Program-made: the position numbers and the translations under genes
The notes under the pieces: model-generated
Databases searched by the model: none
What the model was told of the DNA's origin: nothing
The model's input: the letters and a program-made list of their open reading frames with translations, nothing else
In this document: one piece after another, positions 1 to 64,000 of the stretch
How positions within the stretch are numbered: the first letter of the stretch is position 1
Layout of the letters: the number at the start of each line of letters is the position of its first letter
Source of the DNA: Gammaproteobacteria bacterium
GTDB taxonomy: Bacteria; Pseudomonadota; Gammaproteobacteria; SZUA-140
NCBI GenBank assembly: GCA_021648525.1
Contig: JAKISP010000015.1
Coordinates: forward strand, 1-64,000
DNA: 64,000 bases
Reading direction: 5' to 3'

Positions 1-878
1 GTTACGGTAATGGCGACACGATGGAGGATGCGCGACAAGCTTGTGGTGCAGGTGGTGAGCGCAACAGTACCCTGGCCGGTTCCAGTCTTAACAACATGAC
101 GTTTACACGCGGCAATATTGCCTGGCGGGTAATGTGGAAAAATATGTTTCTACGCAGCGATAAACGCTTAATGGAAATGATGATGAATCTCTCTGGCACA
201 GTCATCCTGAGTAAAGATTTAAGCAATGAAAATTCCGCCACAGAGACCCGAACATTGCCCTCGATTTTACACACTCGGCGGGGTGAACTCCTTAATGCAC
301 TACTGGAAGGCAACCAGTCTGTCACGATCCAGGGCTGTGTCTCTGATAGTGATGAGATGGCCTGTACCAACCTCACCAATAAAACCATTCAACTTGGTGC
401 GAATAACGGCCTGAATGATCGAGTCATCGTCATTATGACCGGAATCGCTGACAAGATTCGTAACCGTCAGGCGTTGGCCAGTAACGAGATCGGTCTGCTC
501 AGTGCCACCAAAATTCCCATTTACAAAATCCTCAATGTCGCCAGCGCCATGAGTGGCTCAGTGGTCACCAATCAGACCTCAAAATATGCAGACATCGTTT
601 CCAAGGATATTCTCTACAGCTACATCAATGATCTACTCGACATGGTGGTGGCTTCGACTACCAGCAGCACGTTTATGGCGAGTGACGAGGGTAAGGAATA
701 TAAAAAAGGGGTCGCTGAAGCGCGTCAACAAATTGCACTGATGAAGTCTGCAAACTTCAACGATCTATCACGCCATGTAGATATGATCCGTGAAACGCAA
801 CTCTATGAACGGATGTTGGTCGCCGCTATGTCACCTGCTTTAGCCGAGAGTATGCGATACGCAGGTTCTCTTAGATAA
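1..878 (+). CDS. TraH-like ICE conjugation protein (TIGR03755/PFL_4711 family), 5' end cut by window
   Basis: The frame is open to the left edge, so the N-terminal part is missing; about 290 residues are visible. The visible part resembles the C-terminal half of the TraH-like proteins of integrative conjugative elements, with the segment around 'SLNNMTFTRGNIAWRVMWKN' and 'EMMMNLSGTVIL' followed by a mostly helical tail. Family members act in the periplasm or outer membrane as part of the conjugative type IV secretion machinery. It lies 20 bases before traG in the same orientation, the normal order for ICE transfer regions, so the two are probably one transcript. The assignment rests on recognised family pattern and synteny. 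Confidence 0.82.
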   Translation, partial: YGNGDTMEDARQACGAGGERNSTLAGSSLNNMTFTRGNIAWRVMWKNMFLRSDKRLMEMMMNLSGTVILSKDLSNENSATETRTLPSILHTRRGELLNALLEGNQSVTIQGCVSDSDEMACTNLTNKTIQLGANNGLNDRVIVIMTGIADKIRNRQALASNEIGLLSATKIPIYKILNVASAMSGSVVTNQTSKYADIVSKDILYSYINDLLDMVVASTTSSTFMASDEGKEYKKGVAEARQQIALMKSANFNDLSRHVDMIRETQLYERMLVAAMSPALAESMRYAGSLR

Positions 879-898
879 CGCAGGAGAGGTAAGCATCA

Positions 899-3709
899 AT
901 GGGTTCCTGGGATATCTATACCTACGGTGGTGGCGATGTATTGCTGCAACTGTTCAACGGTTTGGTGGCGCTATTAGGTGATAACAACTTTCTGGTGTTG
1001 CTCAAACTCACCTCGTTGATCACCGTGTTGTGGGTCATCATTGAAGCGCTGTTCATGAAGCGGCCGCTCAGTGTTCAGCCTTTTCTGGTGGTCATTTTAG
1101 TCTTCTATATCCTGTTTATTCCACGGGTTAATGTCATCATCACGGATCGTATTGATCCCAGTAATAGCGGTGTTGTAGCAAATGTACCCATTGGGCTAGG
1201 CTTTACGGCTTCTTTGGCCAGTACCACAGGCGACTGGATGAGCCGCGCTTTTGAGACGGTCTTTACGCTACCCAATGAACTGCAATACGGCACTAACGGT
1301 CTGCTGTTCGGTAGTAATTTGTTACGCGCTGCGTCCCAATTTGAGATCACCGATAGTCGTTTGGCGGCTAACGTTTCAGAGTTTATGCAGCAGTGTGTCT
1401 TCTACGACATCCTCACCGGATTTTATACCTGGGGGGATATTGTTAATGACCCTGACCTATGGGGAATGCTGCAAAGCACAGCAAATCCGGCGCGTTCATT
1501 TCAATATCAAGACACCTCAGGCAGCAAGAGCATTTTCACCTGCCCTGCCGGGGCGGCCCTGCTTAATACCGACTGGGGCAATGAGATGACTCAGGCTCAA
1601 GCGGTCTACGGCGGTCGAATGTTTCCTGGAGATCCACTGGCACAGGCAAAGTTCATGGCCGCGCTTCCGGTCTCTTATGCCTATATGAGTAACATTAGCA
1701 CTACAGCCGCAAACTCCATTCGTCAGAACATGATGTCTAATGCAGTGAAACGCTCGTTAACACGATTTGCCGCTCGTGCTGATGCAGGTGCGGCAGCGCA
1801 AGATCTGGCACTGGCACAAGCCGAAGCACAGCGCCGAACCACTTACTCGGTACTTGGGGTGTTGGCCGGGGAAACCTTGCCCTTACTGCGCAATGTTTTT
1901 GAAGTGCTGATCTACGGCATGTTTCCATTTTTTCTGATTCTGATGTTCACGCCAGCGGCAGGCAAAGCATTGATGTTTTATCTCAAATCGCTTTTCTGGT
2001 TACAACTCTGGGCACCGCTCTACGCCTTGCTCAACCTCATCATGGTCAGCTACTCCGCCAATACAGGAACAGCAGTGGCGACGCTGGCAACTGGTGGGCA
2101 AGAACTAACACTAGCTACGACTACGGCACTGGGGGCCGTCAACGCTGATATCGCATCCATTGCCAGCTACATGGCATGGATGATTCCGTTGATATCATGG
2201 GGTGTGGTTAATGCTGGAGCGGGTATGTCGATGTCTATGTTGGCTTCTGGTTTAGGCGCAATCACTCAGCAAGCCGGTGCCCGTGCAGCGGCAGATGTAT
2301 CGCAAGGTAATGTCAGCATGGGCAATATGGGGATGTATAACCAAAGTGCGTTTAAAAATGACTTCGCGCCAAGTTATGCGGGTGGTGGCACAATGATGGA
2401 CAGCCAAGGTACGACCCATACTATGACTCATGCTGGCGGGGATTTTGAGAACTATCAAAAACACTCACTTGGTGCTAGCTCTACGATCACCAGCGCGATG
2501 AAATCTGGGACACAAACACAAGCAGCAGAGATGGTGACAGCGACCAGAAATGAATTTGCTGAACACGGCAGCATGATCCAGGCGAGCAATCAAAAGATCG
2601 ACAGTTTTATGTCTCAGGCTAATAGTAGCGTATCCACCAGTGACTCCTGGCGCTCCGATGAAATGGCATCGGCGCAGAAAGAGTATTCCGAAGCCCAGCG
2701 GCTTCAAACTCAGTTTGGAGAAGGTCGGGGTTATACCAACCAGCAATCGGCTGCGATGCTTGGCATGGCTGCACTTGCAGCCCATGAACCAGGACTTATA
2801 TCAATGGTATCTCCCGTCAGTCTGAAAGCGCAATTGGGGCTTGAAGGTAAGAGTACCGCCCAGATCAGCCAAGACTTCAAGGAAGCCGTTCAATTCGTTA
2901 ACGACACTAACTATGGCGAGCAATGGAGAGAGGCTGAGAGTGCTGTCAACAGCACGGCGGCTCAGGTTTCCCAAGCGACTAACGATAGTAGCGCTAAAGG
3001 CGTGACAAGTGCTCTGAATGACCAGACGAGCCATGGGGTTCGAGTCCAAGCGTCTTTTCAAGAATCTCAGAGCTGGCAGCAAGCAGCCTCCCGGATGAAC
3101 GAAGAGGGGTTTAGTTTTTCTGCGGATACCAGCGGGGCAATGCTACAGTTCATGCGATCCCGGCATGATGGCAATCATGTGTCAGAAATGATCGCTCAAC
3201 ACAATCAAGGCGATATGCAAGGCACTCAATTTATCGCGGGCGAAGCCGCTGAGTTCGCCAAAACATTTGGTGTTGAATTAGCGGGAGTAAAAGAATCGCC
3301 GTCAGTAGACGGAGTAGCCTCCACAGGTCAGCGCTATATGAATGAAGTCGGTGATCAATCCGATGAAATAACAGATGTGGCGAGAAACAATGGCACCACT
3401 GTTCGCCAAATGACTGCACGTTCAGGGATACAATCCGATGCGCAGATCAATTCAGATGCACTCAATCTCGCAGTTGAAACAGATCAGCAATTCTTGGATG
3501 TTGGAGCAAAAATTGATAAGGGGAAAGCAGGAACAACGACTGCGGGGCAAGTGGTCAGAGACAAAACTGAACACCAAACAGACCCTGAAAACAGCTCACT
3601 TTTGGTCGATGCTATCGGAGATGGCGCTGAGAGAGTATTACCTAGTGAACGTCAGATAGAGGGCATCAAAGATAAAGGGAAGAAATTAATCAATGATTTC
3701 TTCGACTAA
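899..3709 (+). CDS. traG: TraG N-terminal-domain conjugal transfer protein (mating-pair stabilisation)
   Basis: This 936-residue inner-membrane protein starts 'MGSWDIYTYGGGDVLLQLFN', characteristic of the TraG N-terminal domain. Hydrophobic segments are visible at about residues 28-50, 58-77, 340-360, 365-390 and 430-450. The last 480 residues are hydrophilic, rich in Ser, Gln and Ala, and look coiled-coil or disordered. In F-like and ICE systems TraG helps assemble the pilus and stabilise mating pairs, and it is the target of entry exclusion. The start has an AGGAGAGGT ribosome site 11 bases upstream. It is preceded by the TraH-like gene; its last 24 bases overlap a convergent gene. Confidence 0.9.
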   Translation: MGSWDIYTYGGGDVLLQLFNGLVALLGDNNFLVLLKLTSLITVLWVIIEALFMKRPLSVQPFLVVILVFYILFIPRVNVIITDRIDPSNSGVVANVPIGLGFTASLASTTGDWMSRAFETVFTLPNELQYGTNGLLFGSNLLRAASQFEITDSRLAANVSEFMQQCVFYDILTGFYTWGDIVNDPDLWGMLQSTANPARSFQYQDTSGSKSIFTCPAGAALLNTDWGNEMTQAQAVYGGRMFPGDPLAQAKFMAALPVSYAYMSNISTTAANSIRQNMMSNAVKRSLTRFAARADAGAAAQDLALAQAEAQRRTTYSVLGVLAGETLPLLRNVFEVLIYGMFPFFLILMFTPAAGKALMFYLKSLFWLQLWAPLYALLNLIMVSYSANTGTAVATLATGGQELTLATTTALGAVNADIASIASYMAWMIPLISWGVVNAGAGMSMSMLASGLGAITQQAGARAAADVSQGNVSMGNMGMYNQSAFKNDFAPSYAGGGTMMDSQGTTHTMTHAGGDFENYQKHSLGASSTITSAMKSGTQTQAAEMVTATRNEFAEHGSMIQASNQKIDSFMSQANSSVSTSDSWRSDEMASAQKEYSEAQRLQTQFGEGRGYTNQQSAAMLGMAALAAHEPGLISMVSPVSLKAQLGLEGKSTAQISQDFKEAVQFVNDTNYGEQWREAESAVNSTAAQVSQATNDSSAKGVTSALNDQTSHGVRVQASFQESQSWQQAASRMNEEGFSFSADTSGAMLQFMRSRHDGNHVSEMIAQHNQGDMQGTQFIAGEAAEFAKTFGVELAGVKESPSVDGVASTGQRYMNEVGDQSDEITDVARNNGTTVRQMTARSGIQSDAQINSDALNLAVETDQQFLDVGAKIDKGKAGTTTAGQVVRDKTEHQTDPENSSLLVDAIGDGAERVLPSERQIEGIKDKGKKLINDFFD

Positions 3710-3994
3710 CAGTGAGGTGTACTCGTCATCATCCAAATGCGAACCATATACCCCATAATGGTGGAATCGTTGATCGAATTCTTCCTCATCCTCTCTTCGC
3801 CGCATCTCTTCTAACTTTTTCTGCCTTACAGGAGAATTGATCGGAGCCAACGCCGCAGGTTTGGGAAAGAATATTCGAGTAAAACAATACGCCCCAATAG
3901 CCAGACCTAGCAACCAGTGAGTAAAGTATCCAACCACCACTGCCAAAAACAGGGCCATCAGTGAATCCATGATTACTAGGACTACTTTTCTCAT
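3686..3994 (-). CDS. Small inner-membrane protein, convergent with traG (DUF3742-like or entry-exclusion candidate)
   Basis: This 102-residue protein has two adjacent hydrophobic stretches at about residues 3-35 and then a charged tail with 'EEMRRREDEEEFDQRFHHY' and an acidic C-terminus. The ATG at 3994 is preferred over an upstream TTG at 4018 because GGAGG sits 7-8 bases before it. It runs against traG and overlaps the end of traG by 24 bases. ICEs of this class often carry a small DUF3742 membrane protein next to traG, and in SXT-like elements the exclusion protein Eex lies beside traG. Neither name can be proven here; the membrane topology and position are what is seen. Confidence 0.6.
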   Translation of the reverse strand: MRKVVLVIMDSLMALFLAVVVGYFTHWLLGLAIGAYCFTRIFFPKPAALAPINSPVRQKKLEEMRRREDEEEFDQRFHHYGVYGSHLDDDEYTSLLVEEIID

Positions 3995-4019
3995 CGTCTT
4001 GCCCTCCAAATGCTCCAAT

Positions 4020-4972
4020 GAATCTTAGGGCATATTGATGACACAGACCACTTTTTTATTTAGATTGGCAAAACAGATCACCGGAATTTGAGCAGTTAGG
4101 CCATCTGGTTAGAATCCAACCTGACAGTTCACCATGCATTGCAGACGTTGGGTAGCGGCCGCTAAATGCCGGTAGTGTCGCGAGAGGAGTCGCTCGAAGC
4201 TGATCATTGGGTTTCTGACGAGCCCAAATTTCTTTCAAATATTCTCAGCGTGTAACTTGATGATTGTCAGGATATAATTCAGTTTTGTTATGATGGGTGT
4301 CCGGCTAAGCTCTGCTCAACCCACATCTATCATTAACGTATGGAGGGGGAAAGGGGGTGGAGGGATTGAAATGTAGTCACCTGTTTGGGTTGGTTAATAA
4401 ATAATCCCTCCATCCATTTTTTGCTTTTGTACAGCATTCGTCATTCTAGCGCGACCAAAGGAAGTCTCTTCAGGGGGAGGCCGGAATCCAGATACCACTG
4501 AACTAGCAGTGTTTGATGTCGGTACTTCATGTGTACGGATCCCTTGATCCTGAAAGAGTTGCTGGTGCTAGTAAGCACCTCGCTTTTCCAGGGCCCCGAG
4601 ATCGACCAATACCTGATGAAAAAACGACGAAGCGAGACTCAGGATGAAATGTTACAGCGGCAAGGGTTACTGGTATGAAATTTATTCCGGACAGTAATGA
4701 GTCAGAGTGGGCTTTTTTGTGCTTGGGAGTTTGTTGCGCAGAATAATCTTTGTCCTACAGATATTCTGGTGTTTGTATGTCATGAAGTTGTTGTTAGTAG
4801 GGTTGGGTGTGCAGTGAACTAAGTATCGTGCCCCGGAATTCCATGTCGGAATCCAGAAAAAAGAAGTGCTTAAAATGCGAGAGGGTGGCGACTCACTGTG
4901 CCACATCTCTCGCATTCTATATGTGGGCTATAGTGTAGTGCGACGTGCATGTGGTCAAAAAAAACATAACGA
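4020..4972. other. 950-bp stretch without a convincing gene
   Basis: No reading frame here has both a good ribosome site and a recognisable product. A 49-codon plus-strand frame at 4529-4678 has coding-like composition ('LILKELLVLVSTSLFQ') but no clear ribosome site and may be a relic of an ICE gene. A strong hairpin lies at 4874-4916. Confidence 0.5.
4874..4916. repeat. Long hairpin (10-bp plus 5-bp stem)
   Basis: AATGCGAGAG (4874-4883) pairs perfectly with CTCTCGCATT (4907-4916), and inside it GTGGC (4885-4889) pairs with GCCAC (4900-4904) around a 10-base loop. No T-run follows on the plus strand, so it is not a classical terminator. It lies just downstream (minus sense) of the small basic protein gene at 4973-5122 and could be its transcript end or a recombination or transfer site of the ICE. 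Confidence 0.6.
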
Positions 4973-5122
4973 CTATTTTTTTGGCCTCTTTCCTTTATGC
5001 TCATCTTGGCTTAATAGTGATGCGCCCATAGAGCGAATTTCCCTTGGGGTAGCCTTTCCTGTTTTCATTGCTTTTGATGCAATAGACGAAACTTTATTGC
5101 CAGTTTTTTTACGTGCAGTCAT
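4973..5122 (-). CDS. Tiny lysine-rich basic protein (49 aa)
   Basis: The 49-residue product starts 'MTARKKTGNKVSSIASKAMK' and contains 'GASLLSQDEHKGKRPKK'. It resembles short basic proteins with repeated 'ASKxL...SxAGSALSQ' patterns that occur near DUF3892 genes, ICEs and prophages; no function is established for them that I can name. GAGG lies 7 bases before the ATG at 5122, which decides this start over an upstream in-frame one at 5185. It is 56 bases downstream of the DUF3892 gene in the same orientation, so the two probably form one transcript. The charge suggests nucleic-acid binding, which is inference only. Confidence 0.6.
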   Translation of the reverse strand: MTARKKTGNKVSSIASKAMKTGKATPREIRSMGASLLSQDEHKGKRPKK

Positions 5123-5178
5123 GTGAAAACCTCGTGATTTAATATTTCCCCTAATGGGTAGAATGGGTTTGGTTGAAA

Positions 5179-5439
5179 TTAACAATCAGGTAAATCACCC
5201 AAGTTGTTTTTGCTGGTGCTATCTCGGTCTGTTCGGAGATACTTGCCACTTCTTCCGTTGGCAACATGAATCTCAGTCCGACCGCTTTTCCACGGTACAT
5301 GGTAGGTGTGAATACCACTCTCAATATCCCTTATTGCATCGGTCTTACTTCTTGGCGACCATGCCTGTCCCGGATCGCATAGTTTTGTGATGTCTCCATC
5401 TCGGTCTTTCCCCGTATTCCTTACAGCTCGATCACTCAT
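5179..5439 (-). CDS. DUF3892 domain protein
   Basis: The 86-residue product fits the DUF3892 pattern: 'GKDRDGDITKLCDPG', then 'WSPRSKTDAIRDIESG', a 'HTYHV' strand, and the C-terminal 'KYLRTDRD...NNLGDLP' motif. The domain is small, presumed cytoplasmic, and has no known activity; it is common in mobile-element cargo. AAGGA lies 8 bases before the ATG at 5439. It is divergent from the XRE regulator gene at 5573, and the shared intergenic region carries palindromic operator-like sites, so the regulator may control both directions. Confidence 0.75.
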   Translation of the reverse strand: MSDRAVRNTGKDRDGDITKLCDPGQAWSPRSKTDAIRDIESGIHTYHVPWKSGRTEIHVANGRSGKYLRTDRDSTSKNNLGDLPDC

Positions 5440-5480
5440 AGTGTTTTTCCTTGATAATTAAATAAATGTCATATATATTT

Positions 5481-5496
5481 TGACGAAATCGTCAAG
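5481..5496. promoter_or_regulatory. Perfect palindrome, likely operator of the XRE regulator
   Basis: TTGACGA-AA-TCGTCAA is a perfect inverted repeat with 7-bp arms. It lies 41 bases before the DUF3892 start and 77 bases before the XRE regulator, and a related site follows at 5553. Size and symmetry match lambda-repressor-type operators; the link to the neighbouring regulator is inferred. Confidence 0.6.
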
Positions 5497-5552
5497 TGTT
5501 AGGCTAAAAAATAAGGCCTAACGGCCTAGCGTTTTTTATCGTCAACAATAAC

Positions 5553-5568
5553 TATACGGAACCGTCAA
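5553..5568. promoter_or_regulatory. Second, imperfect operator-like site next to the XRE start
   Basis: TATACGG-AA-CCGTCAA shares the AA centre and the right arm YCGTCAA with the perfect palindrome at 5481; the left arm is degenerate. A further half-site TCGTCAA lies at 5539-5545. The site ends 4 bases before the ATG at 5573, where a bound repressor would block expression of its own gene. Confidence 0.5.
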
Positions 5569-5572
5569 TTTG

Positions 5573-5914
5573 ATGTCAACACCTAAAGAATCATTGTTCA
5601 AACTGAGATTGTTACAAACACGGAAGATGCGGAAATTGAATCAGGATGAGCTTGCTAACAAAGCAGGTTTACCTTCAACCGCTATTTCTCATTTTGAATC
5701 AGGCGCTAGAAAGCCCTCATTTGATAACCTCAGAAAGCTTGCTGATGCATTAGAGGTTTCAATAGATTATTTAATGGGTAGAGTCGATAGCATCAGTGGC
5801 GATCGATCAATGGAGGCTGAAATATTTCGTGACTATGAAAACCTCACCGATGATGATCGAGAATTAGCTCGTGATTTTATGGCGAGACTTGCAAAGCGTA
5901 ACAAAGACAAATAG
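5573..5914 (+). CDS. XRE-family (lambda cI-like) transcriptional regulator
   Basis: The 113-residue protein has a helix-turn-helix at about residues 8-62 ('LNQDELANKAGLPSTAISHF', 'DNLRKLADALEVSIDYLMGR') and a short C-terminal helix but no peptidase or dimerisation domain. ATG at 5573 is chosen; an in-frame TTG directly before it (5570) is possible. It is 13 bases upstream of an ImmA-type metalloprotease gene. In ICEBs1 and related elements such pairs work as repressor and anti-repressor protease: the protease cuts the repressor after DNA damage or signalling. The role in this ICE is inferred from that pairing. The region is clearly more AT-rich than the transfer genes. Confidence 0.85.
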   Translation: MSTPKESLFKLRLLQTRKMRKLNQDELANKAGLPSTAISHFESGARKPSFDNLRKLADALEVSIDYLMGRVDSISGDRSMEAEIFRDYENLTDDDRELARDFMARLAKRNKDK

Positions 5915-5927
5915 CAGTGAATGTTGA

Positions 5928-6797
5928 ATGACTGAAATATGGAAATCTCGTTCAACGAAACTTGGTGAAAACTTTGCCAAAGAGCTAAAGATCACTTCGT
6001 TACCTGTTGACCCTATTGAAATTGCGGAAGAACTAGATATTTTCGTAGAGCCATTACCAGCTGATAAAAAAGGGGTTTCTGGGATGCTTGTAGAGAGCAA
6101 TAATAATTTCGGTATTAAGTACGCCACATATGTCGACAATATTGGTTTTCAGAATTTCTGTGTTGGGCATGAACTAGGTCATTACAACTTACCTGGTCAC
6201 TATGAGCAACTTATGAGTAACGGATACCACGAATCAACTGCTGGCTTTGTTTCTAAAGAAAGGTATGAGTTGGAAGCAGATCATTTTTCTGCTGGCTTAT
6301 TAATGCCGAGTTATTTGTTTAATGCTGAGTTGAATAAATCTCAGGTTGGCTTTAAGGCTATTGACGTCTTATCACAAAAATGCAAGACATCATTAACAGC
6401 AACAGCCATTCGTTATGCTCAAAAAACACCTGATCCTATAGCCATAATTATTAGTGAGGGACAAACTATACATTACTGCTTTATGTCCGACGAGATGAAG
6501 GAAATCAAGGGGCTGACGTGGATAAAAAAAGGTTCACGATTATCTCAAAATACCGTTACCTCTCGATTTAATAAAATACCCCAAAATATATCAAATAGTA
6601 ATCAAGTAGAGGGTGAGGCTACATTGCTTGATTGGTTTGGTAGTTATTTGGAGTATGAGGTAAATGAAGAGGTTATAGGGCTGGGGCGTTACGGAAAAAC
6701 TTTGACTGTGCTCACCATAGATGAACTACCCGATCAAGAAGACATAGATGATGAAAACGACCTCATCGAGTCTTGGACTCCTAGGTTTAAGCGTTAA
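5928..6797 (+). CDS. ImmA/IrrE-family metallo-endopeptidase
   Basis: The 289-residue protein carries the zinc-protease motif HELGH at residues 81-85, followed by the family motif 'ELEADHFSAGLLMP' at about 114-127, whose Glu supplies the third zinc ligand. The C-terminal 120 residues are variable and probably sense a signal or partner. Proteins of this family cleave the XRE repressor encoded next to them. Here the gene follows the regulator by 13 bases in the same orientation, which fits co-transcription. A hairpin with a T-run at 6828-6849 closes the unit. The substrate is inferred; the fold and active site are visible. Confidence 0.85.
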   Translation: MTEIWKSRSTKLGENFAKELKITSLPVDPIEIAEELDIFVEPLPADKKGVSGMLVESNNNFGIKYATYVDNIGFQNFCVGHELGHYNLPGHYEQLMSNGYHESTAGFVSKERYELEADHFSAGLLMPSYLFNAELNKSQVGFKAIDVLSQKCKTSLTATAIRYAQKTPDPIAIIISEGQTIHYCFMSDEMKEIKGLTWIKKGSRLSQNTVTSRFNKIPQNISNSNQVEGEATLLDWFGSYLEYEVNEEVIGLGRYGKTLTVLTIDELPDQEDIDDENDLIESWTPRFKR

Positions 6798-6827
6798 ATT
6801 GTGAACAGGGAAACCCGGGGCATGGAC

Positions 6828-6849
6828 AAAAGGGGACGCTACCCTTTTT
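6828..6849 (+). terminator. Rho-independent terminator after the ImmA gene
   Basis: AAAAGGG (6828-6834) pairs with CCCTTTT (6842-6848) around a 7-base loop, and the T-rich arm serves as the uridine tail. It lies 30 bases after the stop codon of the metalloprotease gene. Confidence 0.65.
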
Positions 6850-6907
6850 CTAGTGCCAATAACTTAGACCGTAGGCACACTACTATAGCGGGAGGCTTTT
6901 AAACAAT

Positions 6908-7092
6908 TCACCAATACTCAGGTTTGATAATTGGTTTCTTACGAGTGGGTATCATCCCTGGAAGATGAGAGCTGCTCAGCTCATCCTCTGCGATCAATGG
7001 GGTCAGCGTGAAGCTCCCCCATTTTAACGGATACTTTAAATCAGCGACAATGTCGCTGATTTTGCTTCCAATGACAGCTCATGGCTGAAAGT
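6908..7092 (-). pseudogene. Possible truncated gene relic
   Basis: The minus strand has a coding-like frame without a usable start, reading '...SDIVADLKYPLKWGSF' and later 'LIAEDELSSSHLPGMIPTRK' before a stop at 6908-6910. An in-frame stop lies just upstream of the readable part. I do not recognise the family. The composition looks like protein sequence, so it may be the C-terminal remnant of an ICE cargo gene. The rest of the gap (6850-7339) holds a 9-bp perfect hairpin at 7041-7059 (TCAGCGACA-A-TGTCGCTGA) and nothing else I can support. Confidence 0.3.
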
Positions 7093-7339
7093 TCCAGTTG
7101 GATTTCAATACATCAAGGTCTGGTTTGTCTATTCAGCTGACCCACGCACTATAAACGCTAATGTCAGCGGTTTGGCTTAGCAGCCAGTCTGTTGTTACAA
7201 CCCTCGCCGGAAAAGATGTCAGATAGTCTGAGTTACTACACATAAGATGAAAAATAACTCTCCAATACCTTTAAGTTGCGTTTGGCTAACCAATTCTGGC
7301 AAGCTTACTTTTACTTGCCATATGAAAAGAAACGAATGC

Positions 7340-7753
7340 CTACTCTGCAACTTTGCCATCGAGATGAATATTTAACGTCTTTAGAATTTTCTGCAATGTA
7401 GGAGTGTTGGTATTTTGATAACCTTCCTGCTCGTATCGGGTAATCTGCCTTGCACTTACGCCAACTTTTCGACCAAACGCATCAACACTCATGTGAGCGG
7501 CTATTCGATAGCGAATAGGCGTCATCATCAAGTCATCCAGTGAATGGATCTCAATATCTGACGGTTCACTGTTTTTCAGATCATCATACTCTTGCATGTT
7601 TGATCGAATTTCGCCGACCAGTTCCTGCAATTGTGTTCTGTTTGCTTTATCTATGATATCTGGAACATCATCCCTTTTCGGAGAAGAAAGCGATGCAGTT
7701 AACATGTCTAGTTGTTTCTTAGCTGCCGCGTATTGTTTATCACTCGTAATCAT
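7340..7753 (-). CDS. HTH (XRE-type) antitoxin-like regulator
   Basis: The 137-residue protein has a variable N-terminal half and a C-terminal helix-turn-helix at about residues 83-130 ('MSVDAFGRKVGVSARQITRY', 'PTLQKILKTLNIHL'). This layout resembles HigA/MqsA-type antitoxins, in which the DNA-binding domain autoregulates the operon. It overlaps the preceding DUF6932-type gene by 4 bases (ATGA), so translation is coupled and the two products are probably partners. An inverted repeat upstream of the pair (8211-8246) could be its operator. The antitoxin role is inferred from organisation. Confidence 0.7.
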   Translation of the reverse strand: MITSDKQYAAAKKQLDMLTASLSSPKRDDVPDIIDKANRTQLQELVGEIRSNMQEYDDLKNSEPSDIEIHSLDDLMMTPIRYRIAAHMSVDAFGRKVGVSARQITRYEQEGYQNTNTPTLQKILKTLNIHLDGKVAE

Positions 7754-8187
7754 GCTGAATCTCCCAACTTCACGACAATGATTCCTTTTGGATCACCATC
7801 ACGATTTACCTGGAAAAACTTAGGAAACGGCAAACCACTTCCCGCCTCAACAATATTTGCTATAAAAAAATCCAATCCATACTTGAGTTTCATTTCGGCT
7901 CTGGAACCCAGGAAAACGCGATCCAATTTTTCAGTATCCACAGCAGATGTGTATTCCCAACAGCCATCAATATCATTAGGTGCTTCTTTATCGGTGATAA
8001 AGCTACCGTCGATCCATAGTGTTCTAACACCTGACATCTCAAAATTACTCGCAGCCTCACGCAACCCACGCATTAATAATTTTCTACGATCAGTAGAAGA
8101 TCCATACATTGCCTCTACTTCAGCCAGGGAAGCTTGATGCTCTCCTGGCGGTAATTCTCCATTTGTCTGTAGTGCAGGAATACCCAT
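7750..8187 (-). CDS. DUF6932 nucleotidyltransferase-like protein, candidate toxin of a two-gene module
   Basis: The 145-residue protein begins with a short region containing 'LPPGEHQASLAEVEAMYG', then 'STDRRKLLMRGL', then 'WIDGSFITDKEAPNDIDG'. The last motif has the Gly-Ser (61-62) and Asp-x-Asp (72, 74) arrangement of the nucleotidyltransferase fold, as in MNT/AbiEii-like enzymes. The family is known mainly as DUF6932. Its stop overlaps the start of the HTH gene. A toxin that modifies RNA or proteins, held by the HTH partner, is a reasonable model but not shown. The start at 8187 has GAAGGA 11 bases upstream, a rather long spacing. Confidence 0.68.
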   Translation of the reverse strand: MGIPALQTNGELPPGEHQASLAEVEAMYGSSTDRRKLLMRGLREAASNFEMSGVRTLWIDGSFITDKEAPNDIDGCWEYTSAVDTEKLDRVFLGSRAEMKLKYGLDFFIANIVEAGSGLPFPKFFQVNRDGDPKGIIVVKLGDSA

Positions 8188-8210
8188 CTATACAAATATC
8201 CTTCGCCTTT

Positions 8211-8246
8211 ATTATGACTATTGTATCATGACACATTAGTCATTAT
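8211..8246. promoter_or_regulatory. Inverted repeat upstream of the DUF6932/HTH pair
   Basis: ATTATGACTA (8211-8220) is nearly the reverse complement of TAGTCATTAT (8237-8246), one mismatch in ten. It lies 24-59 bases before the first gene of the pair, where a promoter would be expected, so it is a candidate autoregulatory operator. Confidence 0.45.
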
Positions 8247-8464
8247 CTATATCGGCCAAAATTTGCCACATTGAAGTACTCTTTCAAGTTTACTTATAGT
8301 AGTCCTTATATTTCACAGATGAAAATACAATAAGGATCAACATGTTATATTGACTTATCTTACATCCCAAGCTACCCCAGCGTCATCTCAAAGCATCTAC
8401 CCTTTAATATTGCCTCAAACTCATATCACCATACGATTCTTGTCCTATATGAGGTAAACTCCGT

Positions 8465-8640
8465 TCTGCGAGCCATATGGCTCGCCGGAGCTTCAAAACT
8501 CCGCACGAAGCGGTTGGTATTACCGTTATTAATGCCGCCTTTCGACCTGTTATGGCCGGGAGGCGGCGGTGTATGTCCAGGACTCCGGTCTAAAGACCGT
8601 CGCGGTCGTCTTCGTGCGACTTTTGAACTCCCGGCCGCCA
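8465..8640. ncRNA. Candidate structured non-coding RNA or folded ICE site
   Basis: This GC-rich segment in AT-richer surroundings has many stable pairings. An 18-bp perfect palindrome lies at 8468-8485 (GCGAGCCATATGGCTCGC). CGGAG (8486-8490) pairs with CTCCG (8499-8503). A long-range 9-bp stem joins GGCCGGGAG (8554-8562) to CTCCCGGCC (8628-8636), enclosing local hairpins built on GGTC-TAAA-GACC and GACCG-TCG-CGGTC. No convincing frame runs through it, and it ends 47 bases before the small gene at 8687. It could be a leader RNA, an sRNA or a transfer origin; I do not recognise a named family. Confidence 0.45.
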
Positions 8641-8686
8641 TTAATTTGGTGGCTTTGTTTTTATTTAAACAGGGAGAGACATAGCC

Positions 8687-8974
8687 ATGCACGACCAACC
8701 CGATGAAGACACAGCTCAGGACACCGACACGCCTGAAGACAATTTACTCTATACCAATCCACTGCTCAGTGAAGATATCCCCACTGAAAACGCTCGTGCT
8801 GTTCTGGCGCTACTGACATACATTGACCTAAGTGAATCCACATTAGGCGTAGAAGGTAATCACGGGCTTATTTTGGTACTTGAATGGCTGCGACGCTCTC
8901 TGGCATACACTGGCCAGGGAGATGAACTGGCGATCCCAGTCTCAACCACCAGGCCTCAGAAGGACTCTGAGTAG
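8687..8974 (+). CDS. Hypothetical small acidic protein
   Basis: The 95-residue product has an acidic, disordered N-terminus (about residues 1-25, rich in Asp, Glu and Thr) and a helical core 'ARAVLALLTYIDLSE...GLILVLEWLRRSL'. The start has AGGGAGAG about 10 bases upstream. I do not recognise a family. It sits directly after the folded GC-rich segment and upstream of the relaxase region, so it probably belongs to the ICE core or its control. Confidence 0.5.
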   Translation: MHDQPDEDTAQDTDTPEDNLLYTNPLLSEDIPTENARAVLALLTYIDLSESTLGVEGNHGLILVLEWLRRSLAYTGQGDELAIPVSTTRPQKDSE

Positions 8975-9309
8975 AACATCTATTTTTCTTTGGCTTTCCA
9001 AGCCCAGCGAGTATGCCTACGATCCATAAATGTCTATGTCGAGGAAGACCCAAAACTACTACGGCTGGTTATCGCAAACAGTAATTCGGAAATCACAAAA
9101 GGGGATATAGACTCAAAATGGATTTGATAATGGAAGGGGATTATTAATGGAAAGGCCTTACCCGAAAGGGCCTTATAAGATGAAATGAGAAAAAAGGGAA
9201 AGGGATCCCCCTAACCAAGCACCTCTCTCTGAATCAACAATAAATCTTATCTGTTTGAAAAAGATTAATCGTAGCCATTGACAATATTGGAGTGATAAAA
9301 CACTCCACA
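8975..9309. other. Gap before the relaxase unit with two small hairpins
   Basis: No gene is supported. AAGGCC (9152-9157) pairs with GGCCTT (9169-9174). GGAGTG (9289-9294) pairs with CACTCC (9301-9306) directly before the next gene and could cover a Shine-Dalgarno-like GGAG. The region upstream of a MobH relaxase is a possible place for oriT, but nothing here identifies one. Confidence 0.4.
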
Positions 9310-9729
9310 ATGACTACGACAAACTTTACGCCAGCTTATCAACACTTACTGACCACCGGCATGGCCCGCTGGGTTCCGGCATTGATGATTTTACTACAGC
9401 ACTACGAAGGTATTGAACGCGCCCTGGAGCCGGAAGAGGTGCCACTCAACTACTTAGCAGAACAGTTGGAGCAAATAGGCGATACACCTATGGCTGACCG
9501 GGAACGACTATTTTTCAATGTCGTGGCCACGATGCCCCTCTTCTACTACCGGGTCGCAGGGAATGGTAAATCATGGAACCCTGAGAATGAAACATTCCGG
9601 CAGTTTGAACATAGAACCGGCACGGTCTCCATCTGGCAAGAATGGACGCCACACTTATCAAAGTGCGAAGTTAAAAATTGGCTGTACGCTAACTTACCGA
9701 TTTCAGGCGATGCTTGGGCTACGGCGTAA
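9310..9729 (+). CDS. Hypothetical protein upstream of the relaxase
   Basis: The 139-residue product starts 'MTTTNFTPAYQHLLTTGMAR'. It has no signal peptide or membrane segment, and I do not recognise its family. Its last 20 bases overlap the start of the relaxase gene, suggesting coupled translation and a role in DNA processing. The start is uncertain: GTG at 9292 is an alternative, and the hairpin at 9289-9306 lies over the initiation region. Confidence 0.55.
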   Translation: MTTTNFTPAYQHLLTTGMARWVPALMILLQHYEGIERALEPEEVPLNYLAEQLEQIGDTPMADRERLFFNVVATMPLFYYRVAGNGKSWNPENETFRQFEHRTGTVSIWQEWTPHLSKCEVKNWLYANLPISGDAWATA

Positions 9730-11428
9730 ACCCAAACCACCGCACTCCGACTGCCTTCGAGTATTGTTGCCGCTTGACCTTATTAGTCAACGCTCAAAAC
9801 AGATAAAGGTAATTCAGCAATTAGCGGGGGTACCCAAAGCTCACTGGAAATCGTTATATCTGGATGCGCTTCTAGCCTTTGCCAGTTATGTTCAGCAGCT
9901 CCCCGCTTCCGAGGCCCATCACCATTCGGGTGTTGGTGGGTTACTCGATCATAGTCTTGAAGTAGTCATCCATGCCTTGCGTGCCCGTCGCGGCCACTTA
10001 CTGCCCCAGGGGGCCGACGCTGAAGAGATCACCGCAAAGAAAGATCTCTGGACTTACGCCATATTCAGCTCCGCGTTATTACACGACATTGGCAAACCTC
10101 TGATGGACCAAAACGTCACACTCTACGATAAAGAGGGGCACGAGCTTGGAGCCTGGGACGCTTTGACAGCCCCGATGACGAGAGATGGCTGGTATCGCAT
10201 TCGTTACCGAAAAGATCGCCAGCACAAGCTTCACGAACGAGCTGCGCTATTACTATCCAGACTAATATTGCCTACACCTGCGCTCACCTGGCTGGGGAGC
10301 GACCGCTTACTTCTCTCTGTATGGATGGCAACCGTCAGTGGTGTGTATGAAGACGCCGGGGTAATAGGTGAAATCACCCAGCAGGCTGATGGGCAGTCAG
10401 TAGCGAATAATCTGGGGGCTTCCGGGACAACTGCCCAGTTACCTGGGGCACGATCACCGCTACATGAACGCCTGTTGACCGGTTTTCGATTCTTACTAAA
10501 GGAGAACCAGATTCCTCTTAACCGCAATGGCGCGGCGGCATGGTTTGATGGTGAGCGGCTATGGCTGGTCAGTAAACGCGGTATCGATGCCATACGTGAA
10601 CACTTGATACAGGAAGGTCATGCCGGTATCCCTACACGCAACGACCGAATATTCGATGAGCTGCAACAGAACAAGGTACTAACACCCAACGGGGATCGCT
10701 CGATCTGGAAAGTCGAGGTTGCCGGTGATGACTGGGCGCATACGCTGACGTGCCTCTGTTTTCCCGCCTCAAGGGTATGGCCTGACCCTAATTCCCGCCC
10801 TGACGTTTTCACGGGAACGGTTACTCCGGTAGATGCAGGTACTGATACTGAGACTGGTAAGACACAGGAACCCCTGGCGGTCAAAGCAAGTACACCAACG
10901 ACGATTATTAAACCAACAGGTAGTGAGGCTAAAACTGAGTCCTCGGCAGGATTTGACCCCGTTGAGTTCTTTGCAAGCACTCAAACTGAAAACCACCCGT
11001 CTGACACGGAAATTAGTCCCGGTATCCAGTCAGCGCCCACGACAAACAATGATACGCCAGTAGAAGATGATGAAGACCCTGGAAGCCGGTTCCGCCACTG
11101 GCTTTATGACGGTCTACGCAGAGATAAGTTTGAAACTAACTCAGTACGTGCGCGTATTCATCGAGTGGAAGAAGGTTTGCTGTTGGTCAGCCCTGGAATT
11201 TTCAAAGACTACGACAGAGAGGATTGGCAGCGCGTACAGAAGCGTTTCCAAAAACTCAAACTTCACCGCAAAACGCCACAGGGCACAAATATTTACACCT
11301 ATCAAGTCACGGGCAAACGAAATAAGAGCCGCATTAAAGGCTTTCTGATCGAAGAACCTGAAACCGTGTTTGAGGGCGTCTCACTTCCGGCACCTAATCC
11401 CCACTTAAAGCTGGCAGAGGAGTTATAA
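9710..11428 (+). CDS. traI: MobH-type relaxase TraI (TraI_2 domain, ICE family)
   Basis: The 572-residue protein carries the TraI_2 domain with an HD-like metal site: 'HHHSGVGGLLDHSLEV' at about residues 70-85 and 'LLHDIGKPLMD' at about 123-133. A linker of about residues 360-460 is rich in Thr, Pro and Glu, followed by a C-terminal domain like that of the PFL_4751/TIGR03760 relaxases. Such enzymes nick oriT and lead the DNA strand into the recipient. ATG at 9710 is chosen because the frame upstream of it does not look like protein. The gene abuts traD, whose ribosome site GAGGAG is in its last codons. Confidence 0.88.
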   Translation: MLGLRRKPKPPHSDCLRVLLPLDLISQRSKQIKVIQQLAGVPKAHWKSLYLDALLAFASYVQQLPASEAHHHSGVGGLLDHSLEVVIHALRARRGHLLPQGADAEEITAKKDLWTYAIFSSALLHDIGKPLMDQNVTLYDKEGHELGAWDALTAPMTRDGWYRIRYRKDRQHKLHERAALLLSRLILPTPALTWLGSDRLLLSVWMATVSGVYEDAGVIGEITQQADGQSVANNLGASGTTAQLPGARSPLHERLLTGFRFLLKENQIPLNRNGAAAWFDGERLWLVSKRGIDAIREHLIQEGHAGIPTRNDRIFDELQQNKVLTPNGDRSIWKVEVAGDDWAHTLTCLCFPASRVWPDPNSRPDVFTGTVTPVDAGTDTETGKTQEPLAVKASTPTTIIKPTGSEAKTESSAGFDPVEFFASTQTENHPSDTEISPGIQSAPTTNNDTPVEDDEDPGSRFRHWLYDGLRRDKFETNSVRARIHRVEEGLLLVSPGIFKDYDREDWQRVQKRFQKLKLHRKTPQGTNIYTYQVTGKRNKSRIKGFLIEEPETVFEGVSLPAPNPHLKLAEEL

Positions 11429-13465
11429 ATGTCATCCGATGCCTTTGATAATCGGTTACGTCCTGTCGTTGAGTTTCTACCCGTAGCGATCTTTATGGTG
11501 GGTTCGGCACATCTCGCATTTCAACCATCACTCTTTTTTCCTATGTTACCCAGCATCTCAACGGTGACAGCTATCGTTTTTTTCGGTCTGGGAAGTTGGC
11601 GACTGTGGCAGGCTTGCGGTGTTTGTCGCTATCAAAAGCATCTGAGAAGGCTGCCACGCTATACGTTAGACGCTGACGATATCCCCCTCTCATACCACAA
11701 ACTTTTCCTGGGTCGTGGATTTAAGTGGGATCAACGGCATACCCAGCGACTTGTTGAATCACGCAACCCCAACGCACAGAAATATCTGGAGCAAGGCAAG
11801 TTCTATCGCTTTTCCCGGTTAATGGAGATTAATCTGGAGCATTCCAGGATATTATCCTGGCTACCCCGAATAACAAGACGGGATGCCTGGTGGAACCCAG
11901 TACGCCCCTTACCGCCAGTGGGCGGTTTTCCACCTTTACATGGTGTCGGTAGTGAAGACGAAACTGATACCTGGATGGCACTTGGGGAGCGTGTGGGTCA
12001 TAAGCTCGTATTGGGTACGACACGCGTGGGAAAAACACGCCTATTAGAAATACTGGTCAGTCAGGATATTCGTCGTGGCGATATTGTCATCGTCTTTGAC
12101 CCCAAAGGTGATATAGATCTGCTACGCCGGATGCATGGAGAAGCAAAACGTGCTGGAAGACTAGACCAATTTCATATCTTTCATTTGGGCTTCCCTGATA
12201 TATCCGAGCGATATAACCCGGTCGGCGATTTTGCACGAATAACGGAAGTCGCCTCCCGAATATCTACTCAGCTCCCATCCGAAGGGAACAGTTCAGCGTT
12301 TAGAGAGTTTGCCTGGCGCTTTACTAACATCGTTGCTAGAGCGCTTGTCGGCCTGGGTCGCCGACCGGACTACAACACCATTGCCCGTTACGTGACCAGC
12401 ATTGAGCCACTACTCACTGACTACTATCACCTATGGCTGGATAAAGAAGGCCCCGAAGGCTGGAGAACAGCGGTACAACGTATTGAGGGAACGTTGAATG
12501 AAAAGAATCTCCCCATGGCGCTTCGTGGGCGAGACTTCCATGCCATTGCATTAACCCGCTATGCCAAAGAGCATGGCCTGTTCGATTCTGTCGCGGATGG
12601 TCTACGCAGTGCCTTTGAATATGACAAAACTTACTTCGATAAACTCACCGCCAGCCTATTACCACTGCTCGAAAAACTGACCACTGGGCGCATCGGAAAA
12701 CTGCTCTCACCTGACTATGCCGATAGCGCGGATCAACGTCCGATCCTCGACTGGATGCGGGTTATTCGGGAACATGGAATTGTCTACGTCGGCCTTGATG
12801 CATTAACCGATGCCGAAGTCGCTGGGGCAGTGGGTAATTCCATGTTTGCCGATCTGACCTCCATTGCGGGTCAACTCTATAAGCAGGGTGACACTCAGGG
12901 GCTTCCCTTGCTCCCTGAGCATAAAACTGTGCATAAAACGATTCACGCTGACGAATTCAATGAGCTGATTGGTAATGAATTCATTCCACTGCTTAATAAA
13001 GCTGGGGGTGCGGGTTTCCAGGTGACAGCCTATACCCAAACCGCCAGTGACATTGAAGCGGGAATTGGAGATCTAGCCAAAGCCGGTCAGATTACTGGCA
13101 ACCTCAATACACTCATCATGTTGCGGGTAAAAAACGAGATCACCGCTCGCATACTGACCGACCAGCTACCCAAAGCCCGCATCTACACCAAACTGGCCGC
13201 TTCCCAGGTGACAGATAACAACGATCCCGACTCTGATATTGACTTCACCACTCGAAGTGAAGACCGCTTAACCGAGACGGAGATGGACATGCTCATGCCT
13301 GCCGATCTTATTCAACTCCCCAAGGGGCAAGCCTTCGCCTTACTGGAAGGCGGTCAGCTCTACAAACTACGCCTGCCGCTCCCTGGCAGCGATCCACTGT
13401 TGCCCAGGGATATGGCTGAAATTCGACGTGAACGCTTGAGCTATTACGGCGTTGACGATGCCTAA
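11429..13465 (+). CDS. traD: TraD-type conjugative coupling protein (SXT/TOL subfamily)
   Basis: The 678-residue inner-membrane ATPase has two N-terminal hydrophobic segments (about residues 10-30 and 36-58), a Walker A motif 'GTTRVGKT' near residue 195, a Walker B 'VIVFDPKGD' near residue 220 and a later 'HADEFNEL'. The length and the combination match TIGR03743. It recruits the relaxase-DNA complex to the secretion channel. GAGGAG lies 6 bases before the start, which directly follows the relaxase stop; the end overlaps the next gene by 8 bases, so traI-traD-DUF4400 is an operon. Confidence 0.92.
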   Translation: MSSDAFDNRLRPVVEFLPVAIFMVGSAHLAFQPSLFFPMLPSISTVTAIVFFGLGSWRLWQACGVCRYQKHLRRLPRYTLDADDIPLSYHKLFLGRGFKWDQRHTQRLVESRNPNAQKYLEQGKFYRFSRLMEINLEHSRILSWLPRITRRDAWWNPVRPLPPVGGFPPLHGVGSEDETDTWMALGERVGHKLVLGTTRVGKTRLLEILVSQDIRRGDIVIVFDPKGDIDLLRRMHGEAKRAGRLDQFHIFHLGFPDISERYNPVGDFARITEVASRISTQLPSEGNSSAFREFAWRFTNIVARALVGLGRRPDYNTIARYVTSIEPLLTDYYHLWLDKEGPEGWRTAVQRIEGTLNEKNLPMALRGRDFHAIALTRYAKEHGLFDSVADGLRSAFEYDKTYFDKLTASLLPLLEKLTTGRIGKLLSPDYADSADQRPILDWMRVIREHGIVYVGLDALTDAEVAGAVGNSMFADLTSIAGQLYKQGDTQGLPLLPEHKTVHKTIHADEFNELIGNEFIPLLNKAGGAGFQVTAYTQTASDIEAGIGDLAKAGQITGNLNTLIMLRVKNEITARILTDQLPKARIYTKLAASQVTDNNDPDSDIDFTTRSEDRLTETEMDMLMPADLIQLPKGQAFALLEGGQLYKLRLPLPGSDPLLPRDMAEIRRERLSYYGVDDA

Positions 13466-14120
13466 CCAGCAGCGACTCACTGGACTTCTATGGCTTGGCA
13501 AGTGGTTTCTACTGATTACATTGTTAGTACTGATCGTGGATCTCTTCTGTGTCTTTCTCCTGTGGTCGCCCGATGGTGTATGGCGCTTACAAAACGTTCT
13601 AAACAAAGAGGTAGCGCTGCTTGGCCTGCCGCAATCCGACAACGATTTTCTTGCGGGGGTCATCAAATCATTCTACGACACTGTTTTTGTCTCAAGTGGC
13701 ATCGATGGCATGATGCGTCACGCTGCCAGTTTACCTCCTGCCGAGGAAAGCCAACAAACAGCTATTGATTTTACAGAGGCCCTACGGCCAGTCATTGAGA
13801 CTGCCATGGTTGGACTACAACTGTTTGCCCTAAGAGTTGGCATTCTAATCCTCACTCTGCCGCTTCTAGTGCTTGTAACACTCACTGCAATGGCAGATGG
13901 ATACGCTGGTTGGTTTCTGCGCCGCACAGGGGGCGAGAGAGAATCTGGATTCATCTACCACCGGGCAAAACGCAGCCTGGCATGGTCGTTTTTATTTCTA
14001 TGGGCCATTTATCTCATTCCACCAATCCCTATGGATCCCAAATATCTGATCCCGCCTTTCTTACTTGCCGCTGGGATTGCAACACGGCTACATGTCGCGT
14101 TTTTCAAGAAGTACCTATGA
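13458..14120 (+). CDS. ICE membrane protein, TIGR03747 (PFL_4697)/DUF4400 family
   Basis: The 220-residue protein has four hydrophobic segments: near residues 10-34, 117-145, 175-190 and 194-212. The stretch 'ADGYAGWFLRRTGGERESGF' followed by 'IYHRAKRSLAWSF' is typical of the family, which always lies downstream of TraD in ICEs of this class. ATG at 13458 overlaps traD by 8 bases; TTG at 13452 is an alternative. The molecular role is unknown, but it is assumed to be part of, or close to, the transfer apparatus in the inner membrane. Confidence 0.85.
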   Translation: MPNQQRLTGLLWLGKWFLLITLLVLIVDLFCVFLLWSPDGVWRLQNVLNKEVALLGLPQSDNDFLAGVIKSFYDTVFVSSGIDGMMRHAASLPPAEESQQTAIDFTEALRPVIETAMVGLQLFALRVGILILTLPLLVLVTLTAMADGYAGWFLRRTGGERESGFIYHRAKRSLAWSFLFLWAIYLIPPIPMDPKYLIPPFLLAAGIATRLHVAFFKKYL

Positions 14121-14615
14121 TGAGTGGTTAGCAATGCTATCCAAATCCAAAAAACCTTGGAAAAGTAACCTCCAGGGGGGTGTTATCCGGGGAGTTAAAT
14201 GGGCAACAGACGAATAAAATAGATTCATATTCACAGCCATACGCAATGTGACTCAGGATCTAACTTGACCAGGAAATCTCAGAACAGACCGAAGATAAAT
14301 ATTCTGTCGTCAGAAGGCACACCTGACCTCCGTGTTGCAGTCAGATCCTTTTTACCAATGGTCATGGATGAACTTAATGAGAACAATAAGAGTAAGTCAG
14401 GTGTTGGTAGATGCGACGCTAAAGACTCTACTGAAACACGGACACCAGAATAGAAAATTCACTAATTGGCAGGCAATACCCTGCACAGGAAATAAAGTCC
14501 CTCGAATTGGCCCCTTTTTGCTCTTTCGGGTTGCATACCAGCCCCATCATTATGTTAAATAGAACATAGCAAAGCTTGATCTCACTGGGCAGAATCAACG
14601 AACAGGGGCAATGAC
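14121..14615. other. Gap between the transfer operon and the integrase
   Basis: About 495 bases with no gene I can support; short frames here lack ribosome sites and recognisable content. It presumably contains the integrase promoter. Confidence 0.4.
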
Positions 14616-16166
14616 ATGGATTCTCAAACACAAATTGGAAAAGCTGCGTTATACCTGCGCTCCAGTAAGGATCGATCAGATGTGTCAATTGATGCCCAAC
14701 GCCGAGAACTTACAAAACTAGCAAAAAGAAAAGGATTATTTATCGTTGAAACTTTCGAGGATGTAGTCGAATCAGGAAAAGATGAACGCCGAGCAGGATT
14801 TCAAAGCCTACTTAGCAATCTCAAGTCACGTTCACGAACCTGGAAGTATCTCTTGATCCTGGACACCTCTCGCCTTGTAAGGGGACGTTATTTCGCGCAA
14901 GTCTTCAAACACGAATGCAAACGAGCTGGTGTGGAGATCATTTTCTCAAAATTCCCTGAAGATTTAGACCCAATCTCCAGGGTTGTACTGGAATCTGTTT
15001 TCGAGGCTATGGATGAAGTTCACTCGCTTATGTCTAAAGAAAAAGGATTAGCGGGTATGACTGAAAACGTACGGCAGGGATTCAGAGCAGGCGGTCGTGC
15101 GCCTAAAGGCTATAAATTAGCCCGAATTGATACAGGGGTCATGCGTGACGGGCAGATGGTCACAAAGTCCAAACTCGAAACCACGGAAGAGGCACCGATA
15201 ATAGCCCGCTTTCTCAAAGCACGTGTTGAGGGCATTCCCCGTACACGAGCAGCAAGACAAACTGGCCTGGAGCACATCTCTCCTACCACGCTCATCGGGA
15301 TGGAGTGGAATGCACTCACTTACGCCGGACATACGGTCTGGAACGTACACAATGAATGTACCAGCGGAGAGGGCTATAGAAATAAACCAAAGAGGCGTCC
15401 CCGACCAGAGTGGGTCATAAAAAATGATACGCACGAAGCACTCATCACCACTGAAGAAGCCGAACGACTACTAGAACGATTAGAGTCAAGCAGTTACTCT
15501 AAATCCCGAAGAACACCAGCAAAATATCTCCTATCAGGAATCCTCAAAACACCTGACGGACAAACATGGTTTGGGCAAGGCGGCACACAATACCGTACAA
15601 AGCCTCCTAAGGGGCAAGGCAAAGGACGTTATTTACATGCGGTTGACCTTGATGGCCCTATCATCAAAAAAATATTGAAGGATTTGAAATCAGCCGACTT
15701 TGTTAAGCTACTTGCACTCGAAGCAAGGAAACAGTGCGAAGCGGTTGCAGGCGACCCAGCTTCCGAGCTACGTCCCGAATTTACGGCAATATCAGATCAA
15801 ATATCCAAAATGATGGACTTGGCAGGTCGCCTGGATGATCCAGACCCTGCTCTGCGTAAAGTAGAAGAATTAGAGAAGCGCAGAAAAAGGCTTTCGCATG
15901 AAATTGATCTGAGAGAGCAAGAACATACCGCCACCGCAGTATTCCGCAATATCACCGAAGATCATATAAGAACAATATTGAACCAGCTTGAAGAACGCCT
16001 AAAGCAAGGCAATGCAGAAGCAATGAAAGATACGCTGATTAATATGGTTGAAAAAATTGTCCTCGACCCGGAGTCCCTAGATTGTAAAATCTATTACAGG
16101 ATTCCAGTCGAAGACAGGAATAATATGGCGTCCCCAAGGGGATTCGAACCCCTGTTACCGCCGTGA
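14616..16166 (+). CDS. Large serine recombinase (ICE integrase) running into tRNA-Glu
   Basis: The 516-residue protein has a resolvase-type catalytic domain with 'ALYLRSSKDRS' (catalytic Ser likely residue 17) and 'LDTSRLVRGRYF', then a 'Recombinase' domain starting 'GGRAPKGYKLARI'. The following region aligns in position with a zinc ribbon ('YLLSGILKTPDGQTWFGQGG') but lacks the usual cysteine pairs. A coiled-coil-like C-terminus follows. AGGGG lies 7 bases before the ATG. The final 13 codons and the stop are antisense to the tRNA-Glu gene, so the natural C-terminus appears to be shaped by integration at this site. It should catalyse ICE integration and, with an excision factor, excision. Confidence 0.9.
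   Translation: MDSQTQIGKAALYLRSSKDRSDVSIDAQRRELTKLAKRKGLFIVETFEDVVESGKDERRAGFQSLLSNLKSRSRTWKYLLILDTSRLVRGRYFAQVFKHECKRAGVEIIFSKFPEDLDPISRVVLESVFEAMDEVHSLMSKEKGLAGMTENVRQGFRAGGRAPKGYKLARIDTGVMRDGQMVTKSKLETTEEAPIIARFLKARVEGIPRTRAARQTGLEHISPTTLIGMEWNALTYAGHTVWNVHNECTSGEGYRNKPKRRPRPEWVIKNDTHEALITTEEAERLLERLESSSYSKSRRTPAKYLLSGILKTPDGQTWFGQGGTQYRTKPPKGQGKGRYLHAVDLDGPIIKKILKDLKSADFVKLLALEARKQCEAVAGDPASELRPEFTAISDQISKMMDLAGRLDDPDPALRKVEELEKRRKRLSHEIDLREQEHTATAVFRNITEDHIRTILNQLEERLKQGNAEAMKDTLINMVEKIVLDPESLDCKIYYRIPVEDRNNMASPRGFEPLLPP
16126..16166. other. Likely ICE attachment junction (attR or attL) within tRNA-Glu 3' end
   Basis: The integrase frame and the tRNA-Glu gene share these 41 bases on opposite strands. 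ICE genes lie to the left, ordinary chromosome genes (tRNA-Ala, gltX) to the right. The crossover point must be in or just left of the tRNA 3' end. The matching repeat at the other ICE end is outside the window, so the core cannot be delimited. Confidence 0.6.
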
Positions 16167-16202
16167 AAGGGCGGTGTCCTAGGCCGTCTAGACGATGGGG
16201 AC
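16126..16202 (-). tRNA. tRNA-Glu (TTC)
   Basis: On the minus strand the 5' end GTCCCCATCGTCTAGA pairs at the acceptor with TTGGGGAC. The anticodon arm CCGCC-CTTTCAC-GGCGG has anticodon TTC, and the T arm reads AGGGG-TTCGAAT-CCCCT. CCA is encoded. The sequence is close to the Escherichia coli tRNA-Glu. Its 3' end hosts the ICE. Confidence 0.96.
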
Positions 16203-16239
16203 CAGGTGTTACTGCATTGCTTTTGGGACAGATCGAATC

Positions 16240-16315
16240 TGGTGGAGCTAGGCGGGATCGAACCGCCGACCTCTACACTGCCAGTGTAGCGCTCTCCCAG
16301 CTGAGCTATAGCCCC
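16240..16315 (-). tRNA. tRNA-Ala (GGC)
   Basis: On the minus strand GGGGCTATAGCTCAGCTGGG begins the gene. The anticodon loop CTGGCAG gives anticodon GGC, the T arm is GGCGG-TTCGATC-CCGCC and CCA is encoded. It lies 37 bases upstream of tRNA-Glu, in the same orientation, so the two are likely co-transcribed. Confidence 0.96.
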
Positions 16316-16367
16316 TCAAAAGCGAAGCCGAACTTTACGATATTGAGCGTACTGCTGTCAACAAAAA

Positions 16368-17783
16368 CTATGCTGCAGATGCTATTTCTTCTATCATTTT
16401 TAACGCATGATCAAGACGTTGCAACACTCGCTCACGCCCAATCAGAAATAACGTCTTATCAATTGATGGTGAAACGGTACCACCCGTTACGGCTACACGC
16501 AGTGGCTGAGCTAGCTTTCCAAGTTTTAGCGCCTGCTCTTCGGCGGTCGCCTTCACTGCGCCATGGGTGCTCTCTGACGTCCACTCTGCAAGGGTAGCCA
16601 GGTTATCACGCAATGCACTCAATCCAGCCTGGATCGCAGGCTTCAGCTGTTTGGCCACCGCCTTCTCATCATAGACCTCAATATCCTTATAAAAATAGAC
16701 ACTCGCCTCTGCCATCTCAACCAACGTCTTGCAGCGCTCCTGCTGAACCTTCACCAGTTCAATCAGGTCGGGGCCATTGGTTGGATCGATATCGAGATTG
16801 CCGAGGTGCCAGCTGAGGTGATGCGCGATATGCTCCGGTGAGCTCTCTTTGATGTAGTGCTGATTCAACCACAGCAGTTTGCTGCTGTTAAAGGCCGATG
16901 CGGAGCTGTTGATGTCTTCAACATCAAACAGATTAATCATCTCATCGAGACTAAAAATCTCCTGGTCACCATGAGACCACCCCAGGCGCACCAGATAGTT
17001 CAGCAGCGCCTCAGGCAGATAACCTTCTTCGCGATACTGCATCACACTCACTGCGCCGTGACGCTTGGAGAGACGCTTACCATCATCCCCCAGAATCATT
17101 GGCACATGCGCATAGAGCGGCGCTTTACCGCCTAGCGCTGCGAGAATATTAAGCTGACGCGGGGTATTGTTGAGGTGGTCATCACCACGGATCACGTGAC
17201 TCATCTCCATATCGAGATCATCCACCACCACGGTCAGGTTATAGGTTGGGCTACCATCAGAGCGCGCAATGATCAGATCATCAAGCTCGCGATTATTGAA
17301 TACCACACGGCCACGTACCAGATCTTTCACCGTCACTGAACCTTCGGCCGGATTACGAAAACGCACTACCGGGCTGCCACTCTCGGCCGGTGGTACGGTT
17401 AGATTACGACAGCAGCCGTCATAACGCGGCTTCTGTTTATTTGCCATCTGGTCGGCACGCAGGGTTTCCAGCCGTTCCTTAGCGCAGTAGCAATAGTAGG
17501 CCTTGTCTTCATCGAGCAGCTTATGGATCACTTCCTGATAACGGTCCATGCGCTCGGTCTGGCGAAATGGGCCTTCATCGTATTCAAGCCCCAGCCAGGT
17601 CATCCCCTCAAGGATGGCGTTAACCGATTCAGTGGTAGAGCGCTCAAGGTCGGTATCTTCAATACGCAGAACAAATTTACCGCCATGTTTGCGTGCATAT
17701 AACCAGGAATAAAGCGCGGTGCGTGCCCCGCCAACGTGTAGATAACCCGTTGGGCTGGGGGCAAAACGTGTACGTGTAGTCAT
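16368..17783 (-). CDS. gltX: Glutamate-tRNA ligase
   Basis: The 471-residue class I synthetase charges tRNA-Glu with glutamate in the cytoplasm. The N-terminus '[20 protein letters not shown]' contains the HIGH-type motif (HVGG, residues 16-19), and the KMSKS-type motif 'KRLSKRHG' lies near residue 238. The Cys-rich insertion 'CYCAKERL...CC' around residue 105-130 fits a zinc-binding GluRS. ATG at 17783 is chosen because it matches family N-termini and has GGAG directly upstream. Its substrate tRNA gene lies just downstream, in the same orientation. Confidence 0.97.
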
Positions 17784-17962
17784 AATCTCCAGTGAAACAT
17801 TCAAACCAGACGGGCATTTTAACAGCATCGGAGGAAAAGTCAGGTAATTCAGCCTGAAATAAAACAGGGAAGACTAAAAAAAATGCAAACTAAATATTGA
17901 CTGAAAGCCCCAATATTAACCCTGCCCAGATGAACCCGGATGACGTTCTCATTGCATCCTGG

Positions 17963-18484
17963 CTATTTGCCAGATAGTTTTATGCTCTCGATGAAATTAA
18001 CGACATCGTTCTGGTAATCATCAGCATTAAAACCATTTTCACAATTTGCATGCACAAAACCGCCAGACTCAAGACCCAGATAATCAAAGGTATGAGTGAA
18101 TGAGTCTAAAAATGAACCATCAATTTTATCGCTGATGGAGGTGGAAACGACGTAACCCACTTTACCCCTTAATTTTCGCCCCTGCTCTTTTAATTCCTCA
18201 ACCGATAAAAAATCAGACATCCTGTCAATGAATATCTTCATTTGAGAGCTCATAGCAAACCAATACACCGGTGATGCAAAAATAATATTGTCATGCTTTA
18301 AAAGATCATCCATGAGTGGCAAAAAATCATCACCTCTATTTTTGTGCTCGTAATCAAATGGCGAAATATTTTTTAAAGCTAAATCGATAACCTCTATCCC
18401 CAGTGCGTCGGCTATCCAGTCAATCAGTTTTCCTGTATTACCATTTCGCCTGGCGCTACCAATCACCGCAATGGTTGTATTCAT
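17963..18484 (-). CDS. Flavodoxin-like NAD(P)H-dependent oxidoreductase
   Basis: The 173-residue protein starts 'MNTTIAVIGSARRNGNTGKL', the FMN phosphate-binding loop of the NADPH-dependent FMN reductase/multimeric flavodoxin family. 'ASPVYWFAMSSQMKIFIDRM' near residues 90-110 is the second FMN-binding motif. It is probably a cytoplasmic FMN-dependent reductase; the substrate cannot be told from sequence. It stands alone between gltX and the bat operon on the minus strand. Confidence 0.85.
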   Translation of the reverse strand: MNTTIAVIGSARRNGNTGKLIDWIADALGIEVIDLALKNISPFDYEHKNRGDDFLPLMDDLLKHDNIIFASPVYWFAMSSQMKIFIDRMSDFLSVEELKEQGRKLRGKVGYVVSTSISDKIDGSFLDSFTHTFDYLGLESGGFVHANCENGFNADDYQNDVVNFIESIKLSGK

Positions 18485-18542
18485 GATTCATTCCTTTGTT
18501 AGTAACATAATCTGGTGTGTAAAGAAGGCACTCAGAAAAACA

Positions 18543-20276
18543 TTAAGGGTACATTGCCGTCAGTATGGACTGATTAGTCTTCACTGCGGTCTTATCATGA
18601 GATAACTCAATCTGAAAAACGCGCCATAATTCATCGCCAGCCCATTCAGTGCCACTGACCAGATCAGTACCACTATAAAGCTGGCGATTCAGTTTCATGA
18701 GTTCAAGTGATAACGGCTCATCGACACGCTGAGCAACATCAACAAGCGATCTGGGCGGGTTCTCTGACCAACGTACGGCAGCCCAGCCCAGCATCGCCTC
18801 CTTCGCGGCAACCATATCATGGTGCTGACAGGCGACCTGTAGACGTTTTTTCACAGCGCTAAAATCAGGGGGTATCACATCATCCCGAACATCAACATTA
18901 CGTTCGCTTTTTCTACGCAAAACAAACCATGCGACGGCAGTCAACAACCACCCAGCCCCCAGCAGACCACTGACAATGCGCCAACTACGATCATGCGACT
19001 CGGGTAACAGGACAACTGTCGGTTCACTAACCGACATATCAGCACCTGATGATGGCGCTGATGCCACAGGTGCACCTGCAATCTGCGATGCCACCACGTT
19101 TATTTTTCGCGCAGGCAGACTCGCCATCTCACGCTTACCTGTTTGACTATTCCACCAGGGAATATTGATCGCAGGCAACTGAAACTCTCCGGCGCGTGTT
19201 GGAATCAATGCAATCTTCTCCTGGCGCACACCAATCAACGTATCTTGTTTTTTATCATTGATCTGCCTGGGTTGATCGGGGTAGGCCTTTACCCCATCCG
19301 GCATTTGTGGCGAAATGTCGGGTAATTGAGCCGCGGTCAAACCATCAGCCATTAACGTTAATGTCCAGGTCAGCGGTTCACCCGCGATAACGTCTTTAGT
19401 CAGGTCAACACCTTCGGGCCACTCTTCGACCAGTCTCACTTCACGAGCAGGTAACCAGTGTTGTTTATCTTCTGTCACCGGCACTGCTTTTATATTCAGG
19501 GAGACCTCATCAGACCGCACACGTTGAATCTTTCCGCCTGGTTCAAACACATCAAACATGCCACGCGAACGATTAACCACCTGTCCTTCAAAAGTGAGTG
19601 GTGAGATAGTCAGCTTGCCGCTTTGCTGTGGAAAAATAGCATAACTCCGTTCGAGTACCACATAGCGACGACCATCACGCGTTGTTTCAAATTCACGATC
19701 ATCCCCCAGTTTTTCAATCACCGCATCGGCATCGCTAATCACGGGTTCTGAAAGGCTGGCATTCGCAACATTTACGGCACGAAACAGGCGCGCCTTATAA
19801 ATCACCTGCGACTGCACATAAGCCTCATCACTCCCGGTTGCCGCCTCGGCACTTACCTCAATAAAAAGTACTGAATTATTGGCAGCGCTCGTCGGCGCTG
19901 CCTGTTCCGTCACACCAATCACTAGCGGCTGGCTTTTATCATCGCCAAAAGGGATTGAGGGCACCACTAAACGCCCACTGCGTTTTGGCATTAAGACCAA
20001 TGTCCACTGGCGCGTTTGCGATACGCTACCGTTCACGATCTGCATGGTCGTTCCCTGGCTCTTACTCTTAATATCAAACGATTGCTCAAGCGCCTTAAAG
20101 TCAGGGTCATCATCCACTCGGCCATCCGCCTCAAAGACCAGACGAAATGACTCATTCATCGCCACTGGATTACGGTCACTCTTAACGGTAATCGTTGCCG
20201 CCCATGATGGCAGGGCTAACAACATCACCACACCACACAGCCACCACCGTATAACGCTACTTTGATTTTTTACCAT
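18543..20276 (-). CDS. batD: BatD-like protein
   Basis: The 577-residue protein has a signal peptide ('WWLCGVVMLLALPSWAATI'), a long periplasmic region of Ig-like strands beginning 'ITVKSDRNPVAMNESFRLVF', a transmembrane helix near residue 430-450 ('IVSGLLGAGWLLTAVAWFVL') and a cytoplasmic tail. That is the BatD layout. Bat proteins are linked to stress or aerotolerance in Bacteroides and to envelope integrity in other bacteria; the mechanism is unresolved. It is the last gene of the moxR-bat operon, overlapping the preceding gene by 7 bases. Confidence 0.85.
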   Translation of the reverse strand: MVKNQSSVIRWWLCGVVMLLALPSWAATITVKSDRNPVAMNESFRLVFEADGRVDDDPDFKALEQSFDIKSKSQGTTMQIVNGSVSQTRQWTLVLMPKRSGRLVVPSIPFGDDKSQPLVIGVTEQAAPTSAANNSVLFIEVSAEAATGSDEAYVQSQVIYKARLFRAVNVANASLSEPVISDADAVIEKLGDDREFETTRDGRRYVVLERSYAIFPQQSGKLTISPLTFEGQVVNRSRGMFDVFEPGGKIQRVRSDEVSLNIKAVPVTEDKQHWLPAREVRLVEEWPEGVDLTKDVIAGEPLTWTLTLMADGLTAAQLPDISPQMPDGVKAYPDQPRQINDKKQDTLIGVRQEKIALIPTRAGEFQLPAINIPWWNSQTGKREMASLPARKINVVASQIAGAPVASAPSSGADMSVSEPTVVLLPESHDRSWRIVSGLLGAGWLLTAVAWFVLRRKSERNVDVRDDVIPPDFSAVKKRLQVACQHHDMVAAKEAMLGWAAVRWSENPPRSLVDVAQRVDEPLSLELMKLNRQLYSGTDLVSGTEWAGDELWRVFQIELSHDKTAVKTNQSILTAMYP

Positions 20277-22213
20277 GACTCACCCTCACTACGCGGTTGA
20301 CCACCACTGCGATTCTTTTCACGTTGCGATTGATATTGAAACTTACGACGCAACAAGCCACCCGGGTCATCGGGGATACGGCGTAACCATTGATCATTTG
20401 CCTGCTGAATTTCTGCCTGCGCTTTGCTCAACTCCGCCGCTGTCGCCGTTGTCTCTTCTGATGGATCACCGTCGCCAGCCTCTTCAGCCTGCGAGGCTTG
20501 CGGTGTCTCATCGGTTGATTCCTCACCCTCTTCTGACATCTGCTGCGCCTGCTCCTGTTGAGACGGTTCCCCCTCTTCACCAGAGGGTTGTGGTACATCG
20601 CCCATCTCATCTGAAGACTGCCCATCCTGCTGCTGATCACCCGATTGACCATCTTGTGAGGAATTAGATTCAGACTCACCTGGTTGCGATTCACCTTGCT
20701 GCGAATCACTTTGCTGTGACTGCTCACCACCTTCATCCGATTCACCCGACTGCGAATCGTCATCCGATGATTCACCAGATTGCTGTTTTAACTGCTCCTC
20801 TACCAATGCTCGATTATGCTTTGCATCGGCATGTTTCGGCTGTCGTGTTAATGCCTGATCATAGGCATCAAGCGCCGCCTGCCACTGCTTTAACTGCGCA
20901 TACGCATTACCTTTATTATAATAGGCCTCTGCACTTTCGATTCCTGTTAGCGCATCAATGCTCTGCTGATAATTACCATTACGATAATTTGCAGCGGCCT
21001 GCCACTCTTTGTCTTCAAACAAGCTTGCTGCCTGCTCTGCATCATCCGCTGCAAAGGCATGCGAAGCGCGTTGATCCGGCGTTGACCAGAGATCACTCCA
21101 CCACAACGGCTGGCTATCACTCACCGGGCGTTCTTCTGCTTCAGCACTTCCCGGCATCATGCTCATCAACGGTAACGCAACCAGACAGATGACTAAGAGA
21201 TTGCCACGTCTAAATACCATCAATGCCAACGGCAATAACAACAACAGTAACCATGGCCCCTCTTCTCGCCACTGGTCTGCTTTAAAACCCTGGGACTCTT
21301 TCAGTTCTGATTCACTCGTCAATCGCACCCCGCCAAGCAGTGTTGTAATATCAAGATTATCAACTCGCATCATTTGATAGTAACCACCACCCTGCTGCGC
21401 AAGATCACGCAAGCCCACTTCGTCGAGTCGTGGAATCACAATCGCACCACTGCTGTCTTTTAGAAAACCGCCATCAGGCAGTATAATTGGCGCACCTTCA
21501 ACGTGACCCACTCCCAATATCGACAGGCGATAACCCGACTGCATTAAGTCATCCATAGAACTTTTCAGTGCCTCTGTCGGCACATTTTCAAGGCCGTCTG
21601 AAATCAACAATAAATCGCCGCGCGTCGCACCGGCCTGTGCCAATAGCTGCTGCGCCATATCAATCGCCAGATCAGGACGACTGCCTTGCTGCGGCATCAG
21701 ACTTGTCTTTAACGAACCCACCTGGGCCACAATCGTATCGGCATCTTCAGTCAGTGGCGAGACAACAAAGGCATCTGCCGCGTAGACAATCAACGCCGAC
21801 TGTCCTTCTTTGCGCTGCTTTAGAATATCAATCAATTTTAGGCGCGCGCGGGTTAAGCGTGTCGGTTTCACATCGGTCGCATCCATTGAACGTGATAGAT
21901 CAAGCATCACCACCAATGCTGACTGGTCACGAAACACTGGCTGTTCCAGCTGTTTCCAGGCTGGCCCTGCCATTGCGGTAATCGCTAATAGACCCACCAG
22001 TGCAACAGTTAACAACACACCGCGGCGCTGCCGCACACCACTCTCACTGATTAACAGGTGAGGTAATAGTGCGGCATCACAAACACTTTGCCAGCGTCGA
22101 CTCTGCAAACGGGCACGTCGCAGATACCATAAAACAAGCATTAAGAACGGCAACAGCAGTAGCCACCATGGGCGCAGAAAATGAAAGCCCGGTATCATTT
22201 CATCAAGGTTCAT
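20270..22213 (-). CDS. BatB/BatC fusion: von Willebrand A domain plus TPR protein
   Basis: The 647-residue protein has N-terminal membrane helices ('FLRPWWLLLLPFLMLVLWYL' and another near residue 55), a VWA domain with MIDAS motif 'DLSRSMDATD' near residue 100, a helix near 310-345, and TPR units ('AEAYYNKGNAYAQLKQWQAA') near 430-480. An extended Ser/Gln/Glu/Gly-rich low-complexity tail follows (about 490-590). In other genomes BatB and BatC are separate; here they are one chain. ATG at 22213 overlaps the batA stop as ATGA. It probably anchors a metal-dependent protein complex at the inner membrane, working with the MoxR ATPase. Confidence 0.87.
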   Translation of the reverse strand: MNLDEMIPGFHFLRPWWLLLLPFLMLVLWYLRRARLQSRRWQSVCDAALLPHLLISESGVRQRRGVLLTVALVGLLAITAMAGPAWKQLEQPVFRDQSALVVMLDLSRSMDATDVKPTRLTRARLKLIDILKQRKEGQSALIVYAADAFVVSPLTEDADTIVAQVGSLKTSLMPQQGSRPDLAIDMAQQLLAQAGATRGDLLLISDGLENVPTEALKSSMDDLMQSGYRLSILGVGHVEGAPIILPDGGFLKDSSGAIVIPRLDEVGLRDLAQQGGGYYQMMRVDNLDITTLLGGVRLTSESELKESQGFKADQWREEGPWLLLLLLPLALMVFRRGNLLVICLVALPLMSMMPGSAEAEERPVSDSQPLWWSDLWSTPDQRASHAFAADDAEQAASLFEDKEWQAAANYRNGNYQQSIDALTGIESAEAYYNKGNAYAQLKQWQAALDAYDQALTRQPKHADAKHNRALVEEQLKQQSGESSDDDSQSGESDEGGEQSQQSDSQQGESQPGESESNSSQDGQSGDQQQDGQSSDEMGDVPQPSGEEGEPSQQEQAQQMSEEGEESTDETPQASQAEEAGDGDPSEETTATAAELSKAQAEIQQANDQWLRRIPDDPGGLLRRKFQYQSQREKNRSGGQPRSEGESW

Positions 22214-23220
22214 GCCGCCCCCTGCTTGCGAGCTTGTCGCCATAACAGGATGGTCGCGATCAACATTGCAGCGCCCAACGGCCAGTGATAAAGCGAGTGC
22301 CGCGGACGGAAAAACTGTTTCTCCTGTTCCACCGGCTCAAGTTCATCCAGTAACTGATAAATCTCATCCAGCTGGGCCAGGTCTCGTGCACGAAAATAGC
22401 GCCCGCCAGTGGTGGTTGCAATCGCGTTCAACGTCTCTTCATCTAAATCAACAGAGGGGTTAACCTTGCGCGAACCAAACAGCGAACGCACCATCATCTC
22501 ATCCGCGCCAATCCCGATGGTATAGATCTTCAACCCTTCACTCGCCGCCAGTTCAGCTGCCTTTAATGGTTCGATCTCACCTGCTGTGTTCGCCCCATCG
22601 GTCAATAAAATCAGCACGCGACTGGTGTTGCTATCTTCACGCAGGCGTTTAACCGCAAGGCCAATCGCATCGCCAATCGCAGTCGCCTGACCCGCCAGAC
22701 CAATCACCGCCTCATCAAGCAAGGTCTTTACCGTGGTGCGGTCAAAGGTCAGTGGTGTCTGTAAGTACGCCTGCTGGCCAAACAGCACTAGCCCAACACG
22801 ATCACCCACTCGACGTTCAATAAATTCACCCGCCACCAGCTGGATTGCAACCAGTCGGTTAACCATTCGCCCCTGCCATTCAAAATCCTCAACCTCCATA
22901 CTGCCGGAGAGATCTACTGCCAACATCAGGTCTCGTCCACTCACCGGCAGCTCCACCGCCTCGCCCTGCCACTGCGGTCTCGCGCTGGCGATTACCAACA
23001 GTGCCCACGCCAATAGCGCAACCCATAACAGCCAGCGCCCAGCCGCGACCGTTCCTGATGTGGACACCCCCTCTGAACCAAAGTCATTTAGGAATGGCAC
23101 GCGTAATACTGCATCGTTGGCGCTCACCACTGGCGGGATAAACCAGTGCACCAGCAGTGGCAACGGGATCAACCATAACAACCATGGCCATTCAAATTGA
23201 AGCGGCAAATCCATCATCAT
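22210..23220 (-). CDS. batA: BatA: membrane-anchored von Willebrand A protein
   Basis: The 336-residue protein has two N-terminal helices ('WPWLLWLIPLPLLVHWFI' and one near residue 55-75), a VWA domain with MIDAS 'DLSGSMEVED' near residue 95 and 'LLTDGANTAG', and a C-terminal helix near 310-330. The start is one of three tandem ATG codons (23220, 23217, 23214); the first overlaps the upstream stop as ATGA. VWA proteins paired with MoxR ATPases assist assembly or metal insertion of partner proteins; no client can be named here. Confidence 0.88.
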   Translation of the reverse strand: MMMDLPLQFEWPWLLWLIPLPLLVHWFIPPVVSANDAVLRVPFLNDFGSEGVSTSGTVAAGRWLLWVALLAWALLVIASARPQWQGEAVELPVSGRDLMLAVDLSGSMEVEDFEWQGRMVNRLVAIQLVAGEFIERRVGDRVGLVLFGQQAYLQTPLTFDRTTVKTLLDEAVIGLAGQATAIGDAIGLAVKRLREDSNTSRVLILLTDGANTAGEIEPLKAAELAASEGLKIYTIGIGADEMMVRSLFGSRKVNPSVDLDEETLNAIATTTGGRYFRARDLAQLDEIYQLLDELEPVEQEKQFFRPRHSLYHWPLGAAMLIATILLWRQARKQGAA

Positions 23221-23705
23221 CGAACTGCCTTTAAGCCAGGCAATCGCACCAGCCACTCACCACACAACGCATGCAGCGCTAACGCATCACCATCAATTTG
23301 CTGTTGATAAGGACCCACCAGCAATAGACGGCCAACGCCCTCACTAAAACCGTTTGGTTGAGACAATGAATGTGCATCATCTAAATAACGCAACCACGCC
23401 TCACCACTAAGGCCTGCAACTTCTTCGCGTGGATAATAACTAAGCGAGACTCGCCGTAATAACACCGACAATCCCTGCACTAGCTGATTAACATTTTGCT
23501 CACGCTGGAAAGCTTCCATTAGCACTCCCCACTCGGCCAGTGCTGCAATGCGTACTCGCAGCGCTGCCTTGCGACGCTGCCACCACCAGACCAGTAAGAC
23601 GGCAACTAAAACAAGTACTAACAGCATCCACCAGCCGGGCGCAGGTGGCCACCATGAGATCGCAGCGGGCAGGTGAATATCACGCAGTGGAAGCTCAGCA
23701 TCCAT
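23217..23705 (-). CDS. DUF4381 membrane protein of the bat operon
   Basis: The 162-residue protein starts 'MDAELPLRDIHLPAAISWWP', has one helix 'WWMLLVLVLVAVLLVWWW' at about residues 25-45 and a cytoplasmic helical domain with 'LSVLLRRVSLSYYPREEVAG' and 'GEAWLRYLD'. This is the DUF4381 pattern regularly found between DUF58 and VWA genes. ATG at 23705 overlaps the upstream stop as TGATG. The function is unknown; membrane anchor plus operon position suggest a subunit of the Bat complex. Confidence 0.85.
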   Translation of the reverse strand: MDAELPLRDIHLPAAISWWPPAPGWWMLLVLVLVAVLLVWWWQRRKAALRVRIAALAEWGVLMEAFQREQNVNQLVQGLSVLLRRVSLSYYPREEVAGLSGEAWLRYLDDAHSLSQPNGFSEGVGRLLLVGPYQQQIDGDALALHALCGEWLVRLPGLKAVR

Positions 23706-24751
23706 CACATCATCCCTCGCATGCCCAGCCCTTCGCGCAGTCGTTGCGTTAATGACTGGGTGGTTGAGCAAGCAATAAAACAGATACCGTGGCGACGACA
23801 CAGCGCCTGTAAAGCATCACGTCGTTCAATGAAGCGCTGATGATAGGCATCGCGAGCGGCCGCCACAGTGGTATCAAGTGTTACTGCCTGCTCGCCATCG
23901 CCAATACGGTAGAGACCGGCTGGTGGCAAGGTAGATTCCAGTTCATCATAGATAAAAAACATCACCACATCATTATGACGCGCCAGTTGAGCAAGGTGCA
24001 GTTCGCTGCGCTCCTCTACATCACGAAAGTCACTCAGCAATACCACCAGGCTACCGGGACGTGCGACACGCCTTAAACGCAGTAGCGATTGAACGGCGGC
24101 ATCACTTGCCACATCGCTATTATGCTGCGTTGCCGTTTTGGCCTGTTCCCACGCCAATTGCTCCTGTTTCACCAACCGTTGAATTAAATGCAGAACAGCA
24201 TGTTTACTACCCTGAGGGCGAAGCTCTTCATGTTGCTGCTCAGAGAAAATAAGGCCGCCGATTCGGTCTCCCTGTGCCACTGCAGCCCACCCCAACAGCA
24301 CCGCAGCACGCGCCGCAACCACTGATTTAAAGGCGCCCCGTGTGGCAAAAAACATTGAATGGCGGCTATCCACCCAGAGCAACACCGCTCGCTCACGCTC
24401 TTCACGAAACAGTTTAGTGTGCGGCTTACCTGTACGCGCCATGACTCGCCAGTCGAGCGTTCGCACATCATCCCCCGCCTGATACGGCCGCACCTCATCA
24501 AATTCCATCCCACGCCCACGGAATGAAGAGAGATACTGTCCGCTCTGCGCAGCCCGCACCTTCAAAGCATTCAACGACAAACCGGCCGCTTCACGGTGTA
24601 ATCCAATCAGTGATTTTTTATCCAGCCGAACCGGATCAAAGGGCGTATCAATAACAGCCGAAGAGGTGGAGGATGCACGCACCTCGCCAGCGGGGCTATC
24701 CGGTGATGCACCGCGAGCAAACAGTTGTGACAATCGTTTTAACACCAGCAA
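23705..24751 (-). CDS. DUF58 domain protein of the bat operon
   Basis: The 348-residue protein has the DUF58 signature 'FDEVRPYQAGDDVRTLDWRV' followed by 'ARTGKPHTKLFREERER' around residues 85-120, and a VWA-like fold with 'LLWVDSRHSMFFA'. It has no membrane helix, so it is probably cytoplasmic. The start is uncertain: TTG at 24751 lies 6 bases after the moxR stop, with GTG at 24745 as an alternative. DUF58 proteins accompany MoxR and VWA proteins and probably bridge them. Confidence 0.86.
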   Translation of the reverse strand: MLVLKRLSQLFARGASPDSPAGEVRASSTSSAVIDTPFDPVRLDKKSLIGLHREAAGLSLNALKVRAAQSGQYLSSFRGRGMEFDEVRPYQAGDDVRTLDWRVMARTGKPHTKLFREERERAVLLWVDSRHSMFFATRGAFKSVVAARAAVLLGWAAVAQGDRIGGLIFSEQQHEELRPQGSKHAVLHLIQRLVKQEQLAWEQAKTATQHNSDVASDAAVQSLLRLRRVARPGSLVVLLSDFRDVEERSELHLAQLARHNDVVMFFIYDELESTLPPAGLYRIGDGEQAVTLDTTVAAARDAYHQRFIERRDALQALCRRHGICFIACSTTQSLTQRLREGLGMRGMM

Positions 24752-24757
24752 ATCCGA

Positions 24758-25726
24758 CTAGGGCACCGCAATACGTGCTAGCAACGCCTCAATAAAACGG
24801 TCGGGCGTAATACCATCGGCCTCTGCTTCGTAGCTCAATATAATCCGGTGACGCAGCACATCATAGGCCATCGCCTGCACATCTTCGGGACCAACAAAAT
24901 CACGCCCCGCCAACCATGCGTGAGCACGCGCGCAACGATCCAGTGCAATGGTCGCACGCGGGCTTCCACCAAACTGCAACCAGCGCCCAAGCTGCTCATC
25001 GTAAGCCGCCGGATTACGCGTTGCGAGCACAATTTGCATCAAATACTCTTCCACGTTATCCGCCATAAAGACCTCTAGCACCTCTTTACGCGCAGCAAAC
25101 AGCTCATCCTGCGTAACCAATGGTGTTGCGGTATCAGAATGTGTCACTCCGTCGCGTGCCTCACCTCTCGCCAGGTGCAAAATCTTACGCTCAGCGGCGG
25201 CATCCGGGTAACCAATAGTCACATGCATCAAAAAGCGATCTAACTGCGCCTCAGGTAGCGGGTATGTCCCTTCCTGTTCGATCGGGTTTTGTGTCGCCAT
25301 CACCAGAAACAATTTTGGTAATTGATAGGTCACGGCACCGACCGTAATCTGGCGTTCGGCCATCGCCTCTAACAACGCCGACTGCACCTTGGCTGGGGCG
25401 CGATTAATCTCATCGGCCAACACCAGGTTATGAAATAGCGGCCCCTGCTGAAAGGTAAAAGAGCCATCCTGTGGTCGAAAGATCTCCGTACCGGTCAGAT
25501 CAGCGGGTAATAGGTCCGGGGTAAACTGTACCCGATGAAAATCCCCTTCAATCCCTTCGCCCAGCACCTTGATCGCGCGCGTTTTGGCCAGCCCTGGCGC
25601 ACCTTCTACCAATAGGTGACCATCCGCCAGCAACGCAATCAACAGGCGGTTAACCAACAGCTCCTGCCCAATGATGTGCTGGCTAATCGATTGATAAAGT
25701 TTTTTAATACTCTCTTGGTGAGACAT
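24758..25726 (-). CDS. MoxR-family AAA+ ATPase
   Basis: The 322-residue protein has Walker A 'EGAPGLAKT' near residue 40, Walker B 'LVLADEINRAPAKVQSALLE' near 105-124, and the sensor 1 segment 'ATQNPIEQEGTYPLPEAQLD'. The lid domain carries 'GGSPRATIALDRCARAHAWL'. MoxR ATPases act as chaperone-like motors with VWA-domain adaptors. AGGG lies 5 bases before the ATG. It is the first gene of the operon that continues through DUF58, DUF4381, batA, batB/C and batD with overlaps throughout. Confidence 0.95.
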   Translation of the reverse strand: MSHQESIKKLYQSISQHIIGQELLVNRLLIALLADGHLLVEGAPGLAKTRAIKVLGEGIEGDFHRVQFTPDLLPADLTGTEIFRPQDGSFTFQQGPLFHNLVLADEINRAPAKVQSALLEAMAERQITVGAVTYQLPKLFLVMATQNPIEQEGTYPLPEAQLDRFLMHVTIGYPDAAAERKILHLARGEARDGVTHSDTATPLVTQDELFAARKEVLEVFMADNVEEYLMQIVLATRNPAAYDEQLGRWLQFGGSPRATIALDRCARAHAWLAGRDFVGPEDVQAMAYDVLRHRIILSYEAEADGITPDRFIEALLARIAVP

Positions 25727-25838
25727 AACTACCCTTGCCTTTATTCAGGATCTCTTTTGCAATGAACGGTGGATTTTAAGAGCTATTTCTGCTTTTGCCA
25801 AGTCGATATATCCATGCCACTTAAATTCCTGGTAAAGA

Positions 25839-26456
25839 TCACGCACCCAGAATGGCCATCGCGGCGTTAATCATCTGCAGGCGAGCCGTATCACCACCAC
25901 GATCAGGATGATGTTCCATTGCCAAACGACGATAATGTTGCTTTATCGCCATCGCATCAATCGGATCCGTCAACCCCAGCACCGCTAACGCCTGACGCCG
26001 CTTTTCAGAGCCATTCAGGCGCAACCAGAATTTATCGAGCATCTGTTCCAGCTCTTCTGCCGTTGTCTGCTCCAGATGGGTACTATCAAGATAATAATCA
26101 CGTAATGCATCGGTTTCTCTTAGCTGATACCCATCCCCTGGGCGCGAGTCGTATTCACGCAATATAACCAGCAAAGGGCTAATCTCAAGCAGATGACTCT
26201 GCGCGGCCCACAACTTATCACGCAGGCAGTACAGCGCATTGAAAAGCCTGAAATGAACACAAAATAGTGAAAAGGTATTACGTAGCGTTGAAATATCGAA
26301 ACGTTCATCACCGCGTTCATAGAGTGCAGCAAAAAGTTCGTATTCGCTTAATCCAGCGGGGCTATCACGTAGAAGGGTTAATATTTTCTCGCCAAGCTCT
26401 CTCGCAAGCTGCTCATGAGTGGCGGCAGGCACATCATCCATGTCGTGCCCACCCAT
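25839..26456 (-). CDS. DnaJ-related protein with C-terminal J domain
   Basis: The 205-residue protein has a DNAJ-related N-terminal domain ('LSEYELFAALYERG', 'FSLFCVHFRLFNALYCLRD') and a C-terminal J domain with the HPD motif in 'RRLAMEHHPDRGGD' near residue 180-192. J proteins stimulate DnaK. The reversed order (J domain last) is normal for this gammaproteobacterial family. The start is uncertain (ATG at 26456 or 26441), with no strong ribosome site at either. Confidence 0.87.
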   Translation of the reverse strand: MGGHDMDDVPAATHEQLARELGEKILTLLRDSPAGLSEYELFAALYERGDERFDISTLRNTFSLFCVHFRLFNALYCLRDKLWAAQSHLLEISPLLVILREYDSRPGDGYQLRETDALRDYYLDSTHLEQTTAEELEQMLDKFWLRLNGSEKRRQALAVLGLTDPIDAMAIKQHYRRLAMEHHPDRGGDTARLQMINAAMAILGA

Positions 26457-26496
26457 CACAATAAACTAATATCGAAGCAACACCCGCTCCACTGCG

Positions 26497-27174
26497 TTAT
26501 TTAACAGAGAGCAGCTCAATATCAAATTGCAGCATTGTGTGAGGGCCAATATCGGCACTAGCGCCACGAGGGCCATAGGCCAGGTCAGAAGGGATAAACA
26601 GCTGCCACTTCGCACCCTCCTTCATCAATTGCAGCGCTTCCGTCCACCCACTGATCACACCATTCACAGGGAACGTTGCTGGCTCACCACGCTGATACGA
26701 GCTATCAAATTCGGTACCATTAATCAACGTACCGCGATAATGGACAGAAACAGTATCTTCTGCTGTTGGCTGCTTACCGGTACCCGCCGTGATCACCTTA
26801 TATTGCAATCCACTTTCCAGTACAACGATGCCCTCTTTCTCTTTGTTCTCAGCAAGAAAAGCCTCACCTTCAGCCTTATTCACGCTGCTGGCTAACTCTT
26901 TTTTAGCCGTTTCTTTTTTCTGAAAATCAGCAAAAAGCGTCTGCATCTCTTCCATTGTCAGCTTTAGTTCATTGTCAGCCATGACATCATCGACCGCCAT
27001 AGCCACCGAATTAGCATCAATATCCATTCCATTGCGCTTCAGGTCCTGGCCAATCTGCACGCCAACCGCATAACTAAATTTTTGCTTTTCGTTACTCAGG
27101 CCATCTTCATCAGCCTGTGCAATAGAGACAGATAAAGCCATCAAAAGAGATGTTAAAAGAACGCTGGTTTTCAT
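26497..27174 (-). CDS. FKBP-type peptidyl-prolyl cis-trans isomerase (FklB/Mip-like)
   Basis: The 225-residue protein has a signal peptide ('MKTSVLLTSLLMALSVSIAQ'), an N-terminal dimerisation domain ('KFSYAVGVQIGQDLKRNGMD') and a C-terminal FKBP domain with 'DTVSVHYRGTLINGTEFDSS', 'GVISGWTEALQLMKEGAKWQ' and 'IPSDLAYGPRGA'. It should catalyse proline isomerisation in the periplasm or at the outer membrane. ATG at 27174 is chosen: AGGGG is just upstream and the signal peptide starts there. Confidence 0.93.
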   Translation of the reverse strand: MKTSVLLTSLLMALSVSIAQADEDGLSNEKQKFSYAVGVQIGQDLKRNGMDIDANSVAMAVDDVMADNELKLTMEEMQTLFADFQKKETAKKELASSVNKAEGEAFLAENKEKEGIVVLESGLQYKVITAGTGKQPTAEDTVSVHYRGTLINGTEFDSSYQRGEPATFPVNGVISGWTEALQLMKEGAKWQLFIPSDLAYGPRGASADIGPHTMLQFDIELLSVK

Positions 27175-27231
27175 ATTACCCCTCAAATATATTTATTTAT
27201 TCTCTCAGCATTAAAACACGAAATTGCAGAT

Positions 27232-27259
27232 AAAAAAAAGGGATAGGAATCACCTACCC
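27232..27259 (-). terminator. Rho-independent terminator of a short upstream transcript
   Basis: Read on the minus strand GGGTAGG (27259-27253), loop TGATT, then CCTATCCC (27247-27240) with one bulged base, followed by eight T (27239-27232). It sits upstream of the FKBP gene and so must end a separate short transcript coming from about 27400. Confidence 0.65.
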
Positions 27260-27281
27260 CTCATTTAATGTGCACTCCATG

Positions 27282-27338
27282 CTAGAATTCCACTTCCGTT
27301 ACTCTGCTTAGACCTTCCATGAGAAACTGAATAGCCAT
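27282..27338 (-). CDS. Possible 18-residue micro-ORF in a short terminated transcript
   Basis: ATG at 27338 follows GGGGGAG by 7 bases and opens an 18-codon frame, 'MAIQFLMEGLSRVTEVEF', ending in TAG; the strong terminator at 27232 follows 22 bases later. A possible -35 like TTGAAA with a weak -10 lies near 27375-27395. It could be a real small protein, a leader peptide or part of an sRNA. I do not recognise the peptide. Confidence 0.35.
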   Translation of the reverse strand: MAIQFLMEGLSRVTEVEF

Positions 27339-27451
27339 AGTTATACTCCCCCATCCAACAACCGTCAAGATAGTAGCAAAGCACCATTTTCAACCATACT
27401 TTAAAACTAAAACCTTATGAGGGCAAAAGATTCAGCAGCATCATATTGAAA

Positions 27452-27622
27452 CCTTTGCACGATACAGGCGCGAAAGAAAAATAAGCGAATATTTTCCTGA
27501 TTGAGGCAGAAAATGCCGTTAATACCCGAGTTAAGGCACACACCGTAGCGCACTATTGACCTACTTTCTAACGAAAAGCAGGGGAATAAGTCATTTTTAC
27601 TCATGATTGTATCGTGCAAAGG
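27452..27622. repeat. 171-bp element with 15-bp perfect terminal inverted repeats
   Basis: CCTTTGCACGATACA (27452-27466) is the exact reverse complement of TGTATCGTGCAAAGG (27608-27622). The interior has no convincing gene. The layout is that of a miniature inverted-repeat element or the two ends of a collapsed insertion sequence. No clear target duplication flanks it, so it may be old. Confidence 0.55.
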
Positions 27623-27731
27623 ACTCACATTATAAGCCACCCATAACTATTTTGTAGCAAAATGGCGGCTCTGTTTGTACACTGCACCCATTCGCTCTAA
27701 AAATTTCAGCAAGATAATCAAGGGGGTAATC

Positions 27732-28547
27732 ATGAATAAAATGGCGCTTGTTGGGATATTCTGTAAAACATCACTACTCACATTAGGCATGTTTACTCAT
27801 GCAATCGCTAGCGATCCTCCTTCAGCCAGCGAAATCATTAACCAGTGCTACTACAAATATGCGGGCGATGATCAACGCTCATACATGCAGATCACCCTTA
27901 AAGCCGCTGGCGGTAAAGCGCAAATCAGCGAATATACCCGCCTCTGGAAATATTATGGTGACAAAGATGGCGTGGTTGACAAAGTACTACTTTTCACTGA
28001 CAAACCACTAAAGGATAAAGGCCTCGCCTTTATGCGTTGGGGGCATACCGGTAGCAGCAATAAATCAACTGAACAGTGGATCTATCTGCCAGACCTCAGA
28101 AAAGTTCGCCGCATTACCCCGCGCGATCCGGAGACCAAAGAGTGGATTATCAAAGATGAAGATTTAAGGCTTCGTGAACCACACGAAGACAACCACACCT
28201 TTGCCGGTGAAAAAACCGCTGATGGCAAGTCATATTACCTGATTGATTTCAAACCTCATCATGACCCTGTCTATAGCAAACGTACCTTCTGGTTCAACAA
28301 GGGCGACAGCGCCACTGACTGTTCACTAGAAAAAGTTGACTTCTACGATAAGCGCGGTGAAAAAACCAAACAGCAATTTATTGAATGGCGACGCGAAGGC
28401 AAGGCCTGGATCTGGGATAAAGTGGTGATTGAAGACACCAACAGCGATGCCTATATTCATTACGATATGAAGCAGGTTGAGATTAACGTTGGTCTGGATG
28501 ATTCCCTGTTCACTCAACGCTCAATGCAGAAAGGGTATAGCAAGTAA
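27732..28547 (+). CDS. LolA-like outer-membrane lipoprotein-sorting protein
   Basis: The 271-residue protein has a signal peptide ('LLTLGMFTHAIAS') and the pattern of the LolA-like 'outer membrane lipoprotein-sorting protein' group: 'LLFTDKPLKDKGLAFMRWGH', 'QWIYLPDLRKVRRITP' and 'DLRLREPHEDNHTF'. It is periplasmic and probably carries a lipid or lipoprotein. Members often sit beside an RND/MMPL exporter, but none is adjacent here. AGGGGG lies 6 bases before the ATG at 27732, which is therefore preferred to an in-frame start at 27675. Confidence 0.85.
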   Translation: MNKMALVGIFCKTSLLTLGMFTHAIASDPPSASEIINQCYYKYAGDDQRSYMQITLKAAGGKAQISEYTRLWKYYGDKDGVVDKVLLFTDKPLKDKGLAFMRWGHTGSSNKSTEQWIYLPDLRKVRRITPRDPETKEWIIKDEDLRLREPHEDNHTFAGEKTADGKSYYLIDFKPHHDPVYSKRTFWFNKGDSATDCSLEKVDFYDKRGEKTKQQFIEWRREGKAWIWDKVVIEDTNSDAYIHYDMKQVEINVGLDDSLFTQRSMQKGYSK

Positions 28548-28564
28548 CCACCGCGAACAAACTG

Positions 28565-29056
28565 CTACTGGTACAGCCTCTCAAAACCTGAGGGGCTGAA
28601 ACCATTCATGCGTTTTTTACCCACCAGTATAATCGGCACCCCTGTGCCTTTTAACCGTTTATAGTCAGCCTTTCCCTTCTTACTCGTTTCAGTATCGTAC
28701 TCCTGAAAGGGAATCTTGTTTTCTCTGAAATAACGACGTGCCTTTTTGCAGTAGCCACACCATACCGTGCTATACATCACTACCTTGCCGCGACGAACAT
28801 TGCTGGTAACTGACGCCTCAAATGGAACAATTTCCGCGCTGGTATAACTGTTAACCTTTACTTCAATTTTTTCAACCTGACGCTCAGCGGGTGGGCGGTC
28901 TCCAAAATGAACCTTGCCATTATCATCCATCCATTTAAAGATCTCGGCTGCAACAGGCGATGGCGTAAAAAAGCACATCACAGCAACCAATAAACAACTC
29001 ACCTTGATTGAAACATCGGCTTTCAGATTACACCAACGGATATGGATGTTTGCCAT
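28565..29056 (-). CDS. Exported DUF4124 plus glutaredoxin-like protein
   Basis: The 163-residue protein has a hydrophobic N-terminal segment ('VSCLLVAVMCFFTPSPVAA'), a short DUF4124 domain ('EIFKWMDDNGKVHFGDRPPA') and a glutaredoxin domain with active-site motif 'STVWCGYCKKARRYF' and cis-Pro region 'GTGVPIILVGKK'. It likely works in the periplasm as a thiol-disulfide protein. The start overlaps the end of the preceding gene by 29 bases; a later start nearer the signal peptide (GTG or other) is possible. Confidence 0.82.
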   Translation of the reverse strand: MANIHIRWCNLKADVSIKVSCLLVAVMCFFTPSPVAAEIFKWMDDNGKVHFGDRPPAERQVEKIEVKVNSYTSAEIVPFEASVTSNVRRGKVVMYSTVWCGYCKKARRYFRENKIPFQEYDTETSKKGKADYKRLKGTGVPIILVGKKRMNGFSPSGFERLYQ

Positions 29057-29879
29057 CACACCCTTTCTGGCGTGTCTGGCAGGCAGATTTCAGTGATTGG
29101 CGCAGCGACTTGCCGGCCTTGAAAAAGGCGTGACTCAACCCTTCATAAAGTACCTGGTTATACTTCCTGCCAACTGGTGATTCCGTGAACTCGATATACT
29201 GGTCAAGCTCCGCATCACTGAGCGCCTGATAGGTAAAAAGATACATCATCGTCACCACCTGCTCAAGCTCACTCCACATTGGAGCCATCGCACGTTCCAT
29301 GTTGTAACGTGTCTGACCATAGCTTGCACGTTGCGTGGTGCCACTTTCAGCCACCATCGCCATAGCGAAAAAGGCCTGCATATTAATCATCAAATCTTTG
29401 GTACGCTCTTTGGACAATACCGCCTCATCGATGCGATGAATCCGCTCTATACGCCCTGGTCTGTCACGCTCAGTTTCAAACACCTTAAACATTTTTAACA
29501 TGGTGTCCGGTTGCGATGCGCGCACTTCCATCGCGACCACCCGCTGACCTGGTGGAGATTCCAACCATGAGAGTACCTGCTCTATTTCACCAGAGGACAT
29601 CTCCTCAATCATGTACTCCTGCACACTCTGATTTAGCGATTGCGTATCCAGCGCACCAACTAGTTTGTCCTGAATCACCACATCCATCGGCGCACCCTGC
29701 CGTGCAGAGTCTCGAATACCCGCCGTCACCTGCGCCGGAATTAACTCAATCTGCACATCCATACCAGATTGCTGCATCAGCGCCGAAACCAGCGCCGTCT
29801 TACTCAATTCAGCACTCACGCCAACCGCACTGAATACCAGCAATAGTAATGCCAGAATTAATTTGCTTAAACGATGCAT
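29028..29879 (-). CDS. Exported DUF2059-like protein
   Basis: The 283-residue protein has a signal peptide ('LILALLLLVFSAVGVSAEL') and two segments of the DUF2059 kind, 'SSGEIEQVLSWLESPPGQRV' near residue 90 and 'SDAELDQYIEFTESPVGRKY' near residue 230. The function of the family is unknown; it is probably periplasmic. AAGGAGG lies 7 bases before ATG 29879, a strong start. The downstream glutaredoxin-like gene overlaps it, so the two are likely co-expressed. Confidence 0.75.
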   Translation of the reverse strand: MHRLSKLILALLLLVFSAVGVSAELSKTALVSALMQQSGMDVQIELIPAQVTAGIRDSARQGAPMDVVIQDKLVGALDTQSLNQSVQEYMIEEMSSGEIEQVLSWLESPPGQRVVAMEVRASQPDTMLKMFKVFETERDRPGRIERIHRIDEAVLSKERTKDLMINMQAFFAMAMVAESGTTQRASYGQTRYNMERAMAPMWSELEQVVTMMYLFTYQALSDAELDQYIEFTESPVGRKYNQVLYEGLSHAFFKAGKSLRQSLKSACQTRQKGCDGKHPYPLV

Positions 29880-30166
29880 CGTTAATCCTCCTTGCCTCAA
29901 CCAAAAAGACGCAATACCCGATTAAAGACGCGGAAAAACATCGTCTTCACAATATAGTTTGCGGACAATAAGGGGGAGTTCTATAGTAAAAACGACACTT
30001 TTATGGCATTAAAAGCGGCGCTAACCGACATGCAAAACGACAGTCAGGCTAACAGGATGTTAGTTATCAGAATTTATCAGAAATCAGGCAAAAAACTCGC
30101 CTGAATTTTACGATTCTTAACGTGAAATAATCAATGTTTTTGGTTCTTCGTAGAACTGTGTGACAG

Positions 30167-30341
30167 CTATGGAGCCATGTCCAGCCTGCCGCAGTAAAAA
30201 AGTATACTATTTCTGAAGCCGTCGAATGAACGATAACCTCTTGTATTCGCCTTAACAGTTTGAATCTTTGAATTCAATCCCTCAGCCACCGCATTACTGA
30301 TCGGGTATTTAAAGTAGGTTAGCATGTTGGATAAATGGCTT
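30167..30341 (-). pseudogene. ISL3-family transposase, C-terminal remnant
   Basis: The minus strand encodes 'LSNMLTYFKYPISNAVAEGL' then 'NSKIQTVKANTRGYRSFDGF' and ends 'FRNSILFYCGRLDMAP' before TAG. This is the conserved C-terminal part of ISL3 transposases. There is no start or catalytic core; the frame breaks at the inner terminal repeat. Confidence 0.8.
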
Positions 30342-30378
30342 TTCACACAGTTCTACGAAGAACCTTTAAAATAAATGA

Positions 30379-30457
30379 AGCCCGGGCTGAGCTTCCAGCG
30401 AAACCCGGGAGGACAGTGCCACATTCCCCGGGTTTCGCTGGAAGCTCAGCCCGGGCT
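30379..30457. repeat. 31-bp perfect inverted repeat (long hairpin)
   Basis: The arm at 30379-30409 (begins AGCCCGGGCTGAGCTTCC) is the exact reverse complement of 30427-30457, with a 17-base spacer. The arms themselves contain CCCGGG palindromes. It lies inside the ISL3 relic, close to one of its inner end copies. It resembles REP/BIME-type repeat units found between genes. Confidence 0.8.
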
Positions 30458-30695
30458 ACTTGCTTGTTATTATCAGTTTGTTTTAGGTTCGGTGCGAGGC
30501 TGAATCTCCATGTGCTGCGGTCATCCATCGCTATCATAGATCACCCCAGGGTGGTCACTGGATATTTCTATGTTTCCTTTGAATAAAACAAACATTTGAG
30601 CGGCCCTCTGCCCCGTAAAAACACCCAGGTTCCAGGATAATATTTTGTCGGGTATTTCACACAGATCTACGAAGAACCATATTTTTTAGCGGCAG

Positions 30696-31394
30696 CTAAA
30701 CCGTCAGATATTTCTGCACCAGCTCGTCGCTCAACTCACCTATCTCACCGCGCGCCACATTACGGCCGCGATCCAGGATCTCAAACTGTTTGCCCACCCG
30801 CCGTGAAAAAGGCAGCTTCTGCTCAACAATCAATACGGTGATATTGTCCTCTTCATTCAGACGCATAATCACGTCACCAATCTCTGCCACAATATTGGGC
30901 TGAATCCCCTCGGTGGGCTCATCCAGTAACAGAATGGTTGGGTTAAGCATCAACGCGCGCCCAATCGCCAACTGCTGTTGTTGTCCTCCTGAAAGGTCAC
31001 CACCGCGTCGGCCCAGCATCGCCTTTAAAACCGGAAACATCTCATACACTTTATCTTTGGCATTGATTGATTTGTCCGCGCGTGCACTCAGGCCAATTTT
31101 CAGGTTCTCTTCCACCGTCAGTTGCGGGAAGATCTCTCGACCCTGCGGCACATAACCGATACCGATGCGGGCGCGCTGCTCTACCGGCTGGTTCGAAAGC
31201 TCTTTGCCATTAAACATAATCGAGCCAGATTGAAGCGGCAGGCTACCCATGATTGTTTTTAACAGGGTTGTTTTCCCCACCCCATTGCGCCCCATCAGGC
31301 AGACACAACTCCCTTGCTCAACCTCCAGATCAACATCCCACAGGGTGTGGCTTTCACCGTAAAATTGATTAAGCCCTTTAATCCTCAGCACCAT
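30696..31394 (-). CDS. urtE: Urea ABC transporter ATP-binding protein UrtE
   Basis: The 232-residue LivF-like ATPase has Walker A 'GRNGVGKT' near residue 36, signature 'LSGGQQQQLAIGRAL' near 135 and Walker B 'ILLLDEPTEGIQ'. It powers urea uptake together with UrtD at the inner membrane. The 'LNQFYGESHTLWDVDLEVEQ' N-terminus is typical of UrtE. The start overlaps the urtD stop by one base (TAATG). It is the last gene of urtABCDE; the ISL3 relic lies directly after it. Confidence 0.95.
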   Translation of the reverse strand: MVLRIKGLNQFYGESHTLWDVDLEVEQGSCVCLMGRNGVGKTTLLKTIMGSLPLQSGSIMFNGKELSNQPVEQRARIGIGYVPQGREIFPQLTVEENLKIGLSARADKSINAKDKVYEMFPVLKAMLGRRGGDLSGGQQQQLAIGRALMLNPTILLLDEPTEGIQPNIVAEIGDVIMRLNEEDNITVLIVEQKLPFSRRVGKQFEILDRGRNVARGEIGELSDELVQKYLTV

Positions 31395-32257
31395 TACTCT
31401 CCCAGATACACACTGATCACGCGTGGATCATTTTGCACCATATCCATCGTCCCTTCCGCCAGCACATGTCCTTCATGCAGCACCGTTACTGTCTGTGCAA
31501 TCGAGCGGATAAACTCCATGTCATGCTCAACGACCACGACTGAATGTTTACCCGCGAGGCCGATTAACAGCTCCGCAGTACGTTCTGCTTCCTGATGGGT
31601 CATGCCTGCAATCGGTTCATCAACTAGCAACACCCGCGGGCTTTGAATCACTAACATGCCGATCTCTAGCCACTGCTTTTGTCCATGAGAAAGTTGCGCT
31701 GCGCGCAGATGACATTCAGCGGTCAGGCCAATCATCTCAAGCACTTCATCGATCCGATCACGCTGTTCACCATTCAATTTAAAAAACAGACTGGGCCAGA
31801 CTCGCTTATCGGTTTGTAGTGCTAATTCAAGATTTTGAAATACCGAATGCTCAGGGAAAATCGTCGGCTTCTGAAATTTACGCCCAATACCTGCCGCGGC
31901 AATTTCATATTCGGACATTTGGGTCAAATCCATCGTCTGACCAAAATAGACCGAGCCGCTATCCGGGCGTGTTTTACCGGTGATGATATCCATCATCGTG
32001 GTTTTACCTGCACCATTCGGGCCGATAATACAGCGTAGCTCGCCATCATTAATGGTGAGGTTAAGGTCATTGATCGCCTTAAAGCCATCAAACGCCACAT
32101 TCACCCCTTCCAGATAAAGAATCGGGCCGTGGCTAACATCAATCTCGCCCTCTTTAACCACATGCGTACCAGACATCGCGGGTGGCTGCTTCTCGATCAT
32201 AAAATCAAATACGCGATCACGACGCATCACCTGACGAAGACCATCCAACGCCTTCAT
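31394..32257 (-). CDS. urtD: Urea ABC transporter ATP-binding protein UrtD
   Basis: The 287-residue LivG-like ATPase has Walker A 'GPNGAGKT' near residue 80, signature 'LSHGQKQWLEIGML' near residue 195 and Walker B 'VLLVDEPIAGMTHQEAE'. The 45-residue N-terminal extension before 'LYLEGVNVAFDGF' is common in UrtD. Its start overlaps the urtC stop as ATGA, and its stop overlaps urtE, so the three are translated as a unit. Confidence 0.95.
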   Translation of the reverse strand: MKALDGLRQVMRRDRVFDFMIEKQPPAMSGTHVVKEGEIDVSHGPILYLEGVNVAFDGFKAINDLNLTINDGELRCIIGPNGAGKTTMMDIITGKTRPDSGSVYFGQTMDLTQMSEYEIAAAGIGRKFQKPTIFPEHSVFQNLELALQTDKRVWPSLFFKLNGEQRDRIDEVLEMIGLTAECHLRAAQLSHGQKQWLEIGMLVIQSPRVLLVDEPIAGMTHQEAERTAELLIGLAGKHSVVVVEHDMEFIRSIAQTVTVLHEGHVLAEGTMDMVQNDPRVISVYLGE

Positions 32258-33396
32258 GACCTCACCTCCGAGGGGGATTGCCTGGCTAATCTCGCGGCTC
32301 TTTTCTCGCTGAAACCCTTAACCAATCCCATAATGCCATTGGGCATAAAAATGGTGACAAAGATAAAAAGTCCACCAAGAAAGAACAGCCATACTTCTGG
32401 CGCTGCGGCGGTAAAAAATGTCTTGGCAAAGTTCACCACCACCGCACCAATCACCGCACCAATCAAAGTGCCGCGTCCGCCAACCGCAACCCACACCACC
32501 AGTTCAATTGAGTTTAGTGGTGAAAACTCGCCGGGGTTAATAATCCCAACCTGCGGGGTATAGAGCGCGCCGGCAATACCGGCAAGCATCGCAGAGAAAA
32601 CCCAGATCCAGAGCTTAAATGATTCTACTTTGTAACCGACAAAACGGGTGCGATCTTCAGCATCACGTATCGCCACCACCACCCGCCCCATCTTGGATGA
32701 GACCACGTACCTGGAAACCAGATAACCGAGCGCGAGAAAAATCACGGTAAAGACAAACAAGCCGGCACGCGTGGTATCTGACTGAAGCGAGAAACCCAGA
32801 ATCTCTTTGAAATCAGTCAGGCCATTATTACCACCAAAGCCCATCTCATTACGGAAAAAGGCAAGCAATAGTGCAAAGGTTAACGCCTGGGTAATGATCG
32901 ACAGATAGACCCCCGTCACCCTGGAGCGAAACGCCAGCCAACCAAACACATAGGCCAGCGCAGCGGGTACCAGTAGCGCCATCAGCATCGCAAACCAGAA
33001 CATATCAAAACCCTGCCAGTACCACGGCAACGTGTCCCAGTTTAGAAACACCATAAAGTCCGGCAGATCTGGATTCCCGTAAACACCACGGTCACCAATC
33101 TGGCGCATCAGGTACATTCCCATCGCATAGCCACCAAGTGCAAAAAATGCCGCGTGTCCCAAACTCAAAATACCACAGTAACCCCACACCAGATCCAGCG
33201 CGATCGCCAACAGTGCATAACTGAGGTATTTGCCCAGCAAAGTAACGGTGTAAGAAGAGACATGAAAGATCGAATCCTGCGGCACCATTAAATTACAGAA
33301 TGGCACCACAATGCCCAACATAAACAGCGTCGATAAAAACCATCTGGCTGCGTTGTCATTGGCCAGCAAGTTCATTACAAAACTTCTATTTTCCAT
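32254..33396 (-). CDS. urtC: Urea ABC transporter permease UrtC
   Basis: The 380-residue LivM-like permease has about ten hydrophobic segments and the family motifs 'LDLVWGYCGILSLGHAAFFA' near residue 70 and 'SSKMGRVVVAIRDAEDRTRF' near 245. With UrtB it forms the channel for urea. ATG at 33396 is chosen because removing the 207-bp insertion (with one TA copy) would place it one base after the urtB stop, with GGAG 7 bases upstream; ATG at 33375 is an alternative. The insertion has therefore separated urtC from its original ribosome site; now AGGG lies 12 bases upstream, inside the element. Confidence 0.92.
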   Translation of the reverse strand: MENRSFVMNLLANDNAARWFLSTLFMLGIVVPFCNLMVPQDSIFHVSSYTVTLLGKYLSYALLAIALDLVWGYCGILSLGHAAFFALGGYAMGMYLMRQIGDRGVYGNPDLPDFMVFLNWDTLPWYWQGFDMFWFAMLMALLVPAALAYVFGWLAFRSRVTGVYLSIITQALTFALLLAFFRNEMGFGGNNGLTDFKEILGFSLQSDTTRAGLFVFTVIFLALGYLVSRYVVSSKMGRVVVAIRDAEDRTRFVGYKVESFKLWIWVFSAMLAGIAGALYTPQVGIINPGEFSPLNSIELVVWVAVGGRGTLIGAVIGAVVVNFAKTFFTAAAPEVWLFFLGGLFIFVTIFMPNGIMGLVKGFSEKRAARLARQSPSEVRS

Positions 33397-33400
33397 GCTA

Positions 33401-33607
33401 GTGTGGTGCCCTATATAAAGCGTGCATTTAGAAAGCCACTCAAACCGTGAGTGCAAGACGCAGGACGCAGGGAATGGCCGCCCCCTTGCCAAGGAGTGCA
33501 ACGCCGCAATCGCGGTTTGAGTGGCTTCCCGCAGGACGAAAGCAGCAATTTGCCTATTATCTCAAACATCTCTCGTCTAAATGTATGCTTTATATAGGAC
33601 ACTGCAC
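33401..33607. mobile_element. 207-bp miniature inverted-repeat element with TA duplication, between urtB and urtC
   Basis: The 32-bp ends (33401-33432 and 33576-33607) are inverted copies with 27 of 32 matches and share CCTATATAAAGC and CATTTAGA. TA flanks both sides (33399-33400, 33608-33609), as with IS630/mariner-type elements. Inside, AAGCCACTCAAACCG (33433-33447) is the reverse complement of 33513-33527, so the element is itself nested. It has no coding capacity. The right TA is part of the urtB TAG stop codon. Confidence 0.8.
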
Positions 33608-35241
33608 TAATGCTCCGCCGCTCGACCGCGCTGGGGGAAGAGCCCTCGGGGCTTCTTCTGAATAAAGAGAATAATAAAGATCAGCACAATAATTTTGGCC
33701 AGCACGGCGCCCGCCCACGGTTCCAGTACTTTATTAATTACCCCGAGCGACATCGCCGCCACCAACGTGCCCCATAAGTTCCCGACACCACCAAACACCA
33801 CCACCATAAACGAATCGATAATGTATGCCTGCCCCATATTAGGCCCAACATTGGTGAGCTGGCTTAAAGCGACACCTGCGATGCCCGCGATGCCCGAGCC
33901 GAGTCCAAAGGTCATCGCATCGACCCAGCCAGAGCGAATCCCCATCGCACGCGCCATCGCACGATTTTGCGAAACGGCACGTACATGCAGCCCTAGCGAG
34001 GTCTTTTTCAAGATCATCAGCAGTGCTGCAAACACCAGCAGGCTAAAGATAATGATGTAAAAACGACTGTAGGTGAGTGCCAGTGCGCTGTTGATTTCAA
34101 AAGCACCACTCATCCACTGCGGTGTTTCAACGGAGCGATTCAGCGGTGAAAAAACGGTGCGCACTAGCTGCTGTAAAATAAGGCTAATACCAAACGTCGC
34201 CAACAAGGTCTCTAACGGCCGCCCATAGAGAAAACGAATCACGCCACGTTCAATCGCAATGCCGATCAAGCCAGCCATCAAAAACGCCGAAGGAATCGCC
34301 ACCAGCAGCGAATATTCGATATGATCTGGCATCAATAGCTGCACCACATAAGTGGTATAGGCACCAATCATGATGAGTTCACCATGTGCCATATTGATCA
34401 CCCCCATCACCCCAAAGGTGATCGCGAGACCAATCGCCGCCAGCAGTAACACCGACCCCAGGCTTAATCCAAAATAGATGGTCTCAGCCCAGTTATTGTA
34501 TTTTAATTTTGCATCGATGCGTGCAACTGCTTTAATTGCCGCCGTCAACACATCACGGTCTTGCAACAGGTAATCATTCGTATCATCTTTCGCCACCAGT
34601 GGTAACAACGCCGCGCGTGCCGCTGGCTCCAGGCTATCGCCCAATATTTCTATCGATTTTAATTTAACCTGTTTATCTATTGATTCAAGATCAAACAGTG
34701 CGATACCCACTTCGATCGTATCACGCACCTTATCTTTAGCTTCAACCGTCAGGCGTGCGGTTAATAGTTGAACCGCCGCTGCATCGATATTTTTAAACAT
34801 CAAACGCACCGCATCACGGCGCAAATTTACATCTGGATGATTAAGGCTCAACTTCGCAATCGCCAGGCGTAATTTCCCGCGTAGCTTATTATTGACCTTT
34901 ACTTTTTTAACCTCACGCTTGCCAACAGAGCCCAGCGGTTCATCATTCAGCACATTGGTAATGGCAAAACCACTTTCATTTTTTTCAACAAAGACAAACC
35001 GAACCAGTTCACTCTTCTCATAATAGAGCTTACCTTTAATCATATGCTGAAAAACCTTAAGTACGCGCGCATCACCCGTTATCTCCAGTTGGTCAATCAC
35101 CACCGCTTTTTTTGAAAAGTTTTTCTGTTTCAAACCCTCTAACAGAGTGGGAAACTGGACGTTATTCGCCGATGCCGTCATCGGCAATACTGCCAGCCAT
35201 GAAAAAATTGCCACTAGCATTAGCGTGATAAAATTCTTCAT
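33607..35241 (-). CDS. urtB: Urea ABC transporter permease UrtB
   Basis: The 544-residue protein has a signal peptide-like N-terminus, a periplasmic region of about 250 residues with HEAT-like helices ('LNHPDVNLRRDAVRLMFKNI'), and a C-terminal LivH-like permease domain with 'FGVMGVINMAHGELIMIGAY' near residue 275. The N-terminal extension is usual for proteobacterial UrtB. The stop codon TAG is shared with the flanking TA of the miniature element. It is preceded by urtA at 117 bases. Confidence 0.95.
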   Translation of the reverse strand: MKNFITLMLVAIFSWLAVLPMTASANNVQFPTLLEGLKQKNFSKKAVVIDQLEITGDARVLKVFQHMIKGKLYYEKSELVRFVFVEKNESGFAITNVLNDEPLGSVGKREVKKVKVNNKLRGKLRLAIAKLSLNHPDVNLRRDAVRLMFKNIDAAAVQLLTARLTVEAKDKVRDTIEVGIALFDLESIDKQVKLKSIEILGDSLEPAARAALLPLVAKDDTNDYLLQDRDVLTAAIKAVARIDAKLKYNNWAETIYFGLSLGSVLLLAAIGLAITFGVMGVINMAHGELIMIGAYTTYVVQLLMPDHIEYSLLVAIPSAFLMAGLIGIAIERGVIRFLYGRPLETLLATFGISLILQQLVRTVFSPLNRSVETPQWMSGAFEINSALALTYSRFYIIIFSLLVFAALLMILKKTSLGLHVRAVSQNRAMARAMGIRSGWVDAMTFGLGSGIAGIAGVALSQLTNVGPNMGQAYIIDSFMVVVFGGVGNLWGTLVAAMSLGVINKVLEPWAGAVLAKIIVLIFIILFIQKKPRGLFPQRGRAAEH

Positions 35242-35358
35242 CGGAAGACCTGATTTAATGAGATAGTTAAAAAAAATGGGATGGATTAAGTATCCACCCC
35301 ATTCACGTTACAGTTAAAAATCCGCTAGCTAATCGTTAGTAAATTTTTTAGAGGAGAA

Positions 35359-36639
35359 TTAAAAGTTCTGACCAGAACAAGTTTTACTTTTAGTATTGTA
35401 GTTACCACATTTCAATGTAACCCAGTCCGCCTTAAGGTCTTTACTATCCGGCAAAAAATCAGACCATGCATCACCGGCAACCAGACCATCCGTTTCCCAG
35501 ACAACCTCAAACTGGCCATCATCCTGAATCTCACCAATCAATACAGGCTTGGTAATGTGATGATTCGCCAGCATTGTAGAGGTGCCACCTGTGAGGTTAG
35601 GGACTTTAATTCCAATGATTGCATCGGCTACTTTGTCTGTATCCGTCGAGCCGGCTTTTTCAACCGCCTTCACCCACATATTAAATCCGATGTAATGCGC
35701 TTCCATTGGGTCATTAGAAACACGCTTATCGTCTTTAGTATATTTATGCCAGGCATCAATAAACGCCGCGTTCTCATCAGACTCAACACTCATAAAGTAG
35801 TTCCACGCAGCCAGGTGGCCAACCAATGGTGCCGTGTCAATCCCGGAAAGTTCTTCTTCACCCACAGAGAAGGCAATCACAGGAATATCTTCAGAAGAGA
35901 TACCCTGGTTTCCTAACTCTTTGTAGAAAGGGATATTGGCATCACCATTAATGGTTGAAACAACCGCCGTCTTTTTACCTTCAGAACCAAACTTCTTAAC
36001 GTCTGAAACAATCGACTGCCAGTCAGAGTGACCAAACGGGGTGTAGTTAATCATAATATCTTTATCAGCAACACCCTTCGCTTTCAGGTATGCCTCAAGG
36101 ATTTTATTGGTGGTACGTGGATAAACATAATCGGTACCCGCCAATACCCAGCGCTTAACACCAATCTCATTCATCAGATAATCAACCGCCGGGATCGCCT
36201 GCTGATTAGGTGCCGCACCGGTGTAGAAAACATTTTTTGAAGACTCTTCACCTTCATACTGAACAGGGTAAAACAGCAGGCCATTCAGCTCTTCAATCAC
36301 AGGCAGTACTGATTTACGAGAAACAGAGGTCCAGCAACCAAAGATCACATCAACTTTATTTTTTGAAATCAATTCACGTGTCTTTTCAGCAAATAGTGGC
36401 CAGTTAGAAGCAGGATCAACCACCACTGCCTCAAGCTTTTTGCCTAAAATACCGCCTTTTTTATTTTGCTCATCAATCAGCATTAGCATGGTGTCTTTCA
36501 GTGTGGTTTCACTGATCGCCATGGTGCCAGAAAGTGAATGCAATACACCCACCTTGATTGTATCAGCCGCCATCGCAGCCTGTGATGCCAGCCCCAGAAC
36601 TGCCGCAGCAGCCAGACCGGAAATAGTTTTCAATGACAT
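35359..36639 (-). CDS. urtA: Urea ABC transporter substrate-binding protein UrtA
   Basis: The mature part starts after a clear signal peptide ('LAAAAVLGLASQAAMAADTI'). It then shows the LivK-type fold with 'KVGVLHSLSGTMAISETTLK', 'FGCWTSVSRKSVLPVIEELN' and 'FYPVQYEGEESSKNVFYTGA', all typical of UrtA. It binds urea in the periplasm for UrtBCDE. Two starts compete: ATG 36639 has AGGA 8 bases upstream and is preferred; ATG 36645 has AGGA too close. It is probably the most highly expressed gene of the operon, given the hairpin at 36692 between it and the porin gene. Confidence 0.95.
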   Translation of the reverse strand: MSLKTISGLAAAAVLGLASQAAMAADTIKVGVLHSLSGTMAISETTLKDTMLMLIDEQNKKGGILGKKLEAVVVDPASNWPLFAEKTRELISKNKVDVIFGCWTSVSRKSVLPVIEELNGLLFYPVQYEGEESSKNVFYTGAAPNQQAIPAVDYLMNEIGVKRWVLAGTDYVYPRTTNKILEAYLKAKGVADKDIMINYTPFGHSDWQSIVSDVKKFGSEGKKTAVVSTINGDANIPFYKELGNQGISSEDIPVIAFSVGEEELSGIDTAPLVGHLAAWNYFMSVESDENAAFIDAWHKYTKDDKRVSNDPMEAHYIGFNMWVKAVEKAGSTDTDKVADAIIGIKVPNLTGGTSTMLANHHITKPVLIGEIQDDGQFEVVWETDGLVAGDAWSDFLPDSKDLKADWVTLKCGNYNTKSKTCSGQNF

Positions 36640-36691
36640 TTTCATATTCCTCACGTTAACGCTTCAAATATTCATCTAACGAAGTAACGCA

Positions 36692-36707
36692 CCCTGTTAA
36701 AACAGGG
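36692..36707 (-). terminator. Hairpin between porin and urtA, probable partial terminator or processing site
   Basis: CCCTGTT (36692-36698) pairs with AACAGGG (36701-36707); the outer GCGC/GCGY bases extend the stem. No T-run follows, so it may stabilise the 3' end of the porin mRNA or reduce read-through into urtA rather than stop it. Confidence 0.4.
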
Positions 36708-36729
36708 CGCGCTGATGACTTACTGTAGA

Positions 36730-37485
36730 CTAGAGTCCGAAATTGTAAGAAATATTCATGGTGATGGTATCGTCTGTTGAAACACCAGCACGGTTATCAC
36801 CCGCAATAATATAGGTGATACCCATATCTGCACCGGTATCCCCAATAGGATGAGAGAGGGTTAGGTTCAGGTGACGGAAGGCAGAAGACTCAGTAGTCAC
36901 TGCGGCACTCTTGTCATTACCGGCATCATCATCGTTATAGGTGTAGTAACCCAATGAGGCACCCAGGGTGAAATCAGAAGGAAGATCTGTTCCATAGTTG
37001 AAAGTCCAGTAAGTATCACCCGCATTACCCCACCAGCCATCATTCAGAAGGTACTGTGCTTGTGCGCTAAAGGGGCCATAACCTGCACCTAATACCAGTT
37101 CTGTTAGATCAGAGTCATCAATATTCAGGTAGTAATACTGTAGTAAACCGATGTTATAGTCGACGCCCCCCGCTGAACCAGCGAAACCACCATAGATATC
37201 ATTTTCAAAACCCTGACCAGTGTATGCGTCACTGCCCGCAACATTATAGGTGTAGTCCAGGCTTGACCCCCACCATCCCAGGTAGAAGCCGCTGTCGTTG
37301 GTGTAATCGATTCCACCCTGAATAGCGGCCCCTTTATTTTGCTGGCTAATACCACGCAGCACATACTGAGACACCACACCGATGTTACCAGAAAGCTCAG
37401 CCTGTGCTGGCGCAGCTACCATCACTGCAGGTACTGATAAAGCAGAAGCCACGGCCAGCGCAGAAAGTTTTTTTGAAAATTTCAT
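36730..37485 (-). CDS. TorF-family putative porin (Gcw_chp)
   Basis: The 251-residue protein has a signal peptide ('MKFSKKLSALAVASALSVPA') and begins mature as 'ELSGNIGVVSQYVLRGISQQ', the TorF/Gcw_chp signature, followed by alternating beta strands and a C-terminal 'TMNISYNFGL' with terminal aromatic-aliphatic pattern of outer-membrane barrels. It lies directly upstream of urtABCDE on the same strand behind a sigma-54-type promoter, so it likely admits urea or a related nitrogen compound across the outer membrane. That substrate is inferred from context. Confidence 0.88.
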   Translation of the reverse strand: MKFSKKLSALAVASALSVPAVMVAAPAQAELSGNIGVVSQYVLRGISQQNKGAAIQGGIDYTNDSGFYLGWWGSSLDYTYNVAGSDAYTGQGFENDIYGGFAGSAGGVDYNIGLLQYYYLNIDDSDLTELVLGAGYGPFSAQAQYLLNDGWWGNAGDTYWTFNYGTDLPSDFTLGASLGYYTYNDDDAGNDKSAAVTTESSAFRHLNLTLSHPIGDTGADMGITYIIAGDNRAGVSTDDTITMNISYNFGL

Positions 37486-37590
37486 TTAACTCGATCTCCC
37501 AAGGATTTAAAAAACGAACAACATTACCAGCATTTCAACACGACCCTCTATTAAACGAAGCCTTATGTTCAATGCAGCTAACTGTTGTTC

Positions 37591-37606
37591 AGCACACCCC
37601 GTGCCA
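37591..37606 (-). promoter_or_regulatory. Sigma-54-type promoter of the porin-urtABCDE transcript
   Basis: On the minus strand TGGCACG-GGGT-GTGCT matches the consensus TGGCACG-N4-TTGCW at all positions but one, including GG at -24 and GC at -12. The distance to the porin start is about 105 bases. Sigma-54 control through NtrC is the usual mode for urea importers. Confidence 0.7.
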
Positions 37607-37680
37607 ATAAATACATTTAAAATACTTTCAATAGCTTATTAAGTTCTCTTCCAACCATAACGCAATAGAAACCGGCATTA

Positions 37681-37697
37681 CGCACTATAATGACGCG
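37681..37697. promoter_or_regulatory. NtrC-box-like sequence
   Basis: CGCACTATAATGACGCG matches the NtrC consensus TGCACTATNTTGGTGCA at about 12 of 17 positions, best in the left arm. It lies some 75-90 bases upstream of the -24 element, the usual place for a sigma-54 enhancer site. Confidence 0.4.
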
Positions 37698-37788
37698 CCG
37701 ATGACTGCGCGCGAACTAATATAGAGCAGCCATGCAGAGCATTAGAATAGCATTTCAGAAGTGATTAAAAACCGAATGCCAAAATAGC

Positions 37789-38406
37789 CTACACTTCCTC
37801 CAGCATCCCCTGGTGTAAAATATAATCCACTATTTGATCAAGACCATCACCAATCTTTAAGTTGGAAAAAACAAAGGGTTTTTCTAGCCGCATTTTTTTT
37901 GCATCGCGCGCCATCACCGCCAGTGATGCCCCAACATATGGCGCAAGATCCGTTTTATTGATCACCAATAGATCAGATTTAGTAATCCCCGGCCCACCTT
38001 TGCGCGGTATCTTGTCCCCGGCACTGACATCAATCACGTAGATGGTTAGATCTGACAACTCAGGGCTAAAGGTTGCACTCAGATTATCGCCGCCACTCTC
38101 CACAAACACGATCTGCAAGCCTGGAAAGCGCTGGTGCAGTTCATCGACGGCGGCAAGATTCATCGAGGCATCTTCACGAATAGCGGTATGCGGACAGCCA
38201 CCTGTCTCAACACCGATGATACGCTCCGCCTCCAGCGCACCACTCTCTTGCAGGAACAGCGCATCTTCCTGGGTATAAATATCATTGGTGACAACCGCAA
38301 TGTTGTACTTTTCTCGTAACGCAAGACACAGCGCGAGTGTTAGCGCCGTTTTACCTGAACCAACAGGCCCACCAATTCCTATCCGCAATGCTTGATCACT
38401 GGACAT
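37789..38406 (-). CDS. ureG: Urease accessory GTPase UreG
   Basis: The 205-residue SIMIBI GTPase has P-loop 'GPVGSGKT' (about 13-20), the metal-binding '[15 protein letters not shown]', switch '[20 protein letters not shown]' and base-recognition '[13 protein letters not shown]'. It delivers nickel to urease with UreD, UreF and UreE. It is the last gene of ureDABCEFG, 18 bases after ureF. Confidence 0.97.
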
Positions 38407-38424
38407 CTCATGCCTCTCCCTGAA

Positions 38425-39096
38425 TCAGGATCTAAATAATCTAGAATATTGTGTTTCGTGGCGCGCACTGGCAATCGCCACCCCAGGACACAACACCCCC
38501 ATTGCCTCATCTTCAATTGTCATCGCTTGCTCAATCCACGCGGGGATTTGCAAAATCAGCGCAGATAACAGACGTTGCCCCGCCGTCTGCCCTAGCGGTA
38601 CAATTTTGATCACTGCTGTCACCTGATTTTCACACCACGCCCACAGATAACCCGCCAGCGCCTGCTCAAGCTCAATCTGCCAATGGGTGGTGGCCAACGC
38701 AAACATCGCAGGGAAATTGACCTCCTGCTTAAAACGCCACGCCTCTGCTCGATTCACCTCAAGATCACCCAACAGCCGCGCGAGTGACTTTCCCAGGTGA
38801 TTATCTTCCGCCAGGATTTCGCTCGACTCACGTGATGCCGCCAAAAAACGACTCCAATGGATCACCCTGGTCTCATCGTCGCACTGCCAGGCGTGATACA
38901 TCCGTTGCATCACAGGCAGATCCAGCGTCACGATGGAGTGGCCTGCCACCCCTTCTATCCATTCAAGCGCCGAGGCCTCATCTGCCACCCATCTCTCGGT
39001 TACCGCATATTCCAGCCCCTGTGAATAGGCATACGCCCCCACCGGTAGTGCGGGGCTGATCAGTTGCCATAAACGAAGCGCAGCGAGATCAATCAT
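38425..39096 (-). CDS. ureF: Urease accessory protein UreF
   Basis: The 223-residue all-helical protein contains '[20 protein letters not shown]', the N-terminal UreF signature, and '[20 protein letters not shown]' near residue 90. UreF binds UreD-urease and controls the GTPase activity of UreG. Its ATG overlaps the ureE stop as ATGA. Confidence 0.95.
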
Positions 39097-39539
39097 GTGT
39101 GAGAATGGCCACCACCATACGCGCCGCTCTCAGGTTCAAACGGCGCGGTTTTATAGTGAACAGTGAGCCCCAGCTGCAACACCATCTCATCCAGCACGTG
39201 ATCTTGCAGATAACTCAGCCCATCTTTCGATATCGACAGCGGTACATGGCGATTCCCCAGATGATAGGCGGCACGCGTTAACAGCAGTGCATCATCGCTC
39301 ACCACCCGCGATACCTTTTCAGGCTGCGCTTCAACCGCGATCACTTTACCATCTTCGCTCAACAAGGCATCACCACCACGCAACACGGTGCCGCGCGGCA
39401 GCGTTACTCCCACCTCAGCACCCGATACCAGCTGCACCCGCAGGCGGCTTTTTTGCCGCTTTTCATAGGGTAAAACTAAAACATCATCAAACGATGAGTG
39501 CCCCTCAGAGAAGGCCTTAATTCGCATCATATCTGCCAT
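39093..39539 (-). CDS. ureE: Urease accessory nickel chaperone UreE
   Basis: The 148-residue protein has the UreE N-terminal domain ('[20 protein letters not shown]') and the C-terminal peptide- and nickel-binding domain with '[14 protein letters not shown]'. The C-terminus is short, '[10 protein letters not shown]', with only two histidines rather than a long His tail. It supplies nickel to UreG. It starts 12 bases after ureC. Confidence 0.95.
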
Positions 39540-39550
39540 TGATCTACCAC

Positions 39551-41254
39551 TTAAAAAAGAAAATAGCGCTGCGCCAACGGTAACACCGTGGCAGGTTCAC
39601 AGGTGAGTAATTCACCATCTGCACGCACTTCATAAGTCTGTGAATCGACCTCCACCGTGGGCTGCCACTGATTGTGGATCATGTCGCTTTTTTTAACGGT
39701 GCGACAATCTTTCACCGCGCGGACCATCTTGCTCAAACCAAGTTTCTCTTTAATCCCATCTTCCAGCGCTGCCTTTGAGACAAAGGTGATTGAGGTGTGG
39801 CTACGCGCCTTACCATAGGCGCCAAACATATTGCGGTAGTGCACCGGCTGCGGCGTTGGAATCGAGGCGTTGGGGTCACCCATCGGCGCAGCGGCAATCA
39901 TGCCGCCTTTAATAATCATCGCCGGCTTTGCCCCAAAAAAGGCTGGTTTCCATAACACCAGGTCCGCTAGCTTACCGACCTCAACCGAACCCACTTCGTC
40001 CGCGATGCCGTGAGCCAGTGCAGGGTTAATGGTATATTTAGCAACATAACGACGCGCCCGAAAGTTATCATGACGCTCACAGTCTTCCGCCAGCGCGCCG
40101 CGCTGCATCTTCATCTTATGTGCTGTCTGCCAGGTACGAATCACCACTTCGCCCACCCGGCCCATCGCCTGTGAATCAGAAGCGATCATCGAAAAGGCAC
40201 CGAGATCGTGCAGGATATCCTCCGCCGCAATCGTCTCACGACGAATACGTGATTCAGCAAAGGCAACATCTTCCGCAATGTTCGGATCAAGGTGATGACA
40301 CACCATCAACATATCCAGATGTTCATCAACCGTGTTAACCGTATAAGGGCGAGTTGGGTTGGTCGATGACGGCAACACATATGACTCACCACACGCCTTG
40401 ATAATATCCGGTGCGTGGCCACCGCCCGCCCCTTCGGTGTGATAGGTGTGAATGGTGCGCCCTTTAAATGCCGCTAGCGTATCTTCAACAAAACCGGATT
40501 CATTTAAGGTATCCGTGTGAATCGCCACCTGCACATCATAGGCCTCGGCAACACTCAGGCAGTTATCGATTGAGGCCGGTGTCGTGCCCCAGTCTTCATG
40601 CAGTTTTAACCCCATGGTACCCGCCACCAACTGCTCTTCCAGCGGTAATGGCAGACTCGCATTCCCCTTAGCAAGAAAGCCGATATTCATCGGAAACTCA
40701 TCGGCCGCCTCCAGCATACGATGGATGTTCCACGTACCTGGCGTACAGGTGGTCGCGTTGGTGCCAGTGGCTGGGCCAGTGCCACCACCGATCATTGTCG
40801 TCACCCCCGACATCAACGCCTCTTCAATCTGCTGTGGGCAGATAAAATGGATATGCGCATCGATCCCTCCGGCAGTGATGATATGCCCTTCACCCGCAAT
40901 CGCTTCAGTGCCTGGCCCCACAATAATATCCACATCCGGCTGCACATCCGGGTTACCCGCCTTGCCGATACCGGCAATACGACCATCCTTAATCCCGATA
41001 TCTGCCTTCACAATGCCCCAGTGATCGAGGATCAATGCGTTAGTGATCACCACATCCACCACCTCGGCGATGGGGCGCTGGCTCTGCCCCATGCCGTCGC
41101 GGATCACCTTACCTCCACCAAACTTCACCTCATCACCATAGGTGGTGTAATCTTTTTCGACTTCGATAATCAAGTCGGTATCACCGAGGCGTACACGGTC
41201 GCCCAGGGTCGGGCCAAACATCTCGGCATAGGCCTGGCGTGTCATTTTACTCAT
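39551..41254 (-). CDS. ureC: Urease alpha subunit UreC
   Basis: The 567-residue catalytic subunit hydrolyses urea to ammonia and carbamate. The nickel ligands and active-site motifs are intact: '[11 protein letters not shown]' near residue 135, the carbamylated Lys in '[10 protein letters not shown]' near 218, '[13 protein letters not shown]' near 273, flap '[10 protein letters not shown]' near 318 and '[12 protein letters not shown]' near 361. Its ATG overlaps the ureB stop. Length and sequence are standard. Confidence 0.98.
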
Positions 41255-41604
41255 TTTGTTTCCTCCGCCGACTCCAACGCCCCCATCACCTTCGCATTAA
41301 AACCATAAACTTTACGCTCACCGGCATACGCAACCAATTCAACCTGACGTGTCTGCCCCGGCTCAAAGCGCACCGCAGTACCGGCGGGAATGTTCAAGCG
41401 AAAACCACGTGCATCTTCACGCGGAAATTTCAGGGCGCGATTGGTTTCATAGAAGTGATAATGAGAGCCTACCTGAATCGGGCGATCACCACTATTGGCG
41501 ACATTAATGGTGACCTTTTCACGACCAACGTTCAGCTCTATCTCACCGGGTTCAATCAACATTTCGCCAGGAATCATATCGCTGGGAATCATCGGATCAG
41601 ACAT
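41251..41604 (-). CDS. ureB: Urease beta subunit UreB
   Basis: The 117-residue subunit contains '[20 protein letters not shown]', '[20 protein letters not shown]' and '[20 protein letters not shown]', all diagnostic. It is a structural subunit of the urease trimer of UreABC units. It starts 15 bases after ureA. Confidence 0.98.
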
Positions 41605-41619
41605 CTTGCCAACACTCCT

Positions 41620-41922
41620 CTAAACAATCGGGTTATGCACGGTAACCAGTTTAGTGCCATCCGGAAAGGTCGCCTCCACCTGCACCTCATGCACCATCTC
41701 GGCAATTCCATCCATCACATCTTCACGCCGGAGCAACGTCGTACCATGGCTCATCAACTCTGCGACCGTCCTACCGTCGCGCGCCCCTTCCATAATCTCC
41801 GCAGAAATATAGGCAATCGACTCCGGGTAGTTAAGCTTCACTCCGCGTGCCTTGCGCCGCTCCGCTAGCAGGGCGGCAGTAAACAGCAACAACTTATCCT
41901 TCTCTCTAGGTGACAATTCCAT
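41620..41922 (-). CDS. ureA: Urease gamma subunit UreA
   Basis: The 100-residue protein begins '[20 protein letters not shown]' and contains '[20 protein letters not shown]' and '[20 protein letters not shown]'. AGGAG lies 7-8 bases before ATG 41922, so that start is preferred to the GTG directly before it. It follows ureD by 14 bases. Confidence 0.98.
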
Positions 41923-41936
41923 CACTCACTCCTCAA

Positions 41937-42782
41937 TCAAGTATTCCAGATTCTCGGCACACTGGCCTCGCGGCCGATCAGCAACGGTCTAATTTTTTGC
42001 CACACGCGACTAAAGGTAAGGCGTGCTGTTTCGCCCTGATACGCCAACAGGCGGCACACCAGCAAGTCGCCCATCAAAGTGCAACTTAGCAATCCGTTAT
42101 TGTCATTGGCATCGACACCCAGTTCAACCTCGCGCGCCGCTTTTAACACCTCGGTATCCGCGTTCGTCGCCACTAATGTAGCAGAGACCGTATAACCCTG
42201 CATTCCCCAGGCATGTTGCATAAAGGCCTGGCTGCCATCAAAACGCGCCCGCTCGATAAACAGCGGCTCGCCCTCACGCCATAACTCAAACGTCTGACGG
42301 CAAAGCCCACTCTCATATAACTCATCACTTGCAGGCCGACCGAGGCACAACATCTCCCAGCCGATAAAACGCGCCCCGGCTTCCAGCTCAACACGGGTAT
42401 TCATCTGCACGTGGCTATTGGAAAACAGGATCGTATCCTGTGGCAACCACTCCAATGTCGCGTCTTTTTGAACGGTAAGATTTTGTTGTTGCAGTGCAAT
42501 CAGCCCATTGGAGCGATAAAATTTCCCCGATGCCGGTGTCGTCAGCAATGCATGTGCGCCCTCCTCAACCTCGACATTGATGTGTAGTTGATCACCACCC
42601 ACCACTCCGCCCGGCGGGTGCAGCAGATAAACATGACACACCTCACCTTCAGGGTAAAACGGCGATTGAACCCGCAACGGGCCAACGTGTTTACGATGGA
42701 CAAGCGCCGTACGCCGAGCACGCTGGGCAAAACGTAACGCCAGCGATGCTTGCCAGGATGATGATTGCAAAATCGCACTCAA
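41937..42782 (-). CDS. ureD: Urease accessory protein UreD
   Basis: The 281-residue protein has 'VCHVYLLHPPGGVVGGDQLH' near residue 48, 'HALLTTPASGKFYRSNG' near residue 77 and 'LEWLPQDTILFSNSHVQMNT' near residue 110. UreD is the scaffold that binds apo-urease for nickel insertion. The start codon is TTG at 42782, with GGGAG 7 bases upstream. It is the first gene of the urease operon; two hairpins separate it from ilvD. Confidence 0.95.
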   Translation of the reverse strand: MSAILQSSSWQASLALRFAQRARRTALVHRKHVGPLRVQSPFYPEGEVCHVYLLHPPGGVVGGDQLHINVEVEEGAHALLTTPASGKFYRSNGLIALQQQNLTVQKDATLEWLPQDTILFSNSHVQMNTRVELEAGARFIGWEMLCLGRPASDELYESGLCRQTFELWREGEPLFIERARFDGSQAFMQHAWGMQGYTVSATLVATNADTEVLKAAREVELGVDANDNNGLLSCTLMGDLLVCRLLAYQGETARLTFSRVWQKIRPLLIGREASVPRIWNT

Positions 42783-42846
42783 CTGACTGCTCCCAAGTGA
42801 TCAAAGGTTAAGGGACATTAACAATACATATGCCATGCCAGAAAGT

Positions 42847-42872
42847 GCCCGCCGCAAACTCAAACGACGGGC
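42847..42872 (-). terminator. Hairpin between ilvD and ureD
   Basis: GCCCGCCG (42847-42854) and CGACGGGC (42865-42872) pair with one internal mismatch; an AT-rich run is on the right (plus-strand) side, so the usual T-run is not on the minus-strand 3' side. It may end or protect the ilvD transcript. Confidence 0.4.
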
Positions 42873-42922
42873 AATATTAAATGTAGGAATGTAGGATGGA
42901 CGGCGCTTTTCTAGCCCACCAA

Positions 42923-42939
42923 GTGTTGCGAAGCAACAC
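42923..42939 (-). terminator. Hairpin just after ilvD
   Basis: GTGTTGC-GAA-GCAACAC is a 7-bp perfect stem with a 3-base loop, 10 bases after the ilvD stop. There is no T-run; it could be an mRNA end-protecting structure. Confidence 0.45.
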
Positions 42940-42948
42940 AACATCTCA

Positions 42949-44799
42949 TCATTTCTCCAACTGCGACACATCCCTGACCGCACCCTTAGAGGCACTGGTG
43001 GTCATCGCTGCATAGGCACGTAATGCCGCACTCACATAACGTTCACGATTCACAGGCTTCCACCCAGCAGTGCCCCTGGCATCCATCGCAACACGACGTG
43101 CCGTCAGCTCATCATCAGAGATCGCGACGTTAATGGTACGATTGGGGATATCGATTTCGATCACATCGCCCTCTTCCACCAGGCCTATCGCGCCACCTTC
43201 CGCCGCTTCTGGTGAGGCGTGCCCGATTGACAGCCCGGAGGTGCCACCAGAAAAACGCCCATCAGTCACTAGCGCGCACGCTTTACCTAAACCTTTCGAT
43301 TTCAGATAGCTGGTCGGATAGAGCATCTCCTGCATACCCGGCCCGCCACGCGGCCCTTCGTAACGAATGATCACCACATCGCCTTTAACCACTTTGTCAT
43401 CGAGGATCGCAGCAACGGCATCATCCTGACTTTCAAAGAGACGCGCGCGTCCATTGAAGGTCAGGTTGTCATCATCAACACCCGCGGTCTTCACCACGCA
43501 GCCTTCCAGCGCAATGTTACCGTACAGCACGGCAAGGCCACCTTCACTGCTATAGGCATGTTCCATGCTACGGATACAGCCCCGTTCTCGATCAAGGTCG
43601 AGCTCGTCCCAACGCTTATCCTGACTAAAGGCCTGCTGCGTCGGCACATTACCGGGCGCGGCCTTAAAGAAGTTATGCAGTTGCGGTGCATCAGACGTCG
43701 TAATATCCCATTTTTCCAACGCGGCAGAAAGTGTCGCCGCATGCACGAGTGGCACGTCTCGATGCAATAGGCCACCGCGATCAAGTTCCGCCAGCGTTGC
43801 CATCACACCACCCGCACGGTGGAAGTCTTCCATGTGATAAAGCTGCGTGCTCGGTGCAAGTTTGCACAGCTGAGGTACTTTGCGCGAGAGGCGATCAATG
43901 TCATCCACGGTAAAGTCGACGCCCGCTTCCTGCGCCGCGGCCAGTAGATGCAAGATGGTATTGGTCGAGCCACCCATTGCAATATCAAGGCACATCGCAT
44001 TTTCAAATGCCGCTTTGGTCGCAATGCTGCGTGGTAAAACAGATTCGTCTTCTTCCTCGTAATAACGTTTGGCAAGGCTGACCACTAGTCTACCCGCACT
44101 CAAAAACAGCGCCTCACGATCGGCATGGGTCGCCAGCATCGAGCCGTTACCCGGCAGCGATAGACCGAGCGCTTCTGTCAGACAGTTCATTGAATTGGCG
44201 GTAAACATACCAGAACAGGAACCACAGGTTGGGCAGGCCGAACGCTCCATCGTCATCACATCGTCATCGGAAACATTTTCATCTGCTGCGGAAACCATCG
44301 CATCGACCAGATCAAGGTGCACCACTTTTCCCTGGATCACTGCCTTACCCGATTCCATTGGCCCGCCGGAGACAAAAACCACCGGAATATTCAGTCGCAG
44401 CGCGGCGTTCAACATCCCGGGGGTGATCTTGTCGCAGTTAGAGATGCAGACCAGTGCGTCCGCACAATGGGCATTGACCATGTACTCAACCGAATCTGAG
44501 ATCAGCTCGCGTGAAGGCAGCGAATAGAGCATGCCGCTGTGCCCCATCGCAATGCCATCATCGATCGCAATGGTGTTGAATTCCTTCGCCACACCACCCG
44601 CCTTTTCGATTTCACGCGCCACCAACTGGCCCATGTCTTTTAGATGGACATGGCCCGGCACAAACTGGGTAAATGAATTAGCGACCGCGATGATCGGCTT
44701 GCCAAAATCGTCATCTTTCATACCAGTGGCACGCCACAGCGAGCGAGCACCCGCCATGTTGCGGCCATGAGTGGAGGTGCGGGAACGATAGTCGGGCAT
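42949..44799 (-). CDS. ilvD: Dihydroxy-acid dehydratase
   Basis: The 616-residue enzyme dehydrates 2,3-dihydroxy-isovalerate or -methylvalerate in branched-chain amino-acid synthesis. Visible motifs include '[20 protein letters not shown]' near residue 120, '[17 protein letters not shown]' near 193 with the iron-sulfur cysteines, and '[20 protein letters not shown]' near 510. It stands alone upstream of the urease operon, separated by about 165 bases with hairpins. Confidence 0.98.
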
Positions 44800-44828
44800 G
44801 GAAAACCTCTAGAGTCTGTTGACGTTTA

Positions 44829-44975
44829 ATGCTCAGCAACGAGCACTGGGTGAAGCTGCGTACCATCATGCGTGAGGAAAATCGCTATGACAAGCCAAAA
44901 TTTCGGCTGATGGTTGAAGGCATCTTCTATCGATTACGTGATGAATGCCCCTGGCGAAATTTACCCTTGAATTAA
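44829..44975 (+). pseudogene. IS5-type transposase N-terminal remnant
   Basis: The 48-codon frame reads 'MLSNEHWVKLRTIMREENRY' then 'LMVEGIFYRLRDECPWRNLP' and stops. This is the start of IS5 (IS427-group) transposases; the catalytic domain is gone. The sequence before it, CTAGAGTCTGTTGACG, resembles an IS427-type end next to a CTAG target. The rest of the gap to 45267 holds no gene I can support, only the presumed promoter of the downstream sensor kinase. Confidence 0.7.
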
Positions 44976-45267
44976 ACTGCCGACTACCAGCCCCCAACTC
45001 ATCCCTATCACCATCCTGGTTATCATAGTCATTTTATTTTCGAGCTATCTCCTTCAGGTAATGACAGCGTTTTTTTACCACTTTTTACCCCAATAAAAAC
45101 CAAGCATGAAAAACACCAATAGTACCTTTAATCAACTTTAGAAATTTATTTATTGCGGCCATGGACGTTAGTCCATCAGCATAAAGTTGACGCGATGCGG
45201 GGTTCGACTGTGTTAATCTTAAGCGCACCTCTATATAATTTTACGATTTTATCGCTAGAGAAATACG

Positions 45268-47013
45268 ATGCACGACCTTTTGTTTGTAGAGCACATCATC
45301 CCCTTGCTACAGCATGTACTGGTCTTTCTCGGTCTCGCTTATCTATTTACTAAAACGCCTGTATTTACCGCGCTGGTGAATAATTCACTGACACTACCAG
45401 ACAAGGCGATTATCTATCTGGTTTTTTCCGGGTTTTGTATCCTTGGGACTTCCCTGAGCGAGCTTTCGGTTCAATCCGAAGATGCCATCGCCAACACCCG
45501 CGCCATTGGCGCAATACTGGGCGGTTTATTGGGTGGCCCGGTGGTGGGATTTTTTGTCGGCCTAACCGGCGGGCTTTATCGTGTCTGGAGCATGACGGGC
45601 ATTGACGATCCCATTATCTACATCGACCTCGCCTGTGCAACGGCCACCACCTATGAGGGACTCGCCGCCGGTCTTGTTCATTATTACCTTACCCGTAAAG
45701 GAAAAACTGAAGCGCTCTTTTCCCCGCGTTTTATCTGGTTAGTCGCCTTAGCGATTGGCCTGGGGCAGGCAGTGATCTTTCTCCTGTTTGGCTGGGCGGC
45801 TGATGACATTGAATCCGCCTGGCAGCTTCAAAAAGAAGTTGGCTTGCCCATGTTGCTGGCCAATCCCGCCGGAGTTGCTCTGATTATGTATATGATTCGG
45901 GAGCAGAAGCGTGTCTGCGATGAACTCAGCAGCCACTCTACTGCCTGGCGCATTGCCAACAAAACAGCCGGAATTATGCTGACCCGCTTTAGCCAGGAGT
46001 CCAGCCAGAAAATTGCTGAGATTATTCATCAAGAAACCCGCGTAGGCGCTGTCGCCATTACCGACAGAGAAAGGCTGCTGGCTTTTACCGGCGAAGGCGA
46101 AGCACACCACCAACCGGGTTCGCTCATCTCGTCACAGGAAACACTCAAAGCAATTGATAAAAACCGTGTGATCTTTATTGACGGGGTGAAAAAAAGATAT
46201 CAGTGCAGAATTGACCCCGCCTGCAAGCTGGGGTCGGCGCTCATCATCCCCTTAAGCGACGAAGCCAACAATGAAGTCATGGGCACGATCAAGCTCTACG
46301 ACACAAAACAAAAAGTATTTCGTACCATCAATAAAACATTGGGGAAGCGCGTTGCCCAACTGCTGTCCAGCAGGATTTTGACCGGGCGCTATGAACACCA
46401 GCGAGAGCTGCGCATTGAAGATCAATACAAATTACTCACCGCCCAGGTTAACCCGCATTTTCTCTACAATGCCCTCACCACCATCAGCCATATCACCGCC
46501 AACCAACCAGAGCGGGCGCAGGACCTGCTACACCATTTGTCTGATTTTTTCAGAAAGAGCCTGGAAAACGGCCGCGATATTACAACGCTAAGAGAAGAAC
46601 TAAAGCACGTTGAGTCTTATCTCAAAATAGAAGAGGCTCGATTTGAAGACCGGCTGCACGTTCGTTTTGATATCCCAGACGCTATTTTGAACCAGGAACT
46701 CCCCGTCTTTACGCTACAACCCATCGTTGAAAATGCGATTAAACACGGCGTCAGTGAGTTGCTCGGGGTGGGCATAGTTAAAATTAGTGGTGTGGTTAGC
46801 AACGGCGATTTAGTCTTAACTATTGAAGACAATGCGGGGCTATATGTGGATAAAATCCACAGTGGCATAGGACTGAAGATAGATGAACGCATCAAAATGC
46901 GTTACGGTCAGCGCTATGGCGTTTCGATGATGTGTGAGCCGAATCAATGGACCCGAGTATTGATTCGACTGCCACATCATGAGGGACAAACATCAAAAAT
47001 CCTTTCCTTTTAG
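45268..47013 (+). CDS. LytS/BtsS-type sensor histidine kinase
   Basis: The 581-residue protein has a 5TM-LYT membrane domain (about residues 10-195, with 'NTRAIGAILGGLLGGPVVGF'), a GAF-like middle domain, then a His-kinase domain with 'QVNPHFLYNALTTISHI' (phosphoacceptor His near residue 397) and an ATPase domain with 'QPIVENAIKHGV'. Its likely partner is the LytTR response regulator at 47988, although a convergent gene is inserted between them. BtsS-like kinases sense small carboxylates; the ligand here is unknown. The transporter gene at 49442 is a possible target. Confidence 0.9.
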   Translation: MHDLLFVEHIIPLLQHVLVFLGLAYLFTKTPVFTALVNNSLTLPDKAIIYLVFSGFCILGTSLSELSVQSEDAIANTRAIGAILGGLLGGPVVGFFVGLTGGLYRVWSMTGIDDPIIYIDLACATATTYEGLAAGLVHYYLTRKGKTEALFSPRFIWLVALAIGLGQAVIFLLFGWAADDIESAWQLQKEVGLPMLLANPAGVALIMYMIREQKRVCDELSSHSTAWRIANKTAGIMLTRFSQESSQKIAEIIHQETRVGAVAITDRERLLAFTGEGEAHHQPGSLISSQETLKAIDKNRVIFIDGVKKRYQCRIDPACKLGSALIIPLSDEANNEVMGTIKLYDTKQKVFRTINKTLGKRVAQLLSSRILTGRYEHQRELRIEDQYKLLTAQVNPHFLYNALTTISHITANQPERAQDLLHHLSDFFRKSLENGRDITTLREELKHVESYLKIEEARFEDRLHVRFDIPDAILNQELPVFTLQPIVENAIKHGVSELLGVGIVKISGVVSNGDLVLTIEDNAGLYVDKIHSGIGLKIDERIKMRYGQRYGVSMMCEPNQWTRVLIRLPHHEGQTSKILSF

Positions 47014-47025
47014 ATTACCTGTAAA

Positions 47026-47775
47026 CTATCCTCCACATCCTCCACATCCTCCACATCCTCCACATCCTCCACATCCGCCGCAACCCGTAGCGTCACTTTT
47101 TGAACTGCGTGAGGTATATGCAAGAAGTCCTTTAGGGGGTTCAAACATCCATTCAAGCACCCGAATAATCATGTATGTTCCTGCAAAAAGCATCCAGTAA
47201 TTACTGCTTTGTATAACTAATGAACGGTCGAGGTCTTGCACAATGGTTATAGCCAACACAATAATTGACACTATAAATACAGGGTTTTTATAAGGTTTCT
47301 TTCTTATGCAAAAATCATTTCTATTTACCCTGACAAATCTTCCTGCGTCCTGAAATCTACCGCCAACATTTGGCCAGATATCTGTTGGTGGGCGCTCGCC
47401 AAACGTACCCAGGTATCTTTCTAGCGTGTATTGATATTGCTTCTCAAACCTTGATAACTCAGTAACCCCTCCTTTTGTTGGCAAATGGTGTAGTTGAATG
47501 CCCAACACGTTTTTGCAGAGATCTGACCAATAAGATGTTGTATACAGCAAATGAAGGTGCCACACCTGGTCTACTTCGTCAGAAGGCGTGACCTCTTGCT
47601 CTGATATCACTGCAAGATACAAAAACTTTTTATACTCATCAATACACCTGTCAGCGTATTCCCGGCTCCACAAATCCTCACGTAGGAGTCTTTCGCTAAA
47701 TGGAAGATCATCATATTCTGAGCCAATCTGAAATTCCATTATTTTGTCATAAAGTGAACTTTTTATATCACTCAT
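47026..47775 (-). CDS. Glycine-rich-domain (GRDP-like) membrane protein with Cys-Gly-Gly tail
   Basis: The 249-residue protein has a helical glycine-rich-domain-like region with 'EVDQVWHLHLLYTTSYWSDL' and 'GERPPTDIWPNVGGRFQDAG', then two transmembrane segments near residues 160-180 and 190-205, and ends in six Cys-Gly-Gly units. The tail is encoded by five perfect copies of a 9-bp repeat (47030-47074). AAGGAG lies 8 bases before ATG 47775. The gene is convergent with lytS (12 bases between stops) and divergent from the response regulator. Its function is unknown; the tail could bind metal. Confidence 0.72.
   Translation of the reverse strand: MSDIKSSLYDKIMEFQIGSEYDDLPFSERLLREDLWSREYADRCIDEYKKFLYLAVISEQEVTPSDEVDQVWHLHLLYTTSYWSDLCKNVLGIQLHHLPTKGGVTELSRFEKQYQYTLERYLGTFGERPPTDIWPNVGGRFQDAGRFVRVNRNDFCIRKKPYKNPVFIVSIIVLAITIVQDLDRSLVIQSSNYWMLFAGTYMIIRVLEWMFEPPKGLLAYTSRSSKSDATGCGGCGGCGGCGGCGGCGG
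47030..47074. repeat. Five tandem 9-bp repeats (CCTCCACAT)
   Basis: The unit CCTCCACAT occurs five times without a mismatch, followed by a degenerate copy. On the minus strand each unit encodes one Cys-Gly-Gly step of the GRDP-like protein. Such repeats change length by slippage without frameshift. Confidence 0.9.
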
Positions 47776-47987
47776 TTTAGAATCTCCTTTGTGGGTTAAT
47801 CTGTACTCAAGGAATAAAAAATAACGCGCCATGAGCTTATAGAAAAGGAGATATGACCTGAGCAGTTTATATAGGTTCCAGGAGGCGTGGATATGCTTCC
47901 GAGTGGTTTCCTGTTTCTTGATTAGCACAGCTAACAATCGTCATTATGTTAGTCTGGTGAATAAATATGCTTCACTGGAAACTGGAA

Positions 47988-48701
47988 ATGATCAACACCC
48001 TCATTATTGATGACGAACCCCACGCCCGTGACGATCTCGAAAACAAGATCAACACAGACCCCGCCTTCAATATCATCGGCAAATGCACTAATGCTTTCGA
48101 TGCGATCAGGGAGATCAATAGCAAGCGTCCTGATGTCATCTTTCTCGATATCAAAATGCCCAGAATATCGGGCATCGAAATGCTTAGCATGCTGGATAAA
48201 AGCGACATACCGCGGATTGTTTTTGTTACCGCTTATGGCGAACACGCTATTGAGGCATTTGAAAAGAATGCGATCGATTTTTTATTAAAACCTGTCAAAG
48301 CGGATCGCCTGCAAGTGACGCTGGAACGGCTCAAGGAGGATTGCCAACCACAAGTGGGCGTGATAGAAAGTTTGTCGACGCAAATGCAGTTTATCCCCTG
48401 TTACAAAGGCAATTGTGACTACCTGATCAACATCAAAGATATCTGCCGCGCCTTCACCAGCCCGACCACCGGCACCCATATTGTTACCCAAAAAGAGAGC
48501 CAGGAGTTTCACTCCAGCCTCTCTTTAAAAGTATTGGAAGAGAACACGTCGCTCACGCGTTGTCACCGTCAACACTTAATCAATCCAGAAACGATAAAGT
48601 ACATCGAGAAGATGGAAAACGGACTGGGGAAGATCCACACTGACGGCGGCGACACCCTTCCTGTCAGCCGCAATTATATGAAAGCGTTATGTTCAAAATA
48701 A
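47988..48701 (+). CDS. LytTR-family response regulator
   Basis: The 237-residue protein has a receiver domain with 'LIIDDEPHARDDL' (acidic pair 8-9), phosphorylation Asp54 in 'FLDIKMPRISGIEM' and Lys in 'AIDFLLKPVKADRL', then a LytTR DNA-binding domain ('LTRCHRQHLINPETIKYIEK'). It is the natural partner of the LytS-like kinase upstream. ATG 47988 fits family N-termini; ATG 47967 is an alternative. It probably activates a nearby transporter gene, as BtsR and YpdB do. Confidence 0.9.
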   Translation: MINTLIIDDEPHARDDLENKINTDPAFNIIGKCTNAFDAIREINSKRPDVIFLDIKMPRISGIEMLSMLDKSDIPRIVFVTAYGEHAIEAFEKNAIDFLLKPVKADRLQVTLERLKEDCQPQVGVIESLSTQMQFIPCYKGNCDYLINIKDICRAFTSPTTGTHIVTQKESQEFHSSLSLKVLEENTSLTRCHRQHLINPETIKYIEKMENGLGKIHTDGGDTLPVSRNYMKALCSK

Positions 48702-48753
48702 GCCTTGATATTCCGTACGCTTAGTCGCACGCTTTATCAAGGAGGTATTCACC

Positions 48754-48996
48754 ATGACCATATTGAATGTAACAGAGGCTCGCTCCAGGCTTTATAGCCT
48801 GATTGACGAAACAACAGAGACCCACCAACCTATTGTCATTACAGGGAAAAGAGGGAATGCTGTGCTTGTTTCCGAGGACGACTGGAATGCAATCGCAGAA
48901 ACGCTACATTTATTATCAGTACCCGGAATGCGGGAGTCAATCAAAGAGAGCATGAGTCAAAAGTTATCTGAATGCGCTAAGGAACCTGATTGGTGA
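48754..48996 (+). CDS. YefM/Phd-type antitoxin
   Basis: The 80-residue protein starts 'MTILNVTEARSRLYSLIDET' and contains 'PIVITGKRGNAVLVSEDDWN', the Phd/YefM fold that binds operator DNA and caps the toxin. AAGGAGG lies 9 bases before the ATG. Its stop overlaps the start of a YoeB/Txe toxin gene (GTGA), but that toxin is frameshifted here, leaving the antitoxin orphaned. Confidence 0.9.
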   Translation: MTILNVTEARSRLYSLIDETTETHQPIVITGKRGNAVLVSEDDWNAIAETLHLLSVPGMRESIKESMSQKLSECAKEPDW

Positions 48997-49256
48997 GCTG
49001 GGCGTTAGTGTATACAAAACAGGCCAAAAAAGACGCTAAGAAAATTGCTGCATCTGGGTTGAAACAGAAGGTTAAGTTGTTACTGGAATTGCTAGAAGAA
49101 AACCCTTACCAAAAACCACCGCCTTATGAAAAGTTAGTGAGTTGATTTGTCTGGTTCATATTCACGCAGAATAAATATTCAACATAGATTGGTTTTCAAG
49201 TTTACGCAGAAGAGCGTATTATTAAAGTTATTCGAATGTGGACACACTATGAATAG
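48993..49256 (+). pseudogene. YoeB/Txe-type toxin disrupted by two frameshifts
   Basis: The frame begins 'VSWALVYTKQAKKDAKKIAA' and runs to 'PPPYEKLVS', where a TGA at 49143-49145 ends it. In the +1 frame the expected continuation 'DLSGSYSRRINIQHRLVF' follows, and then the original frame resumes with 'VYAEERIIKVIRMWTHYE' before TAG. One extra base near 49143 and one missing base near 49193 explain this. The intact protein would be an mRNA interferase; this copy is inactive. Confidence 0.88.
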
Positions 49257-49410
49257 AATTGAACATAGCAAAACGCTTCAATACGGACAGACCTCCGCGT
49301 TGTTTGGCGCGATTAGCTAACCACTTATCCGCGGATAATCCCCGCTCACATCACCATAGAGCCAGTCGGCCAACACCACGCGACAGCGCCTTGTAGAAGG
49401 CGGTAAGTTT

Positions 49411-49438
49411 GAGTCTCAGCATTCACGCATAGAGACTC
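49411..49438 (+). promoter_or_regulatory. Hairpin over the ribosome site of the Nramp-like gene
   Basis: GAGTCTC (49411-49417) pairs with GAGACTC (49432-49438), ending 3 bases before the ATG at 49442. The second arm contains the only GAG-type ribosome site, so the fold could limit translation. Confidence 0.35.
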
Positions 49439-49441
49439 GAT

Positions 49442-50740
49442 ATGATCACAACACTCCGAAATACCATGAGCAATCTAGGGCCAGGGCTGCTCTACGCAGG
49501 CGCGGCAGTGGGGGTATCTCATCTGGTTATGTCCACCAAAGCCGGGGCCAGTTATGAATTTTTATTCCTGCTGCTGATTCCACTAATTCACCTGATTAAA
49601 TACCCGTTTTATAAATTCGGCCCCCAGTACACCGCATTAACCGGGCGCAATATTCTGCACGGTTATCATGCGCTAGGAAAATGGGCGCTGGGAATCTATA
49701 TCGTGATGACGGTGCTCTCCATGTGCCTGATCCAGGCGGCGGTCACTATCGTTACCAGCTCTATCGCGATTCATTTTTTTGGCTTGAATTTTCCAGCAGA
49801 ATATATGCCTCACATACCGGCAATTCTGGTGCTTATTGCTGCGGCCACTATTTTATATGTGGGGCAGTACAGTTTGCTGGATAAGATGATGAAAGCGATT
49901 ATCATCATTCTCACACTCACGACTATCGCCGCTTTGATCATGGTATTGCTCACCCACCAGGAGAGCAGCGAGGCCAGTGTTTCACCGCTGTTCAGTCTCT
50001 ACGAATATGCCGACATCATCTTTCTCGCCGCCTTTCTCGGCTGGATGCCTGCACCGATGGATGTCAGTGTTTGGCACTCGGTCTGGTCGGAAGAGAACAA
50101 CCGCAAAAACGGCCAACGGCTCTCACTGCCAAAGGCGATGCTCGATTTTAGAATTGGTTTTTTTGGCACGGCGCTACTGGCGATGGCTTTCCTGTCGCTG
50201 GGGGCAATGGTAATGTTCGACAGCGGCGAAGCCCCGTCAGAAAAAGGCGCAGTTTTTGCCGCTCAGTTGATCGATATGTACACCCATTCACTAGGCGACT
50301 GGGCCTACCCACTGATTGGCATCGCGGCCCTGGCCACCATGTTCAGCACCACCCTCACTTGCCTGGACGCCTATCCCAGAACGCTGGAAGAGAGCTATTT
50401 CATCTGGAAAGGCCAGGGAGAATACGCCTCACGTCAGGGCACAACAAAAACAATGTACCGCATCATTTTAGCAGCCGCAGTACTGGGCACCATCACCATA
50501 TTTCTGATTATCAAAAATATTTCCGGCGCGATGGGGCTGGTTGTCACCATCGCTACTGTGGTCGCTTTCATCTCTGCGCCAATAATTGCTTACATCAACT
50601 ATCGGGTTATCTGCGGTGACACCATCAATAAAGAGGATAGGCCTGGAAAAATGATGGTGCTTTGGAGCAAAACAGGTATCGCTATTATGACTCTGTTTAG
50701 CCTTGCTTACCTGGTGCTCATTGTTATCCGTTATTCCTGA
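49442..50740 (+). CDS. Divergent Nramp-family transporter
   Basis: The 432-residue protein has about eleven transmembrane segments and the Nramp layout, starting 'NLGPGLLYAGAAVGVSHLVM'. The canonical metal-binding DPGN of helix 1 is replaced by VGVSH, and the MPH motif of helix 6 by 'GWMPAPMDVSVW'. Thus the residues that bind manganese or iron in classic Nramp proteins are missing, and the substrate may differ. It lies downstream of the LytS/LytTR pair and an antitoxin gene; a regulatory link is only suggested by position. Confidence 0.8.
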   Translation: MITTLRNTMSNLGPGLLYAGAAVGVSHLVMSTKAGASYEFLFLLLIPLIHLIKYPFYKFGPQYTALTGRNILHGYHALGKWALGIYIVMTVLSMCLIQAAVTIVTSSIAIHFFGLNFPAEYMPHIPAILVLIAAATILYVGQYSLLDKMMKAIIIILTLTTIAALIMVLLTHQESSEASVSPLFSLYEYADIIFLAAFLGWMPAPMDVSVWHSVWSEENNRKNGQRLSLPKAMLDFRIGFFGTALLAMAFLSLGAMVMFDSGEAPSEKGAVFAAQLIDMYTHSLGDWAYPLIGIAALATMFSTTLTCLDAYPRTLEESYFIWKGQGEYASRQGTTKTMYRIILAAAVLGTITIFLIIKNISGAMGLVVTIATVVAFISAPIIAYINYRVICGDTINKEDRPGKMMVLWSKTGIAIMTLFSLAYLVLIVIRYS

Positions 50741-50788
50741 ATTATATAAAAAATAGTTCAATTCACTTAGCTTTAAATGGAGAAAATC

Positions 50789-51388
50789 ATGCGTTTTTCA
50801 TATCTAAAAAAATTGTTGATCATATTATTAATGCTGGCAGGGATGATTAATAGCTCGGCAGCAAGTGAGAATCAAGACTATGTTGGTATTCAATACAGTT
50901 TGGTTGACTATGAAAATACAAGACTGGGCACACCCCTTACACACAAACCGACAGTATTGGTTACACGTATGGGGCGTTTTATAAATCATCATTTTGCGGT
51001 AGAGGCTCGCATGGGTGTTGGATTGTCAGATGACAAGATCACTGTCAGTATCCCTGGTTACCGTAACTACGACACCTCGATTAAATTGGGTGTCGAGAGT
51101 CTTTTTGGTTTTTACGCACTGGGTAATTTTCCTGTCACGAGCCGTTTTGATATTTATGGATTGGTAGGCTATACAAGTATCGATGCTACTGTTACTGCCA
51201 GTGTGACGACTAGTTCAGGTAGTGCAAGTGCGACGGCGAGTGGTACTGAAAGCGGTTTCTCTTATGGCATGGGAACACGTATTGGCATTAACGATGAGCT
51301 CTCTTTCAATTTTGAATATATAAATTATTTTGACGAAGATGAACTTGTCATCGAATCAATCAATGCAGGTTTTTTGTTCAATTATTGA
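50789..51388 (+). CDS. Outer-membrane beta-barrel (porin-family) protein
   Basis: The 199-residue protein has a signal peptide ('LLIILLMLAGMINSSAAS') and then alternating strands such as 'YVGIQYSLVDYENT', 'RMGRFINHHFAVEARMGVGL' and 'FDIYGLVGYTSIDATVTASV', ending in 'INAGFLFNY' with a terminal aromatic residue. This is the small OmpW/OprF-like barrel type. ATG 50789 has GGAG 6 bases upstream. It follows the Nramp-like gene by 48 bases and may be co-transcribed with it. Confidence 0.78.
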   Translation: MRFSYLKKLLIILLMLAGMINSSAASENQDYVGIQYSLVDYENTRLGTPLTHKPTVLVTRMGRFINHHFAVEARMGVGLSDDKITVSIPGYRNYDTSIKLGVESLFGFYALGNFPVTSRFDIYGLVGYTSIDATVTASVTTSSGSASATASGTESGFSYGMGTRIGINDELSFNFEYINYFDEDELVIESINAGFLFNY

Positions 51389-51460
51389 TTTCAGGGCGCC
51401 TCGATTAATCCGAAGGGACCTTATACAACATTCAGGCCTCAAGAATGACTCAGACCAGGA

Positions 51461-51481
51461 TGTGGCCGCAAGGGGGCCACA
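51461..51481. repeat. 7-bp stem hairpin upstream of ttcA
   Basis: TGTGGCC-GCAAGGG-GGCCACA is a perfect stem with a 7-base loop. It lies 73 bases after the barrel gene stop and about 95 bases before ttcA; without a T-run it could be a weak terminator or leader structure. Confidence 0.4.
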
Positions 51482-51576
51482 CCTCGTCGCGCGATGCAGG
51501 TGGGCACGGCAACTTGGGCACGGCGGCAGAAATAGCGTAACATCCCCCTTTATTAAAGAAGCACCGAAGGCGACAC

Positions 51577-52416
51577 ATGGCAATGGCCACCTCCAGGTTA
51601 GAAAAAAAGCTGCTGCACTACACCGGCAAAGCGATCTCAGACTACAACATGATCCAGCGCGGTGACCGCGTGATGCTATGCCTCTCTGGCGGCAAAGACT
51701 CCTTCACGCTGTTAACCCTGCTCAATAAGCTGCGCATCCGCTCACGCAATAAATTCGAGCTATTTTCCTATACCCTCGATCAATCTCAACCGGGCTGGGA
51801 CGACAGTGGTCTGCGCGAATGGCTCGCGGCACAGAAGATCCCTCACTTTATCGAGACGAGGGACACTTACTCGATCGTGATCGACAAGGTACAGGAGGGA
51901 AAAAACTACTGTTCAATGTGTTCGCGCCTGCGTCGTGGCAATATCTATCGCTACGCGGGTGACAACGGCTTTAACAAGATTGCGCTTGGCCACCATCGTG
52001 ATGACCTGATCGAAAGCACCCTGATGTCGATGCTTTATAGCGGCGAGATTCGTTCAATGCCACCTAAACTGCTCACCGACAGCAAACGCCACATCGTGAT
52101 CCGCCCGATGGCATTCTGCCAGGAGAAAGATATCGCCGCCTATGCCGAAGAGCAACAGTACCCGATCATCCCGTGTAATCTATGTGGTTCACAAAAGAAT
52201 ATGACGCGCGCTAAAGTCAAACAGTTGATCAGTGATCTCGCGGCCGATAATCCAAAGGTACCAAGTAATATATTGAATTCGCTGGGCAATGTGCAACTGA
52301 CGCAAATGCTGGATAGTCGCCATCAGGACTTTATTAACCTTGAGTCGCAGATGATTCGGGGCAATAACGGTGACAGCAACGATACGGATGCTGCGCCACA
52401 ACAGCAGGTCGGGTAG
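51577..52416 (+). CDS. ttcA: tRNA 2-thiocytidine biosynthesis protein TtcA
   Basis: The 279-residue ATPase has PP-loop '[15 protein letters not shown]' near residue 38 and two cysteine pairs, '[10 protein letters not shown]' near 110 and '[10 protein letters not shown]' near 203, that bind the iron-sulfur cluster. It thiolates cytidine 32 of several tRNAs. The ATG at 51577 has AAGG upstream; a second ATG lies two codons later. It stands upstream of argA, separated by a hairpin. Confidence 0.96.
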
Positions 52417-52462
52417 AATCAACAACCACTGGACTTTAAAAGCCCCTGGAATAATTTAACCC

Positions 52463-52484
52463 CGTCATTCCTGACGGAATGACG
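52463..52484. repeat. 9-bp stem hairpin between ttcA and argA
   Basis: CGTCATTCC-TGAC-GGAATGACG is a perfect stem-loop 46 bases after the ttcA stop. It resembles dispersed REP-like units and may also stop the ttcA transcript, though only a short A-rich stretch follows. Confidence 0.5.
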
Positions 52485-52518
52485 AACAAATAAAATAGTA
52501 GTGCAAGTGGAGCACCAC

Positions 52519-53859
52519 GTGCCAAACAAGATGCAAGATAAAAAAGAGATGCAGCAGTTCGTTGATGGCTTTCGCCAATCAGCACCGTATATCAACGCCT
52601 TTCGCGGTCGTACCTTTGTGATTGTCTTTGGCGGCGAAGTGGTCGCCGATGAACAGTTCGCGACATTGACACACGATATCGCGCTACTCAATAGCCTGGG
52701 CATCCGCCTGATTCTGGTTCATGGCGCTCGCCCGCAGATCGAGCAGCGTCTCAAGGCACGCAACATCTCATTTGAGTATATTGATGGCCGGCGCATCACC
52801 GATGATACTGCACTGGCCTGCGTTAAAGAGGCCAGTGGCACCGTGCGCCTTGAGATTGAAGCGCTGCTATCGATGGGGTTGGCCAACTCACCGATGGCAG
52901 GCGCTCGCATTCGGGTCACCTCAGGCAATTTTGTCACCGCACGCCCGCTGGGGATTCGTGACGGTGTCGATCATCTTCACACCGGTGAAGTACGCCGCAT
53001 TGATCACGAGGCAATCAATCAACAACTCAACGACGGTGCCATTGTACTGCTCTCACCCACCGGTTACTCCCCGACGGGTGAGATCTTTAATCTCACCGCT
53101 CTGGAAGTGGCCACCGCCACCTGCACCGCTGTTAAAGCAGACAAGATGATCTGCCTTGTCGATGGCAAAGGGCTGATGGATTCCAGCAAACGGCTGCTCA
53201 GGCAATTGACACTTAACGATGCGGAGAAGGTGTTAAACAGCAAACGTAAACTGCCCGCAGAGATCATCGAACCATTTACAGCCGCCGTACAGGCTTGCCG
53301 TTACGGTGCGCCACGCGCCCACCTGATCAATCGCCATACCGATGGCGCCTTGCTGCAGGAACTGTTTACTCGCGATGGCGTTGGCACCCTGATCACGTCG
53401 GATGACTACGAAGGAATCCGTGCCGCCACCATTGACGATGTCGGTGGTATTCTTGCATTGATTGAACCCCAGGAATCAACCGGATTACTAGTAAGACGCT
53501 CACGCGAGAATATCGAGGTAGAAATCAGCGACTTTATTGTGGTCGAACGTGACGGCATGATCATCGCCTGCGCGGCACTACACCCATTTTGCGATGAAGC
53601 CGCTGGCGAACTCGCCTGTCTGGTGGTTCATTCGGACTATCAAGGGATGGGCTATGGTGACAGCCTGTTAAATGCAATCGAACGTAGTGCCAGCGCTCAA
53701 ACGTTATCACTGCTGTTTACGCTGACCACGCGCGCGACTCACTGGTTTCGTGAGCGAGGCTTTATCACAACAGAAATCAAATCACTGCCAGTTAAACGTA
53801 GAGAACTGTATAACTGCCAACGAAATTCAAAGGTTTTATTAAAGCAGCTTGTTCGTTAG
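52519..53859 (+). CDS. argA: N-acetylglutamate synthase ArgA
   Basis: The 446-residue enzyme makes N-acetylglutamate, the first step of arginine synthesis. The N-terminal amino-acid-kinase domain starts 'FVDGFRQSAPYINAFRGRTF' and includes 'LVHGARPQIEQRL'; the C-terminal GNAT domain includes 'LACLVVHSDYQGMGYGDSLL'. The start is uncertain: GTG 52519 has GGAG 6 bases upstream, ATG 52531 fits the family N-terminus, and GTG 52501 is the longest. Confidence 0.95.
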   Translation: MPNKMQDKKEMQQFVDGFRQSAPYINAFRGRTFVIVFGGEVVADEQFATLTHDIALLNSLGIRLILVHGARPQIEQRLKARNISFEYIDGRRITDDTALACVKEASGTVRLEIEALLSMGLANSPMAGARIRVTSGNFVTARPLGIRDGVDHLHTGEVRRIDHEAINQQLNDGAIVLLSPTGYSPTGEIFNLTALEVATATCTAVKADKMICLVDGKGLMDSSKRLLRQLTLNDAEKVLNSKRKLPAEIIEPFTAAVQACRYGAPRAHLINRHTDGALLQELFTRDGVGTLITSDDYEGIRAATIDDVGGILALIEPQESTGLLVRRSRENIEVEISDFIVVERDGMIIACAALHPFCDEAAGELACLVVHSDYQGMGYGDSLLNAIERSASAQTLSLLFTLTTRATHWFRERGFITTEIKSLPVKRRELYNCQRNSKVLLKQLVR

Positions 53860-53934
53860 GAGGTGTTAACACCCACTGGTTGATTTCAACTATCAATAAA
53901 CTCAAAAAGAGACTATCCAGGTTCCATTCATACC

Positions 53935-53957
53935 AACACACCCCTTTGTGTTATTTT
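53935..53957 (+). terminator. Weak terminator-like hairpin after argA
   Basis: AACACA (53935-53940) pairs with TGTGTT (53947-53952) around CCCCTT and is followed by ATTTT. The stem is short and AT-rich; it lies 75 bases after the argA stop. Confidence 0.35.
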
Positions 53958-54128
53958 GCACCACAGAGATCCTACCGGTATGCGACACCAGGTCTTCAAT
54001 ATTACTCCTCAATTCCTTGCATAATTCCCACAAATCTCACGCGCCATGCTGATCAATAAAATCGCGTATAATGCCGCTAACAATTTGTAGCGCGCTTTTA
54101 GCGCACCCATCGCGGCACCTGGTTCATT

Positions 54129-56300
54129 ATGCAAAAAGCAACACATCTATTTTCCCATCGCCCTTACTGGGCAAAACGTTTTGGTAGTGCAGATCAATTG
54201 CCGATGTCGCGCGCTGAGATGGATGACCTCGGCTGGGATAGTTGCGACATCATCCTCGTCACAGGCGACGCCTACATTGATCACCCCAGTTTTGGTATGG
54301 CATTAATCGGCAGACTGCTCGAAGAACAGGGCTTTCGTGTCGGCATTATTTCTCAGCCCGACTGGCACGATGCCAGCGCCTTTCAGGCACTCGGCAAACC
54401 CAACCTCTGTTTCGGCATTACGGCTGGCAATATGGACTCAATGGTCAACCGCTACACCTCCGACCGTCGCACCCGCAGCAATGACGCCTACACTCCCGAT
54501 GGCCAGCCTGACAAACGCCCCGACCGCGCGGTGATCGTCTATGCACAACGGGTGCGCGAGGCTTTCAAAGGAGTGCCGGTGATTATTGGCGGGATTGAAG
54601 CGAGTCTGCGCCGCATCGCCCATTACGATTACTGGTCCGATAAGGTACGGCGTTCGATCCTGCCCGACTCTAAGGCCGATATGCTTATCTTTGGCAATGC
54701 CGAACGCGCCTTTGTTGAGGTGATGCACCGCCTTGCGGCAAATGAACCGATCGACCAGATTAGAGATATTCGCGGCACTTCCTTTATGACGCAGCAGATC
54801 CCTGAGGGCTGGACTGTCAAAGACTCTAGCTACGTCGATAAACCGGGCCGCATCGATCCTCACATCGACCCTTACGCCCATGAAGCGGCATGCGATAAAA
54901 AAGAGAATGCGACTAATAACAATAATGAAAAAGTGGTGCAGTTTATCCCGCGTGTGCAAAAGGGTGATCGCAGTAAAACCGTGATACGCCTGCCGGACTT
55001 TGACCAGGTGGTCAAAGACAAAGTGCTCTATGCACATGCTTCACGCGTCTTCCATCTTGAGACCAACCCAGGCAATGCTCGCGCACTAATCCAGCTACAT
55101 GGCAAGCGCTATGTGTGGCTCAACCCGCCGCCGATACCACTGGAGAGTGACGAATTTGACCGCGTCTATGAGCTAAACTACACACGCAAACCCCACACCG
55201 CCTACAATGATGCAAAGATGCCCGCATGGGAGATGATCCGCCATTCAATCAACATCATGCGCGGCTGTTTTGGCGGCTGTACCTTCTGCTCGATCACCGA
55301 GCATGAGGGGCGCATTATTCAGAGCCGTTCGGAAGATTCAATCATCCGCGAGATCGAAGCAATCCGCGATACCGTGCCCGGCTTTACCGGTAACATTTCT
55401 GATCTTGGTGGCCCAACCGCCAACATGTATCGCCTGAAATGCAAAAGCGAGACGATTGAATCGGCCTGCCGCCGCCTCTCATGCGTCTACCCCGATGTCT
55501 GCTCCAACCTGAATACCGACCACAAACCACTGATCAATCTCTATCGCCGCGCACGTGCACTACCCGGAATTAAAAAAATCTTTATCGCCTCCGGCCTGAG
55601 ATATGACCTCGCGATTCGCTCACCAGAATATGTCAAAGAGCTGGTGAGTCATCACGTTGGTGGCTATCTAAAAATCGCACCCGAGCACACCGAGCAGGGC
55701 CCGCTTAGCAAAATGATGAAGCCAGGCATCGGTGCCTATGATCGCTTTAAGCAGATGTTTGATCGCTACTCTAAACAGGCAGGCAAAGAGCAGTATCTGA
55801 TTCCCTATTTCATCTCCGCACACCCTGGCACTAGTGATAGAGATATGCTGGAACTGGCACTGTGGCTGAAAAAAAACAGCTTCAGGCTCGACCAGGTACA
55901 GGCCTTTATTCCCACCCCACTGGCGATTGCCTCGGCGATGTACCACACCGAAAAGAATCCACTGCGCAAGGTGGACCATAAGTCAGAGCAGGTACTCACT
56001 GCCAAAGGCGATAAAAAGCGTCGACTGCATAAGGCTTTTTTGCGCTATCACGATGCAGAGAACTGGCCAATGCTACGCGAAGCACTGAAGAAGATGGGGC
56101 GTACTGACTTGATCGGTAACGGCAAGCAACACCTGGTACCCAACTGGCAACCAGAGGGGACGGGCAATGCACGGGACGCTCGAAATTCAAAGCGGACGTC
56201 AGGAAAGGGGGGGCGAGTGGGCAAAAAGCCGATCAGAAAGTCTGTTCGCAGCCAAAGTGGAGCAACAAAGCCATCTCAACCAGGCGGCCGCCAGCGCTAG
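54129..56300 (+). CDS. YgiQ-family radical SAM protein
   Basis: The 723-residue protein has the UPF0313 N-terminal domain ('[20 protein letters not shown]', '[20 protein letters not shown]') and a radical SAM cluster motif '[13 protein letters not shown]' near residue 377. The tail after residue 660 is basic and low in complexity. The reaction of YgiQ is not known. It is 4 bases convergent with the following DUF454 gene. Confidence 0.93.
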
Positions 56301-56710
56301 TCACTATTTGGGGGACTACCAGGAAGCGTTTTGCGAACACGTGGCAACGCTTCATCAACCGTTTTGAGACGTAACAGTATCACGACTGGAATAATCAGCA
56401 TCACTGCAACAAAGACCTTCAGGTAAAAACCTTCGATCAGATAGATAGAAAAAACACCGACGGTACCGATCATCAGCAGCGCCATCTTGCGAGCGCGGCG
56501 TGGTATCGCACGATTCTTTTCCCAGTGATAGATCATCGGACCAAAGAGTCTGTTTTCGAGCAACCAGCGATGTAGCGCTGGGCAGGATTTAGCAAAGCAG
56601 CCTGCCGCCAATAGAATAAAAATCGTGGTCGGCAGACCCGGTACCACAACACCGACACCTCCCACGGCGACAAAAAAAAGCCCCGCAATAATCAAAAAAT
56701 AGCGCCGCAT
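56297..56710 (-). CDS. DUF454 (YbaN-like) inner-membrane protein
   Basis: The 137-residue protein begins '[20 protein letters not shown]' and contains '[20 protein letters not shown]' and '[20 protein letters not shown]', the DUF454 signature, with a second hydrophobic block near residues 75-110. The function is unknown. ATG 56710 is chosen, with AAGGGAG just upstream. Its last 4 bases overlap the end of the ygiQ-like gene. Confidence 0.88.
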
Positions 56711-56792
56711 GTTCTCCCTTCTCGCTGTTCGTGCTTCGCTAGCACTCACCTCCCTATCGGCTTACCGATGGGACAACTGAAGTGCGAACCTG

Positions 56793-59447
56793 CTACCGCC
56801 ACCTGAACAAAAGGAACCTCTGATTAATTTTGAGTAACCGACGGGCCAGCACGCTGATATCGCACCGGATACACATAACTATCAGCAATAACATTAGACC
56901 AGTAAAAAGACCAAGGGTACCGCCGCCACCTCCAGCTTCACCGACAGCTACCGCGGTATTCAGCGTAATGGTAGCGCTCACTTCACTGCTGTTACCTGCA
57001 CCATCGGTAAGACGTGCGTAGACCGTTTTAACACCATCGCCGGCCGTCAGTATCCAGGCCATGCTGTCGCTGTAGGCGACAACTGTGGACCAGACTGCCT
57101 GGTCATTGGAGAACTGCATAGTGGCGCAGCTGCTATCACTGCATGATAGGGTTAAGGTGACATCGGGGCTATTGGTTGTATTGGCATCGCCATTAATGCG
57201 GAGACCGCCCGATGGCGGAGTGATGTCCTGAACAGCGATAAGCTGCGGTGTCTCCTTCCAGGCCTCACCATCCCCCAGTTGGCCAGACCTATTCCACCCC
57301 CAAGCCCACAATGTGCCGTTACTCTGCAGTGCGACGGTGTGGCTCCACCCGGCCGTGATCGCTGTCCAGACGACGCCGTTGCCAATCTGCATCGGGGTCT
57401 TTTGAGACTCGACACCATCGCCCCCCCCTCCCCAGGCCCAGAGGCTGCCATCGCTCTGTAGTGCAGTAGTGCGACTCCATCCAGCCGTGATCGCTGTCCA
57501 GACTGCGCCACTACCAACCTGCACCGGGGCATTCCTGAACTCGTATGTGCCGTCGCCCAGTTGGCCAGACCCATTATTTCCCCAGGCCCATAACGTGCCG
57601 TCGCTTTGCAGTCCAACGGTATAGTTCCGTCCGAGCGTTATCGCTGTCCAGGCAGTACCACTACCGATTTGTATCGGGGTGTTTTTGTCCTCGTTGGTGC
57701 CATCGCCCAGTTGGCCAAAGCGGTTACGCCCCCAGGCCCATAACGTGCCGTCACTTTGCAGTGCAGCGGTATGTCCACTTCCGGTCGCGATCGCTTCCCA
57801 GGTGTTGCCGCTGCCAACCTGTACCGGGCTATTTCTGGTCAACGTTGTACCATCGCCCAGGCGGCCATCTCTATTATAACCCCAGGCCCACAATGTGCCG
57901 TCGGCTTTCAGTGCAACGGTATATGATGGCCCGGCCGCAATCGCCGTCCAAACAGCATCACTGCCAACCTGCACCGGGCGGTCTTTATCTACGAATGTGC
58001 CATCGCCCAGTTGGCCAAAGTTATTTGCCCCCCAGGCCCATAACGTACTGTCGTATTGCAGTGCAACCGTGTGTGAGCTTCCGGCCTCAATCACCGCCCA
58101 AACAGTGTCACTACCAACCTGTACCGGGGCATTCCTGGACTCGTATGTGCCATCACCCAATTGGCCAGACCGATTATTTCCCCAGGCCCATAACGTGCCA
58201 TCGCTCTGTAGTGCCAAGGTCTGATCCCCTTTAGCCTTGATCACTGACCAGGCAGTGCCACTGCCGATCTGTACTGGGGTACCTTTATTACCTGTCGTGC
58301 CATTACCCAGTTGGCCAACGCTATTCCCCCCCCAGACCCACACCGTGCCATCACTTTGCAGTGCGACGGCATGTCCACTTCCGGCCGCGATTGCTCTCCA
58401 GGCCGTACCACTTCTAGTCTGTATTGGCGTATTTTTATCGCCTGTCGTGCCATCACCCAGTTGGCCAGAGCTGTTACGCCCCCAGGCCCATAACGTACCA
58501 TCGCCTTGCAACGCAACGGTATGAGAGGGGCCGGCCGCGATCGCTGTCCAGGCGGTACTATTGCCGATCTGCAGCGGAGCGGTTACCTCATCCCCCACAC
58601 TGCCGTTGCCCACTTGGCCAGTCCAATTATCCCCCCAGGCCCACAACGTGCCATCGCTTTGCAGTGCAACTGTATGTTCTGCGGCCGCAATTGCCGTCCA
58701 GGTAGTTTCATTGCCAATTTTCACCGGGGTATTTTTACGCCTATCAGTGCCATCCCCCAGCTCACCAGATCCATTACTTCCCCACGCCCATAACGTACCA
58801 TCACTTTGCAGTGCAACGGTATGCCGCCACCCGGCTGCGATCGCTCTCCAGGCCGGACCACTGCCGACCTGCACCGGGGCATTCCTGGACTCGTATGTGC
58901 CATCGCCCAGTTGGCCAGAATCATTATTTCCCCAGGCCCATAACGTGCCGTCGCTTTGCAATGCGATGGTGTGGCGGTACCCGGCCGAGACCGTCGTCCA
59001 GTCAGTGCCATTGCCAACCTGCACCGGGGTGTTTTTAGCGGCTGTCGTACCATCGCCCAGTTGGCCATTACTGTTATTTCCCCAGCCCCATAATGTGCCG
59101 TCACTCTGTAGTGCGACGGTGTGACTATATCCGGCCGCAACCGCTGTCCAGGTAGCGCCACTGCTGATTTGCATGGGGGCATCTTTATCGGCTGTCGTAC
59201 CATCCCCCAGTTGACCATTCTCGTTCCCCCCCCAGGCCCACAACGTGCCATCGCTCTTGATAACAACCGTGTGACTCACTCCAGCCGCTATTTTCGACTC
59301 CGTCGCCTGAGCAGGGCTGACCAGCAGCAGGGCAGTGAAAAAAAGCAAAAACGCCCATAACCCCAGACCTGAGCGGCGGATTAAGTACCACAGGGAGGAA
59401 GGCTGATTTCTACGCCTCTGTACGAGGGGATGATGGATATTATTCAT
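56793..59447 (-). CDS. Secreted RCC1-repeat (double beta-propeller) protein with CTERM-like tail
   Basis: The 884-residue protein has an N-terminal signal segment ('[20 protein letters not shown]'), 14 RCC1-type repeats of about 50 residues ('[20 protein letters not shown]', '[17 protein letters not shown]'), then an Ig-like domain ('[20 protein letters not shown]') and a C-terminal '[19 protein letters not shown]' segment with a basic tail. Fourteen repeats would make two seven-bladed propellers. Such proteins are exported and presumably bind surface or polymer ligands. The start overlaps the stop of the beta-helix gene by 8 bases, so the two are translationally coupled. Confidence 0.87.
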
Positions 59448-62421
59448 AATAACAAGGACCTTTTTTGATCAAACTGAAACTTATTCGGGGCGTGTATCGT
59501 GTACCTACATCGCATGCTCTCCTGATGCGGTGACAGCAGGTTCGCAAAACGAGTATCAGCAGGAGAAAGAAGCTGCTCAGCAGCCCAGTGGTGCCACCAC
59601 CACTATTATCAGAAGCAACACTACTAGAGCCACTGTTGTCAGCAGCGCTATTATCGCTTGCCGCCGCAGTGACATTCACCGTACGCACCACTTGCGTCGC
59701 TGCATTCCCCGTTGCGTCCATGACGTTGTATGTCACGCTGTAATTGCCAATGGTAGCGGTATCCACCGCTGTAGCATCAATCACTATGCTGCTGATATCA
59801 TCATCCATATTGTCAACCGCGGTGGCTCCAAGCTCGGCATAGGTACCGCCAATGGTGATCTCTTGAGGGTCAACACCCATCAAGGTGATCACCGGTGGTG
59901 TGGTGTCGGGCGTTGTTGATGCGACGCCTCCTACACTCACATCATCAAAGTAGGCTGAGTCGTTGTAACTGCCCACACCCACTTGACCGGCACCCAGGCT
60001 GTCGTCGTTGCCACTTAGCATCAGGGCGCCATCAAAGAACACGCTGATCACACTGCCTGCACGCCTGACTTCGATGCTGTGATAATCGTTGTCGTTAAGC
60101 CCGGCGGCGGCGGTCGCCAAGGCGGTTCTGATTCCGTTTTCAAATTTAAGCAGTTGTGTCGCGCCTTGCTGGTTGTTGAACATCACGAAGTAATAGTTGT
60201 CCTCATCCTGGAACCCGAACACCACCGCATAATCCGCCAGAGCGTTACTGTCAACGTCATCCCCTAGGCGTGCTCTTGCAGTAAAGGTAAAGTCGCCATA
60301 TGCTCCTGAAAGCAGCGAGTATTCGCCCAGCTGACGCTCCAAGCCCTGGGAAAAAGCAGTGGTGTTGAGCCAGTAAACGTAATTGCCTTCATCAAGGACA
60401 ACTTCCCAGCGACTTTCAGTGAGTGGTGTCCAGCCATCGGCATTGCCATCCTCAAAACCGTCGGCACTGCGGTAGGTGAAGTTGATGCTGCTCTGGGCGG
60501 CGATCGTGTTGGGGGTTTGCGCCAGGTCCTGCACGCTGCTGACCGAGACGGTGTAGTCGGTATCCGGGGTCAGTTCGCTGAGCGTGAGGCTGATGGTGCG
60601 GCCATCGTCACTCAGGCTGGCATTCGTCACGGTAATGCCAAGACTCAGTTGGTAGTTGCTAATGGTTTCTGCACTGCCAGGGCTGACCGCTTCGCTGAAA
60701 CGAATGCCCACGCGGGTCTCACTGACTGCAACGGCTGACACCAGGGTTGGAGCTTGAGTATCTGCAAGCACGGTTAATACCGCACCGTTGCTGCTGATGC
60801 TGCCGAAGTCGTTAGTGACATCAACGTTATAGGTGGCATTATCGGCTGGGGTCGTTGCCATTATCGTATAACGGGCATTGGTGGCGTCTGCAATACTGGC
60901 GCCATTACGAAACCATTGATAGGTGAGTGTGGCGCTGCCTGTAACAGCGATATTGAAAGTGACGTTTTCGCCTTCCATCACCGTGACACCTTCCGGCTGC
61001 ACCATGATGGCGGGGGGCGTAGGGGTCAATGCCTCGGGTGACTTGATGTCGACAGCCAACACCCAGCCGTTGTTGTTGGTATCACCAACATAGGCACCAC
61101 GAAAGCCTCCGGTGCGCAGATCACCATTGAAATCACGTTCCCAGTCGGAAAAACTCTGGAATGCCGTCATGTCGATAGCCTCACCCAAAAGCACGCCCGC
61201 TTGAGGAAATAAGTCCAAGGCTCCTGAGTCAATATCACCATCCGGGTTGAGCAAATAATCGCTGGCAGAGGCATAAGCTGCCGTCACGTTATCCTGTTGT
61301 ACAACTTGCTCATTTTGCTCATTGACTGACACGGGCGTACCCGCAAAGACCGCATTGCCTACCACGCGCTGGCTAAAGTTCGTATTGACACCCGTTACGC
61401 TAATGCCAGAACCCTTGGCGACAATGGTATTGTGGAAGACGTTAATATTGCGCGGCACATCATTATGCGGTTGAATATTGACCGCGCTGCCCGAGGCGTT
61501 GACGAATACGTTGTCATACATTGCGATATTGCCTTCTCCTTGGAAGAGGGCCTCGGTGGTGTTTTGGTAAAAGAAATTACCGTAAATCTCATAAACGTCA
61601 TCACTGCCAGGGCCGCTCAACGGAAAATGTCCCACCAGCAGATTCGGACGAGAACCTTCCTCAGGCGGTGTAGGCTGATTGGCTTTGCTGAACACGTTAT
61701 GCCGGATAATCGTTTTACGCTTTTCCAGCGGCATGCCGGGAACCGAATTTCCGCTGGCATAAGACCGGCTCCGCATATGCTTGATTTGCATGTTGTATCC
61801 CACGGTGTCCACAAACAAATTGTGCTCGATCAAGCCACCAACAAAAGGCCAGTCCTCGCCTGTCGAGTTGCCGAAATATATACCAGTTCCAGCACCAATG
61901 ATTTTACAGTTACGCACCACCCAGCCCCAGGCCGGCCCGCGGGTGGCGATACCGTTTGTCAATTGAGCAGCTCCATGGCGCACAATTTCTAGGCTATCCA
62001 ATGTGATGTGATGCGTTATGCCCCGCGCATTAACCGCATCAATATATTTTATATCAAGCCCATCCAGCTTGATATGCTGGATAGTGAGGTAGCTTGAGTT
62101 TTCAATTTGCACTGTGTTGCAGCAAGCCTCCCCAAGTATGATGGCTGGTTCACCACTCTCAGGCCCCGTGATGATAATGGGTTTGCCTGGTTCGCCCTCT
62201 AGGTTAGAAAGTGGCAATCTATTTCTATAAATTCCGGCTTCTAACTGTAAGATGTCGCCCGCCTGAAGATTGCCTAGTAAAGACTCATAAGTACCCGGAT
62301 TGCCAATAAATACTTTCGCATATGCAGACCCTACCGTGCTAACCATAATGACCACCAGACCCAGTAATGGTATAAACGATTTTTTAAGGTAATTTTTCAA
62401 GACTAGGTTGGAAATATTCAT
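59440..62421 (-). CDS. Secreted parallel beta-helix protein with Ig, LamG-like and DUF5011-like domains
   Basis: The 993-residue protein has a signal peptide ('[20 protein letters not shown]'), an N-terminal right-handed beta-helix (about 35-400, chondroitinase-B-like opening '[20 protein letters not shown]'), an Ig-like domain (about 475-555, '[20 protein letters not shown]'), a Ca/Ig-like domain (560-645), a concanavalin/LamG-like domain (660-815, '[20 protein letters not shown]'), a DUF5011-like domain (835-905) and a GGG-T-GL hydrophobic CTERM-like tail. It could be a polysaccharide lyase or a binding protein; the catalytic residues cannot be read with confidence. Confidence 0.84.
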
Positions 62422-62486
62422 CGTAGAACCTCGTTATAAAAATTTATACGTGCGCCCGTAGTCGCAATTGAGATCTAGAAAACTGA

Positions 62487-64000
62487 TCAGGGTCGGGTTA
62501 AAACAAGCGGGGTAAAGCTTGTTAGCATCTCCAAGTTTGGCACGGTTACCGAGCCATCGTTGTTGGCTGAAACTGTTCCTGAATTTCCGGCGTAGCTCCA
62601 GCGAACAGTTTCTCCAGGCAGTAGCTGGAATTGCTGAATGCGGCGTATGGTCGCATCGGCGGTAATCGGCAGTGATCCGTAGTATTTATTGCCTTGCGGC
62701 GGCAGGGAGGGGTCAGCAGGTGGTGTTCCTGTCGTATCAATATCCACTTTAATCGGCACGCTTAATTGGTCTCGTGTATCGATAATATTGACGTTATCCC
62801 ATTGCAGATAACGATTCTTGGCGCCTCGCAAGGTGCCTGTAAATCCTCCCATACCATCGGGAGCGCCCGAATCATCATCGGTAGAACTATTTGAAAACGC
62901 GGGGAATGCCCGGTTGCGCCTCAGAAAAAAATTTTCGTCGGGTGGACTCTGTATCGTTTTTTGCCACCACGTCGCGCCGAGTAACGGATCTGAGCCACCA
63001 TGCGCACGTTGATCCCAAACAACGAGATGCCCAATGCCTTCTTGTTGTAACGCGCCGATAAAAGATGTCGCTGTCACCGGGCTGACTCCCACCATAGCGT
63101 TAAAGCTGATGGTCGGATCATTTTTCCCACTTATCGTACTGAAATGGAGATTGCGGAAATCCTTGTCGTTAAGTGCCGCCCGGCTGGCATCGTAATGCTC
63201 CCAAACATTGCGGCCTTGCTCGTCGGGCAGGCCGGCCGCTTTTGAACCCCAGATAGAAGCAAGCGTTCCTTGCTGCCCGTTACTTAAAAAATGGGGCGTG
63301 GTACCACCAATGCGGCTACTCACCTCTGCAAAGTGACGGGCGTAGTTAATCGCCAGAAAATGACTACCAGTCCCTCCCATGGATTGACCAGAGACCGAGA
63401 TACGCTCCAGATCCGCACCGGGACAGCCTTCCGTTCGCCACCCGGGGCAGTTTTCCAACAAAAAAGAGAGCAGGTGCATCACGCGACGCTGGGTGTAATC
63501 AGGGTTGGAGCCGTTGCTGATCTCGCCATCAGGTAGCTGGTTGTTATACCCAGTCCACCAGGTTTCGGTGGGGCGGTGGGGATCATGAGGCGCAACACCA
63601 AAAATCCAGCCTCTTCCAACGGTTCCTGGGCTGCCACCACTACCGTGCAAACCAATTCTTACGGGTAACAGATTGGCGGCGCTGGCTGGTTTGGGTATTG
63701 CCAGATTGGCCTGAAAGACACGACCGGCATGGCCTGGGCTGTCGAGAAAGTCATCCGTCGTTTGCTCTACGCCCAGCTTGAATATTCCCAGGGCTTGCGT
63801 CGCTCCACTTATTTCTTCCACGCTGACAACCACAGGCCAGGGAGGCTGAATGGTGTTGTTGACTCTGACTTCGAAAGTTTGGGTCTGGGTTTCTATACCA
63901 TCGACAGCTTCCATTGTTACCTGCCATGACTTCCCGCCCTGGATAAAATCCGGACGAAAATCGAAACGGCGGTTGACTTCATCCCAGTGCATTCCGGGTG
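62487..64000 (-). CDS. Exported alpha/beta hydrolase (esterase-like), 5' end cut by window
   Basis: The frame is open to the right edge; over 500 residues are visible. A beta-sandwich-like start ('MHWDEVNRRFDFRPDFIQGG') is followed by an alpha/beta hydrolase with 'RIGLHGSGGSPGTVGRGWIF' and the nucleophile elbow 'SVSGQSMGGTGSH', later 'VVWDQRAHGGSDP' with the likely catalytic His. The C-terminus holds a domain with 'GETVRWSYAGNSGTV'. It is upstream of the beta-helix gene on the same strand, 65 bases apart. It is probably a secreted esterase acting on the same polymer, which is inference. Confidence 0.78.
   Translation of the reverse strand, partial: PGMHWDEVNRRFDFRPDFIQGGKSWQVTMEAVDGIETQTQTFEVRVNNTIQPPWPVVVSVEEISGATQALGIFKLGVEQTTDDFLDSPGHAGRVFQANLAIPKPASAANLLPVRIGLHGSGGSPGTVGRGWIFGVAPHDPHRPTETWWTGYNNQLPDGEISNGSNPDYTQRRVMHLLSFLLENCPGWRTEGCPGADLERISVSGQSMGGTGSHFLAINYARHFAEVSSRIGGTTPHFLSNGQQGTLASIWGSKAAGLPDEQGRNVWEHYDASRAALNDKDFRNLHFSTISGKNDPTISFNAMVGVSPVTATSFIGALQQEGIGHLVVWDQRAHGGSDPLLGATWWQKTIQSPPDENFFLRRNRAFPAFSNSSTDDDSGAPDGMGGFTGTLRGAKNRYLQWDNVNIIDTRDQLSVPIKVDIDTTGTPPADPSLPPQGNKYYGSLPITADATIRRIQQFQLLPGETVRWSYAGNSGTVSANNDGSVTVPNLEMLTSFTPLVLTRP

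What the first reader, a model, noticed from the sequence alone, without database searches (positions are those of the whole stretch)
14616..16202. ICE serine integrase whose C-terminus is encoded antisense to tRNA-Glu
The integrase frame passes the end of ICE-type sequence and finishes 41 bases inside the tRNA-Glu gene, so its last residues ('MASPRGFEPLLPP') are read from the tRNA complement. tRNA targeting is typical of tyrosine integrases; large serine recombinases mostly use protein-coding sites. The free, circular form would then have a different 3' end for the integrase gene, which could couple its C-terminal sequence to the integration state.
Basis: partly seen in the sequence, partly recalled or inferred. 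Interest (0 to 1): 0.65.

Follow-up and report, generated by a model that had tools for sequence, protein, structure and literature searches.

The report
Integrase tail swapped upon chromosomal integration
A mobile DNA element inserts itself into a tRNA gene at a point inside its own integrase gene, so each insertion appears to replace the last 16 amino acids of that enzyme with 7 read backwards from the tRNA, making the protein differ between the free and the inserted element.

Summary
A 516-aa large serine recombinase gene (14616-16166 +) at the end of a MobH/TraD/TraG/TraH-type ICE runs 41 nt into tRNA-Glu(TTC), on its complement, with no earlier stop. Other attL junctions of the family (G385 at 73% aa identity, G076, G002, G111) read into tRNA-Glu in the same frame. 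Relatives also supply the other sites: empty tRNA sites, attR copies, and three attP junctions, one carrying an integrase remnant 98% identical in protein to the window's. The inferred crossover is the central AA of CCCC-AA-GGGG (16132-16141). It lies inside the integrase ORF, between two P half-sites sharing TTATNCC. In attP/attR arms the frame continues past ...MASPRG into a different tail, [CF]DLIPQFFVTSKIVGF-stop, 16 residues long in six of the seven arms tested. This tail shows third-codon-position substitution bias (9:12:37) and excess synonymous change (P about 0.002; other forward frames and downstream DNA not significant). The free-form tail is therefore probably real coding sequence, replaced by FEPLLPP on integration. 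This is a serine-integrase counterpart of phage Mx8. A related overlap was reported for Dehalococcoides DsiB. What the swap does is unknown, and the window's own attR is not in its assembly.

The parts
14616..16166 (+). Large serine recombinase (integrase) gene in its integrated (attL) form, 516 aa; stop codon inside the tRNA-Glu gene
   Evidence: ORF; PF00239 and PF07508; full-length relative L020 at 73-74% aa identity
16143..16166 (+). Swapped tail FEPLLPP plus TGA stop, read from the complement of the tRNA-Glu gene (T-loop, T-stem and beyond); inferred to be replaced by about 16 other residues in the free circle
16126..16143 (.). 18-bp block TGGCGTCCCCAAGGGGAT shared by empty tRNA sites, attL and attR of the close relatives; attP copies match it with at most one difference
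16136..16137 (.). Inferred crossover dinucleotide AA at the centre of CCCC-AA-GGGG
   Evidence: dyad of the two P half-sites around it; inference from serine-integrase chemistry
16117..16135 (-). Left P half-site (reverse complement GGGGACGCCATATTATTCC), coding for the integrase residues before the core
16126..16202 (-). tRNA-Glu(TTC), the integration target; its 3' end (acceptor 3' strand and CCA) is inferred to be supplied by the element
   Evidence: comparison of attL, attP and empty sites
16240..16315 (-). tRNA-Ala(GGC), the neighbouring host tRNA, conserved next to tRNA-Glu in most relatives
11429..13465 (+). ICE coupling protein TraD (TIGR03754)
13452..14120 (+). ICE membrane protein (TIGR03747 / DUF4400)
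9518..11428 (+). MobH-family relaxase
899..3709 (+). TraG mating-pair stabilisation protein
21..878 (+). TraH pilus assembly protein

Best explanation
[quoted passage not shown] In the free circle the reading frame crosses the CCCC-AA-GGGG core into the P' arm and ends with about 16 codon-conserved residues ([CF]DLIPQFFVTSKIVGF in the arms nearest the window's). Recombination with the tRNA removes that arm to attR and joins the frame to the tRNA complement, giving FEPLLPP and a stop. Integration thus restores the tRNA 3' end and exchanges the integrase tail; excision reverses both. Shown by sequence: the attL read-through, the attP, attR and empty-site structures in relatives, and protein-level constraint on the tail. 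Inferred: the exact crossover dinucleotide, that this particular element has the same arm, and that the swap changes integrase behaviour. The functional reading I think most likely is that the long-tail enzyme made in the circle is the one tuned for integration and the short-tail enzyme does less of it.
For: The attL junction in the window recurs in frame in relatives L020/G385, G076, G002, G111. Three attP junctions are known (G003:C17, 98% identical over integrase residues 423-511; G006:C153; G386/L022), plus attR copies with a tRNA-type terminator on the left and the P' arm on the right (G001:C89, G004:C3; two more in G076:C31). G001's attR left flank matches the tRNA-Glu flank of G005 at 82.8% over 87 bp. 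The P' arm is 77-80% identical among G001, G003 and G004 over 94-131 nt. In-frame tails are 16 codons plus stop in G001, G003, G004, both G076 arms and G106; G386 has an early TAA but keeps the distal stop. Differences by codon position in the four closest arms are 9:12:37, against 37:38:51 after the stop; synonymous fraction 0.56 against 0.22 in column shuffles, P=0.002, with P=0.51 and 0.79 in the other two forward frames and no significance after the stop. The part beyond the half-site alone also gives P=0.002. The P half-sites form a dyad (12/18 matches, P<0.001, in G006 and G106; 10/18, P=0.009, in G003) with TTATNCC at the same distance on both sides, absent from the tRNA half.
Against: No intact full-length integrase in attP form was found; the attP junctions sit behind truncated or decayed integrases. 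The window's own attR and P' arm are absent from its assembly. G004 and G001 have the attR arm but no detected integrase, so their arms may be old remnants. The dyad is weak in G386 (6/18, P=0.29). G006 and a G386 attR copy carry different tails (CDSIPVLP...), so the tail is not fixed. Seven arms is a small sample and column shuffling does not fully correct for shared ancestry. Reverse-strand frame 2 also scores P=0.002, because it shares the third positions, but it has stops in every arm. Structure models were too poor to place the tail (pLDDT 40 and 48).
Confidence: 0.83

Rival explanations
1. The overlap is a neutral by-product: attP is placed at the integrase 3' end for compactness, any in-frame stop will do, and the tail conservation is only DNA-level conservation of the attachment site.
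For: The first 19 nt of the P' arm (GGGGATKCGACCTTATNCC) are plainly a binding half-site mirrored on the left. DsiB C-termini diverge past the att site (PMC3146451). Some arms have other tails or an early stop. The tail lies beyond the last predicted strand (ends at residue 494), although that model is of low confidence.
Against: Conservation beyond the half-site follows the reading frame: third-position excess, synonymous excess P=0.002 in the distal part alone, no signal in the other forward frames or after the stop, and the stop at the same codon in the divergent arms.
Confidence: 0.25
2. The junction controls integrase expression rather than protein sequence: once integrated, the gene loses its own 3' end and faces tRNA-Glu/tRNA-Ala transcription from the opposite strand, so antisense transcription lowers integrase output.
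For: The integrase and the tRNA pair are convergent in the window, and the terminator found beside empty tRNA-Glu sites lies at attR in relatives; no terminator-like site was called at 15943-16700.
Against: The consensus scan found no more sites than in shuffles, so it neither supports nor excludes this; no transcript data; it does not explain codon conservation of the P' tail. It could act together with the tail swap.
Confidence: 0.2
3. The C-terminal overlap is a spurious gene extension: the integrase lost its own stop here and this copy is a decaying gene at an inactive ICE end.
For: Many family copies are remnants (G017, G009, G162, G093), and the other ICE end is missing from the assembly.
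Against: The window gene is full length, with a 73-74% identical intact relative in another genome using the same frame and site; independent relatives show the same overlap.
Confidence: 0.04

Closest known systems
Myxococcus phage Mx8 Int (IntP) and attP
   Same: attP lies within the integrase coding sequence and integration gives the gene a new 3' end (PMC6070905); from my own knowledge the target is tRNA-Asp. [quoted passage not shown]
   Different: From my own knowledge Mx8 Int is a tyrosine recombinase with a much larger tail (112 aa replaced by 13). Here it is a large serine recombinase on a conjugative element, with 16 aa replaced by 7.
Dehalococcoides ssrA island serine recombinase DsiB
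   Same: A CcrB-like large serine recombinase whose gene always overlaps attL at its 3' end and runs into ssrA; the authors suggested it may be fully functional only on the circle (PMC3146451).
   Different: The target is tmRNA on integrative islands; the authors report divergent C-termini and no coding constraint. Here attP/attR arms show a conserved alternative tail, the target is tRNA-Glu and the element is an ICE.
Mycobacteriophage BPs integration-dependent immunity
   Same: attP inside a coding gene, so the C-terminus differs between free and integrated forms (PMC4557955).
   Different: There the split gene is the repressor, not the integrase, and the free form carries a degradation tag.
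phiRSM1 and mycobacterial AICE serine recombinases
   Same: Serine recombinases integrating at tRNA genes: the 3' end of tRNA-Ser for phiRSM1, tRNA-Leu for the AICEs (PMC3816273; PMC3218068).
   Different: In phiRSM1 attP lies between ORF14 (Int) and ORF15, not inside the integrase, and its recombinase is of the small resolvase type.
SSV-type suicidal archaeal integrases
   Same: The att site is inside the integrase gene (PMC8371274).
   Different: Tyrosine recombinases whose gene is fragmented by integration; here only the last residues change.

Membership tests
Large serine recombinase (serine integrase) | N-terminal resolvase catalytic domain | tested here: met
   PF00239, residues 10-155, E=2.8e-18
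Large serine recombinase (serine integrase) | Recombinase domain and long C-terminal part with coiled coil | tested here: met
   PF07508 residues 235-290, E=1.3e-5; long helices at 386-436 in the best-scoring part of an otherwise poor model
Large serine recombinase (serine integrase) | attP of two related half-sites around a central dinucleotide, attB without the same outer motif | tested here: met
   Dyad with TTATNCC on both P sides of AA in G003, G006 and G106 (P<0.01), weaker in G386; not in the tRNA half
Large serine recombinase (serine integrase) | Recombination activity on attP x attB | not testable with these tools
   Needs an in vitro or plasmid assay
Integrative and conjugative element (MobH, TraD/TraG type) | Relaxase, coupling protein and mating-pair formation genes beside an integrase | tested here: met
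   MobH, TraD, TraG, TraH and TIGR03747 hits
Integrative and conjugative element (MobH, TraD/TraG type) | Both ends, attL and attR, delimiting the element in the same genome | tested here: inconclusive
   attL present; attR and P' arm not in the 76-contig assembly, and the contig begins inside the ICE
Mx8-type integrase tail swap | attP inside the integrase coding sequence | tested here: met
   attP junctions in G003, G006, G386 and attR arms
Mx8-type integrase tail swap | Tyrosine recombinase | tested here: not met
   This is a serine recombinase; it works like Mx8 but is not a member
DsiB/ssrA islands | Integration at ssrA by a CcrB-like recombinase | tested here: not met
   The target is tRNA-Glu; NCBIfam best hits XisF, YneB, CcrA and CcrC are all far below their cut-offs

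The most novel reading that the evidence does not exclude
The tail exchange is a built-in sensor of integration state: the circle makes an integrase with the conserved 16-residue tail that favours attP x attB recombination, and integration itself rewrites the gene to a tRNA-templated short tail with different activity, specificity or stability, giving a serine integrase directionality control in addition to its recombination directionality factor.
Probability: 0.3. Interest if true: 0.8.

Novelty: new variant of a known kind. Interest (0 to 1): 0.6.

Why it matters
How serine integrases keep from undoing their own reaction is explained today by directionality factors and coiled-coil interactions. 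Here the reaction product itself would encode a different enzyme, which can be tested with two short constructs. It gives comparative evidence for a possibility that was only speculated on for DsiB, and extends the Mx8 principle to the other, unrelated integrase superfamily. It also adds a tRNA-Glu-targeting family to the few serine recombinases known to use tRNA genes, and shows why automatic annotation of integrase C-termini at attL can be wrong for the free element.

Tried and rejected
Own-genome search for the second att copy: only the attL copy of the core within 2 mismatches, and no P' arm. Direct repeats within window 1-17000: none relevant. Viral contig scans with the integrase, the attP-form C-terminus and two attP patterns: nothing. 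Plasmid and phage collections: only distant serine recombinases below 60% identity for the whole protein and none for the attP-form C-terminus; DNA search of plasmids with the attP arm: none. Pattern search of 399 genomes across the phylum: none. Coding on the opposite strand of the P' arm was considered and rejected: the one frame that scores has stops in every arm. Solved-structure search gave only a small serine recombinase catalytic domain; both structure predictions were too poor to use, so no fold search was run.

Full report
Observation. The ORF at 14616-16166 (+) encodes a 516-aa protein ending DRNNMASPRGFEPLLPP. tRNA-Glu(TTC) occupies 16126-16202 on the minus strand and tRNA-Ala(GGC) 16240-16315, so the last 41 nt of the ORF are complementary to the 3' part of tRNA-Glu. 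The protein has the resolvase catalytic domain and the recombinase domain and belongs to no named NCBIfam equivalog; the best ones (XisF, YneB, CcrA, CcrC) are far below cut-off. Upstream lie TraD, TIGR03747, MobH relaxase, TraG and TraH genes: an ICE with a MobH relaxase and an F-type transfer set. The contig starts at window base 1, inside the ICE.

Relatives. The integrase was sought in relatives. It is rare: 5 of 369 genomes of the class at E<=1e-20, the window's own included. One relative is full length (L020 = G385, 73-74% identity), reads into tRNA-Glu in the same frame and ends MASPRGVEPLSPP. Partial or decayed copies at tRNA-Glu lie in G076, G002, G017, G111, G162, G093 and G009; G111 uses a tRNA-Glu with a CTC anticodon. 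The junction is thus a property of the family, not of one genome.

Site anatomy. Searching the junction in relatives gave all four kinds of site. Apparently empty sites: G003:C16 and G004:C21, with a terminator directly beyond the tRNA. attR: G001:C89 and G004:C3, with such a terminator on one side of the core and a conserved P' arm on the other, plus two copies in G076:C31. attP: G003:C17, G006:C153 and L022/G386:C135, where the integrase C-terminus is joined to a P' arm and no tRNA is present. The G003 piece is 98% identical in protein to the window's integrase over residues 423-511, so it is the best stand-in for this element's own attP. All share CCCC-AA-GGGG. On either side in attP lies a half-site, left GGGGACGCCATnTTATTCC and right GGGGATnCGACCTTATnCC, i.e. 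a dyad centred on AA. The tRNA half and the chromosomal left halves of attR in G001 and G004 lack the TTATNCC element. This is the layout expected of a serine integrase and places the inferred crossover at AA, window 16136-16137, between the codons for P507 and R508. It implies that the element supplies the acceptor 3' strand and CCA of the tRNA in the integrated state.

The tail. Beyond MASPRG the attP/attR frames read FDLIPQFFVTSKIVGF* (G004), CDLVPQFFVKSKVVGF* (G001), CDLIPQFFVKSKIVGC* (G003), CDLIP*(FFVKSKIAGF*) (G386), FDLIPWIHAISQVLNI* and FYLIPQLKVTSRNINI* (G076) and FDLIPQLRATSEILYI* (G106). G013 and G016 have altered or incomplete versions (YALIPQLRVTSRVVS..., ADPIPQLFVT to the contig end). 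The integrated tail is FEPLLPP*. Among the four closest arms substitutions fall 9:12:37 on codon positions 1:2:3, against 37:38:51 in the 54 nt after the stop. The synonymous share of codon differences is 0.56 against 0.22 in column shuffles (P=0.002), also P=0.002 for the part beyond the half-site, and is unremarkable in the other forward frames and after the stop. A reverse-strand frame that shares third positions also scores but carries stops in every arm. I conclude that the P' arm encodes a genuine integrase tail under protein-level constraint, which exists only in the free form. Two other arms (G006, G386:C139) have a different tail beginning CDSIPVLP, so the tail evolves.

Mechanism. 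Shown: the overlap, the four site types, the frame, the constraint. Inferred: the crossover dinucleotide, that the window's element has such an arm, and any consequence. The integrase domains end before the tail (last predicted strand 489-494, low confidence), so the swap changes an extension. My leading functional guess is an enzyme better at integration when made from the circle; antisense transcription from the tRNA operon may add to this. Neither was testable here.

Comparison. Mx8 is the clear functional precedent: attP within the integrase, new 3' end on integration, integrase not inactivated but altered in specificity (PMC6070905); its integrase is a tyrosine recombinase (own knowledge), so this family is not a member. 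DsiB of Dehalococcoides is the closest serine precedent: overlap with attL and ssrA, with speculation that the circular form may be the functional one, but no evidence of constraint (PMC3146451). Islander's authors wrote in 2014 that serine integrases were not known to target tRNA genes (PMC4383910), although phiRSM1 and mycobacterial AICEs do (PMC3218068, PMC3816273). The literature held here is open-access only, so a published case may have been missed.

Limits. No intact attP-form gene was seen, the window's attR is missing, the sample of arms is small, and several of the genomes are metagenome-assembled or incomplete.

Noticed in passing
L020:844-7158: Next to the closest full-length integrase relative lie a Cas9 gene of 1050 aa (HNH_4, RuvC_III and Cas9_a domains), a Cas1 gene and a repeat array that looks like CRISPR: a probable type II CRISPR-Cas system close to the end of a tRNA-Glu island.
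   Followed up: partly
L042:13953-17778 (G003:C17): Large genes beside the attP remnant look like BREX genes (PglZ-like 892 aa, BrxL-like 345 aa), suggesting a defence island; judged by eye from the translations only.
   Followed up: no
L022:2298-3025: An AbrB-type and a VapC-type ORF (probable toxin-antitoxin pair) follow the attP arm behind a decayed integrase; judged by eye.
   Followed up: no
G076:C31 (L059, L085) and G106:C127 (L094): Two or more attachment-site copies within about 1.7 kb (G076) and 160 bp (G106), suggesting tandem or repeated integrations at the same tRNA.
   Followed up: partly
G005:C12 (L044:6770 and 6941): Two copies of the 18-bp core 171 bp apart beside tRNA-Glu, with an unrelated sequence in between; probably the trace of an excised or decayed element.
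   Followed up: no
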